Assembly (NCBI GenBank): GCA_029881255.1
Contig: JAOUMY010000008.1
Coordinates: forward strand, 1 to 64,000
DNA: 64,000 nt
Origin: Gammaproteobacteria bacterium
GTDB lineage: Bacteria > Pseudomonadota > Gammaproteobacteria > S012-40
Direction of reading: 5' to 3'
Below, in pieces: positions 1 through 64,000 of this stretch (positions are counted from its first letter, which is position 1; every line of letters begins with the position of its first letter). The notes beneath the pieces were generated by a model, which saw nothing but the letters and a program-made list of their open reading frames with translations, was not told the DNA's origin and did not search any database. A program made the translations under genes and the position numbers.

Positions 1-322
1 CGCCGGGGATGGTGAGGGTAGTGCCGGGTTTGAGGGATTCGCTGTTTTCTATCCCGTTGGCCTCGGCGATGAGGTACCAGTAGGCTGAGCTGCCGAAGTA
101 GGTGGTGGAGATACTCTCCAGGGTGTCGCCCGGATTTATGGTGTGTTGTGACACCGAGCCCGGTTCGCCTTGGCCCATGTCGGTATAGATGTAGTCGGTG
201 CCGGAGTTGGCGATGTCGTGTTTGAATTCGCCGTCGACGACGATGAGGAAGCGGGACACGTTGATGGTTGCACCGGCTTCGATTATGTCTACGGTGTTCG
301 GTCCGCTAATGAAACGAGTTTC
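1..322 (-). pseudogene. Fragment of Rhs/YD-type protein with LysM domain
   Basis: The minus strand is open from the window edge to 322 and is closed upstream by an in-frame stop at 323-325, with no plausible start or ribosome site after it. The translation has a short beta-rich segment followed by a LysM-like peptidoglycan-binding domain (starting INPGDTLESI, with AYWYLIAEANGI and ending TLTIPG). This arrangement is typical of the LysM region near the end of very large Rhs or YD-repeat proteins, which can be polymorphic toxins. The 5' part seems lost or frameshifted, so I read it as a remnant; the gene continues off the left edge. The break lies about 130 bases from an HTH-ImmA/PIN module, which may mark an insertion boundary. 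A sequencing frameshift would also explain it. Confidence 0.6.
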
Positions 323-407
323 TTATTGATATTCTGCTAGTTACGGAAGCATAAATTGTTCTTCAATGTCTTCAATTGCATTATCCCGGTTCAGAGCCAA
401 ACCGATA

Positions 408-426
408 AAACTTGATGAAACTTGAT
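408..426 (+). promoter_or_regulatory. Tandem 9-bp repeat, candidate XRE operator
   Basis: AAACTTGAT occurs at 408-416 and again at 418-426, exactly 10 bp (one helical turn) apart. The second copy overlaps the -35 box of the promoter for the HTH-ImmA gene. XRE-type regulators often bind their own promoter, so this is a plausible autoregulatory site. That role is inferred from position only. Confidence 0.35.
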
Positions 427-449
427 TTTCGAATACGAGACCTTATAAT
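422..449 (+). promoter_or_regulatory. Sigma-70 promoter giving a leaderless transcript
   Basis: TTGATT at 422-427 and a perfect TATAAT at 444-449 are separated by 16 bp. Transcription would start about 6-8 bases after the -10 box, which is at or next to the A of the ATG at 456. There is no Shine-Dalgarno sequence before that ATG. The mRNA is therefore probably leaderless. Confidence 0.6.
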
Positions 450-455
450 TCCTTT

Positions 456-1580
456 ATGCGTAAATTCATCAATGCCGATGCACTCCAACGAGCCCTGGAA
501 CAAAAGGGTTGGACTCAAGCCAAGTTAGCCGATGAGGTGGGGGTATCATCGCAATCGGTTACAAACTGGGTTCAAGGCGAAGGCTTCCCACGTCCTGCTG
601 CGCTGTTAAAACTCGCAACCTCATTGCGTCTTAGTTTTGATGAACTGGTCAACACTGAAACTCAATCACTTCCAATCGTTGCTTTTCGAAAAAAGGGTAG
701 TGCCAAAACAACTGACGCACACATCAAGAAAGCGTGCGAAATCGGAATGCTGCTCAAGCCTCTTGTTCCATTCCTGCCTGAGATGCACGCGTTGCGAACA
801 TTAATTACGTCTCCTTCCACTGACTACAACAAATTACAACTTGCTGTTTCACAGACTCGTTCTCGATTAGGCATAGGTGATAACGCAGTTCTACATTATG
901 AACAACTCATTGGCGAGTTTTCGGAAAATGGGGCCATTTTAGTTCCGGTGCTCTGGGGTGCCAAAGGCAATCATGAGAATGCCATGCACATTCGTTTGCC
1001 CGAAGAGGATGTCACTTTTATCTTTGTTAATCTTGACACTCACGCCGAGGACTTTAAGTTTTGGATGGCGCATGAGCTTGCGCATGTTTTCACACCGGAA
1101 TTGGCTGGTAAGACCAAAGGTGAAGACTTTGCAGATGCCTTCGCTGGTGCTTTGCTGTTTCCTCAATCCTGTGCTGAATTAGCCTACACTGAACTAAGCC
1201 GTAAACGTACGACTAATGCAGAAATTGACATTTTACGTCGCTACGCACATACGCATAGCATCTCCCTAAACACGGTGTTTCAGCAAGTGCGAGAGTTTGC
1301 GAAAAATACCGGTTTACCGTTTTTGAAAATAGACGAAACCGCAATACACAAAGTACGAAATAAGTTCTCTGGCCCCTTGGTGAGCGAGGCGCTGTTTGAT
1401 CCACTACCACCTACACCTAAGCAATATATTGCAAATGCTGAAAACGTCTTTCGTTCAGACTTTTTTTTCGCCCTAAAACAAATGATAGTTAAACGCGGCA
1501 CAGAGGCCGGCTATCTACAACAAGTGTTAGATCTGTCAATTGGCGATGCAATTGCGATGCGTGAGGATCTACTTAGTTGA
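456..1580 (+). CDS. XRE-family HTH regulator with ImmA/IrrE metallopeptidase domain
   Basis: This 374-residue protein has an N-terminal helix-turn-helix of the XRE type (about residues 8-62, with WTQAKLADEVGVSSQSVTNW). A central ImmA/IrrE-like zinc peptidase domain shows the HELAH motif at residues 206-210 and a downstream acidic residue, E223, in the expected place for a third ligand. Related proteins include the ICE regulator ImmA and Deinococcus IrrE, which cleave repressors, and many such HTH fusions act as antitoxin-like regulators. The stop overlaps the TTG start of the downstream PIN gene (TTGA), so the two should be translationally coupled. The start is the ATG just after the -10 box, giving a leaderless mRNA. 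The pairing suggests a toxin-antitoxin or stress module, but the substrate is unknown. Confidence 0.85.
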   Translation: MRKFINADALQRALEQKGWTQAKLADEVGVSSQSVTNWVQGEGFPRPAALLKLATSLRLSFDELVNTETQSLPIVAFRKKGSAKTTDAHIKKACEIGMLLKPLVPFLPEMHALRTLITSPSTDYNKLQLAVSQTRSRLGIGDNAVLHYEQLIGEFSENGAILVPVLWGAKGNHENAMHIRLPEEDVTFIFVNLDTHAEDFKFWMAHELAHVFTPELAGKTKGEDFADAFAGALLFPQSCAELAYTELSRKRTTNAEIDILRRYAHTHSISLNTVFQQVREFAKNTGLPFLKIDETAIHKVRNKFSGPLVSEALFDPLPPTPKQYIANAENVFRSDFFFALKQMIVKRGTEAGYLQQVLDLSIGDAIAMREDLLS

Positions 1581-2167
1581 CGCTTGTTTTGCTCGACACT
1601 AATGCATATCTGAGATTGGCAAAACGGATTCGACCCATGCTTGGTGTGAAGTTCGGGCAAAAAGAATACGTGCTTACCATCTTGAAGATCACAGAAGATG
1701 AGGTGTATAGGAGCCCTCGCCTAAAACATAATTACCCTTGGTTTAGTAACCCGGAACACGTAGAAGAACGACTCTCAAAACAGGTCAAACTCAAGAAAGA
1801 TGAAAAGGCAATTATCGAAATTGCAAAAGGAGTCTTTCGACAGCACGTCGTAGAAAACGCGGCCAATTATAAGACGCCTCCCTCCCCTGTAGATTGTTAT
1901 ATACTCGCTTTCGGACAAGTGCGCCCAGCTATTGTCGTCACGGACGACCTCAGTATGCATCAACTGGCCAAGGAGTTCGGACTGGATAAACAGGTATGGC
2001 ACGGTCATGAACTATTGCACAAAATGCTCAGCGGGAAGTATATCGATAAGCAACTGGTTTCTGATATCTATGATGCACTGGAAAACAATGGCGACTTACC
2101 TAAGTCTTGGCGCAATGTAAAGCACACGGCTTTCAAGAAAATATTTGGTCCGCAAAAAGAAACATAG
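1577..2167 (+). CDS. PIN-domain putative ribonuclease, partner of HTH-ImmA protein
   Basis: The 196-residue protein begins VLLDTNAY and has the acidic residues of a PIN nuclease fold: D7, E40/E42, D106 (in SPVDCYILAFG) and D123/D124 (in VVTDDLSMHQLA). PIN domains are Mg2+-dependent RNases, common as VapC-type toxins, but this protein is longer than a typical 130-residue VapC. It starts at a TTG inside the stop of the preceding HTH-ImmA gene. About 60 extra C-terminal residues are basic and polar and match nothing I recognise. The pair resembles HTH-peptidase plus PIN couples annotated elsewhere as putative toxin-antitoxin loci. That it is a toxin is inferred from domain and context. Confidence 0.75.
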   Translation: MTLVLLDTNAYLRLAKRIRPMLGVKFGQKEYVLTILKITEDEVYRSPRLKHNYPWFSNPEHVEERLSKQVKLKKDEKAIIEIAKGVFRQHVVENAANYKTPPSPVDCYILAFGQVRPAIVVTDDLSMHQLAKEFGLDKQVWHGHELLHKMLSGKYIDKQLVSDIYDALENNGDLPKSWRNVKHTAFKKIFGPQKET

Positions 2168-2243
2168 AGGTCGACGGCACTGTACTTTCTCTTTGAGATC
2201 GATCGCTTTCTCTGACTCTAGAATTTATTGTGGTCTGTCCAAA

Positions 2244-2585
2244 TCACGACAAATTCTCCACCAAAAACTGCTCCACAAAACTCCGCGATTTCGCCCCGTT
2301 AAACCGTCCTATTTCTTCGCCGTTATGGAAAAGCAAAATCGTAGGAAAGCCACGAACCTTGTATTGCCCCGCTATTTTCATATTCAAGCCTTCATCGACT
2401 TCAAGCTTTGCAAGATGAATGGGGGTTTGCCATTCATTTACGACTTTTTCCAGTATCGGCGCGATGACGACACACGGCGGACACCAGTCTGCCCACAGGT
2501 CGACGAGTATGGGTTGTTGATGAGAGGCCTGGATCACTTCGGTGTCGAAGTTTTCGTAGCTGGTTTCGAAGATACGATTATTCAT
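2244..2585 (-). CDS. Thioredoxin-family protein with WCPPC active site
   Basis: This is a 113-residue cytoplasmic thioredoxin fold. It has the redox motif WCPPC (cysteines 35 and 38 from the chosen start) after the strand ILVDLWADW, and the cis-proline region GFPTILLF. Classical thioredoxins have WCGPC; a proline in place of the glycine is unusual and should shift the redox potential. An in-frame TTG at 2624 would add 13 residues, but I prefer the ATG at 2585, which begins at the usual thioredoxin N-terminus. Neither start has a clear ribosome site. It follows ftsH in the same direction after about 96 bases. Whether it serves as the general thioredoxin or a specialised one cannot be told. Confidence 0.85.
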   Translation of the reverse strand: MNNRIFETSYENFDTEVIQASHQQPILVDLWADWCPPCVVIAPILEKVVNEWQTPIHLAKLEVDEGLNMKIAGQYKVRGFPTILLFHNGEEIGRFNGAKSRSFVEQFLVENLS

Positions 2586-2681
2586 GTAACGGGGATTTTG
2601 TATTTGATAGGGAGTAGCAGTCAAGCCGGGAATCTATTCATCCGACCTGACCGCTATCTGGGGGTAACTATTGCAGTAAAA

Positions 2682-4589
2682 CTAAATGTCTGTGCGATTA
2701 CGCATCGCCGGGCTCAAACCAGAGTCATCACCTGAATATGGCATGCTGCTCTGCTCGTCTTTGTCGTCCTTGCTAGTCTGATCTTTACTCGGCTTGAGTT
2801 TTTCGCCTTTCATCAAAATGGCGACTTGTTCCTTATCAATGGTTTCGTAATCGATCAGCGCATCTGCCATGTTGTGAAGAATTTGAATCTTGTCTTTCAG
2901 AATATCCCGTGCGCGGTTGTAATTGCGTTCGATGATGACTTTGATTTCCGAGTCGATCTTTTCCGCAGTAGAACCCGACACGGATTTTTCATTGGCGTTT
3001 TGACCAAGATAACCAGCGCCTTGTTCTTCGGTAAAGGCCAAGGGTCCAACCACGCTCGACAAGCCCCACTTGCGCACCATATTGGTTGCGAGTTCGGTCG
3101 CGCGTTGAATATCGTTGCTTGCGCCTGTTGTTACCGAGTCTTCGCCAAAAATGATTTCCTCGGCAAGGCGTCCGCCATAGAGACTGGACAACTGGCTTTC
3201 CAGACGACGTTTGCTGTAACTGAGTCGGTCTTCTTCGGGTAAATACATGGTTACGCCCAGGGCGCGTCCACGCGGTATGATACTGACTTTGTGTACGGGA
3301 TCATGCTCTGGTACACACAGGCCGACGATGGCGTGACCGGCTTCGTGATAAGCGGTAATCTTCTTTTCATCGGGACTCATGACCATTGAGCGTCGTTCTG
3401 CGCCCATCAGAATTTTGTCTTTTGCCTTTTCGAAGTCGAGCATTTCGATGTAGTCACGACGTGCGCGTGCGGCAAACAAGGCGGCTTCATTAACGATATT
3501 GGCGAGATCGGCACCAGAGAATCCCGGTGTACCGCGCGCAATAACCTTGGCGTCGATATCGTCACCGATGGCGACTTTGCGCATATGGACTTTGAGTATC
3601 TGTTCGCGACCTTTGACATCAGGAAGAGGCACAGTCACCTGTCTGTCGAAACGACCGGGGCGCAGCAAGGCATTGTCTAGCACGTCAGGACGGTTAGTCG
3701 CGGCAACAACCACGATGCCTTCATTACCTTCGAAGCCGTCCATCTCTACCAATAATTGATTCAAGGTCTGTTCACGTTCATCGTTTCCACCGCCATAACC
3801 TGCGCCGCGCTTGCGACCCACGGCGTCGATCTCGTCGATGAACACAATACACGGTGCAACTTTCTTGGCTTCGACAAACAAGTCGCGCACGCGTGATGCA
3901 CCAACACCGACAAACATCTCAACGAAATCAGAACCGGAAATGGAAAAGAACGGCACACCGGCCTCGCCTGCAATCGCTTTCGCGAGGAGTGTTTTACCGG
4001 TACCGGGAGAACCAACCATCAACACACCCCTAGGAATCTTTCCACCAACACGTGTGAAGTGGGAGGCGTCTTTTAAAAAGTCTACGATCTCGCCTACTTC
4101 TTCCTTGGCCTCTTCAACGCCAGCGACATCGGATAATTTTATGTTGACGGTTCCCGCTTCAAACGATTTTGCGCGGGACTTGCCGAATTTCATTGCGCCA
4201 CCACCGGCACCACCCTGGGCGCGGCGGGAAAAATAGATGAACACGCCAATGAGGATGATGAACGGTAACCAGGACATTAAGAAGGTGCGCGCAAAACTCG
4301 GCTTGTCCATCGGCGCGGCAGTTACTACAACATTGTGATTGAGCAGATCACCCATAATGCCCGGGTCATAGGGCGCGTCGGTCCAAAAGGATTTGCCATC
4401 GGCAAAGATTCCGTAGATAGCCCCCTGGTCGATATAGACCTTGGACACTTCGTCGTTATTCACTTTTTGAACGAAGTCAGAATACGGAATGTTAAAACGG
4501 GGATCGGCGCTACGACCGGACGAACCTCCGATGACTGCTACCATGACGATTGCACCAACAAGTGCCAACGCTAACCATTTTGCCTGCAT
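2682..4589 (-). CDS. ftsH: ATP-dependent zinc metalloprotease FtsH
   Basis: This 635-residue inner-membrane AAA protease degrades unassembled membrane proteins and regulators such as sigma-32 and LpxC. It has two N-terminal membrane segments (about residues 4-23 and 102-122) flanking a periplasmic domain, Walker A GSPGTGKT near residue 193, the Walker B region [16 protein letters not shown], and the zinc motif HEAGH near residue 414. The tail is acidic and polar. The length matches the family. The ATG at 4589 follows a strong ribosome site, AGGAGG, six bases upstream. The usual upstream partner rlmE is absent; an aminotransferase gene lies upstream in the same direction after about 200 bases. 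Confidence 0.97.
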
Positions 4590-4790
4590 GAGAGCCTCCT
4601 GTTCCGAGTCTGAGCGCGGATATAACCTGGACCTATCGGTCTATTATCTCTGTCGTGCACGATTCACGCCGTGTTTGCGCCTATGATCTCTTACGATTTG
4701 GCATTGGGTGTAATCAGCATTACGTCTATTTGAGGATTGTTTTTAGAAACTTCAAGTGCGCCAGATTTTTACCTCTATTTTGAGTGGTAT

Positions 4791-5957
4791 TCAGTGCTGA
4801 AGATATGCTTCCAGACGTTTCATTCCCTCCTCCAGGCGCTCAATCGAGGTGGTATAGGCGAAGCGTACATGGGTATTGGCGAGATGGGTACCAAAATCTA
4901 TCCCGGGCGTAATGGCGACACCTGCTTGTTCAAGCAACTCGTTACACCATAGAAAACTGTCCTGCGTAAATGCAGAGCAATCACAATAGATATAAAAGGC
5001 ACCAGTAGGTACAGATTTTATTTTGAATCCCAGTCTTTCGAGAGCAGGCAGCAGGAAATCGCGCCGGTGCTGAAATTCCATACGACGTCTTTCCAGCTCT
5101 TCCATTGTTTCGGGGGTAAAACACGCCAGCGCCGCATGTTGCGCTGGTGTCGACGCGGCAAGAAAAATATTTTGTGCGAGCTTGTCGATGGGCTCAATAA
5201 ACTCTTCTGGCACAACCATCCAGCCAAGTCGCCAGCCGGTCATACCGAAAAATTTGGAAAAACTGTTTATAACAAAAACATTCTCGCCATAATGCAATGC
5301 AGTGGGTAAGCGCTCGTCCGTATATTCAAGGCCGTGATATATCTCATCGACGATTAAATAACCATCATGCTGTTTGAGCGTTGCGGCCAATTCGCGTATC
5401 GATTCAGCCGACAATACAGTACCCGTCGGATTGGCCGGTGATGCCACCAGTAATCCTCGGGTATGTTGATCGGCATAGCGATGAATGTCCTCAGGCCTTG
5501 GTTGAAAATTCTGGTTGGCGTCGACTGGAATATTTATCGCCCTGCCCTCGAACAAACGCACAAAATGACGATTGCAGGGATAGCCGGGGTCGGTGAGCAA
5601 AACACTATCCCCTGGATTCACCAAGGTGCCAAACAACAGCTGCAGCGCACCGGATGAACCCGGGGTTACCACGACTCGTCGCGCATCAAATTCAATTTTG
5701 TAGTGCTGGCGATAATAGTCGGCTATCGCCTCGCGTAAAGCCATCAGACCCAGGGCGGGCGTGTAATGTGTGTAACCGGATTCCAGTGCACGGATGCCGG
5801 CCTGTAACACTTGCGGCGGTGAAGGAAAATCCGGCTCACCGATTTCCATATGCACGATATCACGCCCCTGTGCCTCTAGCTCACGCGCGCGCGCCAACAG
5901 TTTCATGACATGAAACGGCTCGATCTCGCGCATGCGCCGGGCGACAGGATCTTGCAT
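4791..5957 (-). CDS. Class I/II pyridoxal-phosphate aminotransferase
   Basis: A 388-residue fold-type I aminotransferase of the AspB/AlaA-like group. It shows the substrate-binding segment EIGEPDFPSPP near residue 40, the PLP-phosphate region TPGSSGALQLLF, the NPTG motif (SPANPTGTVLS) and the Schiff-base lysine in NSFSKFFGMTGWRLGW near residue 235. It transfers the amino group between an amino acid and a keto acid; aspartate, alanine or aromatic substrates are all possible and I cannot choose. Its ATG follows directly on the TAG stop of the upstream CbbY-like phosphatase gene with no spacer, so the two are an operon. Confidence 0.9.
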   Translation of the reverse strand: MQDPVARRMREIEPFHVMKLLARARELEAQGRDIVHMEIGEPDFPSPPQVLQAGIRALESGYTHYTPALGLMALREAIADYYRQHYKIEFDARRVVVTPGSSGALQLLFGTLVNPGDSVLLTDPGYPCNRHFVRLFEGRAINIPVDANQNFQPRPEDIHRYADQHTRGLLVASPANPTGTVLSAESIRELAATLKQHDGYLIVDEIYHGLEYTDERLPTALHYGENVFVINSFSKFFGMTGWRLGWMVVPEEFIEPIDKLAQNIFLAASTPAQHAALACFTPETMEELERRRMEFQHRRDFLLPALERLGFKIKSVPTGAFYIYCDCSAFTQDSFLWCNELLEQAGVAITPGIDFGTHLANTHVRFAYTTSIERLEEGMKRLEAYLQH

Positions 5958-6674
5958 CTAGTTATCCAACAATTGGCGTAAAGTATCGACGGTCACATCA
6001 CCACTATCCAATGTTTCTACGATTAAAGCCGCCTCGCTGAAATCGTCATCCATGGTATAGATACTCGGTGTGATCAAGGTCGTCAGATCGGCAGCCCGTG
6101 ACGAGCGTATGCCATTGGATGAATCCTCAATCGCGATACAATTCTCCGCCGCCAGTTGCATTTTTTCCAGTGTATAAAAATAAATGTCTGGTGCAGGTTT
6201 TTTGGCTGGGACAATGTCGCCCGCCGCGATTAGCTCAAACCATTCAATCGACTCTTTACCCAGCGTTCCAGTCAGCAAATTGGTCACGTTTTCCATGCTA
6301 GTCGTTGTAGCAATCGCAAGACGAATATTTTGTGCGCGTGCTTCATTGATGAGTCGTTCCACACCAGGGCGTAGGGAAATTTTCCCCTGCTCGACCAATT
6401 GCGCGTAATAGCCGTTCTTGCTCAAGTGCAGCGCCTTGATCATTTCATCAAGGTCGCCGTCGTAATGAAAGTCGTTCAGGTACTGATCAATATAGCGGCG
6501 TATCCGTTCTTTGCCACCGGTTACCGCCAACAATTTACCATAGAGTGACTCACTCCACTCCCAGTCGAGTCCTTCGGCGGCAAAAGCCATATTAAATGCT
6601 ACCCTATGCCCGTCGCGTTCCGTCTCAGCCAGCGTCCCGTCTACATCAAACAATATGGCTTCAAGTTGTGCCAT
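5958..6674 (-). CDS. CbbY-like HAD-superfamily phosphatase
   Basis: A 238-residue HAD hydrolase. Motif I is FDVDGTLAET with the catalytic aspartates D10 and D12, followed by a helical cap domain containing the CbbY hallmark TGGKERIRRYI. The later lysine/acidic motifs appear in AKKPAPDIYFYTLEKM and CIAIEDSSNGIRSS. CbbY in autotrophs dephosphorylates xylulose-1,5-bisphosphate, an inhibitor of RuBisCO. Many homologues in non-autotrophs act on other sugar phosphates or are uncharacterised. No Calvin-cycle gene lies in this window, so the substrate is open. It is the first gene of a two-gene unit with the aminotransferase. Confidence 0.85.
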   Translation of the reverse strand: MAQLEAILFDVDGTLAETERDGHRVAFNMAFAAEGLDWEWSESLYGKLLAVTGGKERIRRYIDQYLNDFHYDGDLDEMIKALHLSKNGYYAQLVEQGKISLRPGVERLINEARAQNIRLAIATTTSMENVTNLLTGTLGKESIEWFELIAAGDIVPAKKPAPDIYFYTLEKMQLAAENCIAIEDSSNGIRSSRAADLTTLITPSIYTMDDDFSEAALIVETLDSGDVTVDTLRQLLDN

Positions 6675-6839
6675 GGTGCAATCAACCTCTTAAATTGAAA
6701 GAGGCGCTATTGTACCGGCTTCAATTTATTTTTCATCTTTGCACGCCGTGCCGACTACGTGATTTGCGTTATTGCGGGACCGGGTCTTTTCTGGTAAAAA
6801 GGCCTGTCTTTTGATTCAGTGGTGAATAGGAGAATACAT

Positions 6840-7289
6840 ATGGCGGCCACCAAAAATGAAGCCAGTGCCAAGGGCAAGGGTTTTTTGGGTTTCGAGCCTT
6901 ATGAGCCCAAGAAGGGCGAAGAATATATGAGCGACGGCCAGGTCGAGCATTTCAAAGATATTTTGAAGGCCTGGAAACGTGAGCTGATGGAAGAGGTCGA
7001 CCGCACTGTGCATCACATGCAGGACGAAGCTGCCAACTTTCCGGATCCTAACGATCGCGCTACGCAAGAGTCTGAATTTACTATGGAATTGCGTGCCAGA
7101 GATCGCGAGCGCAAGCTCATCAAAAAGATTGAGGAGTCACTCAAACACCTGGAGTCCGGTGACTACGGTTATTGTGACCAGTGTGGTGTGGAAATTGGCA
7201 TTCGTCGCCTGGAAGCGCGTCCAACGGCTACACTTTGCATCGACTGCAAAACCCTGGATGAAATCAAGGAAAGACATCTGGGTAGCTAG
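6840..7289 (+). CDS. dksA: RNA polymerase-binding transcription factor DksA
   Basis: A 149-residue DksA. It has a long coiled-coil carrying the acidic tip (DPNDRA, the D-x-x-D-x-A motif that inserts into the RNA polymerase secondary channel) and a C-terminal zinc finger with CDQC and CIDC pairs. It acts with ppGpp in the stringent response, repressing rRNA and activating amino-acid biosynthesis promoters. I chose the ATG at 6840, which follows AGGAG by seven bases, over an upstream in-frame start at 6819 that has no ribosome site. A strong bidirectional terminator follows. It is transcribed divergently from the CbbY-like phosphatase gene. Confidence 0.96.
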   Translation: MAATKNEASAKGKGFLGFEPYEPKKGEEYMSDGQVEHFKDILKAWKRELMEEVDRTVHHMQDEAANFPDPNDRATQESEFTMELRARDRERKLIKKIEESLKHLESGDYGYCDQCGVEIGIRRLEARPTATLCIDCKTLDEIKERHLGS

Positions 7290-7305
7290 ATCATAGGATT
7301 GCTCG

Positions 7306-7337
7306 AAAAAAAAACCGCCTACAAGGCGGTTTTTTTG
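7306..7337. terminator. Bidirectional Rho-independent terminator
   Basis: An 8-bp stem (AACCGCCT at 7313-7320 pairing with AGGCGGTT at 7324-7331) has a three-base loop. It is flanked by an A-run on the left and a T-run on the right. It can therefore terminate dksA on the plus strand and the DUF3579 gene on the minus strand. Confidence 0.9.
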
Positions 7338-7362
7338 TATCTACTGCCCTAGCAATAGTTGA

Positions 7363-7635
7363 CTAGGCTTCACGGGTTCTCAGTTGATTGCTTCGTGCAA
7401 ACCCCAGGATGAACTCAAAAGCTTCTGGATTCTCACTTTGCAGACGTGAATCAATGCAAAGACACTTTTCACCATCAATGACTTTCGGTCGAACCTTGTT
7501 TGAATAGTGTAGGCGGTGATCCTTACCAAACTCGGCCATATTCGCGGATAGTCTTTCTATCCAGTCACTCGGCCTTAATTTACTGCCATCCTCTCTAACG
7601 CTCTCAATAATCAATTTTTTCGAATGATCGGTCAT
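7363..7635 (-). CDS. DUF3579 family protein
   Basis: A 90-residue protein matching the small DUF3579 family of beta- and gammaproteobacteria: a conserved PSDWIERL segment, then HYSNKVRPKVIDGEKCLCIDSRL, and a C-terminal helix ending in FARSNQLR. The function of the family is unknown. The ATG at 7635 follows AAGGAA at a good distance; a longer in-frame start at 7671 lacks that support. There is no signal peptide or membrane segment, so it is cytoplasmic. It stands alone, ending at the terminator shared with dksA. Confidence 0.8.
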   Translation of the reverse strand: MTDHSKKLIIESVREDGSKLRPSDWIERLSANMAEFGKDHRLHYSNKVRPKVIDGEKCLCIDSRLQSENPEAFEFILGFARSNQLRTREA

Positions 7636-7866
7636 TCTTGTTCCTTCCCACACGTGTAATTGTGTCACCAAATCTAGACACCGGCCTTTATTTCGGCTGT
7701 TACCTGTCTAACTTAAGGTGTTATCAGCAATTATCTTCTAATAATTTTGTTAGTTTGTATGACCTTAGCGCATTCTAGAGGTTGCATGTCGTGCAAAAGT
7801 TTACAGAATGTTACGCCAGCGCAGCGCCGTTCCTACTCAATGCAAGATACGGCGCACTCTGCTGAC

Positions 7867-8949
7867 TTATTCTGTGATGTTTGACTGTATCGCCTTCTTC
7901 ACCGCTTCAAGAGTTGCGTCTACTGATTCGATACGAGAGCCAGCTTGTTTAATCGCTGTATCGGGATCTTTGAGACCGTGGCCTGTCAGTGTACACACAA
8001 CCTTGCTACCTTCAGGGATTTTGCCCGATTTGATATCGCGTATGGCACCTGCGAGTGAGGTTGCCGATGCGGGTTCGCAGAATATGCCTTCTCTGCGCGC
8101 CAATAAAGCCTGCGCAGCGAGAATCTCCTCATCAGAACACTCATCAAACCAGCCCTTTGACTCCTTCTGAGCTGCCCAGGCCTTGTCCCATGATTGAGGG
8201 TGACCAATGCGTATCGCCGTAGCCACGGTTTCGGGATTATCTACCATCTCGCCACGGAGGAATGGTGCTGCACCTGAAGCCTGATAACCCACCATTACAG
8301 GTCGGTTATTGACGATGCCGTGTTCAAAATATTCGGTATAGCCCATCCAATGCGCGGTGATATTGCCGGCATTGCCCACAGGGAGACAGTGATAGTCAGG
8401 CGCACACTCAAGCTCCTCGACGATTTCGAAGGCCGCGGTTTTTTGTCCTTGTAGACGATATGGGTTAATGGAATTGACGATGGTCACAGGGACTTCGTTA
8501 CCCACTTGCTTTACCAGCTTCATGCCGTCGTCAAAGTTTCCTTTGATCTGGATAACCACCGCGCCATGCAACATGGCCTGCGCGAGCTTACCCATGGCGA
8601 TCTTGCCATCGGGAATCAGTACGAATGCGGTAATACCCGCGCGCGCCGCATACGCTGCAGCAGCGGCAGAGGTGTTACCGGTCGAGGCGCAGATAATGGC
8701 TTTGCTACCCTCTTCCACCGCCTTGGTCACCGCCATCGTCATACCACGATCTTTGAACGACCCGGTTGGGTTCAGACCTTCGTATTTGATATAGATGTCG
8801 ACGTCCTTACCCAGCTCACGCGGAATATTGTTGAGTCGAATAAGGGGGGTGTTTCCCTCGCCCAGGCTGATGATACGTGTGTCGTCATGGATAGGCAGAC
8901 GATCGCGGTATTTTTCGATCAGACCTGTATAGCGTTGTCTAAATGGCAC
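7867..8949 (-). CDS. thrC: Threonine synthase
   Basis: A 360-residue PLP enzyme that converts O-phosphohomoserine to threonine. The PLP lysine is K66 in [11 protein letters not shown]. The phosphate-binding region is [18 protein letters not shown] and a second glycine-rich cofactor segment is [16 protein letters not shown]. The length fits the shorter class of bacterial threonine synthases. It is last in the alaC-hom-thrC unit, 13 bases after hom, so the aspartate-to-threonine branch is co-transcribed. No leader peptide rich in threonine or isoleucine is apparent. Confidence 0.96.
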
Positions 8950-8962
8950 GGTGTTTCTCCTG

Positions 8963-10279
8963 TTACTCTTTATTCAAATATTCCACACGGATGCGAGTGA
9001 CCTCGCCCTTGATTGATGGAAGTTGTTCAATCGCGGCTATCGCGGCACTCATAGCCTTTTCACGAATACGGTGGGTCAGCATGATTATCGTTGCTTCCGC
9101 ACCTTTATTTGCAGGTTCTTTCTGTATGAGTGCTTCGATACTGATTTGTTGCTCGGCCAATATCGCGGTGATCTTAGCCAATACTCCCGGCTTATCTTCC
9201 GTCTGCATACGCAGATAGTACGCTGTCTCTATCGCCTCAATGGGAAGTATACCGATGTCGGTAATGGCATTCGGTTGGAAGGCAAGATGCGGTACCCGAT
9301 TCTCAGGGTCAGCCGTCAAGGCACGTACGACATCCACCAAATCGCCGACCACTGCGGAGGCTGTAGGTTCTGCCCCTGCGCCGGCGCCGTAATACATGGT
9401 TGCGCCAACCGCATCGCCTTTAACAAGTACGGCATTCATCACACCATCGACATTGGCAATCAAACGTCGCTCTGGAATCAGTGTCGGATGGACACGCATC
9501 TCGATACCTTCGTCGGTACGACGCGCAAATCCCAAATGCTTAATGCGATAACCGAGCTGCTCGGCGTATTCCACGTCATCGCGTGTAATTTTGGTAATGC
9601 CTTCGGTATAGGTTTTTTCAAACTGTAGCGGAATACCGAAAGCAATAGAACCGAGTATGGTCAATTTGTGCGCAGCGTCGATACCTTCCACATCGAAGGT
9701 CGGATCGGCTTCCGCATAACCAAGTCGTTGCGCTTCAGATAAAACGTCAGCGAAATCTCGTCCTTTGTCGCGCATCTCAGTAAGAATAAAATTACCCGTG
9801 CCGTTAATGATACCGGCCAGCCACTCGATACGATTGCCCGCCAGACCTTCACGAATGGCTTTGATGATGGGTATACCACCAGCAACGGCCGCTTCAAACG
9901 CTACCATCACCCCTTTATTCTGGGCAGCGGAAAATATTTCGTTTCCGTATTTGGCAATCAAGGCCTTGTTCGCAGTAACGACATGCTTGCCGTTATTGAT
10001 CGCTGTCATGACTAAATCGCGCGCAAGTGTGTCGCCACCAATGAGTTCAACCACGATATCAATATCGGGATTGTTGACGACCTGCTTGGCTTCAGTTGTT
10101 AACTCGATGTCAGAAGTGTCGCAGCTACGGGTGCGGCTGATATCTCTCGCCGCCGCTTGAATGACCTGAATCTCGCGTCCTGCGCGTCTGGCGATCTCTT
10201 CACGATTGCGTTGCAACACGCTAATCGTTCCACTACCTACTGTACCTAGTCCTAGTACGCCAACTTTTACCGGATTCAC
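8963..10279 (-). CDS. hom: Homoserine dehydrogenase
   Basis: A 438-residue monofunctional homoserine dehydrogenase, reducing aspartate semialdehyde to homoserine with NAD(P)H. It has an N-terminal Rossmann motif [11 protein letters not shown] (residues 7-17), a central catalytic domain with [13 protein letters not shown] and [16 protein letters not shown], and a C-terminal ACT regulatory domain beginning near [10 protein letters not shown], which would mediate threonine feedback inhibition. Unlike enteric ThrA it is not fused to aspartokinase. It sits between alaC and thrC with short spacers (21 and 13 bases), so the three form an operon. Confidence 0.96.
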
Positions 10280-10300
10280 TATCTTCTTCCCCTTTTATAT

Positions 10301-11497
10301 TCAGTTTGCGCCAGCAACGCCATCTTCACGGAACATCTCTCGTATTCCACGTATGGCCTGACGGGTACGGTGGGAGTTTTCAATCAATGCGAAACGCACG
10401 TACTCGTCACCGTAATCTCCAAATCCTATTCCTGGTGCAACAGCGACTTTGGCGTCTTTGATGAGTTTCTTAGCAAACTCCAAAGACCCCATGCTGCGGT
10501 AATGCTCTGGGATACGTGCCCAGACAAACATCGTCGCTTTGGGTTTTTCAACTTCCCAACCAATATTGTTCAAACCTTCACACAAAGTATTGCGACGCTG
10601 TAAATACATATCGCAAATTTCCTGTACGCACTCCTGCGGCCCTTCCAAAGCCGTAATCGCGGCAATTTGAATTGGTGTAAACATGCCGTAATCGAGATAC
10701 GACTTCATCCGCGCAAGCGCGCCGACCAAAATCGGGTTACCGCACATGAAACCAACACGCCAGCCCGGCATGTTGTAACTTTTAGATAGGGTAAAAAACT
10801 CTACCGCGATATCTCTTGCCCCTGGAACCTGAAGTATGGACGGCGCTTTATAGCCATCGAACACGATGTCGGCATAGGCCAGATCATGAATGACCCAGAT
10901 ATTGTGCTCACGGGCGATAGCCACGACTTTCTCGAAGAACTCCAGTTCTACGCATTGCGCAGTCGGATTACCCGGGAAATTCAGTATCAGCATCTTAGGC
11001 CGGGGCCAGGTGTCTTTGATCGCTTTTTCCAGCTCAGCAAAGAAATCAATATCCGGCATAAGCGGCACGTGTCGAATATCAGCACCGGCTATAACAAAGC
11101 CATATGGATGGATTGGATACGTTGGATTAGGCACCAGAACGGCGTCGCCCTGTCCCAAGGTTGCCAACGCCAGGTGCGCCAGGCCCTCTTTGGAACCGAT
11201 GGTGACGATGGCCTCGGAATCAGGGTCCAGGTCCACGTCGTAGCGTTCTTTATACCAATTACATATCGCTCGGCGCAGTCGTGGAATACCCCGCGATAGT
11301 GAATATCGGTGGGTATCCTTGCGTTGTGCCGCTTCGACCAATTTGTCGACGATATGTTTCGGCGTTGCCTGATCGGGATTTCCCATCCCGAAATCGATAA
11401 TATCTTCTCCACGGGCGCGGGCAGCAGCCTTCAGTTCGTTGACGATGTTGAACACATAGGGCGGCAAGCGCTTAATACGTTGAAAATCTGAGAACAA
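10301..11497 (-). CDS. alaC: Alanine transaminase AlaC-like
   Basis: A 398-residue fold-type I aminotransferase. The region [20 protein letters not shown], the segment [11 protein letters not shown] and the Schiff-base lysine in [14 protein letters not shown] are characteristic of AlaC/YfdZ-like enzymes, which make alanine from pyruvate and glutamate. It is transcribed first in the alaC-hom-thrC operon, a common order in non-enteric gammaproteobacteria. It is distinct from the aminotransferase at 4.8-6.0 kb: the two differ in the substrate-binding N-terminus. Confidence 0.9.
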
Positions 11498-11647
11498 TTT
11501 CGTTCACCCGCAATAAGTTATGGTCACTGGGCCAGGAAAACCCGCAACAATACTAATGCAGCACAGACCTGTCAATGAGGATTTTCCACGACATTCCGGG
11601 CATAATAGCCACCTTTGCAAGCTATTGATGACTAACCCGGTTTTGAC

Positions 11648-12076
11648 ATGCAAATTGATGAAAGCTTTATCCCAAATGCCAATATAATTCGCTCCTACCA
11701 GAATCGTGAGCTCGTGGTCGCCCTGCCAGGGGGAAAGCCGGTTACGCGAGCCAATGGGCAACAAGTCCATATCCGCGATACCCGAACCTTTAAGACGAGT
11801 ATTGTGGTCACGCCTCAAACCATCGTGAGCGATTTACTTCCAGATTCCATACTGACATTGGCTGCCGAACATATAGATGCCTTATGCCAGCATCGCCCAG
11901 AGCTGGTCGTCGTCGGGACAGGGGCACAGATATTTTTTCCTGAACAGTCTCTAACGAAACAGCTATGGGAATCAGGAATAGGTGTGGAATTTATGGATAC
12001 TGCGGCAGCATGCCGCACCTATAATTTTCTCATATCCGATCAGCGCAATGTGATCGCTGCGCTATTCATTGGCTGA
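11648..12076 (+). CDS. Mth938-like domain protein
   Basis: A 142-residue protein of the Mth938/NDUFAF3-like fold. The recognisable parts are the central VVGTGAQIFFP motif (GTG followed by a hydrophobic strand) and the C-terminal segment GVEFMDTAAACRTYNFL, which ends in a conserved alanine-rich helix. Eukaryotic relatives assist complex I assembly; bacterial members are uncharacterised. It is divergent from the alaC operon and converges on rpoS with only about 30 bases between stops. Confidence 0.8.
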   Translation: MQIDESFIPNANIIRSYQNRELVVALPGGKPVTRANGQQVHIRDTRTFKTSIVVTPQTIVSDLLPDSILTLAAEHIDALCQHRPELVVVGTGAQIFFPEQSLTKQLWESGIGVEFMDTAAACRTYNFLISDQRNVIAALFIG

Positions 12077-12109
12077 ATTCAATTCAGACAAATTACCAAC
12101 AGGGAAAGT

Positions 12110-13075
12110 TTAGCGGAAAACCGCCTCGGCGGAGAACCCTTCCTTCTCCATGATCTCCTTGAGTTTGCACAAAGCCTCAACCTGGATTTGTCGAACTCGT
12201 TCGCGTGTCACGCCGATTTGTATTCCAACCTCTTCCAGCGTAGACATTTGACTACCATTTAAACCAAATCGCCCTTCAACGACTCGTCGTTGCTTATCAT
12301 TGAGCTGACTTAGCCACAATCCAAGGTGTCGATTGAGATCTTCATCTTGTAAAACATTGGCAGGGTCGCTGTTGTTTTCGTCTGGAATAGCGTCAAGAAT
12401 GACACGATCAGAGTCTTTGCCAATCGGTGAATCGACTGAGCTAACACTTTCCTGCAAGCCAAGTATGCGTTTGACATCCTCGACTGGCCTTTCCATTTGT
12501 TTGGCGATTTCCTCATGGGTAGGCTCGCGATCCAGGGCCTGAGTAAAATGTCGTGAAGCTCTCAGATAAGCATTCAGTTCTTTCACGACATGTATGGGTA
12601 AACGAATGGTGCGCGTTTGATTCATTAACGCACGCTCAATAGTCTGACGTATCCACCATGTGGCATAGGTTGAAAAACGAAATCCGCGTTCAGGATCAAA
12701 TTTCTCAACCGCGTGTATCAGACCAAGATTGCCTTCTTCGATTAAATCCAGGAAAGCGAGACCGCGATTCATATAACGTCTTGCGATTTTTACCACTAAT
12801 CGCAAATTACATTCGATCATTTTCTTACGCGCCGCTTCCTCGCCTTTTTGCGCACGGCGTGCATAGTAAACTTCTTCTTCTGCGGTAAGTAATGGTGAGT
12901 ATCCGATTTCGTTCAGATACAGGCGCGTGGCATCAAGTTGACCATCGGAAAGGCGACTGGCGTAGGTTTTCGTTTCGGAAGTATCAACTTCTTCCTCAAC
13001 CTCTATCTCATCCGACTCATCTTCGATCACTATGTCGTCGTCGATGGAGATATCAAGATCTTCATCTCGGCTCAT
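12110..13075 (-). CDS. rpoS: RNA polymerase sigma factor RpoS
   Basis: A 321-residue sigma-70 family stress/stationary-phase factor. An acidic N-terminus (about 45 residues rich in D and E) precedes region 1.2 ([11 protein letters not shown]). Region 2 follows with [15 protein letters not shown] and [17 protein letters not shown], then region 3, and region 4 with [20 protein letters not shown]. Length and acidic extension fit RpoS rather than RpoD or RpoH. I place the start at the ATG at 13075, which follows GGAGG by eight bases. A TTG 15 bases upstream overlaps that ribosome site. It lies 18 bases after nlpD, the classical arrangement in which rpoS is also transcribed from within nlpD. Confidence 0.96.
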
Positions 13076-13093
13076 TGTGACTCCCTCCAAAGT

Positions 13094-13873
13094 TTACGGA
13101 TTGTTATTTTCCGTCAAGTAGTGCAATGGATTGACCGGTTTGCCGTTTTTTCTTATTTCAAAATGCAGCAAAATACGTTCCGTTCCCGTATCTCCCATTT
13201 TGGCTATTATCTGCCCTTGTTGTACTGTCTCGCCTTCTTTGACAAGGAGTTTTTGATTATGGGCGTAAGCACTAAGATAGGTCTTATTATGTTTGATGAT
13301 GACCAGGTTGCCAAGCCCAATTATCCCACTTCCACTATAAACTACTTTTCCATTCGCCGAAGCGAAAATATCCTGGCCTAACTCACCAGCGATATCGATA
13401 CCTTTTTTACCCAGTTCATTAACTGAAAAGCGCTTAATCAGTTGCCCGTTAGTTGGCCATATCCAGTTTATTCCAGATTCTTCCCGGACATCACTTGGGC
13501 TTTGTGCGGTATTTTCCGGTGTATTTTCAATCGTACCGCTTGTTGAAGGACGTTGTTGCGTGTTGTCTTCTTTTTTTGTTAGACGTTTTTTTAAGCGTGC
13601 GATGTCATTTGGTCCTGGTGGTGGCTCCGCAGGACGCTCTTCCTGTAACGGCGGTACCACTCGTATCCATTGCCCTTCATGTATTACATAAGGTGATTCA
13701 ATGTCATTCCATTCCGCCAACATGCGAAAATCGACATTATATTTCCATCCAATGGAGTATAAAGTTTCACCCGGTCTAACCTGGTGATGGACAAATGAAC
13801 CACAAGAGACCAAGAACGATAGACACAGTGTCTTAAATACGACTGAAAAGCGTTTTCGCCAGAACCGATTCAT
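13094..13873 (-). CDS. nlpD: Lipoprotein NlpD, LysM plus LytM domains
   Basis: A 259-residue envelope protein. The signal peptide ends in lipobox LVSC with lipidated cysteine 24 followed by glycine, predicting outer-membrane sorting. A LysM domain (about residues 30-75) is followed by a proline-rich linker and a C-terminal LytM/M23 domain. In active M23 peptidases the zinc ligands lie in HxxxD and HxH motifs. Here the first histidine is replaced (KKGIDIA) and the last motif is HFE, so it is catalytically dead. This agrees with the known role of NlpD as an activator of the amidase AmiC at the septum. It is upstream of rpoS and 25 bases after yqaA. Confidence 0.93.
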   Translation of the reverse strand: MNRFWRKRFSVVFKTLCLSFLVSCGSFVHHQVRPGETLYSIGWKYNVDFRMLAEWNDIESPYVIHEGQWIRVVPPLQEERPAEPPPGPNDIARLKKRLTKKEDNTQQRPSTSGTIENTPENTAQSPSDVREESGINWIWPTNGQLIKRFSVNELGKKGIDIAGELGQDIFASANGKVVYSGSGIIGLGNLVIIKHNKTYLSAYAHNQKLLVKEGETVQQGQIIAKMGDTGTERILLHFEIRKNGKPVNPLHYLTENNNP

Positions 13874-13898
13874 CCGTTTTGCAAACGTTTACATGTCC

Positions 13899-14471
13899 TT
13901 ATCGAAATATCAAAGCGATTGCCAGCAACATCACCAGCAACCATCCCAAATATTCGATATATTTTCTCAACGCCTGTTCCATCTTTGGCCCACCCCATTT
14001 AATAACACCAGCGACGATAAAAAATCGCGCGCCGCGTCCAACGAATGATGCAAGCAAAAATGGTACGATCGCCATTCCGGTCACACCTGCCGCGATTGTG
14101 AAAAGTTTGTAGGGTATGGGAGAAAAACCCGCGATAAACACCACCCATATCCCCCATTCCGCAAAAAGTCTTTGTGCGGCTTGAAAGCTTTCCCAATAAC
14201 CGAACTGGTGTATATAAGGCTCAACAAGTCCAAAGCCCATCATTCCGATGGCGTATCCAAACAGACCACCTGCGGTGGACGTTACTGTTGTCAGCATCGC
14301 ATAGCGCCAGGCCTTGCTATTATCTGCAAGACACATAGGTGCCAACATAACGTCAGGTGGCACTGGAAAAAAGGATGACTCGGCGAAGCTCAGTCCACCA
14401 AGATACCAACTTGCGTGCTTATGATGGGCCCAGCGTAGCGCCATATCATAGAGACGGGAAAACAATGCCAC
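13899..14471 (-). CDS. YqaA-family inner-membrane protein (DedA-like)
   Basis: A 190-residue polytopic membrane protein of the YqaA/SNARE-associated group. It has the conserved segment SFAESSFFPVPPDVMLAPM, the re-entrant-type motif FSPIPYKLFTIAAG, and a final transmembrane helix LGWLLVMLLAIALIF. DedA-superfamily proteins are implicated in lipid translocation and membrane homeostasis; this branch is not well defined. The start is a GTG that overlaps the TAG stop of pcm by one base (TAGTG), so translation is probably coupled. This position between pcm and nlpD is conserved in many gammaproteobacteria. Confidence 0.88.
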   Translation of the reverse strand: MALFSRLYDMALRWAHHKHASWYLGGLSFAESSFFPVPPDVMLAPMCLADNSKAWRYAMLTTVTSTAGGLFGYAIGMMGFGLVEPYIHQFGYWESFQAAQRLFAEWGIWVVFIAGFSPIPYKLFTIAAGVTGMAIVPFLLASFVGRGARFFIVAGVIKWGGPKMEQALRKYIEYLGWLLVMLLAIALIFR

Positions 14472-15130
14472 TAGACCCGGCCGCCTAACATAGGAACAAA
14501 CTGGACATTCTCAAGTATGGATTGTTCGTATCCATCCTGTGTTTTTACAACCATGCGTAACACCTGCTTTCCAGATTCACCTGATGGAATCAACATGCGT
14601 CCACCTACGGCGAGTTGATGCAAAAGTGTATCCGGAATATCCCGCGGTGCGGCAGTCACGATAATAGCATCGAATGGCGCCTGTTCCGTCCACCCCATAT
14701 TGCCATCATCATACTTGTAATGAATGTTGTGTAGATGCAATTCCCGCAACACTTTGCGCGCGCGGATTTGCAGACCATGAATACGCTCTACAGTGTAAAC
14801 TGTTTCAACTAACTGCGCCAAAACCGCAGTTTGATAACCAGAACCGGTGCCTATCTCCAGCACCTTTGTTGGCTTAAGTCCCGATATCAAGGCTTCGGTC
14901 ATACGCGCCACGGTAAACGGTTGAGAAATGGTCTGACCGAATCCAATCGGCAAGGCGGTATCCTCATACGCGCGGCTAGCCAAGGCTTCATCCACGAAGA
15001 GATGGCGCGGCGTAGTACGCATAACATCTAGTACCCGCTCATCCATGATGCCCTGCTCTCGGAGCCGGGCAACGAGACGTTCACGCGTCCTTTGCGACGT
15101 CATACCAATACCGTTTACTCGCGTATTCAT
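14471..15130 (-). CDS. pcm: Protein-L-isoaspartate O-methyltransferase
   Basis: A 219-residue SAM-dependent enzyme that methylates L-isoaspartyl residues and so starts repair of aged proteins. It has the family signature [19 protein letters not shown] and the SAM-binding motif [18 protein letters not shown], then [11 protein letters not shown]-like post-motifs ([14 protein letters not shown]). The start ATG overlaps the surE stop (ATGA), with GAGGTG just upstream. surE-pcm-yqaA-nlpD-rpoS forms one stationary-phase survival operon. Confidence 0.96.
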
Positions 15131-15882
15131 TTCACCTCAATTTCCTGGATCCAACTATCCAGTTCTTTTATTAATTCGTGGCGGGTAAGATCGATTTTAA
15201 TCGGCGTTATAGAAGCATAACCGTTTTCCACAGCATGAAAATCAGTACCCGGCCCCGCATCTTGTTTTGGACCCGCCGGTCCAATCCAATAGATTGGCAT
15301 ACCGCGAGGATCTTCCGCTTTGATGACCGGCTCAGACTTGTGGCGATTACCCAGACGTGTGGCTTTAATCCCTTTGAGTTGTGAAAGTGGCAGGTCAGGG
15401 ACGTTGATATTCAGTATCGTTTCTGGTGGCAAAGGATGATCAATCAATCGACGAATCACTTGATTGACCACCGCCGAAGCAGTCTCGAAATGTCCATGCA
15501 CCGCGTCAACGAGAGAAACAGCCAGTGCTGGATAACCAAAAAATCGCCCTTCAATCGCTGCGGCCACGGTCCCGGAATAAATAACATCATCTCCCAGGTT
15601 CGCGCCATGATTGATACCTGAAACCACCATATCTGGTTCCTCGGATAGTAATCCTGTCACGGCTAAATGAACACAATCAGTAGGGGTACCATCCACCTTG
15701 AGCACATTTTCCTCTACCGGGATCGCGCGTATTGGGTTTAATAGGGTTAGAGAGCTACTCGCCGCGCTGCGGTTACGGTCAGGCGCAACGACTGTGACCT
15801 GCCCAAATACCGATAGCGCGGTTTTCAAATGCCTGATCCCTGGAGCCAGATAACCGTCATCGTTACTAAGAAGTATGTGCAT
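15127..15882 (-). CDS. surE: 5'/3'-nucleotidase SurE
   Basis: A 251-residue metal-dependent nucleotidase that removes phosphate from nucleoside 5'- and 3'-monophosphates. The metal site is [12 protein letters not shown] with D8 and D9, a serine in [10 protein letters not shown], and the asparagine in [20 protein letters not shown]. It is the first gene in the survival operon and is coupled to pcm by a four-base overlap. It is transcribed divergently from the Smr gene with 139 bases between them. Confidence 0.96.
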
Positions 15883-16021
15883 GATAATTGGCCTGAAGTC
15901 GTATCGGGCAAGTATATCGCGAAAGCTGTTTCACCGGTATCGTGTTGTCACGACGGTTTTTTTTGCCTTCTCGCGGAAATAAACCTTATACTTCTATGCC
16001 AGATTACCGACCCAAGAGACA

Positions 16022-16576
16022 ATGCGTAAAAAAAAGCAAAAAGGGGTTAACCCGGAAGAGGACAGGTCGATATTTCTGGAGGCGATGAAAGATGTCAGGC
16101 GTCTTGAAACCACCAATAAAGTGGTACACTCAGTCCGCCGCAAACGACGCCAACCAATTCCTGAAGATAGTGGCGAATTTGACGTAGCGCTTCCTATGCC
16201 AGAAATGGAGGAGTCCGTCGGTCTCGAAGATTCCTTGTTTTTTCATCGAGGCGGTTTACAGCAGACTCTGCTGCGTAAACTGAAGCGCGGCCAGATCGCG
16301 GCGGAAGAAGTCATCGACTTACATGGCATGAGAAAAAGCGACGCGGGAAGAATGCTCCAAGCGTTCATTCTTCATTGCCAACAACAAGGTCTACGCTGTG
16401 TTCGAGTTATTCACGGCAAAGGCTATCGCTCTGAACAGGGAACCGGTGTATTGAAAGGTGCTGTTAAATTCTGGTTACAGGAACACAAGGCTGTACTCGC
16501 CTTTGCAAGTACACCCTCCACTCAGGGCGGTACCGGGGCAGTAAACATACTTTTAAAAAAGATTATTGAATCATAG
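16022..16576 (+). CDS. Smr-domain protein
   Basis: A 184-residue protein with a basic, disordered N-terminal half (KKKQKG, RRKRRQ) and a C-terminal Smr domain. It has the signature DLHGMRKSDAG, then VRVIHGKGYRSEQGTGVLKGAV and a glycine-rich loop near the end. Stand-alone Smr proteins such as SmrB cleave mRNA at collided ribosomes; others act on DNA. The HGKG motif and the DLHG motif are intact, so it should be active. It overlaps slightly with, or lies just before, the DUF2062 gene, suggesting co-transcription. Confidence 0.88.
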   Translation: MRKKKQKGVNPEEDRSIFLEAMKDVRRLETTNKVVHSVRRKRRQPIPEDSGEFDVALPMPEMEESVGLEDSLFFHRGGLQQTLLRKLKRGQIAAEEVIDLHGMRKSDAGRMLQAFILHCQQQGLRCVRVIHGKGYRSEQGTGVLKGAVKFWLQEHKAVLAFASTPSTQGGTGAVNILLKKIIES

Positions 16577-16583
16577 GCGATGT

Positions 16584-17123
16584 ATGCCAAGAAGACTGAT
16601 TAGACGCTACTTACCCACGCCAGACAAACTACGACAAGCCAAAGGATTAGGTATCTTTGGCGATATTCTTTTCGAACCTAACATGTGGCACCTTAATCGC
16701 AAAAGTTTCAGCGGCGCCTTCGCGCTGGGAATGTTTTCGGCTTTTATTCCCGTTCCCTTTCAAATGCTCATCTCTGCGGCCGGGGCCTTAATATTCAAAG
16801 TCAATCTACCGCTTTCAGTGGCGTTGGTCTGGATTACCAATCCGATAACAATGCCGCCGATATTCTATTTCTGTTATCTTGTCGGTGCTTACGCGCTGGA
16901 TACCCCTGTTCAGGCTATCGATTTCGAACTGACATATGAATGGCTCAAAACAGAATTGTTGCGCATCTGGGAACCCTTTCTACTCGGTTGTTTCATTATG
17001 GGAGTAATCAGTTCAATAAGCTCCTATTTCGGTGCACGATTGTTCTGGCGTTACATCGTGGTAAAAAGCTGGGCAAATCGGAAACAGCGTCGTCTCGCCG
17101 CACAAAATGGCAATAAAGAATAA
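16584..17123 (+). CDS. DUF2062 membrane protein
   Basis: A 179-residue inner-membrane protein of the DUF2062 family: a basic N-terminus, the conserved LWHLNRKS-like segment (MWHLNRKSFSGAFALGMF), the FIPVPFQML and WITNPITMPPIFYFCYLVG motifs, and about three hydrophobic helices. The function is unknown. The ATG at 16584 is preferred over an in-frame TTG at 16566 inside the Smr gene; both are weakly supported. The 3' end overlaps the next lipoprotein gene by 17 bases, indicating an operon. Confidence 0.85.
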   Translation: MPRRLIRRYLPTPDKLRQAKGLGIFGDILFEPNMWHLNRKSFSGAFALGMFSAFIPVPFQMLISAAGALIFKVNLPLSVALVWITNPITMPPIFYFCYLVGAYALDTPVQAIDFELTYEWLKTELLRIWEPFLLGCFIMGVISSISSYFGARLFWRYIVVKSWANRKQRRLAAQNGNKE

Positions 17124-17919
17124 CTTTGCTGTTCTTCTGTGGGTATCGTTCTGCCTGCTGGTTACGGCATGCGACACTAAACCTAAACCGAATCTTTATC
17201 TTACAGATAATTCCTTGCTACATACTCCCTCTATAGGCGAGAGCATGGATTTTTCTCTTTTAGATAGTTCATCCAGTGTCTTTGAAGGCGCAAAAAATAT
17301 TCAGGTAAAAGACGGCCGAATACGATGGCTGGCGGATGACACCATAGAAAACATTCCCGTCGAAGTCACGGACATCGGTTATATCAATGAAGCATGGGAT
17401 GTTTCGATTCCCGGCATTCCAAGCAACCGGCTGTTATACCAGAACGAGGCTGGCGAATTGGTATTGTTAGCGATACGTAGTCACAGTAAGACTTACTGGG
17501 TACGCAACGATAACACAGGTGAATATGGTGCGACTTGGTTATCGCTCGCTGCCATCCATCCCGATAGCGATATTCTCGGCGACAATCTCAGTCTCATGAG
17601 TTGTCAAACAACACAATGCAGCGTGTCTGGAAATATTTTCTGGTCAACAACCTATGACTCCGTGGAAACGGCAGAGACTCCGTACGCCAATATCGAATCC
17701 CACCGTTTCACTCAGCGCCTGGAAATCAACATCAACAATGAGAACGAAAGTTCTTTCTTCAGTGTCTCAGAAAACTTGTGGGTCTATCCTCCCCTGGGCA
17801 TCGTGCAACGTTATATGCTGGGGACGTTCAGCAATGAATCGACAAGTATGCGCATAGATGTATTAGTGATGCTGAGAACGACGAATATTAAGCTTGAAGA
17901 AACGCCAGTTACCGAATAG
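17107..17919 (+). CDS. Putative lipoprotein of unknown function
   Basis: A 270-residue protein with a clear lipoprotein signal: a basic start, a hydrophobic core, and lipobox LVTAC with cysteine 22. The next residue is aspartate, which in the Lol system of enteric bacteria retains lipoproteins in the inner membrane. The mature part is mixed beta and polar, with two cysteines close together (MSCQTTQC) that could form a disulphide. I do not recognise a family. It overlaps the DUF2062 gene and converges, with a 7-base gap, on the MacB-like permease gene, whose transport system it might or might not serve. Confidence 0.75.
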   Translation: MAIKNNFAVLLWVSFCLLVTACDTKPKPNLYLTDNSLLHTPSIGESMDFSLLDSSSSVFEGAKNIQVKDGRIRWLADDTIENIPVEVTDIGYINEAWDVSIPGIPSNRLLYQNEAGELVLLAIRSHSKTYWVRNDNTGEYGATWLSLAAIHPDSDILGDNLSLMSCQTTQCSVSGNIFWSTTYDSVETAETPYANIESHRFTQRLEININNENESSFFSVSENLWVYPPLGIVQRYMLGTFSNESTSMRIDVLVMLRTTNIKLEETPVTE

Positions 17920-17926
17920 TTTTGTC

Positions 17927-19174
17927 TCAGTCAAATCGCAGCGCGTCGGCAGGCAACATATGTGACGCTCGTCTTGCGGGTCTTAAACCGGCAATTGTTG
18001 CTATGCCAATTGCCAACACCATAGACATGACCACATAAATCCAAGAAGGTATAAAGAGCAAACCCACCAATACATACACGGCAAGGGCAAATAATGCCGA
18101 TGTAAACAGCCCAAGCAAGGAACCCAAACTACCTACCACCAGCGACTCAAACAAAAACTGTCGCAATATATCTGAATTGCGAGCACCTATGGCCTTGCGA
18201 ATTCCAATTTCTCGCGTCCGTTCAGTAACCGATGTCGACATCGTATTGAAAATGCCGATTCCACCAACCAGTAGTGAAATCATTGCCGCCGAAATACCAA
18301 TTAAAGTGACAACACCGAGTATTTCTTCCGCGGTCCCAATCCACCCCTCCATAGTCTCCGACTGGTATTGAAAACGATTGCCCGTGGAACGCATCAACAT
18401 ATTTGTAACTTCGTTTACGGCTTGATGTATGAGCTTTTCGCTTTTCGCCTCAACCAATAAGGTATGGATGTCTTTCGATCCAAGTATGCTTTGATAGCTG
18501 GTATACGGTACCAGCATTCGGTTATTAATATCGTAGCCCTGAGTGGCACCCAGTGCTTCGAGAATAGAACGATCCTTATTCGCCAACACGCCAATCACGT
18601 TATAACGATGCCCGTCTACACGCAGGTGTCTTCCTATTGCGCCAGTTGCACTACCAAACAATTGCTCTGCAGTCTTGGGACCGATTACAGCAGCCATGTG
18701 ACGGGAAGTAATATCACGGCGATGGAAGCCTCTACCGGCAATAATTTTATCTCGATTGAGAGAAAGAAAATCCTCCCCTACTCCCTGCACGGCACTTTTG
18801 GTAAAACTGTTTGCGTATTGCAACTGCCGTTTCCAATCGCTGAGATAGACGGTCGGAGAGGCGCGCTCAATTGACGGGCAGCAGCCTTTGGCCAAAAGCT
18901 CGAAGTGTTCATTGTTAATGCCACTGCCCTGTCGAGTCGTTGATCCTGGAACCTGATCTTCCCAATGGCGATAAATCCAGATGGTGTTCAAACCATAGGT
19001 TTCGAATTCAGCAAAAATCTGCCGCCTACCGTTTTCGGCAATCATGCTCAAACAAATCACCGCGGCGACACCAACACAGACACCCAAAATACTTAGCCAG
19101 GTCTGCGTCTTTCGCTCCATCAAGGCGATCCAGGCCTGCTGAAACGCATGTAGTGATACGTGCGACGCCGCCAC
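17927..19174 (-). CDS. MacB-like ABC transporter permease
   Basis: A 415-residue permease of the MacB/FtsX type. It has one N-terminal transmembrane helix (WLSILGVCVGVAAVICLSM), a large periplasmic domain of about 220 residues, and three C-terminal helices beginning in VVTLIGISAAMISLLVGG. The conserved RTREIGIRKAIGA coupling segment and the terminal motif MLPADALRFD are present. MacB proteins work as mechanotransmitters driving export through TolC rather than passing substrate across the inner membrane. In E. coli MacB the ATPase is fused; here it is a separate upstream gene. The GTG start overlaps the ATPase stop by one base. Confidence 0.9.
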   Translation of the reverse strand: MAASHVSLHAFQQAWIALMERKTQTWLSILGVCVGVAAVICLSMIAENGRRQIFAEFETYGLNTIWIYRHWEDQVPGSTTRQGSGINNEHFELLAKGCCPSIERASPTVYLSDWKRQLQYANSFTKSAVQGVGEDFLSLNRDKIIAGRGFHRRDITSRHMAAVIGPKTAEQLFGSATGAIGRHLRVDGHRYNVIGVLANKDRSILEALGATQGYDINNRMLVPYTSYQSILGSKDIHTLLVEAKSEKLIHQAVNEVTNMLMRSTGNRFQYQSETMEGWIGTAEEILGVVTLIGISAAMISLLVGGIGIFNTMSTSVTERTREIGIRKAIGARNSDILRQFLFESLVVGSLGSLLGLFTSALFALAVYVLVGLLFIPSWIYVVMSMVLAIGIATIAGLRPARRASHMLPADALRFD

Positions 19175-19848
19175 TAATTACTGACCTCGTGTAATTTTCC
19201 CTTGTCTATAAACAACACACGGCTAGCGTGCCTGACTAGATCGGGATCATGCGTAACATATAGAATGGTTTTCCCGCCCTTATTCATCATGTCAAATAAC
19301 TCGATGATGTCGTTCGCAGTTCCTTTGTCCAGACTCCCCGTTGGTTCATCGGCAATGATGACGGGAGGATTGTTTACCAGAGCACGCGCTATGGCCGCCC
19401 GTTGTTGTTGTCCACCGGATAGTTGTCCAGGATGCCGTTGTTCGTATCCTCCCAAGCCAACAGCATTAAGTGCCGCGTATCCACGTTTACGACGAACCTC
19501 GTCAGAGATTCCCGCGTATATCATGGGAAGTTGCACGTTTTGCAATATTGTCATACGTGGAATGAGATTATAAGACTGAAAGACAAAACCAAAATTCTCG
19601 CGCCGAATACGGGCGAGCTCATCTTCGTTGTCATTGTATATAGACTGGTGATCGAGTCGATATTCACCGCTGGTAGGTTTATCGAGACAACCGATAATCG
19701 ACATCAGCGTTGATTTTCCCGCTCCAGAAGGGCCGGTAACTGCAATATAATCACCGCTTGAAATCGACAGACTTATCCTGTCGAGTACAGTGATTCGTTT
19801 ACGTGCAATCTGGTATTCCTTACTCAGATCTCGTAGCTCAATCATCAA
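19174..19848 (-). CDS. ABC transporter ATP-binding protein (MacB/LolD type)
   Basis: A 224-residue ATPase with Walker A GPSGAGKSTLM, Q-loop FVFQSYNLIPRMTIL, signature LSGGQQQRAAIARAL, Walker B VIIADEPTGSLD and the H-loop TILYVTHD. The closely spaced features and MacB/LolD-like sequence fit a type VII exporter. It lies 5 bases after the receiver-adaptor fusion gene and overlaps the permease gene by one base. The three genes form one operon encoding ATPase, permease and adaptor. No outer-membrane TolC-like gene is linked, so a chromosomal TolC elsewhere is likely. Confidence 0.93.
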   Translation of the reverse strand: MMIELRDLSKEYQIARKRITVLDRISLSISSGDYIAVTGPSGAGKSTLMSIIGCLDKPTSGEYRLDHQSIYNDNEDELARIRRENFGFVFQSYNLIPRMTILQNVQLPMIYAGISDEVRRKRGYAALNAVGLGGYEQRHPGQLSGGQQQRAAIARALVNNPPVIIADEPTGSLDKGTANDIIELFDMMNKGGKTILYVTHDPDLVRHASRVLFIDKGKLHEVSN

Positions 19849-19853
19849 ACAAC

Positions 19854-22397
19854 CTAGGGTTGAGGCAGGCTAATTTTCTGTCCTTCTTCCAATTGTTTAT
19901 TGCCTGGTAATAACACGCGTTGCCCAATGGATACGCCCTGTACAATTTCGATATGTGACAAACTTTGAATCCCGGTCTTGACTGGTACAAAATGCACACG
20001 ATCATTTAGCGACACGGTTACGTGTGGTTGTCCATCAACTTGTAGAATAGCCTCAATCGGAACCACCAGGGCTCGATTATTAGATGCCGTATAAATAGCT
20101 GCATCTACCTGTTGGCCGACCTTTAGATCCGGTGCCTCGCTACCCAATGAAACATGCACACTAACAAAATTACCACTATTGCGAGTTTCTGTCGTTCCAG
20201 AAATGCGAATGATTTTTTCCATCCAGGTTCTACCAGGATAGGCATCACTACTCATCTCCACTTGTTGACCCTGCACGAGTCCCGCGCTATCGGCGGCGTC
20301 GACACGCAACTCTGCTTCAGTATTACTGACATCTACCAGCGTTAACAATGGCTCAGGCGGTGCCAACCATTGTCCTTCCTGAGCTTCAAGTGAAGCAACC
20401 ATTCCGTCGAAGGGTGCTACGATAGCATGTCTTTCTACTTGTAGCTTGGCTTCGTTTAATTCTTCCTCTACCAATGACTGACGGGCGCTCTCCGTTTTCC
20501 AGTCGGTTTCAGCATCTTCGACCATTTGTCGCGATACGGCACCTTTTTCAAGTGCTCTTTGTAATCTTTCCAGGGTTTTTTGCGCCAAAGAAACTTTTTC
20601 TCGATTACTAATCAATTTTGCTTCGGCTTGATTGACTCGGCTACGGGCTTCCCTTGAATCCAGTTCCGCCAGCACAAGTCCTTTATTTACCGACTGACCC
20701 TCCCTTACTCTGACCTTGTCGATTTGTCCCGGAAAAAACGATGTCACATTAATCTTCTTACGGCTTATCACACGACCGGAAACCATAACTGACTCGTGTA
20801 ACGCCTGTGTTTCAACTGCGACAAAACCGACCTGCACCTGTTTTTGTTGTGAGGCGGTATACATCAATGCCGGTAAAATCAGAACGGCTGCTAGTATGGC
20901 CAGGAGATAATTACGAAATCTGGGACTGATATGCAGACTAAATGGCAACGACGGTGTCTTGAATGAAAATGACTTTTTACTTCCACCATCGTCTTTGTCT
21001 AATGCGCTGAGCAAATCCATTAACGGATTTTTTTCTCGCTTCTGTTCCGTTTGCTCGCCGAGTTTATCCTTTAGCCATTCCGGTTCACTGCCAGGTATGT
21101 CTTCGCTGCTGTCGACTGTTTTCTTTTTTGGAGTTTTCTTTTCTTTCTTTTTTTCGACCAGTTGTGGACTCGAAATCTCTATTGTATTCAAATTATTTGA
21201 ACGTTCAGCTTGTTCTTCCGCCTCTTCTTCCCGAAACAGGGCTTCAATTTCGTCCATAAAGGGATTAGTGTGCTCGGGATTTCGAAACTTGGGCACGACA
21301 GGCTCGGGATTTACTGGCTTTCCGCCAGATTGAGGCGTCTTTTCATTGCCTAACGGCTTGAGACTCAAATCGTCTACGCGATATTGATCTATGATTGCCT
21401 GGGAAACATTATTTTGTTGGCGTCGATTAGGAGCAGCAGATGCAACTTCATCTGGAGTAGAAAAAACTGCCCTTCCCTGTCGTTTCGGTTCACTTTCCGT
21501 AGGAGTACTAAGCGGCGGTGTTTTTTGTACATCAGCTTTCGTCTCGTTTTCCCGTCGGCCTGCCTCTAGCGAAGCGGCGGAGATTCTGTCTCTCTGAATT
21601 CTCGTTTCCGGTTGCTGGGGCAATTGTTCAGGTTCCCCGGCTAAGTCCATAGTCGGTATCGGTACGCTATTGGAATTTTCAGCCGGCGCATCGACGAGTG
21701 GAATTTCCGTGAGATGCAAATCATCCACCAATGGAATATCAACCTGACTGTTTATTGGTTGTATTTCTCGCGAGGTAAATTTTGTACTAATTTCGGGATT
21801 AACCAATGGCTCAACGATATCCATACCATTATCGCTTTTTGCCCCTTTGACGGGAATATCAGCTTCCACGCTTAACGTGGGTATCATGGCATCTTGTTGT
21901 TTGTCGATCTGAGTAGACAATTGATCCTTAAGTGAACGAAATACAACCGGCGTACTTTTTTCTGTTTTACTTACGGTATGTGAAGAATCAACAAAGACTC
22001 TCTCAATCGCATCACCCAAAATGTCCTCATCGAGCGGCTTAGTCAGAACGCGATTAGCGCCTATTTCGATCAGCTTGTCAGCCGTTTTCTGATCTGCTGC
22101 CCCGGTCACAACAATGATAGGAATGCGGGATTTCACTGGATGGCCACATAGACGAATCAAGCGAATCAAATCATCACCATTGACGCCGTCTCCGTCCGTA
22201 GTGATCATCAGATCGGTAATCAACAAGTCGAAGTTCTTGTTCAACACCGACTCAAGCGCCACATCCGCTCCAGAGAAATGTTCGACCAGATATCCACGTT
22301 TTTCTAACATGCGTCGCGTTACGAATGCGGATGTGCGACTATCGTCGACATAGCATATGTGTTTTGCCTGTGTGTGTTTCGCCGTCTGCTCTGTCAT
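19854..22397 (-). CDS. Response-regulator receiver fused to periplasmic adaptor (MacA/HlyD-like)
   Basis: An 847-residue protein with an unusual architecture. Residues about 12-131 are a complete receiver domain: acidic pair D18/D19, phosphoacceptor D62, T98 and K120 in VLTKP. Residues about 135-490 are a polar, low-complexity linker with acidic and lysine-rich tracts. One transmembrane helix follows near 494-514 (YLLAILAAVLILPALMY). The rest is a membrane-fusion/periplasmic adaptor: lipoyl-like halves (VSGRVISRKKINV and IVAPFDGMVASLEAQEG), a coiled-coil hairpin between them, and beta-barrel and membrane-proximal domains. The receiver would face the cytoplasm and the adaptor the periplasm. 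It is first in an operon with the MacB-type ATPase and permease. No histidine kinase is linked. Confidence 0.9.
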   Translation of the reverse strand: MTEQTAKHTQAKHICYVDDSRTSAFVTRRMLEKRGYLVEHFSGADVALESVLNKNFDLLITDLMITTDGDGVNGDDLIRLIRLCGHPVKSRIPIIVVTGAADQKTADKLIEIGANRVLTKPLDEDILGDAIERVFVDSSHTVSKTEKSTPVVFRSLKDQLSTQIDKQQDAMIPTLSVEADIPVKGAKSDNGMDIVEPLVNPEISTKFTSREIQPINSQVDIPLVDDLHLTEIPLVDAPAENSNSVPIPTMDLAGEPEQLPQQPETRIQRDRISAASLEAGRRENETKADVQKTPPLSTPTESEPKRQGRAVFSTPDEVASAAPNRRQQNNVSQAIIDQYRVDDLSLKPLGNEKTPQSGGKPVNPEPVVPKFRNPEHTNPFMDEIEALFREEEAEEQAERSNNLNTIEISSPQLVEKKKEKKTPKKKTVDSSEDIPGSEPEWLKDKLGEQTEQKREKNPLMDLLSALDKDDGGSKKSFSFKTPSLPFSLHISPRFRNYLLAILAAVLILPALMYTASQQKQVQVGFVAVETQALHESVMVSGRVISRKKINVTSFFPGQIDKVRVREGQSVNKGLVLAELDSREARSRVNQAEAKLISNREKVSLAQKTLERLQRALEKGAVSRQMVEDAETDWKTESARQSLVEEELNEAKLQVERHAIVAPFDGMVASLEAQEGQWLAPPEPLLTLVDVSNTEAELRVDAADSAGLVQGQQVEMSSDAYPGRTWMEKIIRISGTTETRNSGNFVSVHVSLGSEAPDLKVGQQVDAAIYTASNNRALVVPIEAILQVDGQPHVTVSLNDRVHFVPVKTGIQSLSHIEIVQGVSIGQRVLLPGNKQLEEGQKISLPQP

Positions 22398-22445
22398 CTA
22401 ATAAATTGCTTTCTTCGCTATATACTTTCTGAGCGATGTGGATAC

Positions 22446-22464
22446 GTGTGCAATTCTTGCACAC
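22446..22464. promoter_or_regulatory. Perfect 19-bp inverted repeat, candidate operator
   Basis: GTGTGCAA, three bases, then TTGCACAC: perfect 8-bp arms. It sits 49 bases upstream of the receiver-adaptor gene in the 255-base divergent region shared with the acyl-CoA ligase gene. No T-run follows, so an operator for a dimeric regulator is more likely than a terminator. Confidence 0.45.
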
Positions 22465-22652
22465 TCCCTCCGGAATCCCCAGTTATTATAGAGTCGGATA
22501 AACCCCTTGCTTTATCGACTATTTAAATCAATACTTTAGACTTCGATTTAAGAGGGATGCTCAATAAAAAAAGTAAATTTTGCAGTCTATTTGACGATCA
22601 ATAATATGCTGCCTGCCTAGGACAGGGGCGTTAATCAGGGGTAGATGACACC

Positions 22653-24452
22653 ATGACATGGACTTTGGACAAAATCTCGCCAGAAAGCGCGACAAACCTC
22701 CACGGACTTCTACTAGAGCGCGCAAAACGCTCTACAAATTCAGTCGCTTATAAATATTTTGATAGCACCGACCAGTGCTGGAAGGAATATACCTGGGCGC
22801 AAGTCGTGGACATTGTAACTCACTGGGCCACGGCGCTTTCCCAACTTCAACTCAACATAGGCGAACGTGTAGGCGTCATGCTTCCCAATGGCCCGGAATG
22901 GGTGTTCTTCGAGCAGGCGGCGGCACGGGCCGGGCTCGTCAGTGTCCCCTTATACCCCAACGACCGACCGGACAATGTCAGCCATATCGTCAATGAGTCT
23001 GAAATTCGCGTCCTGTTTTTCTGGGGACCGCTTCAATGGGATACCATTCGTGCGGCAAAAAACGACTTTGAAAATACACCTGTATTCATTAGCTCTCAGC
23101 CGGTGAACGACCCCGAAGTAACGCACAAATCTGAGTGGCTGAAGAAGGCTAACGGCCTTCCCTCGCTAGCACCTGTTAAGGTCAGCAGCAAAGAGTTGGC
23201 GACGATAGTGTATACCTCAGGCACCACCGGTCGCCCGAAAGGGGTAATGTTGAGCCACGATAACATTATCAAAAACGCCTTTTTCGGCGTCCATTCTGTG
23301 GACGTTTACAAGGAAGACCTGTTCTTATCTTTTCTTCCTCTGTCGCACACGCTCGAACGGACTGTTGGATATTATTTGCCTATGCTTTGTGGCGCTTCGG
23401 TCGCCTATTGTCGTTCTATTCCAGAATTGGCCGAGGATTTACTGAGTATCAAACCAACGGTGTTGATATCAGTTCCGCGCATTTTCGAGAGAGTATACGG
23501 AAAGATTAAAACCGGTTTGCAGGAAAAATCTCCTGTCGCGCAAAAACTCTTTGCCATGGCAATCTCTGTCGGCTGGGAAAAGTTTCTCGCCGAACAAGGT
23601 CGTGGTTCGCGTTCACTAAGGCAAGTATTGTGGCCTCTGTTGAATAAGCTGGTGGCTTCAAAAATAGCTGAAAAACTCGGTGGCCGATTACGTTTCGCCA
23701 TTAGTGGTGGGGCCCCACTACCCAAGGAAATTGCTGAGACCTTTATTGGTTTGGGTATACAAATCCTGCAAGGATATGGACTAACTGAGTCTAGCCCGGT
23801 AATCAGTGTAAATAAAATGGACAGCAACATCCCCCACAGTATTGGACAAGCCCTGCATGGGGTAAAGGTACGCTTGTCCAAAGATGGCGAGCTACAAACC
23901 TCAAGCGAATGCGTAATGATGGGATACTGGAAGCGTGAAGACGCTACTAAAGAGACATTTACTGAGGACGGCTGGTTGCGCACTGGCGATTTGGCACGCA
24001 TCGACGAAAGCAACCACATTTATATTACCGGGCGTCTGAAAGAAATCATGGTCATGTCTAACGGTGAAAAGATTCCACCTGTCGATATCGAGATGGCGAT
24101 CACGCTAGACCCCTTATTTGAGCAGGCCATGGTAATTGGTGAAGGTAAACCCTATTTGTCCGCCATCATCGTTTTAAACCCCGAAGCCTGGCCAGCATAT
24201 GCAGAATCATTGGGCTTATCCGCCACTACGTCAGGTGTTTTAAAAGACAAGACTTTGCTAAAGGAAATCAAGAAACGCGTGGATGAGCGCATGTCTGAAT
24301 TTCCAGGGTACGCGCAAATACATCAAATCACTTTATCTGACGAAGTCTGGAGCGACCAGAATTTCCTATTGACAGCCAGCCTGAAAATGAACCGAAAAGT
24401 TATTAGCGAACGTTTTGCTCAGGAAATCGCTGCAATGTATTCTGGGCACTAA
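22653..24452 (+). CDS. Long-chain acyl-CoA synthetase (AMP-forming)
   Basis: A 599-residue adenylate-forming ligase of the FadD15/long-chain acyl-CoA ligase group, activating a fatty acid to acyl-AMP and then acyl-CoA. Core motifs are TIVYTSGTTGRPKGVMLSH (phosphate-binding loop), GYGLTESSPVISV, and the hinge/AMP-binding segment WLRTGDLARIDESNHIYITG followed by RLKEIMVMSNGEKIPP. It is monocistronic, divergent from the receiver-adaptor operon and closed by a strong terminator. A role in fatty-acid uptake, degradation or recycling is inferred from the family. Confidence 0.92.
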   Translation: MTWTLDKISPESATNLHGLLLERAKRSTNSVAYKYFDSTDQCWKEYTWAQVVDIVTHWATALSQLQLNIGERVGVMLPNGPEWVFFEQAAARAGLVSVPLYPNDRPDNVSHIVNESEIRVLFFWGPLQWDTIRAAKNDFENTPVFISSQPVNDPEVTHKSEWLKKANGLPSLAPVKVSSKELATIVYTSGTTGRPKGVMLSHDNIIKNAFFGVHSVDVYKEDLFLSFLPLSHTLERTVGYYLPMLCGASVAYCRSIPELAEDLLSIKPTVLISVPRIFERVYGKIKTGLQEKSPVAQKLFAMAISVGWEKFLAEQGRGSRSLRQVLWPLLNKLVASKIAEKLGGRLRFAISGGAPLPKEIAETFIGLGIQILQGYGLTESSPVISVNKMDSNIPHSIGQALHGVKVRLSKDGELQTSSECVMMGYWKREDATKETFTEDGWLRTGDLARIDESNHIYITGRLKEIMVMSNGEKIPPVDIEMAITLDPLFEQAMVIGEGKPYLSAIIVLNPEAWPAYAESLGLSATTSGVLKDKTLLKEIKKRVDERMSEFPGYAQIHQITLSDEVWSDQNFLLTASLKMNRKVISERFAQEIAAMYSGH

Positions 24453-24491
24453 ACCATCACCTAAACAGATCGAAAAAATATAAGATGAAAA

Positions 24492-24522
24492 AAAACCGCG
24501 ATAGGCAACTAACGCGGTTTTT
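24492..24522. terminator. Bidirectional Rho-independent terminator
   Basis: A stem formed by AAAACCGCG (24492-24500) and CGCGGTTTT (24513-24521) encloses a 12-base loop. An A-run lies on the left and a T-run on the right. It can end both the acyl-CoA ligase transcript and the carA-carB-greA transcript arriving from the right. Confidence 0.88.
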
Positions 24523-24541
24523 TGATTTTCTGTAGGGATGC

Positions 24542-25018
24542 TTAGATATATTTTACTGCAACGATTTCGTATTCCTTTAAACCACCGGGCGTTTTCACTT
24601 CCACTTCGTCGCCCTCTTCCTTGCCGATTAAGGCACGAGCAATAGGTGCATTGACTGAGATCATGCCAGACTTAATATCAGCCTCATCATCGCCAACAAT
24701 TCGATATGTCACTTCCTGGTCCGTAGACACATCAAGCAAGTCGACAGTTGTGCCGAAAACGATTTTGCCTCCGGCATTGAGTTGCTTCACATCAATAATT
24801 TGCGCATTGGACAATTTACCTTCGATTTCCTGTATACGCCCTTCGATAAATCCCTGTTGTTCACGCGCTGCGTGATACTCGGCATTTTCCTTTAAATCCC
24901 CGTGTTCACGCGCATCCGCGATTGCCTGAACAACACGTGGACGTTCCACAGTTTTAAGATGCTTTAGTTCTTCGCGTAGTTTGTCTGCACCTTCAACGGT
25001 AAGAGGAAACTTATTCAT
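24542..25018 (-). CDS. greA: Transcription elongation factor GreA
   Basis: A 158-residue GreA. The N-terminal antiparallel coiled coil carries the conserved tip ([18 protein letters not shown]), whose acidic residues stimulate RNA cleavage in backtracked polymerase. A C-terminal FKBP-like domain follows, ending in [14 protein letters not shown]. The start overlaps the carB stop (ATGA), so translation is coupled to carB. The carA-carB-greA order is common in gammaproteobacteria. The shared bidirectional terminator lies immediately downstream. Confidence 0.97.
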
Positions 25019-28000
25019 TGTGCCAACTCCTTGTGTAACTCCTGTACGCTTATAACAGAGGTTTTTTCCAAATTAGCGAGCGCCTTGGTTGTGGCTTCCG
25101 CTCCCGCAATTGTTGTCGTGTACGAAACCTTATTTTGAAGCGAGGCACGACGCATATCAAAGGAATCAGCAATCGATTGCTTGGTTTGTGCCGTGTTTAT
25201 AACAAATTGAATTTCGTTATTGATTATCATATCTACAGAATGAGGACGTCCCTGCGAAACTTTATTTACACGCTGGTTTTCAATACCCGCCTCGTTAAGT
25301 GCCGCGGAAGTACCATCTGTTGCAGAGATTGCGAATCCCAGTTTGACGAGTTCTTTCGCAATCTTAACAGCACGTACTTTATCACCGTCGCGAACGCTGA
25401 TGAATGCACGCCCCTTCTGCGGCAGCAATACCCCTGCCCCTAATTGCGATTTCGCAAACGCTTCACCAAAATCACGACCAACACCCATAACTTCACCTGT
25501 GGACTTCATTTCCGGACCCAAAATTGGATCAACGCCAGGGAACTTCACGAAAGGGAATACCGCTTCCTTAACCGAAAAATATTCCGGGATGATCTCCCGC
25601 TCAACACCTTGGCGTTTTAGCGACTGCCCAGCCATCGTACGCGCCGCAATCTTTGCCAGAGGAAGACCAATAGCCTTCGACACAAAAGGCACAGTACGCG
25701 ACGCGCGAGGGTTTACTTCGATAATGTAAATATCTTCACCTTTGACCGCAAACTGCGTATTCATCAACCCGATTACGCCAAGCTCCTTAGCCATAGCACG
25801 TACCTGATCTTTGATGCGAGCCTGAATTTCCTGAGGCAAAGAGTACGGTGGCAATGAACAAGCAGAGTCACCTGAATGCACACCTGCCTGTTCGATATGC
25901 TCCATGATACCGCCGATAAACACATCGTCGCCGTCACAAATGGCGTCAACATCGACTTCCACAGCATCATCGAGAAAACGATCGAGCAATACCGGTGAAT
26001 CATTGGAAACCGAAACGGCTTCATGCATATAACGCTTCAAATCGTCCTCGCCATAGACAATCTCCATCGCTCGTCCACCAAGTACATACGATGGTCGCAC
26101 AACCAGTGGATATCCAATCTCAGCGGCTAAAACAATTGCATTTTCTTCTGTGCGAGCGGTTGCATTAGGTGGTTGCAACAGTTTCAACTTGTCGACCATT
26201 TTCTGGAAACGCTCCCGGTCCTCGGCCATATCGATGGCGTCAGGTGAGGTTCCAATTATAGGTACTCCGGCTTTTTCCAAAGCACGCGCCAGTTTCAGCG
26301 GCGTTTGTCCACCGTATTGGACAATTACGCCTTTAGGCTTTTCCTTCGCGACAACCTCAAGCACATCTTCGAGTGTCAGCGGCTCAAAGTACAATCGATC
26401 AGATGTATCATAATCGGTCGAAACCGTCTCCGGATTACAGTTGACCATGATGGTTTCGTATCCATCTTCACGCATCGCCAGTGCCGCATGTACGCAACAA
26501 TAATCGAATTCGATGCCCTGACCTATACGGTTAGGTCCGCCACCGAGCACCATAATTTTTTGTTTGTCTGTCGGTAGTGATTCGCACTCATCTTCATAAG
26601 TGGAATACATATAGGCTGTTGAGGTAGCAAACTCTGCCGCGCAGGAATCTACGCGTTTGAACACCGGACGTACACCGTTCTTGTGTCGAAATTCTCTGAT
26701 GGTGTTTTCATGGGTTCCGAGCAAACTGGCCAGTCGACGATCAGAGAACCCCTTACGCTTAAGCAGACGCAGTCGATCGGCGGAAATCTTGTCCAACGAT
26801 TTGCCTTTGATTTCCTGTTCGATGTCGATCAGTTCTTTTATCTGAATCAAAAACCACGGATCAATCTTGGATAGATTGAAAACATCTTCCACACTCATAC
26901 CTGCGCGGAATGCATCGCCAACATAGAACAAACGATGGGCACGTGGTTCAGACACTTCTCGACGAATCACATCTAGCGCATCTTCGTCGATTTCCTTAAT
27001 CATTTCATTCAGACCATCTGCGCCTGTTTCCAAGCCACGCAAAGCTTTTTGCAGCGACTCCTGAAAACTGCGTCCCATAGCCATGACTTCGCCCACCGAT
27101 TTCATCTGGGTAGTCAAACGAGAATCGGCCTTGGGAAATTTCTCAAACGTGAAACGAGGAATCTTGGTAACGACGTAGTCTATACTCGGTTCAAACGAGG
27201 CCGGCGTTTTACCCCCGGTGATGTCGTTCATCAATTCATCCAGGGTATAACCAACAGCGAGTTTTGCCGCGATCTTGGCAATTGGAAATCCTGTTGCCTT
27301 AGAGGCCAATGCAGATGAACGCGAAACTCGTGGGTTCATCTCTATAACGATCATACGCCCATCTTCCGGACAAATGGCGAACTGCACATTGGAACCGCCG
27401 GTATCGACACCGATCTCACGCAATACTGCGAGAGAAGCGTCGCGCATGATTTGATATTCTTTATCTGTCAGGGTCTGTGCCGGCGCGACTGTGATGGAAT
27501 CACCGGTGTGTACGCCCATAGGATCAAGATTTTCGATGGAACAGACGATGATGCAGTTGTCCTTGTGGTCACGTACCACCTCCATCTCATATTCTTTCCA
27601 ACCCAGTACAGACTCTTCGATCAGCAACTCATTGGTGGGAGATAAGTCCAGACCTCGAGTACAAATTTCGATGAACTCGTCGCGATTATAGGCAATACCA
27701 CCACCACTACCACCTAGCGTAAATGAAGGACGAATAATAGCAGGGTAACCGACCATGGCCTGAACCTGCTCGGCTTCGACCAGGCTATGCGCAATACCGG
27801 AACGCGGCGTTCCAAGACCAATCTTAGTCATGGCCTGGCGAAAACGCTCGCGATCCTCGGCCTTGTCGATAGCATCCTTGGAGGCACCGATTAATTCAAC
27901 ACCGTATTTCTGAAGCACACCTTCACGATCAAGATCCAGCGCGCAATTAAGTGCTGTCTGGCCGCCCATAGTGGGTAACAGAGCATCGGGGCGCTCTTTT

Positions 28001-28236
28001 TCAATGATCTTTTCAACCGTGCGCCAATGTACCGGTTCGATATAGGTCGCGTCTGCCATTTCCGGGTCAGTCATTATGGTAGCCGGATTGGAGTTGATCA
28101 GTATGACGCGATAACCTTCTTCACGCAGTGCCTTACATGCCTGTGCGCCGGAGTAGTCAAATTCACAGGCCTGGCCAATGACAATGGGTCCTGCGCCGAT
28201 AATCAGAATGCTTTTTATGTCGCTACGTTTTGGCAT
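25015..28236 (-). CDS. carB: Carbamoyl-phosphate synthase large subunit
   Basis: A 1073-residue synthetase with two homologous halves, each an ATP-grasp unit. The first begins [24 protein letters not shown] and the second [20 protein letters not shown]. An oligomerisation region lies between them, and a C-terminal MGS-like allosteric domain begins near [11 protein letters not shown]. It makes carbamoyl phosphate from ammonia (passed from CarA), bicarbonate and two ATP for arginine and pyrimidine synthesis. The length is typical. It follows carA by about 20 bases and overlaps greA by four. Confidence 0.98.
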
Positions 28237-28255
28237 AAGACGTTTCTAAAACCTT

Positions 28256-29389
28256 TTACTGAGCTGCGCGTTTTTCTAAAGTGTCGACAAACTGGTCGAA
28301 TAAATATTCCACGTCACGCGGACCTGGGCTTGCCTCCGGATGCCCCTGGAAGCTAAAGGCATCCTTATCTGTGCGTCGAATACCCTGCAATGTTTTATCA
28401 AATAGTGATACATGCGTGGCTTCGAGACACGATGGCAGACTGGATTCATCCACGGCAAAACCATGGTTCTGGCTGGTTATCAGTACCTGTCCACTGCTGA
28501 GATCCTGCACTGGATGGTTGGCACCGTGGTGACCAAATTTCATCTTGATCGTTTTAGCGCCGCTGGCTAGAGCCAGTAACTGATGGCCGAGACAAATACC
28601 AAACACGGGAATATTGGCATCCAAAATCTCGGCAATGGCCTTGATTGCATAATCGCACGGCTCGGGATCACCCGGACCATTGGATAGAAACACGCCATCG
28701 GGCTTGAGTTTCAAGACTTCAGCAGCGGGTGTCTTTGCAGATACAACAGTCAAACGGCAGCCACGATCAACGAGCAGGCGCAGAATGTTGTGTTTTACGC
28801 CGTAATCATAAGCCACCACATGAAAGCGACCAACATTGTCCTTGCTATAGCCGTTCTCAAGTGACCAGATACCTTCGTTCCAATCATATTGCTCACGTGT
28901 GGTAACGACTTGAGCCAAATCCATCCCCTTCAAACCAGGGAAGCCTTTGGCCTTTTCAATAGCTGCCATATCGTCCACATTGTCACCGACGATAATACAG
29001 CCGTTTTGTGCGCCCTTCTCTCTCAATATGCGCGTCAACTTACGCGTGTCGATACCTGCAATCGCCACGGTATTGTGTCGACGCAGATAATCTTCGAGAG
29101 ATTCTTGTGAGCGCCAGTTGCTGACGATAGGTGACAATTCGCGAATAATCAGGCCAGCGGCATGAAGTGACTTTGATTCCTGATCTTCTTTGTTACAGCC
29201 GACATTGCCTATATGTGGATAAGTCAGCGTAACGATTTGACGGGCATAAGAGGGGTCGGAAAGGATTTCCTGATACCCAGTTAGCGAAGTGTTGAAAACC
29301 ACCTCACCAACGGTCTCGCCATCGGCACCAATGGATTCGCCACGGAATACGGTGCCGTCTTCAAGGGCTAAAAGCGCCGGTTTTCTCAA
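28256..29389 (-). CDS. carA: Carbamoyl-phosphate synthase small subunit
   Basis: A 377-residue glutaminase subunit. The N-terminal CarA domain ([18 protein letters not shown]) is followed by a class I glutamine amidotransferase domain with the nucleophile cysteine in [13 protein letters not shown], the NHGFAVD segment and the HPEASPGP triad region. The start is TTG at 29389, supported by GGAGG seven bases upstream and by the usual CarA N-terminus. A terminator-like hairpin lies in its leader. It is followed by carB. Confidence 0.96.
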
Positions 29390-29415
29390 GTAAAACCTCC
29401 AAGAGACAGACGTGC

Positions 29416-29449
29416 AAAAAGCGGGAGCAACCCTGTCGAGCGCTCCCGC
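29416..29449 (-). terminator. Intrinsic terminator or attenuator in carA leader
   Basis: On the minus strand, GCGGGAGC and GCTCCCGC form a perfect 8-bp stem (29421-29428 with 29442-29449) followed directly by TTTTT (29416-29420). It lies about 95 bases after the dapB stop and 27 bases before the carA start. It may simply end dapB, or act as an attenuator for carAB. A promoter between dapB and this hairpin would decide between them. Confidence 0.7.
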
Positions 29450-29543
29450 CGAGAATACTATGCGTTCGGAATAATGGGGTGGAATTTTACTCGAGATGAC
29501 CCTAAGTGTCTATGGTGAAAACAGGTTTCTCGAAGACCCGGCC

Positions 29544-30892
<1,349 letters not shown>

Positions 30893-30903
30893 GCCCTGCT
30901 CCG

Positions 30904-32031
30904 TCAGGTCAGATCATCAAAGAATTCTTTTACTTTATCCAGCCAGGATTTGTGTTGCGGGTTGTGCTTGCCGCCATTAAGAGTGTCCTCAAACGAACGT
31001 AATAAATCTTTTTGTTCGTTAGACAAATTAACCGGGGTCTCAACGTTTACTCGACAGAACAAATCGCCAGTCACATTCCCACGCACGGGTTTTACCCCTT
31101 TGCCACGAAGTCGAAACAATTTACCTGTTTGTGTCTCTGGTGGCACCCGCAATTTTACTTTTCCATCAAGTGTAGGCACTTCTAGCTCACCGCCCAAAGC
31201 AGCTGTGACAAAACTCACTGGCATATCACAATACAGGTTTTCATTCTCACGTACAAAAATTGGATGTTCTTTGACGTTGATGTGAATATACAGATCACCG
31301 GCAGGGCCACCGTTTTCACCTGCTTCACCTTCACCGCCGAGGCGAATGCGATCACCGGTATCCACGCCGGAGGGAATCTTTGCCGAGAGCGTTTTGTGCT
31401 CCTGAACTCGACCATGACCGTGACAACTGCCGCAGGGGTCTTTTATCATCTGACCACTACCATGGCATTGCGGACAGGTCTGTTGTATCGAGAAAAAGCC
31501 CTGCTGCATGCGCACCTGGCCATGACCACCACATGTTGAACAAGTAACAGGCGTGCTACCTTTCTTGGCGCCACTGCCATTACAGGTATTACATTTGACA
31601 TAGGTTGGGACACGGATCTTTACCGTGGTACCACGTACAGCGTCTTCCAGAGAAATATCCAGGTTATACCTGAGATCCGCGCCACGATTGACTCGCTGAC
31701 CACCACCGCCACGACCGCCACCGAAGATATCGCCAAAGATATCACCAAAAATATCGCTGAAACCGCCCTGAGCTCCTCCGCCGCCGCCAAAACCGCGCGC
31801 AGAAGGGTCAACACCTGCGTGACCAAATTGGTCATAGGCCGCGCGTTTTTGCTCGTCGTTGAGCACATCGTAGGCTTCTTTGGCCTCTTTGAATTTTTCC
31901 TCGGCCTCAGCGTCGCCCGGATTACGATCCGGATGAAACTTCATTGCCTTGGCTCGATAGGCCTTTTTCAGTTCGTCCTTACTGGCGTTTTTGCTAACAC
32001 CTAAGACTTCGTAGTAATCGCGCTTTGACAT
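30904..32031 (-). CDS. dnaJ: Chaperone protein DnaJ
   Basis: A 375-residue type I J-protein. The J domain carries the HPD motif (FHPDRN) that stimulates DnaK ATPase. A glycine-rich region with GGGG runs follows, then four zinc-binding CxxCxGxG repeats ([32 protein letters not shown]) and the C-terminal substrate-binding domains. I start at the ATG at 32031 (MSKRDYYE, the family N-terminus). An in-frame ATG at 32046 would add five residues and has a similar weak ribosome site. It follows dnaK by about 90 bases. Confidence 0.97.
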
Positions 32032-32124
32032 TGAGCTTGTTACCATTTTGTGTTTTACCTAAAAAGCAGGCGCGTATATACGCGCCTGACTTCTATGCAT
32101 TCCCGTTGCCGGGCGCGGGGACGA

Positions 32125-34044
32125 TTACTTATCGTCCTTTACTTCTTCGAACTCGGCATCAACGACGTCATCAGCTGAACTGTTCGTGGCTTCTGCCGCT
32201 GCATCCGCCGCGCCATCACCCGATTGTTTGGCATAAGCGCGCTGCGCCATCTCGCCAGAAGCCTCGGTCAATTTGGCCGTCTTGGCTTCGATGTCCGCCT
32301 TATCATCGCTCTTCATTGCCTTCTTCAGATCTTCGATAGCCGTGTTGATTTTGGTCTTTTCGTCTTGAGTAACCTCGTCACCAAGATCCTTCATCGACTT
32401 CTCGACCGCGTGTATCATATTGTCGGCCGTATTGCGTGCGGTGACCAATTCCTGGAACTTCTTGTCCTCGTCCGCATGCAATTCCGCATCCTTGATCATC
32501 TTTTCGACTTCTTCATCAGACAAACCGCTAGAAGCCTTGATCACGATAGACTGTTCTTTTCCAGTCGCCTTGTCCTTCGCAGACACATTCAAAATACCGT
32601 TGGCATCGATGTCGAAGCTGACTTCGATTTGCGGCACACCGCGTGGTGCTGGTGGTATGTCCTGGAGGTCGAAACGACCCAGTGACTTATTACCTGCCGC
32701 CTGCTCACGTTCACCCTGCAGTACATGTACGGTTACGGCTGTTTGATTGTCATCAGCAGTTGAGAACACCTGCGATGCCTTGGTAGGTATGGTCGTGTTC
32801 TTGTCGATCAACTTGGTCATAACTCCACCCATAGTCTCGATACCAAGAGACAGTGGCGTTACGTCAAGCAACAATACGTCTTTAACATCACCACCAAGTA
32901 CACCACCCTGGATCGCTGCACCAACCGCTACCGCTTCGTCAGGGTTTACATCTTTGCGCGGCTCTTTACCGAAATAGTTCTTAACCGCCTCTTGTACCTT
33001 AGGCATACGAGTCTGGCCACCGACAAGAATAACGTCGTCGATTTCAGAGGTCGAAAGACCAGCGTCTTTCAAGGCAACCTTACAAGGATCGATAGTGCGT
33101 CTGATCAATTCATCAACCAGGGATTCCAGCTTGGCACGTGTCACCTTGATGTTAAGGTGTTTTGGACCTGATGCATCGGCGGTAATATAGGGCAGATTCA
33201 CTTCAGTTTGCTGTGTGGAAGACAGCTCGATCTTGGCCTTTTCTGCCGCTTCTTTCAGACGTTGCAGCGCAAGCGGATCACGATGCAAATCGATACCAGA
33301 TTCCTTCTTGAATTCGTCTGCCAGGTAATCGATCAGACGCGTGTCGAAATCTTCACCACCGAGGAAAGTATCGCCGTTAGTCGCCAGTACTTCGAACTGG
33401 TGATCGCCATCGACTTCGGCAATTTCGATAATGGATACGTCGAAGGTTCCGCCACCAAGATCGTATACCGCAATCTTGCGATCGCCCTTACCCTTGTCCA
33501 TACCATAGGCCAGCGCCGCAGCAGTAGGCTCATTGATGATACGCTTGACTTCCAGACCGGCAATCTTGCCCGCGTCTTTGGTAGCCTGACGCTGAGAGTC
33601 GTTAAAATAAGCAGGAACAGTGATAACTGCTTCGGTAACCGGCTCACCGAGGAATTCTTCAGCAGTCTTCTTCATCTTCATCAATACGCGCGCAGAGATT
33701 TCAGGCGCAGCCATTTTTTTGCCACGCGCCTCAACCCATGCATCACCGTTATCGGCCTTGACGATTTTGTAAGGCACCAGATGAATGTCTTTTTGTACGA
33801 TGTCCTCGTCGAAACGACGGCCAATGAGTCGCTTGACCGCAAAAAATGTCTCAGTCGGGTTAGTTACCGCCTGACGCTTGGCCGGTTGGCCGACAATGAC
33901 TTCGCCATCTTCGGTGAAGGCTACAATAGACGGTGTTGTGCGATCACCCTCGGAATTTTCTATTACGCGAGGCTTTCCGCCCGCTTCCATAACAGCCACA
34001 CAGGAGTTGGTGGTGCCAAGGTCTATACCTATGATTCTGCCCAT
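32125..34044 (-). CDS. dnaK: Chaperone protein DnaK
   Basis: A 639-residue Hsp70. The N-terminal ATPase domain begins [16 protein letters not shown] and contains [13 protein letters not shown] and the [14 protein letters not shown] segment. The interdomain linker [13 protein letters not shown] precedes the substrate-binding domain and a helical lid, and the tail is acidic. The ATG follows AGGAGA. A sigma-32-like promoter lies 40-70 bases upstream, in addition to read-through from the hrcA promoter. It works with DnaJ and GrpE encoded on either side. Confidence 0.98.
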
Positions 34045-34086
34045 TAAAGTTCTCCTAAAAGTAAATCAATTCGTTATTGTTAGCGT

Positions 34087-34114
34087 ATGTGGGGCTATCC
34101 AATACTAATTCAAG
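34087..34114 (-). promoter_or_regulatory. Sigma-32 (heat-shock) promoter for dnaK
   Basis: On the minus strand, CTTGAA (34109-34114) and CCCCACAT (34087-34094) are separated by 14 bp. This matches the RpoH consensus of CTTGAA and CCCCATnT in both boxes with one difference. The -10 box lies about 43 bases before the dnaK start. It would give dnaK-dnaJ a heat-shock promoter independent of hrcA-grpE. Confidence 0.72.
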
Positions 34115-34140
34115 CCCTGCACTGCATTACGCCTGTAGAC

Positions 34141-34734
34141 TCAGGCCTGTTCGTCGATATTGCCACCTGTTTGGGGTGGATTAGCCGCTTTTGATACCAC
34201 GACCATAGCCGGCCTGACCAAGCGACCGTGCAAGGTATATCCCTTCTGAATTACGGTTAATACGGTATTAGGTTCTTGCTCCGTACTTTCCTGCATGGTC
34301 ATCGCCTGATGAAATTCGGGATTAAATTTTTCGCCCTGGGGATTCATCTGTTCGACGCCAAATTTCTCTACTGCAGACGCAAGCATTTTTAAGGTGAGCT
34401 CTGAACCCTCGCGAATCTTTGTGGCATCTACCTCGTTCCCCTGGAAGACTGCCAAACCCAGCTCCATACTGTCGATTACGGGGACCAGTTCATTTACAAA
34501 TTTTTCCAGGGCATAGCGATGTGCATTACTAACATCTTTTTCTGCACGACGCTTGATGTTTTCCGCCTCTGCTTTGGTGCGTAAGGCAAGGTCCCAATTT
34601 TCCTGCGCCTTGGCCTCTGCCGCAGCCAAAGCCTCCTTAAGAGATGCAAGGGTGTCCTCGCCTTGTGGGGAAACGGCCTCCTGTTCGTCCACCTCAGCCT
34701 CTGGATTGGCCATTTCTTCTTTCATATCAGTCAT
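34141..34734 (-). CDS. grpE: Nucleotide exchange factor GrpE
   Basis: A 197-residue GrpE. A disordered acidic N-terminus and a long coiled coil (about residues 28-85, ending in KRRAEKDVSNAHRYALEKFV) are followed by the beta-domain that contacts DnaK, with NPEFHQAM and VLTVIQKGYTLHGRLVRPAMV. It releases ADP from DnaK. It lies 64 bases after hrcA and about 100 before dnaK, in the common hrcA-grpE-dnaK-dnaJ order. Confidence 0.97.
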   Translation of the reverse strand: MTDMKEEMANPEAEVDEQEAVSPQGEDTLASLKEALAAAEAKAQENWDLALRTKAEAENIKRRAEKDVSNAHRYALEKFVNELVPVIDSMELGLAVFQGNEVDATKIREGSELTLKMLASAVEKFGVEQMNPQGEKFNPEFHQAMTMQESTEQEPNTVLTVIQKGYTLHGRLVRPAMVVVSKAANPPQTGGNIDEQA

Positions 34735-34798
34735 TTAGCTCTCCACTCAAGGTAAAATCCGATGAATTAAAGGTGATTGTCCTCTATATAAGGGTTGA

Positions 34799-35863
34799 TT
34801 ACTTAAATTCCAATGCGGAACCAAGCAATTTCGCGGTGATATCTACAACGGAGATCACGCGGTCATAATTCATGCGCGTAGGACCGATAACGCCGAGCAC
34901 ACCGACAGTCTCGCCTTCTACTTTATAAGGAGACGAAATAATGCTGCATCCCTCTAATTGATTTACACCGCATTCGGAACCGATAAAGATCTGTACTCCC
35001 TGAGATACCAGACACTGATCAAGCACCTCAAGTATGGTCTGCTTTTGCTTAAAGGTATCGAAGACTTTGCGTAACTGCTCAGTATCAGTAAGCTCTTGAA
35101 ATCCTAGCAGATTCGTTTTCCCCGCCATTACCAGGTCTTCCGTGTCTCCGTCTGGAAACAGCTTATCCGCCATCTCGACCATATCTGTCATCAAGTCGTT
35201 CACGTCCTGGCGGGCCTGGTTCAGATCGGTTAACAGATTTCGGCGCACTTCACTAATCTCGCGTCCCCCAAAAACGGAGTTGAGATAATTGGCGATTTTT
35301 TGCAGCTCACTCTGAGTATACGAACGGCGCAGATGCAGAATCCGATTCTCCACCTCGCAATCATTAATAACAACGATAGCCAATACCCGGTTTTCGCTCA
35401 GGGGTAGAAACTCGATCTGGCGCAAGGCCTTGTGGGTGCGACGCGGCAACATGACCAGACTGGTCATTCGAGTGACTTCAGAGAGAATATCTGAGGCCGT
35501 GGAAACAATTTGCTTGTGGCTGCCCTCTGATTTAATCATGCGCTGGATGGTCTGGACCTCCTTTTTGCGCATGGGAGCCACCTTTACCAGGGAATCGACA
35601 AACACACGATAACCCTTGTTTGTCGGTATACGCCCTGCAGAGGTATGTGGCGAGGCGATCAAACCCATATCCTCAAGATCGGCAAGCACATTACGAATAG
35701 TGGCTGGGCTCAACTCCAGTCCGGATGCACTGGCGAGCGTACGCGAACCTACAGGCTGCCCTCCCTCAATATATTTCTCGATAAGGGATTTAAGCAGTAT
35801 CTGGGCACGTTCACTTAATTGAGTGTGCTCTGTCGCTGATTTCTGTGCCGCCATAACAACCAT
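34799..35863 (-). CDS. hrcA: Heat-inducible transcription repressor HrcA
   Basis: A 354-residue repressor. The N-terminal winged helix (QILLKSLIEKYIEGGQPVGSRTLA then ATIRNVLADLEDMG) is followed by a GAF-like dimerisation domain ending in VLGVIGPTRMNYDRVISVVD. HrcA binds CIRCE operators and is kept active by GroEL, so it represses chaperone genes until stress. A CIRCE element lies in its own promoter at 35888-35914. Two ATGs, at 35863 and 35854, are both possible; neither has a clear ribosome site. HrcA is absent from enterics, which is a useful lineage marker. Confidence 0.96.
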   Translation of the reverse strand: MVVMAAQKSATEHTQLSERAQILLKSLIEKYIEGGQPVGSRTLASASGLELSPATIRNVLADLEDMGLIASPHTSAGRIPTNKGYRVFVDSLVKVAPMRKKEVQTIQRMIKSEGSHKQIVSTASDILSEVTRMTSLVMLPRRTHKALRQIEFLPLSENRVLAIVVINDCEVENRILHLRRSYTQSELQKIANYLNSVFGGREISEVRRNLLTDLNQARQDVNDLMTDMVEMADKLFPDGDTEDLVMAGKTNLLGFQELTDTEQLRKVFDTFKQKQTILEVLDQCLVSQGVQIFIGSECGVNQLEGCSIISSPYKVEGETVGVLGVIGPTRMNYDRVISVVDITAKLLGSALEFK

Positions 35864-35887
35864 TTAGACAAGACTTAGCCAACTTTA

Positions 35888-35914
35888 TTAGCACTCAACA
35901 AGCAAGAGTGCTGC
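35888..35914. promoter_or_regulatory. CIRCE operator
   Basis: TTAGCACTC, nine bases, then GAGTGCTGC matches the CIRCE consensus TTAGCACTC-N9-GAGTGCTAA in 16 of 18 arm positions. It lies 25 bases before the hrcA start and just downstream of its predicted promoter, where bound HrcA would block transcription. nadK reads away on the other side. Confidence 0.93.
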
Positions 35915-35922
35915 CGGTCGGG

Positions 35923-35951
35923 ACGCTATCAATTCGATGTGAGACTGTCAA
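35923..35951 (-). promoter_or_regulatory. Sigma-70 promoter for hrcA
   Basis: On the minus strand, a perfect -35 box TTGACA (35946-35951) is followed after 17 bp by TAGCGT (35923-35928). The -10 box is poor but the spacing is ideal. The CIRCE element begins 8 bases downstream, covering the expected start site. Confidence 0.55.
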
Positions 35952-36015
35952 GTTTGAAGCAATATTGGCGAGCTATAGTAAACGTGCTAACTTGTTGTTA
36001 AATCGGGGAGAGACC

Positions 36016-36900
36016 ATGTCACAGGATTTCAAGAAAATCGGTATTATCGGAAAATACGCGAATACGGAAATTGGTAGCCAATTATGCGCCCTTAGTGATT
36101 ACCTCCTGGCGCGTGGCTGCGAGGTCCACATAGACCAAGGGACGGTGGACGCCTTGCGTTCAGACTTCCCCAATGCAAACAACATCAGCCGCGAAGACAT
36201 GGGGCAGCTGTGTGACCTCATTATCGTCGTAGGGGGAGATGGTACCCTTTTAAATGCCGCCCGTTCCCTGACGCGATTTAATGTACCCCTGGTCGGCATC
36301 AATCTCGGACACCTGGGCTTTCTAACCGACATCCCATGGGATCATTATCAGGATAAGCTCGACGAAATCTTCGATGGTCAATACACCGTGGAAGATCGCA
36401 TGCTTCTTCAGGCCAATATCATTCGGGACGGAACCAGTATCAGCGAAAGCATTGCCTTCAATGATGTCATTGTGCACAAGTGGGAAGAGGCGCGGATGCT
36501 GGAATTCAGCACTACGATCAACGGCAAGTTTGTCAATGTCCAGCGCTCAGATGGGATAATTGTTTCGACCCCTACTGGTTCAACAGCCTACGCGCTCTCC
36601 GGCGGAGGGCCTGTTCTGAACCCAGCCCTTAAGGCAATATTGTTAGTCCCTATCTGCCCGCATACGCTGACACAACGGCCGCTAGTGGTGGATAGTGAAA
36701 GCGTGATAGAAATTACCATCAGTGAAGAGGGTCATGCTCGAGCGCAGGTAACCTGTGACGGTCAGATTAACCTTGGCGTCACCGCAGGTGATAAGATCCG
36801 CGTTAGTCAGTTTAATGGGAAGGTGACCTTGCTCCATCCACAGGATTATAATTACTACCAGATTCTGAGAACCAAACTACACTGGGGTATCCGGCTTTAA
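36016..36900 (+). CDS. nadK: NAD kinase
   Basis: A 294-residue NAD kinase making NADP. It has the GGDGT motif (VVGGDGTLLNAAR), the second conserved segment NDVIVHKWEEARMLEF, STPTGSTAYALSGGGP, and the C-terminal region VPICPHTLTQRPLVV. The ATG at 36016 follows GGGGAGAG. An in-frame start at 35908 would run through the CIRCE arm and the hrcA promoter, so I reject it. It is divergent from hrcA and followed 5 bases later by recN, the usual nadK-recN pair. Confidence 0.97.
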   Translation: MSQDFKKIGIIGKYANTEIGSQLCALSDYLLARGCEVHIDQGTVDALRSDFPNANNISREDMGQLCDLIIVVGGDGTLLNAARSLTRFNVPLVGINLGHLGFLTDIPWDHYQDKLDEIFDGQYTVEDRMLLQANIIRDGTSISESIAFNDVIVHKWEEARMLEFSTTINGKFVNVQRSDGIIVSTPTGSTAYALSGGGPVLNPALKAILLVPICPHTLTQRPLVVDSESVIEITISEEGHARAQVTCDGQINLGVTAGDKIRVSQFNGKVTLLHPQDYNYYQILRTKLHWGIRL

Positions 36901-36905
36901 CATTT

Positions 36906-38594
36906 ATGCTACAAGAACTACAAATCCGCGATTTCGCAATCGTCGACAGACTTCAACTCCAACTCAATAACGGCATGACCGTATTTACCGGCGAAACAGG
37001 CGCTGGTAAATCCATTGCCATTGATGCACTTGGCATTGCCCTGGGAGACCGGGCGGATACCACAGTTGTTCGACAAGGGTCCAAGCGCGCTGAAATTACG
37101 GCTCGTTTTAATATCCAGTCGAATGCGAGCGCCAAACAGTGGCTCATAGAACATGAATTAGACGATGACGGCGAATGTATTCTTCGTCGCACCATCAATA
37201 GCGAAGGCGGCTCCAAAGCGTATATCAATGGTCGCCCTGCCCCGCTACAGCTTATCAAGGAACTCGCCGAGCTGTTAATTGATATCCACAGCCAGCACCA
37301 ACATCAATCATTGTTACGCCCTAATGATCAACGACAATTGCTAGACAATTTTGGCCAGCACCAGGACTTGTTATCTCAGGTCTCACTTGCCTGGCAACAA
37401 TGGCAAAAAACCCGAACCCGGTATGAAGAAATCCGCAGTGCCGAAAATGAGCGTCAATCTCGCGTGGATTATCTGAAGTTTCAACTAAATGAATTAGAGG
37501 AACTTGCACCACAAGCCGGCGAGTGGGAAAACCTGGAACAAGAGCACAGCGCGATGTCCAATCATGAGCGCATTGAATCAGCCATTACCGAAAGCCTCAA
37601 TCTTCTGTACGAAGATAATCAGTCTATTGCCAGCCAGTTAAATCAAGCCGTCAATCTGCTCGAAGAAGTCGCGCAATTTAATTCCGGCATTCAATCCAGC
37701 GTAGAACTACTCAATAGTGCGGTTGTGCAAATTAAAGAGGCCACTAGCGATTTACGTTCAATCAGTGATGATTCCGGATGGGATGCACAACGTTTCCAGT
37801 GGCTCGAAGATCGCATAGGCGACTACATGCGTCTGGCGCGTAAGCATCACTGTTCGCCCGAGACCCTATATAGTTTCGTCGCAGAATTGCAGAATGAACT
37901 CGATTCACTGCAAGATGCGGATAGCACGCTACTAAAGCTTAATAAAGAGATTGAGTTTCTCTCGGCAGAATATCAGTCACTCGCTGCTTCCTTGAGCGAA
38001 GTACGCCAGAAGTCGGCAGCTCGACTCTCGAAAGAAGTGTCTTCATATCTTGGCAGACTCGGCATGAGTGGCGCGAAATTATCTATCGAACTAAATACCA
38101 TAAACGGCAAAGGTGGTAGTCGTCATGGTAACGAGGAAGTTTCTTTTTGCGTTGCGACTAATAAGGGACAAAAGCCACAAGCCATTCAAAAGATCGCCTC
38201 CGGCGGAGAACTGTCAAGAATCAGTCTGGCCATACAAGTGGTCACAGCCAAGGTTGCACGTATACCAAGCATGGTTTTCGACGAGGTCGATGTAGGCATA
38301 GGCGGTGGCACAGCGGAAGTCGTGGGGCAATTGCTTAGACAGCTGGGCAACAAACGCCAGGTAATCTGCATTACCCACCAGCCGCAGGTCGCCGCACAAG
38401 GCCATCACCATTACCTGGTTAAGAAAAGCTCTGGAAAATCAGAGACTTTCACGCAATTTCAGGCGCTGACTGATGAACAACGACAGCACGAAGTCGCCCG
38501 CATGCTCGGTGGTGTACAAATTACTGAAACCAGTCTCTCCCATGCCCGAGAAATGTTGGACACCGCGGGTGCCCTCTCTATCGAGGAATTATGA
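36906..38594 (+). CDS. recN: DNA repair protein RecN
   Basis: A 562-residue SMC-like ATPase of double-strand break repair. It has Walker A in FTGETGAGKSIAIDALG, a long central coiled coil (about residues 150-370), the ABC signature IASGGELSRISLAI and Walker B in MVFDEVDVGIGGGTAEVVG, followed by ITHQPQVAAQGHHHYLV. It starts 5 bases after nadK. No obvious LexA box is visible in the short spacer, so SOS control would have to act from elsewhere. Confidence 0.97.
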   Translation: MLQELQIRDFAIVDRLQLQLNNGMTVFTGETGAGKSIAIDALGIALGDRADTTVVRQGSKRAEITARFNIQSNASAKQWLIEHELDDDGECILRRTINSEGGSKAYINGRPAPLQLIKELAELLIDIHSQHQHQSLLRPNDQRQLLDNFGQHQDLLSQVSLAWQQWQKTRTRYEEIRSAENERQSRVDYLKFQLNELEELAPQAGEWENLEQEHSAMSNHERIESAITESLNLLYEDNQSIASQLNQAVNLLEEVAQFNSGIQSSVELLNSAVVQIKEATSDLRSISDDSGWDAQRFQWLEDRIGDYMRLARKHHCSPETLYSFVAELQNELDSLQDADSTLLKLNKEIEFLSAEYQSLAASLSEVRQKSAARLSKEVSSYLGRLGMSGAKLSIELNTINGKGGSRHGNEEVSFCVATNKGQKPQAIQKIASGGELSRISLAIQVVTAKVARIPSMVFDEVDVGIGGGTAEVVGQLLRQLGNKRQVICITHQPQVAAQGHHHYLVKKSSGKSETFTQFQALTDEQRQHEVARMLGGVQITETSLSHAREMLDTAGALSIEEL

Positions 38595-38681
38595 TTACTC
38601 TGCGGGCTAATTGACGTTTTTTCCTCAACCGCCCTGCTAAGGCTGTCGATAACAATACTAATCTCCTAGTTTTAGCATGCC

Positions 38682-39821
38682 ATGTCAGAACACCGACCAA
38701 CCGTACTGTTTGTAGAAGATGCGCCCGACGTGCGTGATATCGCTCGCATCTTTTTGAACAAGTCTGGATACGACGTAGTTGAAAAAGAAGACGCTGAAAG
38801 TGCGTGGGAATATTTACAGAATAACCACCAGCACGTCGACGTGGCATTACTCGATATTCTGCTACCTGGATTCGATGGTTATGAACTCTGTAGTCGAATT
38901 AAATCCCATGATCAAATGAAAGACCTACCTGTTGTCTTTGCCTCATCGCTCACAGATTTGGAAGAAAAACTAAAAGGCTATGCCTGTGGCGGAGACGACT
39001 ACGTAACTAAGCCTGTGTTATACGAAGAGTTACAGCAAAAAATTAAGCGCATTCTTCAAATTAAAAACACCACTGTTGAACTGAAACAAAGGGCTTCTGC
39101 TTCAACTAGCGCCGCACTGGAAGCGATGAATTACTCGTCTGACCTCGGCCAGATTATCTCCTTTTATAAGGCCAGTCTTGATGTACAAAACTACCAGGAA
39201 CTTGCCCAAAAAGTCTTCGAAGTCACCAATAATCTCGAACTCAGAACCTGCATGACTTTTTTTGTCGAAGGCGATGCGCTTTCCTATTCATCTAACGGTA
39301 AAGTAACGCCATTGGAAATCAACATTATGGAAATGACGCGCGGGGGTAAACGATTTGTAGATTTTGGGCAACGCACCATAATTACCCACAAAAATTTTAC
39401 TTTGTTGATAAAAAACATGCCTGTTGATCGCCCGTCTCGCTACGGTGTATTAAAGGATACCTTAGGTGCCTTGGGTGACGCGTTAGAGGCTCGCGTACAT
39501 TCGCTACAGCAAAACAATCTCGAAAATAAACGCAATGAATTAATCAATTTTGTCCAGCTATCCACGCTGGAAGCGGAAAGTACTTTCGAGCAGATTTATA
39601 CGGAAATTAACAGCGCCATGGAGACCATGAATAGCGCTGTAGAAGATGCCTTTATTAGCATCGGACTAACCGAACAACAGGAACAACATTTTCGCGATAT
39701 AGTGAAGGCACTGATAGCCCAATCTGAAAGCGCGATGGCTAAAGGTGATCGGTTACTTTCAGCGTTTGATCAAATTTCAAGTGCGCTTAGGAAGAGCTTG
39801 TCCATCAAGTCCGGTTCATGA
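38682..39821 (+). CDS. Response regulator with uncharacterised C-terminal domain
   Basis: A 379-residue protein. The N-terminal receiver (about residues 5-125) has E12/D13, phosphoacceptor D58, S88 and K110 (YVTKP), so it should be phosphorylated. The remaining 250 residues have no DNA-binding, cyclase or phosphodiesterase motif. They comprise a central alpha/beta region that may be GAF-like and a long helical C-terminus (coiled-coil-like from about residue 280). It is monocistronic between recN and fur and converges on fur with 3 bases between stops. No kinase is linked. A protein-protein output is the most likely role; the partner is unknown. Confidence 0.85.
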   Translation: MSEHRPTVLFVEDAPDVRDIARIFLNKSGYDVVEKEDAESAWEYLQNNHQHVDVALLDILLPGFDGYELCSRIKSHDQMKDLPVVFASSLTDLEEKLKGYACGGDDYVTKPVLYEELQQKIKRILQIKNTTVELKQRASASTSAALEAMNYSSDLGQIISFYKASLDVQNYQELAQKVFEVTNNLELRTCMTFFVEGDALSYSSNGKVTPLEINIMEMTRGGKRFVDFGQRTIITHKNFTLLIKNMPVDRPSRYGVLKDTLGALGDALEARVHSLQQNNLENKRNELINFVQLSTLEAESTFEQIYTEINSAMETMNSAVEDAFISIGLTEQQEQHFRDIVKALIAQSESAMAKGDRLLSAFDQISSALRKSLSIKSGS

Positions 39822-39824
39822 ATC

Positions 39825-40241
39825 CTATTTCTTACTCTGACACTGCCCACAAAGGCCATATATATAAAGGCAATGATCCGTCATTTCAAATCCTGCCTGC
39901 TGCGCAATTTCACGCTGGCGTTTTTCGATAATTTCGTCCACAAACTCCTCAACCTTACCGCATTGCAAACATACGATATGATCGTGATGCTCGCCAGTAT
40001 TGAGCTCAAAAATAGCCCTACCGTCCTCAAAACGGTGTCGACACACAATTCCGGCTTCCTCGAACTGGGTCAACACGCGGTATATTGTCGCAAGCCCAAT
40101 ATCTTCACCGTTTTCTTTCAATCGGGTGTAAATGTCTTCTGCACTGAAGTGTTGTTCGGTGTTTTCCTCCAGCAACTCAAGAATTTTGAGCCTGGGGGTC
40201 GTCACTTTCAAACCGACATCTTTTAGATTAGGAATTTGCAT
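39825..40241 (-). CDS. fur: Ferric uptake regulator Fur
   Basis: A 138-residue Fur repressor. It has a winged helix (VTTPRLKILELLEEN, then GLATIYRVLTQFEEAGIV), the metal-binding cluster GEHHDHIVCLQCGKVEEF, and the C-terminal structural zinc pair CGQC. With Fe2+ it represses iron-uptake genes. I start at the ATG at 40241. A GTG at 40253 would add four residues. A promoter with an extended -10 and a 19-bp dyad lies upstream. It is divergent from bamE, a conserved arrangement in gammaproteobacteria. Confidence 0.97.
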   Translation of the reverse strand: MQIPNLKDVGLKVTTPRLKILELLEENTEQHFSAEDIYTRLKENGEDIGLATIYRVLTQFEEAGIVCRHRFEDGRAIFELNTGEHHDHIVCLQCGKVEEFVDEIIEKRQREIAQQAGFEMTDHCLYIYGLCGQCQSKK

Positions 40242-40293
40242 GCCAATAGCCACTTATTTGACGTTGATATTGCTGATTGGAAATTGTGGTGCG

Positions 40294-40329
40294 ACTATAC
40301 CACAAAGCATCTAATTCAGATAAAATTAG
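40294..40329 (-). promoter_or_regulatory. fur promoter with Fur-box-like dyad
   Basis: On the minus strand there is an extended -10 box, TGGTATAGT (40294-40302). A 19-bp dyad, CTAATT-N7-AATTAG (40311-40329), overlaps its -35 region. The dyad is A+T-rich and of the right length for a Fur box but is not a close match to the E. coli consensus. Fur autoregulation is a reasonable inference. Confidence 0.45.
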
Positions 40330-40358
40330 CCGTCTTCAAAATACCCTTATGGAATACA

Positions 40359-40676
40359 ATGACTAAATCCACTCTATTGATATTCATTTTTTTATTTATC
40401 TTTTCAAGCGCTTGCACCATGCATCGCATTGATGTTCAACAAGGCAACGTCATCACCAAGGAAATGGTTGAACAGATTAAAACCGGCATGACCAAACGCC
40501 AGGTTACCTTCGTGATGGGTTCGCCTATGATACAAGATCCCTTTCACAGCGCCCGTTGGGACTATGTTTTCACCATGCAACCCGGCAATAAGCGCAAGAT
40601 TGCAGAATACAAACGGGTCACACTCATTTTTGAAGATGACAAGGTGGCGAAGATTGATGTGGTGAATGTTAATTAG
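40359..40676 (+). CDS. bamE: Outer membrane assembly lipoprotein BamE
   Basis: A 105-residue lipoprotein (SmpA/OmlA). The signal ends in lipobox FSSAC with cysteine 19 followed by threonine, so outer-membrane sorting is expected. The mature part shows the BamE core: QGNVITKEMVEQIKTGMTKRQV, FVMGSPMIQDPFHSARWDYVF and a C-terminal strand VTLIFEDDKVAKID. It belongs to the Bam complex that inserts outer-membrane beta-barrels. The ATG at 40359 is chosen because it starts the signal peptide; a longer in-frame start overlapping fur makes no sense biologically. Confidence 0.95.
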   Translation: MTKSTLLIFIFLFIFSSACTMHRIDVQQGNVITKEMVEQIKTGMTKRQVTFVMGSPMIQDPFHSARWDYVFTMQPGNKRKIAEYKRVTLIFEDDKVAKIDVVNVN

Positions 40677-41160
40677 GTAGGTGTCCGGTATTGACTTCGT
40701 GTTTGCTGATAACTGCAATTAACAGATAGCAAACCTACTATATAAACTAACATGATGGGCTTCATTTCACGCGTATAATTTGACCGGACCGGAAGACATC
40801 AAAGATTTTCTGTTTCTTTTTCTTCTTCTCCCCGGTAATTCGCGATAGTCAGTCCCTTTGCGCTTTTCTTCTGCACTCCCACCAGGTTTTCAAGAAACAT
40901 TAAATAAGGATATTGAATTTCTCGAACTATAGACCGGTGTGTTTAGTCAGTTCGGAAGCCCGAAATTGGAACAATCATCAGTAGTAAATATATCGGTCGA
41001 AATGAAGTGTCGTTAGACGGTTTTGCCATTTTATAGGTACTACTAGGCGACTCCTTTAAAAGTCATTTTGACACAAACAGTTGAATACTCGATACTTGGT
41101 AATCGTGTGAACAATGTTAGTTATAGATTGCAGATTTGGTAAATTCGGAGCCTACATTCC
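40677..41160. other. Intergenic stretch without recognisable gene
   Basis: These 484 bases mark the change from core genes to the glycosyltransferase island. They contain one long-looped dyad (GTTTGCT at 40701-40707 with AGCAAAC at 40728-40734) that has no T-run. A stretch near 40,800-40,910 encodes only short lysine/glutamate-rich peptides on the minus strand, with no start supported. I see no tRNA or transposase remnant. Confidence 0.5.
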
Positions 41161-41772
41161 ATGGAACTCATAAACCCTGACATTGAAAAAGATCTGGCTA
41201 TAGAAAAACCGTTGAAAATTGAGCTTGGAAGCGCTGGCAAATATCGCGAGGGCTACTATGGCCTCGACCATCTCAAAATGGACGGTGTAGACATCGTCGC
41301 AGACTTAAATAAACCATTGGAGAAAATTCCAGAGAATTCTGTTAGTCATATCTATAGTCGCCATGCATTGGAACATGTAATTGAGTTTCTACCATTAATG
41401 AAAGAATTGCATCGGATAGCACGGTCTGGATGTATTTTAAATATTGTTGTTCCTCATTTTTCCAATCCATACTACTACTCAGATCCAACTCACGTGCGTT
41501 TCTTTGGGTTATATACAATGAACTATTTTGTATCTCCTGAAAAACAGCCTTTCCCAAAACGACTCGTTCCCGCGTTCTATACGGATACTCGTTACGAAAT
41601 TGATACAATAAAGATTTCATTTTATCGAATGAACATTTTTGACCGAGTTACCGTCCCACTTCTTCGAAAAATTGTGAATCTGAATTTTGCGATGCAAGAT
41701 TTCTATGAACGCCGTCTGTGCCGACTCTTCCCTGCATCCGAGATTTCCTATACGCTCAGAGTCGCAAAATAG
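41161..41772 (+). CDS. SAM-dependent methyltransferase
   Basis: A 203-residue type 11-like methyltransferase. The SAM-binding loop is IELGSAGKYREGYYGLD, followed by the acidic strand VDIVADLNKPL, the segment HIYSRHALEHVIEFLPLMKELHRI and a VVPHFSNPYYYSDPTHVRFF motif found in methyltransferases linked to polysaccharide genes. GGAG occurs about 10 bases before the ATG. It opens the island with the glycosyltransferases, so its substrate may be a sugar or glycan terminus. The target is not identifiable. Confidence 0.8.
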   Translation: MELINPDIEKDLAIEKPLKIELGSAGKYREGYYGLDHLKMDGVDIVADLNKPLEKIPENSVSHIYSRHALEHVIEFLPLMKELHRIARSGCILNIVVPHFSNPYYYSDPTHVRFFGLYTMNYFVSPEKQPFPKRLVPAFYTDTRYEIDTIKISFYRMNIFDRVTVPLLRKIVNLNFAMQDFYERRLCRLFPASEISYTLRVAK

Positions 41773-41924
41773 TAAAATATTTCACTTGAATAATAACTAT
41801 TCCGTATATTTTTAATCCTAATGCAATATTATGGCTCAGTTTTTGTAATCACACTCTTTAAGCCGACTTTATTAACTCTAAATATGAACTACATAACGCA
41901 ATTTTCTAGCTCAACACTCTTACA

Positions 41925-42977
41925 ATGAAAGACCAAAAAAAGAAAATACTTGTCTGTATTGACAAGATACACAATCTTAATAGCGGACTAGGTCGGGTGT
42001 CTATTGAATATGCAATGGAACTGATTAACAACAACGAGTATGATTATACCTTTCTTGTACCGAAGAACTATCCAGAGAACGACTTCTTTGGGCACGGCAT
42101 AGTGAGACTTACGGCATGGAAACGCCAGTTTTCTGGTTACATGAAAGAATTCGATCTCGTTCATTTGCTGTACCAATCACCGAGTTATAGTTTTCGTCAT
42201 GCGCAAAAGTCGCTAATGACGGTACACGACATAAACTTCATGCATGTCAAAAATACTGGAAAACGGTTAAAATATAAGCGAAAAATGCAGCAGATTATTG
42301 ATGCCGTTGATTCGCTCTGTTTTATATCTGAATTCGCCAAAAACGATACAAATAGTAATCTTAACTTTGATAGATCAAAAAGACAGCGCGTCATTTACAA
42401 CGGAGTTACCGATTCCTGTATCACCACTTCTAAACCTGCCTGGTGTCCAGTCAATTTTCTATTTTCAATCGGCATTTTCACAGTCAAAAAGAATTTTCAC
42501 ACCTTAATACCACTCTTAAAGAGCCTACCTGATACATATACTTTAGTTATTGCTGGTGATTGCAATACTGCTTATGGCAATCAAATCAAAAAAGATATAG
42601 CCGACTCCGGACTCGATAAGCGCGTAATTCTTCCTGGAATGATCTCTGAGGAAGAAAAGAACTATCTGTATACACATTGCGAAGCGTTTTTATTCCCATC
42701 AATAGCCGAGGGTTTTGGTTTACCTGTTATAGAGGCTATGAAATGTGGAAAGCCGGTTTTTTGCTCTGACCGCACCAGCCTAAAAGAAATCGGGAATGAG
42801 TATGCCTATTTCTGGAAAAACTTCGAACCCAGTGAAATGCGAGAAATATTCGCAAAAGGTATGGCTGACTTCGACAACATAAAGGCCGAAAAGGAAATCA
42901 AATATGCCAACTCATTTACATGGAAAAAGAACGTTGATCGCTACGTCGAACTCTATAAAGAATTAATTAATGAGTAA
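41925..42977 (+). CDS. GT4-family glycosyltransferase
   Basis: A 350-residue GT-B glycosyltransferase. The C-terminal half contains the typical donor-binding motif SIAEGFGLPVIEAMKCGKPV, with the two glutamates of the E-x7-E motif, and VILPGMISEEEKNYLYTHC. The N-terminal half includes LVHLLYQSPSYSFRHAQKS. It uses a nucleotide-sugar donor at the cytoplasmic face, probably for a surface polysaccharide or lipid-linked glycan. It overlaps the next gene by 8 bases, so the three plus-strand glycosyltransferase genes are coupled. Confidence 0.88.
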   Translation: MKDQKKKILVCIDKIHNLNSGLGRVSIEYAMELINNNEYDYTFLVPKNYPENDFFGHGIVRLTAWKRQFSGYMKEFDLVHLLYQSPSYSFRHAQKSLMTVHDINFMHVKNTGKRLKYKRKMQQIIDAVDSLCFISEFAKNDTNSNLNFDRSKRQRVIYNGVTDSCITTSKPAWCPVNFLFSIGIFTVKKNFHTLIPLLKSLPDTYTLVIAGDCNTAYGNQIKKDIADSGLDKRVILPGMISEEEKNYLYTHCEAFLFPSIAEGFGLPVIEAMKCGKPVFCSDRTSLKEIGNEYAYFWKNFEPSEMREIFAKGMADFDNIKAEKEIKYANSFTWKKNVDRYVELYKELINE

Positions 42978-44034
42978 GTTTAAAAATATCGTCATATGTT
43001 GCCCCGGAGACGTGCTGATTAGCGGCGGTGTCAACAGCCTTCACAATCTGTGCAGAACACTATCGCTTATTGGTTACGATGCATCCATGTATTACCTCAA
43101 TCCTAAAGAAGAAATCATACAAAGTGATTACTATTTGGCCTATAAAGTCAAAAGATGCACAGATTTAGCTGACGACCCTGAAACACTTTTTGTTGTACCC
43201 GAGACCCTGGTACCGTTTTTGTTGCAGTTTCACCATGCTGGAAAGATGATTTATTGGCTCGGCTTGTTGTTCTACTTTAAAACGCCAAGCTGGAGCCCCC
43301 CTTTCAATATTAAGTTTTTCAGAACTTTCATAAAGTGTAAATCGTATTTTGGCTATTCTTCAGGGGCCATAGAAAACATGCAGCGAAAATTGAACGAGTA
43401 TGCCAAGTCACATCTCGACATATGGAATGGGGAAGTATTTCACCTTAGTAATTCTTATTTTGTCGGCGATTACTGCCGCGAAAAAGGCGCAAAGACCTGG
43501 GTTCTTCACAACCCAATTCGGGACGAGTTTTACACCGAGCAAGTTCTTCCACTAAGAGAGAAACTGATACTATTCGGGCCACACACCCAACCGGCCTGGA
43601 TAAGTAGAGCTAAACGCCTTCTACCTGGCTTTCAGATTATAAAGTTGAGGAAACTCCCTTCATCCACTGTTTTCGACCTTATGTCCAAAGCAATGGTATT
43701 CGTAGAGATTGGGATTTTTTCTGGAAGAGATAGAATGCCGCGAGAAGCGGCCATGCGTGGCTGTGTTGTGTTAGTCAACAACCGGGGTACTGCTGGCAAC
43801 GACAAAGACTACTTACTCGAGTCTAATTACAGAATAGATGAAAATAAAGTTGACCAAATATTGGAAACACTATCGGTTATCGTGAATAACTATAACACTC
43901 ATTTTGAAAAACAGTCATCATTCAGAAACAGTTTGATATCGGAAAGAAATAATTTCAGGATCAACACTGACAACATTTTTTCCTCATTGTTGAAAATACG
44001 TGATCCCAATGAAAGCAGAAAGCATGAACAATAG
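42970..44034 (+). CDS. Putative GT-B glycosyltransferase
   Basis: A 354-residue protein with an N-terminal Rossmann-like start (IVICCPGDVLISGGVNSLHN, resembling acceptor-domain loops) and a C-terminal part containing MPREAAMRGCVVLVNNRG and NDKDYLL. The same pattern is seen in divergent GT-B enzymes of polysaccharide clusters. The E-x7-E motif is not evident, so the assignment rests on fold-like features and on position between two other glycosyltransferase genes. It overlaps the upstream gene by 8 bases and the downstream gene by about 11. Confidence 0.68.
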   Translation: MSKFKNIVICCPGDVLISGGVNSLHNLCRTLSLIGYDASMYYLNPKEEIIQSDYYLAYKVKRCTDLADDPETLFVVPETLVPFLLQFHHAGKMIYWLGLLFYFKTPSWSPPFNIKFFRTFIKCKSYFGYSSGAIENMQRKLNEYAKSHLDIWNGEVFHLSNSYFVGDYCREKGAKTWVLHNPIRDEFYTEQVLPLREKLILFGPHTQPAWISRAKRLLPGFQIIKLRKLPSSTVFDLMSKAMVFVEIGIFSGRDRMPREAAMRGCVVLVNNRGTAGNDKDYLLESNYRIDENKVDQILETLSVIVNNYNTHFEKQSSFRNSLISERNNFRINTDNIFSSLLKIRDPNESRKHEQ

Positions 44035-44968
44035 AAATATTAAATTAGGACTATTTTTCACTAATACCAACAGGGACTATAACAAGAGTGCTGCATCGAC
44101 CTGGATACGAATATGGCAGATGATCGATCCATACAAGGCTCTTGGTGTCGAAGTCAGTTTCAACAACTTTTTCAAGAAATACGACGTCGCCATCGTATAC
44201 AGAAAGTCCAAGCCAAAATACTATTACATTCTTAAGTATCTAAAACTCATCAGTAAAACAGTCTATTTTGACACCTGTATTAATTTGTTCGAAAAAAGTT
44301 GGGAGATTTCCGATGAAAGGTTGGAATATGCCCACAAGATCGCGAAAACAGCAGATGGCATCATCTGTGCCTCGAGCCAGATTGCGCGTTTTTCGGCTCC
44401 ATACGCGAATAGCGTTTACACAATGGAAGATCCTATAAATTTAGACCACTTTTCCACACTGAAGGGAGATATCAATTTTGATAAGCCACTTTTTGGCTGG
44501 TCAGGTGTCGCGCAAAAATCGGTATTTCTGAATCGTTACGCAAGCGAAATAGACAAACGTATACACCTGATTACCGACAATACCATAACAGATGAACAAC
44601 TTGAGTTTGAATATATTTACACCCAGTGGCGATACGAAACATTTCCGAAAGAACTCATCAAATGCGATATTGCGCTCTTACCAAGAGATCTAAATTCTTC
44701 CTACAATTTAGGACATAGTGCATTTAAGGCTTTAGTCTTTGCCGTCTTAGGCATCCCAATTATCGCCGATAAAATTCCTTCATATATCGACCTGACACAG
44801 TACTATGACGGCATTGTATTTTTAGATGACTATGATAATAGTATAGAAAAATGCATCGAAGCTCTCAGATTACGCAGCCTCGATACAACGAAGGTCAGAA
44901 AACACTATTCGCTTGAGAACCAGGCTAAAATGCAGGTTGAATATTTTCTTCAACGGTTGAACCATTAA
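44024..44968 (+). CDS. Putative glycosyltransferase, divergent GT-B
   Basis: A 314-residue protein. It has an N-terminal segment LGLFFTNTNRDYNKSAASTW, a mid region TADGIICASSQIARFSAPY followed by NSVYTMEDPINL, a typical acceptor-to-donor domain transition of GT-B enzymes, and a C-terminal FKALVFAVLGIPIIADKIPS segment resembling the donor-binding region. I chose the ATG at 44024, which overlaps the previous stop; in-frame starts at 44000 and 44009 would lengthen the overlap. It ends 13 bases from the convergent glycosyltransferase gene. Confidence 0.65.
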   Translation: MNNRNIKLGLFFTNTNRDYNKSAASTWIRIWQMIDPYKALGVEVSFNNFFKKYDVAIVYRKSKPKYYYILKYLKLISKTVYFDTCINLFEKSWEISDERLEYAHKIAKTADGIICASSQIARFSAPYANSVYTMEDPINLDHFSTLKGDINFDKPLFGWSGVAQKSVFLNRYASEIDKRIHLITDNTITDEQLEFEYIYTQWRYETFPKELIKCDIALLPRDLNSSYNLGHSAFKALVFAVLGIPIIADKIPSYIDLTQYYDGIVFLDDYDNSIEKCIEALRLRSLDTTKVRKHYSLENQAKMQVEYFLQRLNH

Positions 44969-44981
44969 TGGAGAGACAGTA

Positions 44982-46037
44982 TCAACTACAGAATTTGAGA
45001 TATTTTTCTTGCTGATATTTAAAGCTCCACTTTTCGTTAGTGTATGCATTTACAGGTGGCGTCACCTTTCCCTGGCTTATCTGAGTCAGAACATCGATAA
45101 TACTATCGCTTCGATAAAATACCGAATTTTCACAAAAATCTTTAAATTCTCTAAACTTCTCATGGCTCAGCATAGGAATATTGTAGGCATACGCCAGATT
45201 GAACGCACCTGAAATCTTGATTCTCAAGAATTCATCAAAGTCACTTTGTACAGGATGGATTGCTGGCATAATATAGTCACTATTCTTGATATAAGAATGA
45301 AACAAATCATCATCAATATAGTAGTCAAACGCCCTGATCACATGACTCATATTGTTCTCGTTTATCCAGTCGAGTATCTCTAATCCTCGCCCCGACTCTC
45401 TCTTGCATCTTCCCAGGACAATAATCTTGAGTTTTGAAGGATAACTTTCTGCATTTAGAATAGCATCGAATATACCCGGATAGTCCTTTCTGTGTGATAG
45501 CACTTCGCCTGGGATAGTTACCCATATTTCATTTTTAGGTTTATGCAAATCTATATCTCTATATGATGGATAGAATATCGGATAAAATGACTCGAGACTA
45601 AGATTGGGAAGTGAACCTTTCTGTGACTCTTCTAAATCGTCGCTTAGCACAAAGTAATTTTTAATTTTCCTCGAAATCATCTTTTGAGAAAACCCGGAGC
45701 GAAGTTTATTTACGTTGTGGGCTATGCCGACAAATTTTATTTCCTTTGGATATGGCAGCAAACACAATGATCGAACGATATTTCCATGAGCAGTATTGAA
45801 TATTACGCTGCGGGGCTTAAGTGATACAATTTTACTTCTCACCTTCAACAAGTCTGTCCAACGATGATCATCAAAATCGTAATAGGTATAACTATCAAAT
45901 CCAAACGCCTCTACCCTGGACTTAAGCCTAATATCCCCAATGAAATGCACCTGGTTTCCGGCTTCTTTCAGAAAGAGCACTTGGGAGTATATGCATTCCG
46001 CATGTGAGGATGTTTCAACAATTATATAATTTGGCAT
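44982..46037 (-). CDS. Putative glycosyltransferase on opposite strand
   Basis: A 351-residue protein beginning YIIVETSSHAECIYSQVLFL and containing KIVSLKPRSVIFNTAHGNIV, KFVGIAHNVNKLRSGF and IKNYFVLSDDLEES. The mid and C-terminal parts contain NEIWVTIPGEVLSHRKDYPG and LKIIVLGRCKRESGRGLEIL, consistent with a two-Rossmann GT-B enzyme. The C-terminal IKISGAFNLAYAYNIPMLSH segment replaces the usual donor motif. I start at the ATG at 46037; an upstream in-frame start at 46073 is also possible. It is convergent with the other three. Confidence 0.62.
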   Translation of the reverse strand: MPNYIIVETSSHAECIYSQVLFLKEAGNQVHFIGDIRLKSRVEAFGFDSYTYYDFDDHRWTDLLKVRSKIVSLKPRSVIFNTAHGNIVRSLCLLPYPKEIKFVGIAHNVNKLRSGFSQKMISRKIKNYFVLSDDLEESQKGSLPNLSLESFYPIFYPSYRDIDLHKPKNEIWVTIPGEVLSHRKDYPGIFDAILNAESYPSKLKIIVLGRCKRESGRGLEILDWINENNMSHVIRAFDYYIDDDLFHSYIKNSDYIMPAIHPVQSDFDEFLRIKISGAFNLAYAYNIPMLSHEKFREFKDFCENSVFYRSDSIIDVLTQISQGKVTPPVNAYTNEKWSFKYQQEKYLKFCS

Positions 46038-46073
46038 GAGCAGTTTTTTAATCGGCCGAATTCTAGCTAGCAA

Positions 46074-46718
46074 AAATAGCAGACTGCGTGATTTTTATCA
46101 AAATTATTTCACCCATTCAAATATAATTACATGGCGTAAACGTTTACATTACCCATCTCAATATTTTCTCTATCTCTACTTATTTTTTGCACATTGACCA
46201 CTTTGCACCACTTTGAGTTGTAAAATATTTATTTCGAACTAAAATCATCAATAGACTCCAATTATAATTGAATTTTTTGACTTTTTTTCTCTAAATACTT
46301 TTCATGATATTAAAACCTTTTCTCTCGTAGTTTCAAATAAGGCATTCACTTTTTAAATAATCACATACTCAATTTGCAATCAATTATTTTTAGACCACAT
46401 AATCTCGCTTCAGTTATAATTCACTTCGTCAGAAATTATTATTGACGAATTTCCTTCTACTTATTAAGCTACCAAAACTCTAGCCATTCCCCTGACGTTT
46501 TGACATCTTTCTAGAAAAGTACTTTATTGCGAACAGTTCTAACTCCGAATGTATTAGCCACTTTCATCCGCCATCTTTGTAGTTTCTCCATTGAAAACCA
46601 AGAGCTAACAAGTGCGCGCACATCTTGTCCATATAGAAGTCCGTTGACTAGCCACAAAACAGAAAAACCGCTATTATTTGCCAAATTCAAATAATTATTA
46701 CCAATACCCGGACGTCAC
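46074..46718. other. A+T-rich intergenic stretch without gene
   Basis: These 645 bases are visibly A+T-rich, with many T-runs, and have no supported coding sequence on either strand. They hold a perfect 12-bp palindrome (46136-46147, listed separately). The low-complexity sequence would suit H-NS-like silencing of an acquired island; that is inference. No tRNA, attachment site or terminal repeat is evident. Confidence 0.5.
46136..46147. promoter_or_regulatory. Palindrome resembling a LacI/GalR-family operator
   Basis: GTAAACGTTTAC is a perfect 12-bp palindrome with the central CG typical of LacI/GalR operators. It lies about 100 bases upstream of the minus-strand glycosyltransferase start. 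No LacI-family gene is in the window, so this is only a candidate. Confidence 0.3.
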
Positions 46719-47426
46719 ATGAAACAACAAAAACGATCACACCTTCTCGCTATACTTATAAGTTTGGTTTTAATGACTATTTTCTGCCTCCCAAATAATG
46801 CATATTCAAGTGATACCGGCAGTTTTGGTCTACGCCCTGTACTTGGCTACTCCGTTGGACAGGATAAGGTCCTCATCTCGGATTATATCCTCATCAACGG
46901 AGAGACAAGCCAAGAAACCAGTGGAAGTAGCTATTTGGATAACGGTGGGGGACTTCTGTTTGGGGTTGACCTTACCTACACACTGGACCAGCACTCTCGC
47001 CTTGGCATGGGGTTTCGGGCTAAGGGTAATTTTGAAAATCCTGAACTGAGCTATCTTGACGCTACATTTTCGACAAACATGCTACATATCATGTATATCT
47101 ATCAGCATAGAATGGGCGGAATTGACGTGATCGCTGGAATTGGCGCTACTTATCATACGGGCACAAAATTCAGCATGAAACACGAAGAAAATAGTAGTGC
47201 TGATTTTGCAGTTAACTATTTGGATACCATCGCACCAATGTTCGACATCGCATTGGAAAAAATAACACGTGAAGGTGTCGCCTTGTATCTCGGTGTACGA
47301 GCTCATCTGGTTACTTACAAAGGAAAAGATGTTTTGATTGAAGGCATAGACACGTCTGGATATACAGCCAAGGAAATTGTCGGCAATAGTCTCGACTTTA
47401 GTTTTGGTGCTACCTGGTATTTCTAG
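46719..47426 (+). CDS. Putative outer-membrane beta-barrel protein
   Basis: A 235-residue exported protein. The signal peptide (basic start, hydrophobic core, likely cleavage after NAYS near residue 30) is followed by alternating polar/hydrophobic strands rich in glycine and aromatics. It ends in FSFGATWYF, a C-terminal phenylalanine typical of outer-membrane beta-barrels recognised by BamA. Its size suits an 8-stranded barrel. I do not recognise a specific family. It lies at the right end of the A+T-rich island, 75 bases before another small exported protein, so the pair may be co-transcribed. Confidence 0.7.
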   Translation: MKQQKRSHLLAILISLVLMTIFCLPNNAYSSDTGSFGLRPVLGYSVGQDKVLISDYILINGETSQETSGSSYLDNGGGLLFGVDLTYTLDQHSRLGMGFRAKGNFENPELSYLDATFSTNMLHIMYIYQHRMGGIDVIAGIGATYHTGTKFSMKHEENSSADFAVNYLDTIAPMFDIALEKITREGVALYLGVRAHLVTYKGKDVLIEGIDTSGYTAKEIVGNSLDFSFGATWYF

Positions 47427-47501
47427 ACATATCCTCGATTCAACCGGCAAATCTACAAGATTGTAGTCAAGTACATGTTTATTAACTAAAGTGGAAAATG
47501 A

Positions 47502-47960
47502 ATGACAGCAAAATTTCTTGTTTTATCAATCGTAGCGCTTATTTTCACGCCCGCGACATATGCATCATACAAAACAGAACTACCAGAACAATATAAAAAG
47601 GAAGCCGTGTATATTCAAATGGGCTTCGGGGGTCCCTATATAGTTCGAGATGAAAACGAGTATGACGCCGGGATGTTTTATGGAAACATCAAAGAGTTTG
47701 TTAAGTCATCTCCCGAATCCGTAGAGTTAGTGGACCGAGGTAACATTAAACAAAAAGTGGGTATCTCTATTGGAGTGGGATCGATTATAGCGGGATTTCT
47801 AGCAGCCCAGGCGACTGGCGGTATTTCTTCGCTCGTCGGTCTCGGAATATATTTCTGGGGAATCCTCTATGCGGTAGACGGGGTAAATGAAGTTAACAAG
47901 GGCATCTGGATACATAATGGCTATGTTATGAAAAATCAAATACAAGACCGCTCAAATTAG
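47502..47960 (+). CDS. Small exported protein of unknown function
   Basis: A 152-residue protein with an N-terminal signal (hydrophobic core, likely cleavage after TYAS near residue 22). A polar region is followed by two hydrophobic stretches, VGISIGVGSIIAGFLAA and GISSLVGLGIYFWGILY, separated by only a few residues, like a helical hairpin in the membrane. It is last before the convergent T6SS tail genes, about 50 bases from the DUF2169 stop. A T6SS immunity role is conceivable from position, but orientation argues against co-expression. The function is unknown. Confidence 0.6.
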   Translation: MTAKFLVLSIVALIFTPATYASYKTELPEQYKKEAVYIQMGFGGPYIVRDENEYDAGMFYGNIKEFVKSSPESVELVDRGNIKQKVGISIGVGSIIAGFLAAQATGGISSLVGLGIYFWGILYAVDGVNEVNKGIWIHNGYVMKNQIQDRSN

Positions 47961-48009
47961 CAACTGGTATTCACGAAGTCTCAGAAAATGCGAATTGTAA
48001 ACACATACA

Positions 48010-49050
48010 TCAATTCTCTGCAATGCCCATTTTATTTTTCTTTACAGATGAGCTGTAGAATTTTAAGTCTGGTACCGCCGTAATATCCGGCGTCTGCAAC
48101 GGAAGATGCTGCCGCCAAACCTGATACACAAGGCAACGTGGGATATCAATCACAACTGTGTCCATCAACATTGGAGTAGCGATTTCCCTGCCTATCTCTA
48201 AACTCAAATTGTTACCCGGTAATTGGATAGTTGTTATAGCTACTGCCGCCGACATGCCACGCAATTCAATGCTCTGCCCAGAAAAACTCCCTAGAGGTGC
48301 CTGTTGATCAACTGGTGCACTATTGTAATAAGCAAAGTTGAAATCCGTGGCTAACTCGGGAGATCGGGTTTCTTGCCAGTGTTTGTCATAGGTTCCGAGA
48401 TAAGCTGTTCGTGATCGATGGCTAGCACCCAGGAAGCCCAAGCCTGCCACACGCGTATTCTTATTGATACTGTACGCTTCATCGTCGGCGTAGAAAATTC
48501 TTGGTAGCGAATTGCCGGCAACTTTTTTTCCAGCGAAGAGTTTCGATATGTAGGCACACCCATGGGGATTGTCCGGATGCGGAATGCTGCTATGACGATC
48601 GAGTCCGCCAAAAGCATATTCATATCGTAGCGGCACTTGCGCGAATTTTTGTGGGCGACTGGCGGATGTTGTTAACAATCCTTCTATCCAGTGTCGCTCA
48701 CCCAATACCTGCAAAGACTTGTTAATCGCTCCACCGCGCAGAGAAACATTCATCGACGTTATTGCCCTGTTCGCAGGCGCATGGGCATCGGCGATCACAA
48801 CGACATCAATATTTGGTTTGTATGGCACCATGTCAGATGCATAACGAATACTGTTTGCTGGGTCGTCTTCGTAATACTGATCAGTGAAAAATATCGGTGT
48901 AGGGTATTCTTGAATCGCTTCCAGGCCATGTGGCTGTATACGCCAGCTCTTCTTTGCAACGACCACTGCGCGCCATGAATTATCAGGCCATCGAAACGGA
49001 AATACCTGTGACACGATAGCCTTATCAACGTCGATTGTTAGCACAGACAT
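48010..49050 (-). CDS. DUF2169-family T6SS-associated protein
   Basis: A 346-residue protein of the DUF2169 family, found beside VgrG/PAAR genes in many T6SS clusters. It shows FPFRWPDNSWRAVVVAKKSW, DMVPYKPNIDVVVIADAHAP (a conserved proline/alanine segment), PLRYEYAFGG near the centre, and NPHGCAYI. Related proteins are proposed to assist loading of effectors onto VgrG or PAAR. It overlaps the upstream 276-residue gene by 13 bases and is the last gene of the T6SS transcript. No clear terminator follows in the short convergent gap. Confidence 0.85.
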   Translation of the reverse strand: MSVLTIDVDKAIVSQVFPFRWPDNSWRAVVVAKKSWRIQPHGLEAIQEYPTPIFFTDQYYEDDPANSIRYASDMVPYKPNIDVVVIADAHAPANRAITSMNVSLRGGAINKSLQVLGERHWIEGLLTTSASRPQKFAQVPLRYEYAFGGLDRHSSIPHPDNPHGCAYISKLFAGKKVAGNSLPRIFYADDEAYSINKNTRVAGLGFLGASHRSRTAYLGTYDKHWQETRSPELATDFNFAYYNSAPVDQQAPLGSFSGQSIELRGMSAAVAITTIQLPGNNLSLEIGREIATPMLMDTVVIDIPRCLVYQVWRQHLPLQTPDITAVPDLKFYSSSVKKNKMGIAEN

Positions 49051-49868
49051 CCTGGCGCACCGTTTCCTACTCCACCAAGCACCGGTCCAACTGGAACGAA
49101 CGGTGGCGCAAATGTTGGTATTGGACCAGTCCCGAGTACGTTTTGGACCATCGTAGTGGACTTGAAGGTCAGTAACTGCAATTCAAACGCCTTGCAGATA
49201 GCATCGAATAATTCCTTGGCGTGTAAAGCCTGTGGATCCCCAAGATTTGCAAGCATGCTGGATTTCAAGGTACTCGCACTTAAACCGGCGTCACCTGCCG
49301 ATGAAAACATCAACAAAGGCACGGGTACGTTCGGAGTCGGTGGCGCCATCGGTCCGGGAAAAGCGGCGAAAGACGGATACATCAAGTTGCCCATCAATCC
49401 CGCGTGCCAGGCCTGCCAGGCGCTGCCGATAGCGTTGGCTATCGCTACCGAATATTTGAGTTCAAACGCAGTGGCTTGCGGTGCTTTTGCAAGTATCAGT
49501 GGTGCCAAGGGCGGACCTAAAACATTGCCTGGCATTAACATCCCGCTCGGACCGTTTATGACTGCGCCTGCAATCGTGGTCATTTTCATCCACTGATCTA
49601 TAGCACTACAAATTGCTGAAATACTGGCATCGATAAACGTCTCGAATTTTTTTCCGATATCTGCCGCCGCATCGACGTGATATTTATTTAGCGTCGCCTG
49701 GGCAAAAAGATTGGTGGGAGAATTGGGCGACACACTACGTTCTGATGCAGCAAACGCATCGCAAAACTGCTCGCCTGGCGACTGCCAATCCATAGGTAAT
49801 TGTATGCCATTGGCAGTGAAAAAGGTTTTTGCTTGCTGACTGAACAGAGATTCCTGCGGAGCTGGCAT
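49038..49868 (-). CDS. Unknown T6SS-linked protein, candidate cargo
   Basis: A 276-residue protein with no family that I recognise. The first third is polar (PAPQESLFSQQAKTFFTANG). The middle and C-terminal parts are hydrophobic, rich in glycine, proline and alanine: VINGPSGMLMPGNVLGPPLAPL, YSVAIANAIGSAWQAWHAGLMG, then FPGPMAPPTPNVPVPLLMF, ending in VPVGPVLGGVGNGAPGCLC. It has no signal peptide. Its ATG follows the PAAR stop by one base, and its 3' end overlaps DUF2169. Position between PAAR and DUF2169 marks it as an effector, an adaptor or a tip component. Nothing catalytic is visible; membrane insertion is a possibility. Confidence 0.7.
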   Translation of the reverse strand: MPAPQESLFSQQAKTFFTANGIQLPMDWQSPGEQFCDAFAASERSVSPNSPTNLFAQATLNKYHVDAAADIGKKFETFIDASISAICSAIDQWMKMTTIAGAVINGPSGMLMPGNVLGPPLAPLILAKAPQATAFELKYSVAIANAIGSAWQAWHAGLMGNLMYPSFAAFPGPMAPPTPNVPVPLLMFSSAGDAGLSASTLKSSMLANLGDPQALHAKELFDAICKAFELQLLTFKSTTMVQNVLGTGPIPTFAPPFVPVGPVLGGVGNGAPGCLC

Positions 49869-49869
49869 G

Positions 49870-50190
49870 TCAATCACCAATCAAGACATCAGTACTGCCA
49901 TCGATAACATTCCCTGCTCCACCACAATGCTGCGTGGAATCTCCCAACCGTACCGCGCCGAGATTATTGATCAAGACGCTACCGCTACCGGCGGTTGTCT
50001 GCCAGGTATTACTCCCACAGCACGCCGCGTGTATACCTTTGTCGCCAACTCGCAATGCGGGCATGTTATTAATCAATACATCCGCTGAACCGACAACTGC
50101 CGGCCCAGTGACCGGGTGTGCACAAGCTGGACAACCATGCACATCGGCTGGGGCATGGGATTTGTCTCCGAGACGTGCAGCACCGGCCAT
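49870..50190 (-). CDS. PAAR-domain T6SS spike-tip protein
   Basis: A 106-residue single-domain PAAR protein that caps the VgrG trimer. It begins MAGAARLGDKSHAP and shows the repeats of this fold (GSADVLINNMPALRVGDKG, SGSVLINNLGAVRLGD, DGSTDVLIGD), with histidines and cysteines in HGCPACAHP, HAACC and HCGG available for metal binding at the tip. It lacks any C-terminal toxin extension, so cargo must be recruited by other proteins. It starts 2 bases after the DUF4123 gene. Confidence 0.92.
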   Translation of the reverse strand: MAGAARLGDKSHAPADVHGCPACAHPVTGPAVVGSADVLINNMPALRVGDKGIHAACCGSNTWQTTAGSGSVLINNLGAVRLGDSTQHCGGAGNVIDGSTDVLIGD

Positions 50191-50192
50191 TG

Positions 50193-50702
50193 TTAATGCA
50201 AAACCTCTTGCAGCAGGGAGCCATTGGCCAAGTGAAATCGGCGCGTAACCTTGTTTTCATCATCCTCAAGAACAATGTCATAAACGTCCTTAAAGAATGT
50301 CTCCAGTTCCGGCGTGGTACAACTGGGAAGATAAACATTTAAAGTCCGCGGATCATAGAATCGAAACATCACCTGTCGACCATCGGGTAACTCCGCTCGC
50401 AATAGCTCGCGCAGATTGCGACGCAACTGTTTTTCATTTAATACAGAACGAAAAAATATACCCCAGTTCTTTTGTTTAGCATGTTTGAGCACCCATTCGG
50501 TAAAGCCATTTTGAGCATCCAGGGCAATGAGATATGGCGCTACCTCAGCCATATCAGGAGTGAGCTTTCCGCGCAAAAGACAAACGTGTCGCGGGCGAAA
50601 TTGAAATAGTCGATCGAGTAGACCGGGTATCGAGGCGCCATCAAGAACAGCAAAGACATTCACCGGTGTTGTATCAAATAGGACAGATTTTAACTGACTC
50701 AT
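50193..50702 (-). CDS. DUF4123 adaptor-like protein (Tap/TEC family)
   Basis: A 169-residue protein of the DUF4123 family (Tap/TEC), adaptors that load T6SS effectors onto VgrG. It has an N-terminal FAVLDGASIPGLLDRLFQF, ALDAQNGFTEWVLKHAKQKNW, and the C-terminal segment VMFRFYDPRTLNVYLPSC, the conserved FRFYDPR signature. I start at the ATG at 50702, 13 bases after the vgrG stop; a start at 50738 would run into vgrG. An adaptor directly after vgrG implies that a DUF4123-dependent effector is encoded nearby, and the 276-residue protein is the obvious candidate. Confidence 0.87.
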   Translation of the reverse strand: MSQLKSVLFDTTPVNVFAVLDGASIPGLLDRLFQFRPRHVCLLRGKLTPDMAEVAPYLIALDAQNGFTEWVLKHAKQKNWGIFFRSVLNEKQLRRNLRELLRAELPDGRQVMFRFYDPRTLNVYLPSCTTPELETFFKDVYDIVLEDDENKVTRRFHLANGSLLQEVLH

Positions 50703-50715
50703 ATTGCCATAACTC

Positions 50716-52761
50716 CTACGCACCTTCACACGGAGCAATCGTAGCAGCCCCTTCTGTCGCAGCCTGTTTCAATGTCATTGCTGCGGGACTATAGGATTCA
50801 GGTTTTTCCGGGGCCTCCACAGCCTGGGCCGCTTCTCTTTCACCGGCCTCTAATGCCTCTAACGGCTCGTCGATGGCAACGCCTTTTCCATTCCCTGCGG
50901 AGCCACCGCTATTGAGTTTGATACTGCCACCAACAATAGTCACACCACTGCTATCGATCTTGACGAAGTTGCCGCCGACCTTAATTGTGACTTCGCTACC
51001 GGCCTCAAGGACGAGATTTGCACCGGCCTTGATATGTACGTCACCACCGGCTTCATAACCGTATTCACCGCCGCACTTGAGTTGAACATCCGCACCGACT
51101 TGCATAGACATGCTGCCGTCGATGCGCTCAAAATTGTCTCCCATGACGCTCTGATGTACATCGCCTTCAACAAGACTTATCTGGTCATTCTTTACGATGG
51201 AGTGTTGATCGTTTCCGACCCACTGCAAATCGTCGTTCTTTATTCGCTTCTCGAGATTTCGTTCGGCATGAAAGTAGATGCTTTCTTCACCTTTTTGATC
51301 GTCAAAACTCAATTCGTTGAACCCACCACCCTCAGGTGAAGAATTGGTTTTCAACACGGTTTTGGTTTTGGCATCAGGCAAATCGTAAGGCATCTTTCGT
51401 ATCGCATCATACAGACACCCTGTCACAAGCGGACGGTCTGGGTCACCCTCGATGAATTGAACAACGACTTCCTGGCCTATACGCGGTATTGCGAAACTGC
51501 CCCAACCTGCTCCTGCCCAGCTCTGGCTCACACGAACCCAGCACGAACTGTTTTCGTCATATTGACCTTGTCTGTCCCAGTGGAACTGAAGCTTTACCCT
51601 GCCGAACTCATCCGTGTATATGTCCTCTCCCTCTGGTCCAACCACGATTGCCGTTTGTGTGCTTACAATTTGCGGTTTGGGTATAACCTTGCCGGGACGA
51701 AACGGTACCGCCGAGGGTATTAAGGTCGCTTTGTTATTGTAAGTATTTCCCCCGGCACTCAGAACTCCATTGGCCTGGCCTTGCGTACCGCTGTGCACGA
51801 CCTCTACAATTAACCACTCATCTTCAGGCGCAATCATTCCATGTTCGGAGATGCTTAGTAGACTACCGCTACTCAAGTCCGGATAGTTAGAACGCAAGTC
51901 CACGAACTGCCGAAATACCTGTCGTTTTTCCAGCAGGCGTTGTGCCTTGACCTCACCCTGATCGGGATCGCTGAATTTTCCTGGATAGACATAGCTCTCT
52001 AAACCCAGGTCATCAGACTGAGCATAGCCCTGCTGACGCAGGCTTGGATGCATGAAATCATAATCACGCATGCTAATCGCCGTCTCAACCGCCTGATGTT
52101 GTATATTGAGTTGCGAAATAAACGGTGTATCCGTTGCGAGAGAGGAAGCATAGCGAAAGACTTTGTTGGGGCTTTCCAATGGTTGATAGGCGGATGGATC
52201 ATCTGCAATCACCAGGACGTGCTTTTCTGCATCATGTCGAAAGAAATAGAATAGGCCCTCTTCGTCCATGATGCGCTGCACAAAATCGAGATCGGTCTCC
52301 TGATATTGTGTGCAGTATTCCTGAGTGGAGTGATCACCGCTCAGTAAAAATTCGTATTGGTCACCGGGTATTCCGGCAAGCTCCAATTTTTCGACGATGA
52401 TGTCTTGTACGGTCATACGTTGATAGAGGCGAGATGTACTGCGTTTGGAGAGAAACCAGCTAAGTGGTACCACAGTAATCGAATAATTGTAACTACCTTG
52501 CTGCGATATGCCGCTTGCAATCAGCTTCGCGACATGGCCACTAAATTGTCTAACGACTTCGTCGCTAGCATTAATGATAGTCAATGAGGCATTAACGCCA
52601 ATCGCACTACTCAGCTCGATTGCTTCAGATGATACGAATTGAACTTCGAGTGCAAAGCTTTTGCTCAATCCTTCGGTCATGGTAAAACGGACGACACCGA
52701 GCACGGCGTCCAAACCGTTTATCCTTAAACCGTAGCGGTAGTGTCTGTCGCTGACTGACAT
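50716..52761 (-). CDS. vgrG: T6SS spike protein VgrG
   Basis: A 681-residue spike protein combining gp27-like and gp5-like parts. The N-terminal half carries gp27-type segments (YQETDLDFVQRIMDEEGLFYFF). The OB-fold region has DIYTDEFGRVKLQFHWDRQG and SCWVRVSQSWAGAGWG, followed by IPRIGQEVVVQFIEGDPDRP. The C-terminal needle shows beta-prism repeats (HIKAGANLVLEAGSEVTIKV). After the needle there is only a tail of about 50 residues, rich in alanine and glutamate, so no toxin domain is fused. It is separated from hcp by 52 bases containing a hairpin. Confidence 0.96.
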   Translation of the reverse strand: MSVSDRHYRYGLRINGLDAVLGVVRFTMTEGLSKSFALEVQFVSSEAIELSSAIGVNASLTIINASDEVVRQFSGHVAKLIASGISQQGSYNYSITVVPLSWFLSKRSTSRLYQRMTVQDIIVEKLELAGIPGDQYEFLLSGDHSTQEYCTQYQETDLDFVQRIMDEEGLFYFFRHDAEKHVLVIADDPSAYQPLESPNKVFRYASSLATDTPFISQLNIQHQAVETAISMRDYDFMHPSLRQQGYAQSDDLGLESYVYPGKFSDPDQGEVKAQRLLEKRQVFRQFVDLRSNYPDLSSGSLLSISEHGMIAPEDEWLIVEVVHSGTQGQANGVLSAGGNTYNNKATLIPSAVPFRPGKVIPKPQIVSTQTAIVVGPEGEDIYTDEFGRVKLQFHWDRQGQYDENSSCWVRVSQSWAGAGWGSFAIPRIGQEVVVQFIEGDPDRPLVTGCLYDAIRKMPYDLPDAKTKTVLKTNSSPEGGGFNELSFDDQKGEESIYFHAERNLEKRIKNDDLQWVGNDQHSIVKNDQISLVEGDVHQSVMGDNFERIDGSMSMQVGADVQLKCGGEYGYEAGGDVHIKAGANLVLEAGSEVTIKVGGNFVKIDSSGVTIVGGSIKLNSGGSAGNGKGVAIDEPLEALEAGEREAAQAVEAPEKPESYSPAAMTLKQAATEGAATIAPCEGA

Positions 52762-52774
52762 AGTGTTTGCATTG

Positions 52775-52800
52775 ACTGCCCCATATCGCTACGGGGCAGT
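52775..52800 (-). other. Hairpin between hcp and vgrG
   Basis: ACTGCCCC (52775-52782) and GGGGCAGT (52793-52800) form a perfect 8-bp stem with a 10-base loop in the 52-base hcp-vgrG spacer. No T-run follows on the minus strand, so it is not a full terminator. A stable hairpin here could stabilise the hcp mRNA or lower vgrG expression relative to hcp. Confidence 0.6.
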
Positions 52801-52813
52801 TAGCTATCAACTA

Positions 52814-53332
52814 TCAGGCAACAACCGGCGCGCGCCAGTCGTCAGACGCTGCAGTACCGCCCGCAACGTGATCCCAGGAAATCTTGCGATAGGCAAAAGA
52901 CACTTCTTCAAGATGAGTGAAGTGTGCCTGTGAAGGATCCTGACAATTCGGCATCGTAGCGCGGATGTTTACGATAATCGCATCTTCAAGTTTCATGCTG
53001 AAATACTTTTCCATTGAACCCGTTGGCGAAGTGCGATACCAGCTCAACTCACACACCGAAAGATTCTCGCCCGTAGTCAATGCTTGATATAACAAGGGTG
53101 ACGACTTGTCGAATACCTTGGTAATTGTCATAGGCTGGTGTACGCGTTGACCGGTAGGCTGTCCACTTTGCGGATCACGCGGAATTGTTACTTCGTGATT
53201 AAAGGCTTGCACGATAAACTCATCTTCGTGCCCCTCGACAAATACGTTACCGACGCTCTCCAGTGTAAACGCACCGGCGGTGATCAAGCCTTGTGTGGAA
53301 CCTTCTATCTTCATAAACGCTGGGGTAGGCAT
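52814..53332 (-). CDS. hcp: T6SS tube protein Hcp
   Basis: A 172-residue Hcp, which stacks as hexameric rings to form the tube. It has FMKIEGSTQGLITAGAF at the start, FNHEVTIPRDPQSGQPTGQRVHQPMTITKVFDKSSPLLYQAL in the core, and a C-terminal HLEEVSFAYRKISWDHV. The ATG follows AAGGAG by eight bases. A sigma-54-like promoter and two upstream repeats lie between it and the activator gene, so hcp-vgrG and the rest of the tail genes are probably under separate control from the sheath/baseplate genes. Confidence 0.96.
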   Translation of the reverse strand: MPTPAFMKIEGSTQGLITAGAFTLESVGNVFVEGHEDEFIVQAFNHEVTIPRDPQSGQPTGQRVHQPMTITKVFDKSSPLLYQALTTGENLSVCELSWYRTSPTGSMEKYFSMKLEDAIIVNIRATMPNCQDPSQAHFTHLEEVSFAYRKISWDHVAGGTAASDDWRAPVVA

Positions 53333-53375
53333 TGTTTTTCTCCTTGTTAAATATTTCTAATTTCTATTTTTATAT

Positions 53376-53393
53376 ATCAACAATGGTGCCAAT
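53376..53393 (-). promoter_or_regulatory. Sigma-54-like promoter for hcp
   Basis: On the minus strand, TTGGCACCATTGTTGATA has a -24 element TGGCAC and -12 element TTGA at the correct spacing. It differs from the consensus TGGCACg-N4-TTGC chiefly by A in place of the usual C in the -12 GC pair. It lies about 44 bases before the hcp start. The adjacent gene encodes a sigma-54 activator. Confidence 0.6.
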
Positions 53394-53444
53394 TTATATG
53401 TTGTTGATTTTCTTCTCAATACTAACTATTTCTTATTGTTGCAT

Positions 53445-53463
53445 TGTGCGAAAATCTGCGCAC
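53445..53463 (+). promoter_or_regulatory. Candidate activator-binding site 1 upstream of hcp
   Basis: TGTGCGAAAATCTGCGCAC, 19 bp, matches site 2 on the opposite strand at 17 of 19 positions. It is itself an imperfect palindrome with TGTGC/GCGCA ends. The two centres are 29 bp apart, near three helical turns. It lies about 65 bases upstream of the -24 element of hcp. Confidence 0.55.
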
Positions 53464-53471
53464 CGGCGAAA

Positions 53472-53495
53472 TAGTGTGCAGATCTTCGCACACTA
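53472..53495 (-). promoter_or_regulatory. Candidate activator-binding site 2 upstream of hcp
   Basis: The 19-bp element TGTGCGAAGATCTGCACAC (53474-53492, minus strand) lies within a larger perfect dyad, TAGTGTGC-N8-GCACACTA (53472-53495). It overlaps the stop codon of the activator gene and lies about 94 bases upstream of the -24 element, a typical enhancer distance. No T-run follows, so terminator function is unlikely. Confidence 0.55.
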
Positions 53496-55100
53496 TTGCG
53501 GCCGACTTATCTGATAGCGATTAATCTTGTCTATCAGTGTACGCCTGCCGATGCCTAATGCTATCGCGGCTTGCGATTGATTCCAGTGATGCTGCTGCAG
53601 CTTTTCGATAATAAGCGCTGCCTCATAGTGCTCCAATGACTGCTTCAAACCATCCATGCCGTTGTTGCCCTTAACTTCACTCACATTCTGACGAGAGGAG
53701 TCACGCACAATATCTGGCAAATGTTCAACTGTGAGAGAACCGTTGTCGTCCACAAGAATTACGCCACGCTCTACAATATTCTTAAGTTCTCTAATATTCC
53801 CTGGGTAGGAATACTGTTCCAGGTGTTCATAATACTTAGGTGATACCGCCTTGATGACTTTTGAGTAGGACTCTGCGTACACTTCCACAAAATGTTTCGC
53901 TAGCGGAAGAATATCCTCTTTTCGATCACGTAAAGGCGGTAGATGGATAGGAAAGATATTGAGCCTATAGTACAAATCCTCACGAAACTCGCCCTCAGAA
54001 ACTAACGAGGTCAGATTTTTGTGTGATGCGGCAACATATCTTACATTTACCTTCTGAATTGTCGTCGCACCGAGTGCACGCAACTCTCCTTCCTGGATGA
54101 CTCTGAGTAACTTTGCCTGTAAGGGCAGGCTCAGTTCTGCGACTTCATCCAAAAACAATGTGCCGCCATCCGCCATCGCAATAAGTCCTGGCTTGTCCTT
54201 ATCGGCACCCGAAAACGCGCCCTTTTTATAGCCGAACAATTCGCTTTCAAGCAAATTTTCAGGTAGGGCTGCGCAATTCTGTGTGATATAGGCACCTTTA
54301 CGTTCACTGTTGTCATGTATCAATCGCGCAATGTGTTCCTTTCCAGTTCCTGTTTCGCCGCTAATCATAACTGTCGCGGCAGAACGAGAGACCTTGTCTA
54401 CCAGGTCATATGCGCTTCTCATCGACTTGCTGCTAGCAAGGAGAATTTCTCGATCAACTTTCCTGTCAATATTCTTTTTCAACGCCTTGTTTTCTGCGTG
54501 AAGATCTCGATTTGCCGCTTCCAGTATTCGAATGAGCCGCGAATTTTCTGCACGATAGCGCTGGTTTTCTATCATCATGGAGGCATAAGAGGCGAAACTG
54601 CTCAGAATTTGTTTTCCCTCGTCTCTATAAAACAGCTCATTAGATATGTCAGAAAGCACCATCACCCCTGCTACATTGCCGAGCTTGTCGACTATGGGCG
54701 CAACATATAGTTGTTCTGTTCGCTCACCGACTTGCTTGTCCAGGTGGTAATACCAATCGAGTGTGTATTCGTGAACCTTATATATATTGCTCAGCGCAAT
54801 TGACTTTCCAGTCACTGCTGAATAGACAAGAAGATTGGGTGAATTTCTATTGCCGTGATAATTTAACTCGATCGGATCCAAACCTCTTACCGATTCAATA
54901 TCGCCATCCACCCACATTTTCTCTGTATACAAACGGCGCTTTGTAGCATCTAACAAAAATATCGCAACTCGTCTTGCGCCAGTTAGATCACCAAGCAACT
55001 GCAAAACCTTTACAAAGGTACTGCCCGTGTCGATGTTCTGATTCACGATTACACCGAGTTCAACAAAGGCCTCGATGGGTGTCATTTTTATTGTTTTCAT
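53493..55100 (-). CDS. vasH: VasH-like sigma-54-dependent T6SS activator
   Basis: A 535-residue enhancer-binding protein. An N-terminal GAF domain (about residues 20-165, DLTGARRVAIFLLD) is followed by a coiled coil (about 178-205) and a central AAA+ domain with Walker A GETGTGKE near 239 and the sigma-54 loop GAFSGA near 293. In this loop serine replaces the canonical threonine of GAFTGA. Walker B GGTLFLDEVAELSL and the sensor REDLYYRLNIFPIHLPPLRDR follow. A Fis-type helix-turn-helix ends the protein (QSQAAIALGIGRRTLIDKI). It overlaps the tssG stop by one base and precedes hcp. This matches VasH of vibrios, which drives hcp operons with RpoN. Confidence 0.9.
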   Translation of the reverse strand: MKTIKMTPIEAFVELGVIVNQNIDTGSTFVKVLQLLGDLTGARRVAIFLLDATKRRLYTEKMWVDGDIESVRGLDPIELNYHGNRNSPNLLVYSAVTGKSIALSNIYKVHEYTLDWYYHLDKQVGERTEQLYVAPIVDKLGNVAGVMVLSDISNELFYRDEGKQILSSFASYASMMIENQRYRAENSRLIRILEAANRDLHAENKALKKNIDRKVDREILLASSKSMRSAYDLVDKVSRSAATVMISGETGTGKEHIARLIHDNSERKGAYITQNCAALPENLLESELFGYKKGAFSGADKDKPGLIAMADGGTLFLDEVAELSLPLQAKLLRVIQEGELRALGATTIQKVNVRYVAASHKNLTSLVSEGEFREDLYYRLNIFPIHLPPLRDRKEDILPLAKHFVEVYAESYSKVIKAVSPKYYEHLEQYSYPGNIRELKNIVERGVILVDDNGSLTVEHLPDIVRDSSRQNVSEVKGNNGMDGLKQSLEHYEAALIIEKLQQHHWNQSQAAIALGIGRRTLIDKINRYQISRPQ

Positions 55101-56044
55101 TATAATTTTATTTCGATATATTCTTCGTCTACATCCTGCCCCAATCTGGCACTGCCTATCATTGCGGTTTGTCCATTGAGTTCCGCGGATTTGACCGCGC
55201 TAGAACGTACGAGAAAAGTCAAATCGTAGTCAAAACAATGTAAACCAAAACTATCTAACCACCCGTCAATTCGTTCCTTTAATGCGCGAAAGTCGAACAT
55301 AGACTCCAGCCAAACGCGTATCGAAAACGAAAACTCACAACTCTCGATTGCCCTCCCCAAGGCACATTCGCCAGACAATGATGAATTCTTGCCACCAAGT
55401 AATGTCAAGCTATCCTTCTCTAACGGAATCCTCCTGGGGGTATTTGGCGTTACCTCGACTCTCGCTGTGCCAATCAATACGCTCAATGCCCGCTGGAGAT
55501 TCTGTTTGGATATTCCATCCTTCCCCAACAAAGTGACCAGCTTTGAGAGTACATGCCGATCGTCATCCCGCTCGTACTCTAGTCCCGAAACTCGGGCAAG
55601 ATATGATTCGCCCGCATAATGTGTTCCCTGGTGTTCATAGAAAACTTGATACTTCTTCCAGATCAAATAGAGTAGTTCAATAATGCGATGGTTAAAGAAA
55701 TCGAAAAACTGCCTTACCACAGCCTCGTCTTCGTGTAAGCCAAGTAAGTCCTCTGTGTAAAATGTTGGCAACGGGGAATTCACACCGTGTAGGCCAATGA
55801 AATTGATCATCATGTTTAAGCTGGAAACAGCGTCTTCGTCTGATGCCTCAGTCGTAAAAAGGCTTTCGATATCGCTATGCCTGAAGCCCAATGACGGGTT
55901 GGTCTTAAACCATAATGGTGTGTCGGCCGACTTTCCCTGTAGGATTTCATCTACAGCTGCAAAAAACCGATATGATCTTACATCTCCCTCGAGCAAGTTG
56001 CGCCAGGGTTGTTCCAGTTCTAACGCTAGTGTTTCCATGGCCAT
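55100..56044 (-). CDS. tssG: T6SS baseplate protein TssG
   Basis: A 314-residue TssG (ImpH/VasB). It has the conserved N-terminal LALELEQPWRNLLEGDVRSYRFFAAVDEI and LGFRHSDIESL segment, and LPTFYTEDLLGLHEDEAVVRQFFDFFNHRIIELLYLIWKKY. With TssF, TssE and TssK it forms baseplate wedges. The ATG at 56044 overlaps the end of tssF by 19 bases; a second ATG at 56038 is equally possible. Its stop shares one base with the vasH start, so the activator is part of the same operon. Confidence 0.94.
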   Translation of the reverse strand: MAMETLALELEQPWRNLLEGDVRSYRFFAAVDEILQGKSADTPLWFKTNPSLGFRHSDIESLFTTEASDEDAVSSLNMMINFIGLHGVNSPLPTFYTEDLLGLHEDEAVVRQFFDFFNHRIIELLYLIWKKYQVFYEHQGTHYAGESYLARVSGLEYERDDDRHVLSKLVTLLGKDGISKQNLQRALSVLIGTARVEVTPNTPRRIPLEKDSLTLLGGKNSSLSGECALGRAIESCEFSFSIRVWLESMFDFRALKERIDGWLDSFGLHCFDYDLTFLVRSSAVKSAELNGQTAMIGSARLGQDVDEEYIEIKL

Positions 56045-57774
56045 ATATGGCTTTCCCCGGTTGCCCGGTCAGCAACCATCGTCTCGACAAAGGTATTCAA
56101 CTGAGCAGTAGCGTTCAACAGGTGATTAACGACTGTGAAGAAAAAATACATCTCACCTTCACTAGTGAATTTTTCCGAATCAACATCAAAACAAACTTGC
56201 ATGCCACGCACAGGCAACTGGGATTTAATCCGCGTGACTTTAGAGACTTTGATGGCGTGAATTCCCTCCAGGCGTCGCTGGTGGATGCGATGAGCCTGTT
56301 TACTATAGTAGCTAGGGTAGTCGAAAAGGCTGACCAATTGTTTGAAACTTTCGAGTTTTGTTATTGAACGGAATTTCACGCTCATTGCCCCAATCAATGC
56401 CCAATCCACCCCAAGGTGAATCGGCGCGGGGTATGACTGGGTGACTGTGGTGATGTTCTCGAAATTCACATATTCCGGAGTGCTCGCGCTATGTTGGTCT
56501 ATATCGCCAATATAGAGGTGGCGATTTAAATTTCCATTGGTACAACTTAGCTTGACGCTGATGACCTCTGGTCTGTCGGCCTTGCGCACATATCCTTTGC
56601 CTGCATGTACAAACGAGGCATATATATCGACGTTTCTTCCGACAAAACTGGGGACATGGCGTAACTGGTAATAGTCTCCCTCATCCTCGCCTGCGATATG
56701 TTGCAATACATTATTTACGTCATGGTAGTTGCGATATTTTCGACGATCGACCTCTCCTTGGATGCTGCCGCTCATCTCTTCGACGGTAAACACTTCATAG
56801 TGTTGCTTATCGTTTGCAGACGGTTTAATCAGATATTCTGTTTTGGCAGGATGTAGACGTAGAGGTTGCGCGTCTCGTTCAAATATATTGACGATAGGCG
56901 TACAAAACAGACGAAAACTATCTTTCACTGGATAGCAGTCTGGCTGCAGCTCTCTATCCAAATACAGCGTTATACAGAGTTTGTTCCCTAGAAGTTTTGC
57001 GCGCAGCGGATCGAATCCACGTATCTCAAAAAAACGAAACTTGTCCGGAAAACAGTGGTACTCCTGAAGCGTGCGGTAGAAGTTAGCAACATTGTCTGGT
57101 GAAGGTATGACACTTTCGTGGTCCTCAAAACCGATAGGATGCAGGTCTAAACCAGTAAGACTTTGGGGGAGTTCCTCACTCCCGCATTGTAAACCAATGC
57201 CATCCAGGTGAGACAACAGATTCATGTATAAGGAGTCGGTCTTTCTGCTGTCACCATGCAAAAACAGTCTTAGAGTGTCGAGCTGGATTTCGCTAAAGGG
57301 CTGGCCGCTGTCGGTCTTGAACGTGATCTCTATTTGGGACTTGCCCGAAAGACTACGCACCTCTACGGCATCGACAAGTATCGGATAGACATCGACGTCA
57401 TAGCAGGTCCGAAAACGACACCGGATACCCTCGACCAGTTTGGAATCCACCTCGCTGCCCCGAGCAATCGTCTTTTTCCCGCGTATACTATTCGCGATGG
57501 GTGTGAACGCGAGTATAGACATGCCAGGTACCGGGCGCATGAAGTTTGGCCAAATGCTGGACAGAAGCCCTGAGGTAAACTCGGGCACCTCGTCATCGAC
57601 TTTTTGTCGTAGCTTTGCCGTTAAAAAGGCAAAACCCTCAAGTAAACGTTCGACATCTGGGTCAGCACTATCTATCGCGAGAAACGGCGCTAGCTTAGGA
57701 TAGTGAGCAGAAAACTTTTGCCCCATTTCTCTAAGATAGGTCAGCTCGTCCTGGTAATAGCGGTGAAACGTCAT
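56026..57774 (-). CDS. tssF: T6SS baseplate protein TssF
   Basis: A 582-residue TssF (ImpG/VasA). It begins with the family N-terminus RYYQDELTYLREMGQKFSAHYPKLAPFL and contains DPDVERLLEGFAFLTAKLRQKVDDEVPEF and IWPNFMRPVPGMSI. It is the largest wedge protein of the baseplate, two copies per TssG. Its ATG follows the tssE stop with no gap, and its end overlaps tssG, so stoichiometric coupled expression is likely. The length is typical. Confidence 0.95.
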   Translation of the reverse strand: MTFHRYYQDELTYLREMGQKFSAHYPKLAPFLAIDSADPDVERLLEGFAFLTAKLRQKVDDEVPEFTSGLLSSIWPNFMRPVPGMSILAFTPIANSIRGKKTIARGSEVDSKLVEGIRCRFRTCYDVDVYPILVDAVEVRSLSGKSQIEITFKTDSGQPFSEIQLDTLRLFLHGDSRKTDSLYMNLLSHLDGIGLQCGSEELPQSLTGLDLHPIGFEDHESVIPSPDNVANFYRTLQEYHCFPDKFRFFEIRGFDPLRAKLLGNKLCITLYLDRELQPDCYPVKDSFRLFCTPIVNIFERDAQPLRLHPAKTEYLIKPSANDKQHYEVFTVEEMSGSIQGEVDRRKYRNYHDVNNVLQHIAGEDEGDYYQLRHVPSFVGRNVDIYASFVHAGKGYVRKADRPEVISVKLSCTNGNLNRHLYIGDIDQHSASTPEYVNFENITTVTQSYPAPIHLGVDWALIGAMSVKFRSITKLESFKQLVSLFDYPSYYSKQAHRIHQRRLEGIHAIKVSKVTRIKSQLPVRGMQVCFDVDSEKFTSEGEMYFFFTVVNHLLNATAQLNTFVETMVADRATGESHIWPWKH

Positions 57775-58188
57775 CTACCAGCCCCTCAATTCAATCTGTC
57801 CCGATGAGTGCATAGTGGTCTCAAAGTAGATCTTGCTTTTTTTGTCTCCAGCGAGAACGTCCGCCCGAATTTCAAATCGCAAATCAAGAAGATTCTCCGA
57901 ATCACGAATATACTCGACAATGACATTGGTCAGGCGAGGTTCGTACTGGCCGATACAACGGTGAATCTCCCGACGCAACTCATGAACAGAATCGGGAAAT
58001 CGCCGAGCAATGTCATTGAAATCCGGCAAGCCATAGTCTGGCAATGCAGGAACACTACCCTGCCGTGTATTGAGCATTTTATTCAAATGCTCATGCACAG
58101 ACTCAACAGTGGCCCTCTCATCAAAGGCCATTGCATCCACGTGCCGTATACCCAATGCCAGCCGTTTGAAAAAACGTACTCCTGACAT
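57775..58188 (-). CDS. tssE: T6SS baseplate protein TssE (gp25-like)
   Basis: A 137-residue gp25-like baseplate protein. It has an N-terminal LFKRLAL-like segment (RFFKRLALGI), the conserved HLNKMLNTRQGSVPALPDYGLPDFND and a C-terminal EPRLTNVIVEYI and LDLRFEIRADV. TssE connects the baseplate to the sheath. It starts 15 bases after tssC and abuts tssF. Confidence 0.94.
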   Translation of the reverse strand: MSGVRFFKRLALGIRHVDAMAFDERATVESVHEHLNKMLNTRQGSVPALPDYGLPDFNDIARRFPDSVHELRREIHRCIGQYEPRLTNVIVEYIRDSENLLDLRFEIRADVLAGDKKSKIYFETTMHSSGQIELRGW

Positions 58189-58203
58189 GCGTGAACAGTC
58201 CTG

Positions 58204-59676
58204 TTACTCTGTATCCAACTTACCCTTAAGCGACAAGGTAAACGACGCACCCATGTACTTAAAGTGAGGTACGACATCCAGATTTACCCGATACCAACCT
58301 GGATCACCCGCTACGTCAGAAACCGATATAGACGCCTTGCGCAGAGGACGACGACTGCGTACTGCTGCGGTGGGATTCTCCTGATCCGAAACATATTGTC
58401 TCAACCAGCCGTTGAGTTCACGTTCCAGATCGATCTTGTTCTTCCACGAACCGATCTGCTCACGCTGTAGCACTTTGATATAGTGCGCGAGACGAGTGAT
58501 GATAAACATATAAGGCAGTTGTGTACCGAGTTTGTAATTGGTTTCTGCCGCCTTTCCTTCCGGTGTATCAGGAAAACGCTTGGATTTCTGGGCAGAGTTG
58601 GCAGAGAAAAACGCTGCATTGTCCGAACCCTTACGCATGGTAAGCGGAATAAATCCTTCCTCTGCTAATTCAAATTCACGGCGATCAGACACCAAAACTT
58701 CTGTAGGAATCTTGGTCTGTATCTCGCCCATGGCCTCAAAGTGATGTAGCGAGAGATCGTCTACCATGCCACCGCTCTGAGGACCGATGATATTCGGGCA
58801 CCAGCGATACTTGGCAAAACTATCGGCCAGGCGTGTAGCGAAGGCATACGAGGTATTCGCCCACAAATAGTCTTCGTGCGAACCACTGACGTCTTCCTCG
58901 TAGTCAAAGCCCTTAACCGGATTTGTGGACTTGCCATAGGGCACACGCATGAGGAAACGTGGAAGAGTTAAACCGACATATCTGGCATCCTCTGTCTCAC
59001 GAAAACCCTGCCATTTTGCGTAAACTGGGGACTCAAATATCGACTTGATGTCTTTCAGATCTGGTAATTCCTGCATATCGCTTATGCCAAAGAATTTTGG
59101 ATCTACGCTACCGACAAACGGCGCATGAGACATTGCCGCCACGTTTGAAACATAGCGCAATAGTTTTACGTCGTTGGACGATGGTGAGAAGGCATAGTTG
59201 CCAACCATAGTGCCAACGGGTTCGCCACCGAATTGACCATAGCCAGCAGTATAGACGTGTTTATATAAGCCTGATTTGGTGATGTCGGGAAAATCTTCGA
59301 AGTCAGCCAACAAGTCATCCTTGGAAACGCTCAACACGTTTACCTTCACGTTCTCACGGAAGTCGGCGCGATCGACTACCATTTTCAGGCCGCGCCAAGC
59401 GGACTCGACAGCCTGAAACGAGTTATTGTGCATAACTTCATCTAGTTGTTTACTGATTTTTTCGTCCAGCAAAGAGATAAGATTATCTATAAGTTCCTTG
59501 TCGACCTTTTCTACCTTTCTATTTGCGTTAGCGATTTGGTCGACAAATATTTCAATGCCGCGACGAGCATGGGTATAAGCCTCTTCAGCCGGATTGATTC
59601 GAGTTTCCTGCATGATTTGTTCTAGCAAACCCAATTCTGCCTTCTGTTCTGTTTTTTCTGCTACAGTATCAGTCAT
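58204..59676 (-). CDS. tssC: T6SS sheath large subunit TssC
   Basis: A 490-residue TssC (VipB), the large part of the contractile sheath. It contains INPAEEAYTHARRGIEIFVDQI, VESAWRGLKMVVDRADF, GEPVGTMVGNYAFSPSSNDVKLL, FLMRVPYGKSTNPVKGFDYEE and the C-terminal VVPHFKYMGASFTLSLKGKL, all typical. With TssB it forms a heterodimer that contracts to push the Hcp tube. It starts 27 bases after tssB. Confidence 0.97.
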   Translation of the reverse strand: MTDTVAEKTEQKAELGLLEQIMQETRINPAEEAYTHARRGIEIFVDQIANANRKVEKVDKELIDNLISLLDEKISKQLDEVMHNNSFQAVESAWRGLKMVVDRADFRENVKVNVLSVSKDDLLADFEDFPDITKSGLYKHVYTAGYGQFGGEPVGTMVGNYAFSPSSNDVKLLRYVSNVAAMSHAPFVGSVDPKFFGISDMQELPDLKDIKSIFESPVYAKWQGFRETEDARYVGLTLPRFLMRVPYGKSTNPVKGFDYEEDVSGSHEDYLWANTSYAFATRLADSFAKYRWCPNIIGPQSGGMVDDLSLHHFEAMGEIQTKIPTEVLVSDRREFELAEEGFIPLTMRKGSDNAAFFSANSAQKSKRFPDTPEGKAAETNYKLGTQLPYMFIITRLAHYIKVLQREQIGSWKNKIDLERELNGWLRQYVSDQENPTAAVRSRRPLRKASISVSDVAGDPGWYRVNLDVVPHFKYMGASFTLSLKGKLDTE

Positions 59677-59703
59677 TTTATTTTCCTCACATCTACACAG
59701 TCA

Positions 59704-60186
59704 TTACGACTTCGTGATTTCATCTAATAGTTTTTGGCGAAGCTCATCGTCCAACATCATTTGTTCCAGCTTTCTTCTGAAGGCTGGTACGTTACCCAAC
59801 GGGCCTTTTAGCGCCGTGAGCGCATTACGCAACTCGATGAGCTGATTGACTTCAGGTATCTGAGAGGCGACACTTTCCGGTTCAAAATCGCGCATGTTTT
59901 CTATCTTCAGCGCCACCGACATCTCTTCTCCCTCCTCGGCGCTCAGCTTGTTAGCTACGTTAAAACTCATCTCTATCCCATGACTTTTCAAAACGCTGTT
60001 GAAGTTGTCCTTATCTATCGAGATGGCCTTACGTTCTTCAAGAGGCGTTTCATCTTTCTTACCCGAGTAATCGCCCAGCATAAGCATTTTAAATGGCAAC
60101 TCAACTTCGGCCTGAGCGTCACCTGTCGCGGCCTTATAGGTAATATTGACGCGTTCTTTCGGTGCTACTGATACATCATTTGACAT
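59704..60186 (-). CDS. tssB: T6SS sheath small subunit TssB
   Basis: A 160-residue TssB (VipA). It shows VNITYKAATGDAQAEVELPFKMLMLGDYSG and the C-terminal ALKGPLGNVPAFRRKLEQMM segment that interlocks with TssC. The length fits the family. It follows tssA by 11 bases with a good ribosome site (AGGAGA) and precedes tssC. Confidence 0.97.
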   Translation of the reverse strand: MSNDVSVAPKERVNITYKAATGDAQAEVELPFKMLMLGDYSGKKDETPLEERKAISIDKDNFNSVLKSHGIEMSFNVANKLSAEEGEEMSVALKIENMRDFEPESVASQIPEVNQLIELRNALTALKGPLGNVPAFRRKLEQMMLDDELRQKLLDEITKS

Positions 60187-60197
60187 GCTACTTTCTC

Positions 60198-61736
60198 CTA
60201 ATTATTTTCGAATTCCAGATCATTCTTATATGCGCTAAGCAGGCTAACACCTACCATAGATTGATTAATTCCACTGAGTTCCGCACGATGTACATCGCTG
60301 CTATTTCGTGCGTAAAGCTTATGATTAATTTTATACTTCAATTCATATACCTCCTTCGCCATGGACGAATTCCATTCCCGCAGGCGATATCGCTCAACTA
60401 ACTTCTCTAATTCCTGAATACAATTCATCGCCAAAAGATAGCGTCCCTGCCGATATAGCAGCTTCGCTGCTATATTCCACAAACGGTATTTGTCCTCAGC
60501 ATCCACGCGTCTCGCCATTTGCTGATCAACAATCTCTATAACCTTTTCGATGCGCCCATCCTGTTGTAAGAGGCTTAAAGCTGAATTCAAACGTCTCCAG
60601 CGACTATCACTGTCCTTTACAGAAACCTCTATGCCGGACCGCAACTCATTAGCTTGAGATATTGAGCCTAGCCACTCCCGAGTTTTGGTATCTGCAAATG
60701 GTGTTAAATCGGAGAATTGAAGATCCTCGATACCAGGAAGACGCTTGAGGAAGGCGCTACTCGTTTGTGCTACCTCTTGTGCGATAGCGGTAAACTTATC
60801 TCCGAGTTGGCCGCACATTTCATATACGAGACGATTCAGATCCAACCAGAAGGGATTGGCCATTAACATGACTTCCAGTCTCACCAGATTTTTTGGGTCC
60901 GGAGAAAGTTTTCTTACCTCTTGTGCCTGTACCACATTGACGGGTTGGACCGTTGTTCTACTATTTGTGTGTTGCGGCAGACTCTCAATACCATCCCAAA
61001 CCGCCGATCTTAGGCGTTTTGCAGCCTCAGCAGATAAGCCTGCTTGCTTGTGTTGATATTTAACGATGTTGAGATTCCATTCCCTTATTTGAGCAAGCGC
61101 TTTGCTCAGGTCTGACGCCGTCTCAATGTCCTTCTTGACTTGAATCTCTTTGGCCTCAGATATCTTGGCGCCGGAACTCGCAGGGCGGCTAAGAATTCTC
61201 GCCAGATAGTCCCGAATATAGCGCTTGATTCCAGCATGAGTTTGATAGTTATTCCCGTAAACCTCCGCCATGGTGTTGGCGTATAGTTCAAATCCAGCTG
61301 TAATCTCATCCATCTGCTTTTGGCTTATGGATTTGAGGTCCGTCAATGCGGGCAGATTTCCCAATCTTTCTTCTATCCACTGTACACTCGCCTCTCGCGC
61401 ACGACTGCGTTTAGGAAAACAGGTTTGGCCAAAAGACTTATGAAAGTTCGAAAGAAGAACTAAACCAGTAGAAAGTCCTGAGAGCTTTAGCTCGCTAACC
61501 ATGGCCAGGACGAGATAGTTGACAAGATTTACGTCTTTGGACCTTTCTTCCAGTAAATCCTTAGAAACTTTATGTATGGTTCGCCAATCAGGGGATTCGT
61601 CTCCCATGCCGATGATTTTGTCTATTTCAGTTTGAACTATCGTGTATTGTTCGTCGTCACGTACATCCTGACCAGCAGGATCGTCACCGGGAAACGGCTC
61701 AAGTAGACGCGCAATATTTTCGTCAGTTAGATACAT
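60198..61736 (-). CDS. tssA: T6SS protein TssA (ImpA N-domain)
   Basis: A 512-residue TssA. It has an N-terminal ImpA-related domain (LLEPFPGDDPAGQDVRDDEQY and LLEERSKDVNLVNYLVLAMV) and a longer C-terminal part with a VasJ-like helical region (LNSALSLLQQDGRIEKVIEI and WNIAAKLLYRQGRYLLAM). TssA primes tube and sheath assembly at the baseplate or caps the distal end. It overlaps the tssM stop by 14 bases. The length and C-terminal domain distinguish long TssA variants from short ones. Confidence 0.93.
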   Translation of the reverse strand: MYLTDENIARLLEPFPGDDPAGQDVRDDEQYTIVQTEIDKIIGMGDESPDWRTIHKVSKDLLEERSKDVNLVNYLVLAMVSELKLSGLSTGLVLLSNFHKSFGQTCFPKRSRAREASVQWIEERLGNLPALTDLKSISQKQMDEITAGFELYANTMAEVYGNNYQTHAGIKRYIRDYLARILSRPASSGAKISEAKEIQVKKDIETASDLSKALAQIREWNLNIVKYQHKQAGLSAEAAKRLRSAVWDGIESLPQHTNSRTTVQPVNVVQAQEVRKLSPDPKNLVRLEVMLMANPFWLDLNRLVYEMCGQLGDKFTAIAQEVAQTSSAFLKRLPGIEDLQFSDLTPFADTKTREWLGSISQANELRSGIEVSVKDSDSRWRRLNSALSLLQQDGRIEKVIEIVDQQMARRVDAEDKYRLWNIAAKLLYRQGRYLLAMNCIQELEKLVERYRLREWNSSMAKEVYELKYKINHKLYARNSSDVHRAELSGINQSMVGVSLLSAYKNDLEFENN

Positions 61737-64000
61737 ACATCGTATCCTTTTGTTGAGCCACTATGATTTCTGGTACTGATACGCTCGACATCGAGAACAG
61801 GTTTTCGATATTACGATTCTTTTCGAATCGATAGCGCACATCAATTTGATCAATATGCTGGGCGGTTAGATAATGCTCATACTCTTTGAAATCATTTCGT
61901 TTAAAGGACTTTCTTCCTCCCCGAAAGTCCTGAAGAAAACGTATCATCCCCCATTGACCGGGATAGCGCTTTTCCAGGATCATGCTCCCGATGAAAACTC
62001 TCAGTGTCACATCAGCACACTCACTGGCAGACCAGCGAAGTCTTTTACTTACCGGAAAATTTTCATTCTTAATCGATTGGCTGCCTTTGTTACACGCCAG
62101 GTCCAGAGACGTTAAGAAAGGGAGTTCCCCAGCCTCTGGATTTACACTGGTAGGCAGTGTTGAAATGTATACATCAACCTCACCTTCCAATATGCTGTCG
62201 TCCAACTTTCCACGATTCAACAAGCCGATAAATTCTTTACTCAAACCTAGTGCTTTACCGCGCACAATCCGTTCGACATACTTTTTCTGGCGTGTGATCT
62301 CTAGAAAGGGAGCCAGAGTGTTGTTAGTGAACTCCCAGATCAGACCGTTCTTTCCACGCGCCACCCGATTCTTTTCCCATCCGCCGACATTTCCCAACTC
62401 AAGAAGAACATTGCTCACCCATAAGGACTGAATATACTTTTGCGTATTTCCTATGAGGAAAGCGACTACATAATCGGATTCACTTGCAAGCAAGTCGTCT
62501 AGAACCGGTTCGCCGGAGACATGGGTATACAAGGCATGATTGATTTTCGACTCTATCCAATCAAGTCGGTTTAGTAAGGCTTTTGGTTGTTTGATACTGC
62601 TTTTGTTCTCACTTTCAAGATAGCTCTCGGATAGCAGATTATAGGCGACACGCTCCTCTTCTTGAGTCAATGCTGCAAGTTCCTTGAGGATATCTTCCCT
62701 TTCCTTTAGCAAAGGATATAGATCTTTGTCTTTCTCATAGTCGCTGGACTTAGAAAACTGGTTGTCTCTAAACAATCCCGTCACACTAGAGACCGCTACC
62801 GTCCCCTTGTCCGCAATTCCCCCAACCAAACCTTTCGCCTGGAGTTGATCGCGATATTGCGGCTCTAACAAGCGAGCATAGCGTTTAACGGTGTCCATCC
62901 ACAGTCCTTGCTCGTTAAACAGATCCCGGTGGGGTTCAAGTACAAGAAGATGGGTATTAGCCGTTTGTACGAATCGATTTAGGGCCGATGTTTGAGTGGA
63001 AACAACTCGGATGTAGTCAGAGGCTCTGGCTTTTTCCACATTTTCCAGGTAGCGAGGGAATGACCTTAGAGCCGAATGCCACGCCTGTTGGTACTCTCTC
63101 AGGTAGTATGCACGTACAGCCTCTACCTGCGTGTCAATATCCTTCAATGAAGATATGCCATTAAACATATTGACTATCGATGCATAGGCTTCATCTGTGA
63201 ACGCGCCACTGACAAGTGTCGCCTGCTCATGTTTCCCAAGTTCCAGATAATTACCAATATCGATATTATTTGTCTGAAATCGCGCTCTAGCCCAATCCAC
63301 AAACCAGGACTTGTCACTGTTTTCATTTCTCAACATGAGTGCAATTCGTTCACTAGTCATCTGAAGGTCTGCGGCCAAAGTCTCTTTACCTTCCGCCCAC
63401 TCTACATAGCGCCGGCTATTCTTTTCCAGTTGACTCGTTATCCCATCCGGGACAAGTACAAACTCATGGGCTACTAATCGGGAATACATTGTTGTCGAAT
63501 GTGTGGTATTGACGGTGCTGCCACTGAGCACATCTCTCAAGAACAGTAGTGTTTCAAACAACTCCCCTATCTGGCTGTTATCGCTTTCCCTGGATAATTT
63601 CATTGCCACCATATCGAGAAACGGACTGATTACCGCTTTGCGATACATCTGAACGAAGCGTTGTTTTGCAGCGGAAACAAGATGTGCACCGACGCCAAAG
63701 ATATCCAAACCGTTTTCGAGTCCAAGCCTTTCTACCGGGGCTGCAATTCCGTCAAGTATCGCTAAATCCTCAACAATATTTCCTTGCAATTCCCCAAGAG
63801 AATTGAAATCTTGCGCGAGTGACTCGAGGCTCGCTTTTTGTTCAACAAAGACACTGGTCATAAATACTAATGACAATAGCCCGACAAGTACACCCACCAC
63901 TATTCCATTACGCGTACTACGACTTATCCCCGGACCTAACGCAAAGCCCGCATCCCTACTCAGAACGCGGTGGATGTTTCGGTTTACACGCTTCCCAAGC
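61723..64000 (-). CDS. tssM: T6SS membrane-complex protein TssM (5' end outside window)
   Basis: The frame is open to the right edge of the window, so the gene starts beyond 64000. A GTG at 63900 is in frame but is internal: the sequence before it is a normal continuation (FALGPGISRSTRNG) with no stop. The visible 758 residues begin just before a transmembrane helix (GVLVGLLSLVFMTSVF) and comprise the periplasmic IcmF-related part of TssM, ending in the beta-rich VDVRYRFEKN-like region (IDQIDVRYRFEKNRNIENL). TssM spans the envelope with TssL and TssJ. The N-terminal membrane hairpin and any Walker motif lie outside the window. Confidence 0.93.
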   Translation of the reverse strand, partial: LGKRVNRNIHRVLSRDAGFALGPGISRSTRNGIVVGVLVGLLSLVFMTSVFVEQKASLESLAQDFNSLGELQGNIVEDLAILDGIAAPVERLGLENGLDIFGVGAHLVSAAKQRFVQMYRKAVISPFLDMVAMKLSRESDNSQIGELFETLLFLRDVLSGSTVNTTHSTTMYSRLVAHEFVLVPDGITSQLEKNSRRYVEWAEGKETLAADLQMTSERIALMLRNENSDKSWFVDWARARFQTNNIDIGNYLELGKHEQATLVSGAFTDEAYASIVNMFNGISSLKDIDTQVEAVRAYYLREYQQAWHSALRSFPRYLENVEKARASDYIRVVSTQTSALNRFVQTANTHLLVLEPHRDLFNEQGLWMDTVKRYARLLEPQYRDQLQAKGLVGGIADKGTVAVSSVTGLFRDNQFSKSSDYEKDKDLYPLLKEREDILKELAALTQEEERVAYNLLSESYLESENKSSIKQPKALLNRLDWIESKINHALYTHVSGEPVLDDLLASESDYVVAFLIGNTQKYIQSLWVSNVLLELGNVGGWEKNRVARGKNGLIWEFTNNTLAPFLEITRQKKYVERIVRGKALGLSKEFIGLLNRGKLDDSILEGEVDVYISTLPTSVNPEAGELPFLTSLDLACNKGSQSIKNENFPVSKRLRWSASECADVTLRVFIGSMILEKRYPGQWGMIRFLQDFRGGRKSFKRNDFKEYEHYLTAQHIDQIDVRYRFEKNRNIENLFSMSSVSVPEIIVAQQKDTMYVSN

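Follow-up and report, generated by a model that had tools for sequence, protein, structure and literature searches.

Judged by its domain layout, the closest analogue of the protein described here is Alg44, which likewise unites a signal-receiving domain in the cytoplasm, a transmembrane region and, in the periplasm, an adaptor domain resembling MexA, and which cannot support alginate synthesis without its cytoplasmic domain (PMC3815931). A second point of reference is MacA, the adaptor of the MacAB–TolC pump, with which the present protein shares the adaptor fold, an N-terminal transmembrane helix and a MacB-type partner. MacA works as a hexamer, and when its cytoplasmic region or its transmembrane helix is missing, stimulation of the MacB ATPase is compromised and there is no MacAB-mediated resistance; the cytoplasmic end of the adaptor therefore matters for pump activity (PMC5985334).

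The window analyzed here, a stretch of 64,000 nucleotides from one gammaproteobacterial genome (G000), contains a gene in which the receiver domain of a response regulator is fused to such an adaptor (Table 1). A search of open-licence literature turned up no account of a receiver–adaptor fusion, in agreement with the first-pass annotation of this DNA, whose author knew of no described example; a whole-genome census could show that the fusion is already listed as an unnamed architecture. The same annotation had placed the gene correctly at 19854–22397 and had left the strand unstated, which is the minus strand.

Table 1. Features of the receiver–adaptor (REC–adaptor) locus, in window coordinates; residues are those of the fusion protein.
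Feature	Position	Strand	Details
REC–adaptor fusion gene, 847 aa	19854..22397	-	ATG start at 22397, stop 19854-19856
Receiver domain, residues 12-143	21969..22364	-	D18/D19 acid pair, phospho-acceptor D62 (codon 22212-22214), T98, K120
Polar linker, residues 144-493	20919..21968	-	mostly pLDDT <50
Juxtamembrane motif NPLMDLLSALD, residues 457-467	20997..21029	-	short, conserved; short helix in model
Single transmembrane helix, residues 494-516	20850..20918	-	model and hydrophobic stretch
Periplasmic adaptor, residues 520-847	19857..20840	-	helical hairpin at residues 582-656; profiles and model
MacB/LolD-type ABC ATPase, 224 aa	19174..19848	-	ABC_tran 116 bits (Pfam); NCBIfam
MacB-type permease, 415 aa, without fused ATPase domain	17927..19174	-	MacB_PCD 110 bits and FtsX 69 bits (Pfam)
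Lipoprotein-like protein, no known family	17107..17919	+	convergent with permease; no Pfam match
AMP-binding (acyl-CoA ligase-like) gene	22653..24452	+	divergent from fusion; synteny marker

Read on the minus strand, the fusion gene is one intact ORF of 847 codons with zero internal stops and no frame break. The receiver, which the first-pass annotation had called full, carries every residue that was named for it; the polar linker, estimated there at about 355 residues, measures about 350 from the end of the receiver to the transmembrane helix; and the single helix followed by a MacA/HlyD-like adaptor is likewise borne out by the model and by profiles. Pfam recognizes Response_reg (PF00072) at residues 14–131 (62.4 bits, cut-off 30.2), HlyD_D23 at 533–737 (61.5 bits, cut-off 30) and HlyD_3 at 659–761, and the NCBIfam model of RND/MacA-type adaptors, TIGR01730, matches residues 525–843 with 181.5 bits against a cut-off of 94.9. 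The window adaptor stays below the cut-off of the MacA equivalog model NF008606 (80.9 against 342 bits), and MacA (5nik/9qgy) is among its best sequence-profile matches, with an E of about 1e-39. The protein has no PilZ domain (zero Pfam matches down to E 0.1) and is therefore not a member of the Alg44 group.

An AlphaFold2 model built from nine sequences (mean pLDDT 63, pTM 0.35) predicts a (beta-alpha)5 receiver fold at residues 13–143, the single helix and the adaptor with its hairpin; pLDDT is below 50 at 140–383 and 398–491, and a helix is placed at 380–401. Among the 50 structural matches listed, those of the receiver have Z scores of 19.8–21.0 over 114–132 residues, the best one listed being 1nxo (Z 21.0, 116 residues aligned, rmsd 1.0). 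Five of the 50 are MexC/AcrA-type adaptors (Z 20.2–21.5, 319–342 residues aligned), with an rmsd of 4.4–5.0 in four and 13.5 in one, and include the MexC-like 9j3d_D (Z 21.5, 320 aligned, rmsd 4.4); MacA is not among these 50 (VIA-align). PHROGs matches fell into six families, the function of all of which is unknown.

The operon described at first pass, with its MacB-type ATPase and permease genes, is indeed there: both genes lie downstream on the same strand with the expected domains, the ATPase ORF opening 5 bases past the stop of the fusion (with TTG, then an ATG) and the permease ORF overlapping the end of the ATPase ORF by one base. With a permease that combines MacB_PCD and FtsX and a cognate ATPase gene adjoining it, the partner genes are those of a MacB-type exporter. 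A scan of 17000–23000 for promoters and terminators gave nothing beyond what shuffled sequence gives. Relatives of the lipoprotein-like protein (23–26% identity) occupy the same place in G003 and G010 and stand beside the pump-less fusion of G012, and a family related to it by profile comparison (probability 97.9%, E 5e-13) is found at that place in G112, G327 and G778. The window's genome also encodes (at G000:C18) a related unfused adaptor–ABC set with an outer membrane factor, which adjoins thioesterase, AMP-binding/carrier and ketosynthase genes; these neighbors do no more than hint at small secreted metabolites as substrates of pumps of such kind.

The fusion is not private to the window's genome, and several groups of uncultured bacteria have kept the arrangement. 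We count 38 receiver–adaptor ORFs, spread over 36 gammaproteobacterial genomes and five families (f1, f37, f64, f101, and f128), and among the loci read, a receiver is present in 38 of the 44 adaptor ORFs scoring above 150 bits. The 38 leave out G767, in which the adaptor is cut by the contig start and no receiver is visible, and which the adaptor tree nonetheless treats as a fusion accompanied by a pump. The order of the window's genome comprises one family, of which 13 genomes were examined; in seven of them a receiver–adaptor ORF lies at the same place beside a relative of the acyl-CoA ligase-like gene, and the phospho-Asp is retained in six of these seven fusions (it is absent in G009). 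In family f64, 23 of 24 genomes have the adaptor (15 of 15 of those of good quality), and the receiver is in the same ORF in 22 of 23 loci, the remaining one being cut by the contig start.

More widely, a sample of 369 genomes spread evenly over the class yielded 14 whose adaptor match reached at least E 1e-50, ten of them fused (G000, G005, G048, G075, G112, G139, G190, G207, G310, and G327) and four unfused (G004, G033, G268, and G363), counts that are a lower bound, the two best candidates having been scored per genome. Only G000 matched in a phylum sample of 398 genomes, for which the two best candidates per genome were again scored and the rows listed were all of the same class, so that this sample bears little on the other classes. 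Neither the window's order nor that of G310 contains a family besides the one searched. Eight fusion records are all labelled Gammaproteobacteria bacterium, seven as MAG and one as "genome assembly", with one labelled groundwater; among the genomes examined, no cultured host of the fusion was found. A tree of 53 adaptors, whose root is uncertain because of its long branches and an impure outgroup, requires two switches between the fused and the unfused state, which would fit one receiver gain and one loss, or two gains.

Within the protein, the receiver is the most constrained part and is under strong purifying selection. Mean identity across 31 proteins (G005 excluded) is 0.635 in the receiver, 0.510 in the adaptor and 0.288 in the linker, and dN/dS ranges from 0.015 to 0.22, from 0.05 to 0.27, and from 0.18 to 0.85, respectively. 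These ratios come from a simple Nei–Gojobori-type script tried on 15 pairs, two of which gave no receiver value (saturated); the receiver lies below the adaptor in 13 of the 13 pairs with finite receiver values, and the adaptor below the linker where both are finite. Receiver and adaptor diverged jointly, with a correlation of their distances (r) of 0.856 that was equaled in 0 of 2000 permutations. When five genomes were searched with the window's receiver, fused receivers were 44–50% identical to it and the others listed at E 1e-8 at most 31%.

The first-pass annotation had raised the prospect that receiver residues might be lost in all orthologues, and this is not what is found. In the 32 complete canonical receivers (that of G190 is cut and left out), the phospho-Asp is kept in 31, across three families, the acid pair in 32, the Lys in 32 and the Thr in 30. 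The exceptions are an Asn at the phospho-site of G327, in a receiver that is otherwise well kept, and a replacement of Thr by Ala in G010 and by Val in G003.

Pump genes are far less constant. ATPase and permease both adjoin 19 of the 38 fusions, or 19 of the 35 readable ones, the ATPase of G768 and G048 being seen only by tblastn; one more fusion has the ATPase at a contig end, and in three (G006, G005, and G779) the sequence stops short of where pump genes would lie. Neither gene lies beside the fusion in 15 of the 38, among them G139, where only 1.2 kb is visible past the stop, and a MacB-type exporter thus does not occur wherever the fusion does. A permease profile built from 12 operons, which finds its own kind at 629–709 bits in eight control genomes, gave nothing close in 13 of 13 pump-less genomes (G048 was excluded from this search), the best scores being 246 bits in G139 and 217–227 in eight, with none at E 1e-60 in four. 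Eight of the 13 assemblies (G075, G756, G758, G760, G761, G772, G190, and G139) are at least 90% complete; in the other five, which are 67–87% complete, the lack of a pump is less certain. The adaptor tree implies seven changes in pump presence. In G773, an ORF of 81 residues with ATPase motifs lies downstream of the intact fusion. G190 and G772, which belong to different families, are closely alike in the fusion and its neighbors, a likeness that may reflect transfer or mis-binning, the two being not separable.

The REC–adaptor is therefore retained where the usual pump is not found, and this is the main result against the simple picture of a phosphorylation-gated exporter. The phospho-Asp is present in 10 of the 12 readable receivers of this kind (G012, G075, G756–G758, G760, G761, G770, G772, and G773), and pump-less pairs show similar constraint, with a receiver dN/dS of 0.018 for G772/G773 and of 0.051 for G075/G757. 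A tie between loss of the phospho-Asp and loss of the pump was considered and rejected: these ten fusions keep the Asp without a pump, G327 and one G048 protein (G048a) lack it with a pump, and G009, G139 and the second copies of G010 and G048 have neither.

We lean, with modest confidence, toward the view that the window protein is a response regulator tethered to the membrane, which would act through the assembly, activity or placement of the adaptor, usually, though not only, for a MacB-type exporter. The first-pass proposal of a phosphorylation-gated exporter survives in part. Control of the adaptor by phosphorylation is the idea that the sequences appear to support best; the exporter half of the proposal is limited by the 15 fusions without an adjacent pump, and gating by phosphate would not extend to G327 or to a branch of pseudo-receivers described below. 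In the favored scheme, a histidine kinase or acetyl phosphate would phosphorylate D62 in the cytoplasm. Receivers commonly dimerize on phosphorylation, and the phospho-receiver may alter the grouping of adaptor subunits, or the contact of the cytoplasmic end with the ATPase or a kinase. This change would then determine if the adaptor forms a complex with its exporter, stimulates it or recruits it. With the adaptor anchored in the envelope, the length of the linker would still allow the receiver to meet partners in the cytoplasm, and in lineages without a MacB-type pump the REC–adaptor would have to serve another partner.

A bolder reading, which we advance tentatively and mainly because the REC–adaptor is retained without the usual pump, is that these proteins form a class of response regulators that work across the envelope and not through DNA. 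A two-component phosphorelay would directly switch the adaptor; the REC–adaptor, and not the pump, would be the conserved unit, one that outlived several independent losses of the MacB-type exporter and controls interchangeable partners; and the receivers of a side branch would have multiplied, up to six, into phosphate-independent pseudo-receivers, some with a rhodanese domain.

The persistence of canonical receivers where the pump is not found would also be expected if the receiver, phosphorylated or not, served to dock the adaptor to a cytoplasmic partner or cell site, with transport ungated and the pump an optional client. The distance from receiver to adaptor in canonical proteins is long and variable (170–464 residues, transmembrane helix included), which suits tethering, and the linker carries juxtamembrane motifs that are clade-specific; in the window's family, L459, L462 and L463 of NPLMDLLSALD are invariant across six aligned members. 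Docking alone, however, does not account for the close operons that 19 fusions form with both pump genes or for the constancy of the phospho-site, and we regard it as possible but rather unlikely.

Membrane-tethered regulators that depend on phosphate would not include the side branch, in which five divergent proteins contain 12 receivers and the phospho-Asp is present in 0 of 12. Six of these pseudo-receivers stand in tandem in a G048 protein that adjoins a MacB-type pump, two are in the second G048 protein, two in G139, one in the second copy of G010 and one in G009; a rhodanese domain is also present in the second copy of G010 and in G139. Pseudo-receivers elsewhere act as protein-binding or oligomerizing domains, and a receiver that is a rigid module of this type in all the fusions, working without phosphorylation, would account for this branch and for the Asn of G327, the more so as fusions without the Asp keep open frames and two of them (G048a and G327) have a pump. 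Such an account is improbable for the group as a whole, given the Asp kept by nearly all canonical receivers in three families and the strong constraint on the entire domain.

As to the phosphodonor, all 17 readable loci of family f64 have a PhoQ-like kinase 0.4–2.2 kb upstream of the fusion and in the same orientation; in the other six loci of this family the contig ends within 2.1 kb upstream. PhoQ is the best NCBIfam model for the three kinases tested (202–230 bits against an equivalog cut-off of 497) and PhoP for the one regulator tested (227.6 against 336 bits), and on these scores, below the equivalog cut-offs, the upstream pair is PhoP/PhoQ-like only. With such a regulator–kinase pair just upstream in this one family, the earlier suggestion that the fusion replaces transcriptional control finds no support. 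MacAB transcription is under PhoPQ control in Salmonella, and an earlier study cited in that literature concluded repression (PMC7446830, PMC5985334); by inference, the link to a signal of this type may be old.

Outside f64, phmmer at E 0.01 found relatives of the PhoQ-like kinase in 0 of 15 readable fusion loci, the window included, a scan that missed a hybrid kinase that Pfam detects, so that kinases of other types may be present in these loci. This receiver–PAS–PAS–HisKA–HATPase hybrid kinase (L039:38-2429) lies, together with a lone receiver, about 3.4–5.8 kb upstream of the fusion with a degenerate receiver in G009. A linked PhoQ-like kinase was not adopted as a sure phosphodonor, no relative having been found in the window's family and because the start of the receiver's first helix, which we take to be near the usual kinase-binding place, is shared by families with and without that kinase (SRT[SA] in 31 of the 32 canonical receivers, SKTS in the remaining one, that of G327). 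In 14 loci, belonging to f64 and f101, a gene for a kelch-repeat protein lies upstream in the opposite orientation.

Signaling in the inward direction would put the PhoP/PhoQ-like pair of that one family to a different use: the adaptor would sense the periplasm (substrate or pump state) and alter the receiver as a phosphate sink or kinase partner, so that the protein reports and does not control. The fusion would then be expected to persist without a pump, as it does, and a precedent may be seen in the BceAB-type permeases, whose last four transmembrane helices resemble those of MacB and which work with a two-component system (PMC5985334). We judge this direction very improbable, as the window's family has no relative of the PhoQ-like kinase next to the fusion and Pfam recognizes no sensory domain besides the adaptor in the window protein. 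Finally, the chance that an overlooked frame break or a faulty join in the assembly has merged two genes is negligible and is refuted by the orthologues, since the same fusion recurs in 36 assemblies, the linker is under coding constraint (dN/dS below 1 in 13 of 13 finite pairs, 15 tried), the frame being therefore translated straight through, and, of nine start codons in codons 300–520 that could give a free adaptor, 0 are preceded by a ribosome-site-like motif.

Control of tripartite pumps is generally held to act mainly through the amount of protein made. If the view of a membrane-tethered response regulator is correct, a receiver within the adaptor would connect a two-component system directly and rapidly with a trans-envelope machine. 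It would also offer a handle on how the cytoplasmic end and transmembrane helix of MacA stimulate MacB, a process whose structural basis is called unclear in PMC5985334. The canonical, Asn-substituted, pseudo-receiver and pump-less members form a natural set that makes the idea testable.

The likeness to described systems thus has definite limits. Alg44 binds c-di-GMP via PilZ and serves a polysaccharide synthase, whereas the fusion has a phospho-receiver, a long linker and often a MacB-type ABC exporter. In MacB the ATPase is fused to the permease, whereas in the window operon the two are separate genes. To our knowledge, MacA has no receiver. Response regulators with non-DNA outputs, such as PleD, which is among the structural matches of the window receiver, share the N-terminal canonical receiver controlling a C-terminal effector, but in the fusion the effector sits across the inner membrane. 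Similarly, Rv1747, an FHA-domain protein modulated by the kinase PknF, is a putative ABC exporter with phosphorylation-linked modules, as described in PMC3908365 and PMC5549992; there, however, the kinase is a Ser/Thr kinase and the module is carried by the ABC protein, not by a trans-envelope adaptor.

A 1554-aa protein of genome G048 (C34, L036:6306-10970) joins an adaptor to six tandem pseudo-receivers, none of which (0/6) has a phospho-Asp, and its gene is adjoined by those for a MacB-type ATPase and permease. Two further proteins combine a pseudo-receiver, a TM helix, an adaptor and a C-terminal rhodanese domain in a single chain (G010:C54, L037:5175-7685; G139:C66, L085:1165-4281); no pump genes were seen adjoining either. 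The fusion of G009 (C130, L039) likewise has a degenerate receiver. Upstream of it lie a lone receiver gene and a gene for a hybrid kinase composed of a receiver, two PAS domains, HisKA and HATPase (L039:38-2429).

Five fusion orthologues (L031, L032, L033, L034 and L035) carry, ahead of the receiver, a conserved N-terminal stretch resembling [SA][HQ]VKLVYDAEKG, which is absent from the window's fusion protein. In G773 (C46, L114:7734-11265), an intact receiver-adaptor gene is followed downstream by an 81-residue ORF with ABC ATPase motifs and then by an HlyD-like gene, in what looks like a decayed pump operon. The window's own genome also encodes an unfused relative (G000:C18, L087), whose adaptor is accompanied by an ATPase, a permease and an outer membrane factor; thioesterase, AMP-binding/carrier and ketosynthase genes adjoin the set.

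Elsewhere in the window, no Pfam family was matched by the ~250 residues that follow the receiver of another protein (38682-39821), nor by several ORFs of a low-GC island. Relatives of a lipoprotein-like protein (17107-17919) occupy the same place in two families.

Other features of the window
Feature	Position	Remark
Lipoprotein-like protein, no known family	17107-17919	Convergent with the permease gene
Receiver (residues 8-122), then ~250 residues	38682-39821	
Low-GC island	40000-48000	GC 0.385-0.40 vs ~0.47
Group 1 glycosyltransferase	41925-42977	Inside the low-GC island
Type VI secretion cluster	48010-64000	DUF2169, VgrG-like, sigma-54 activator, TssF, VipB, ImpA/VasJ
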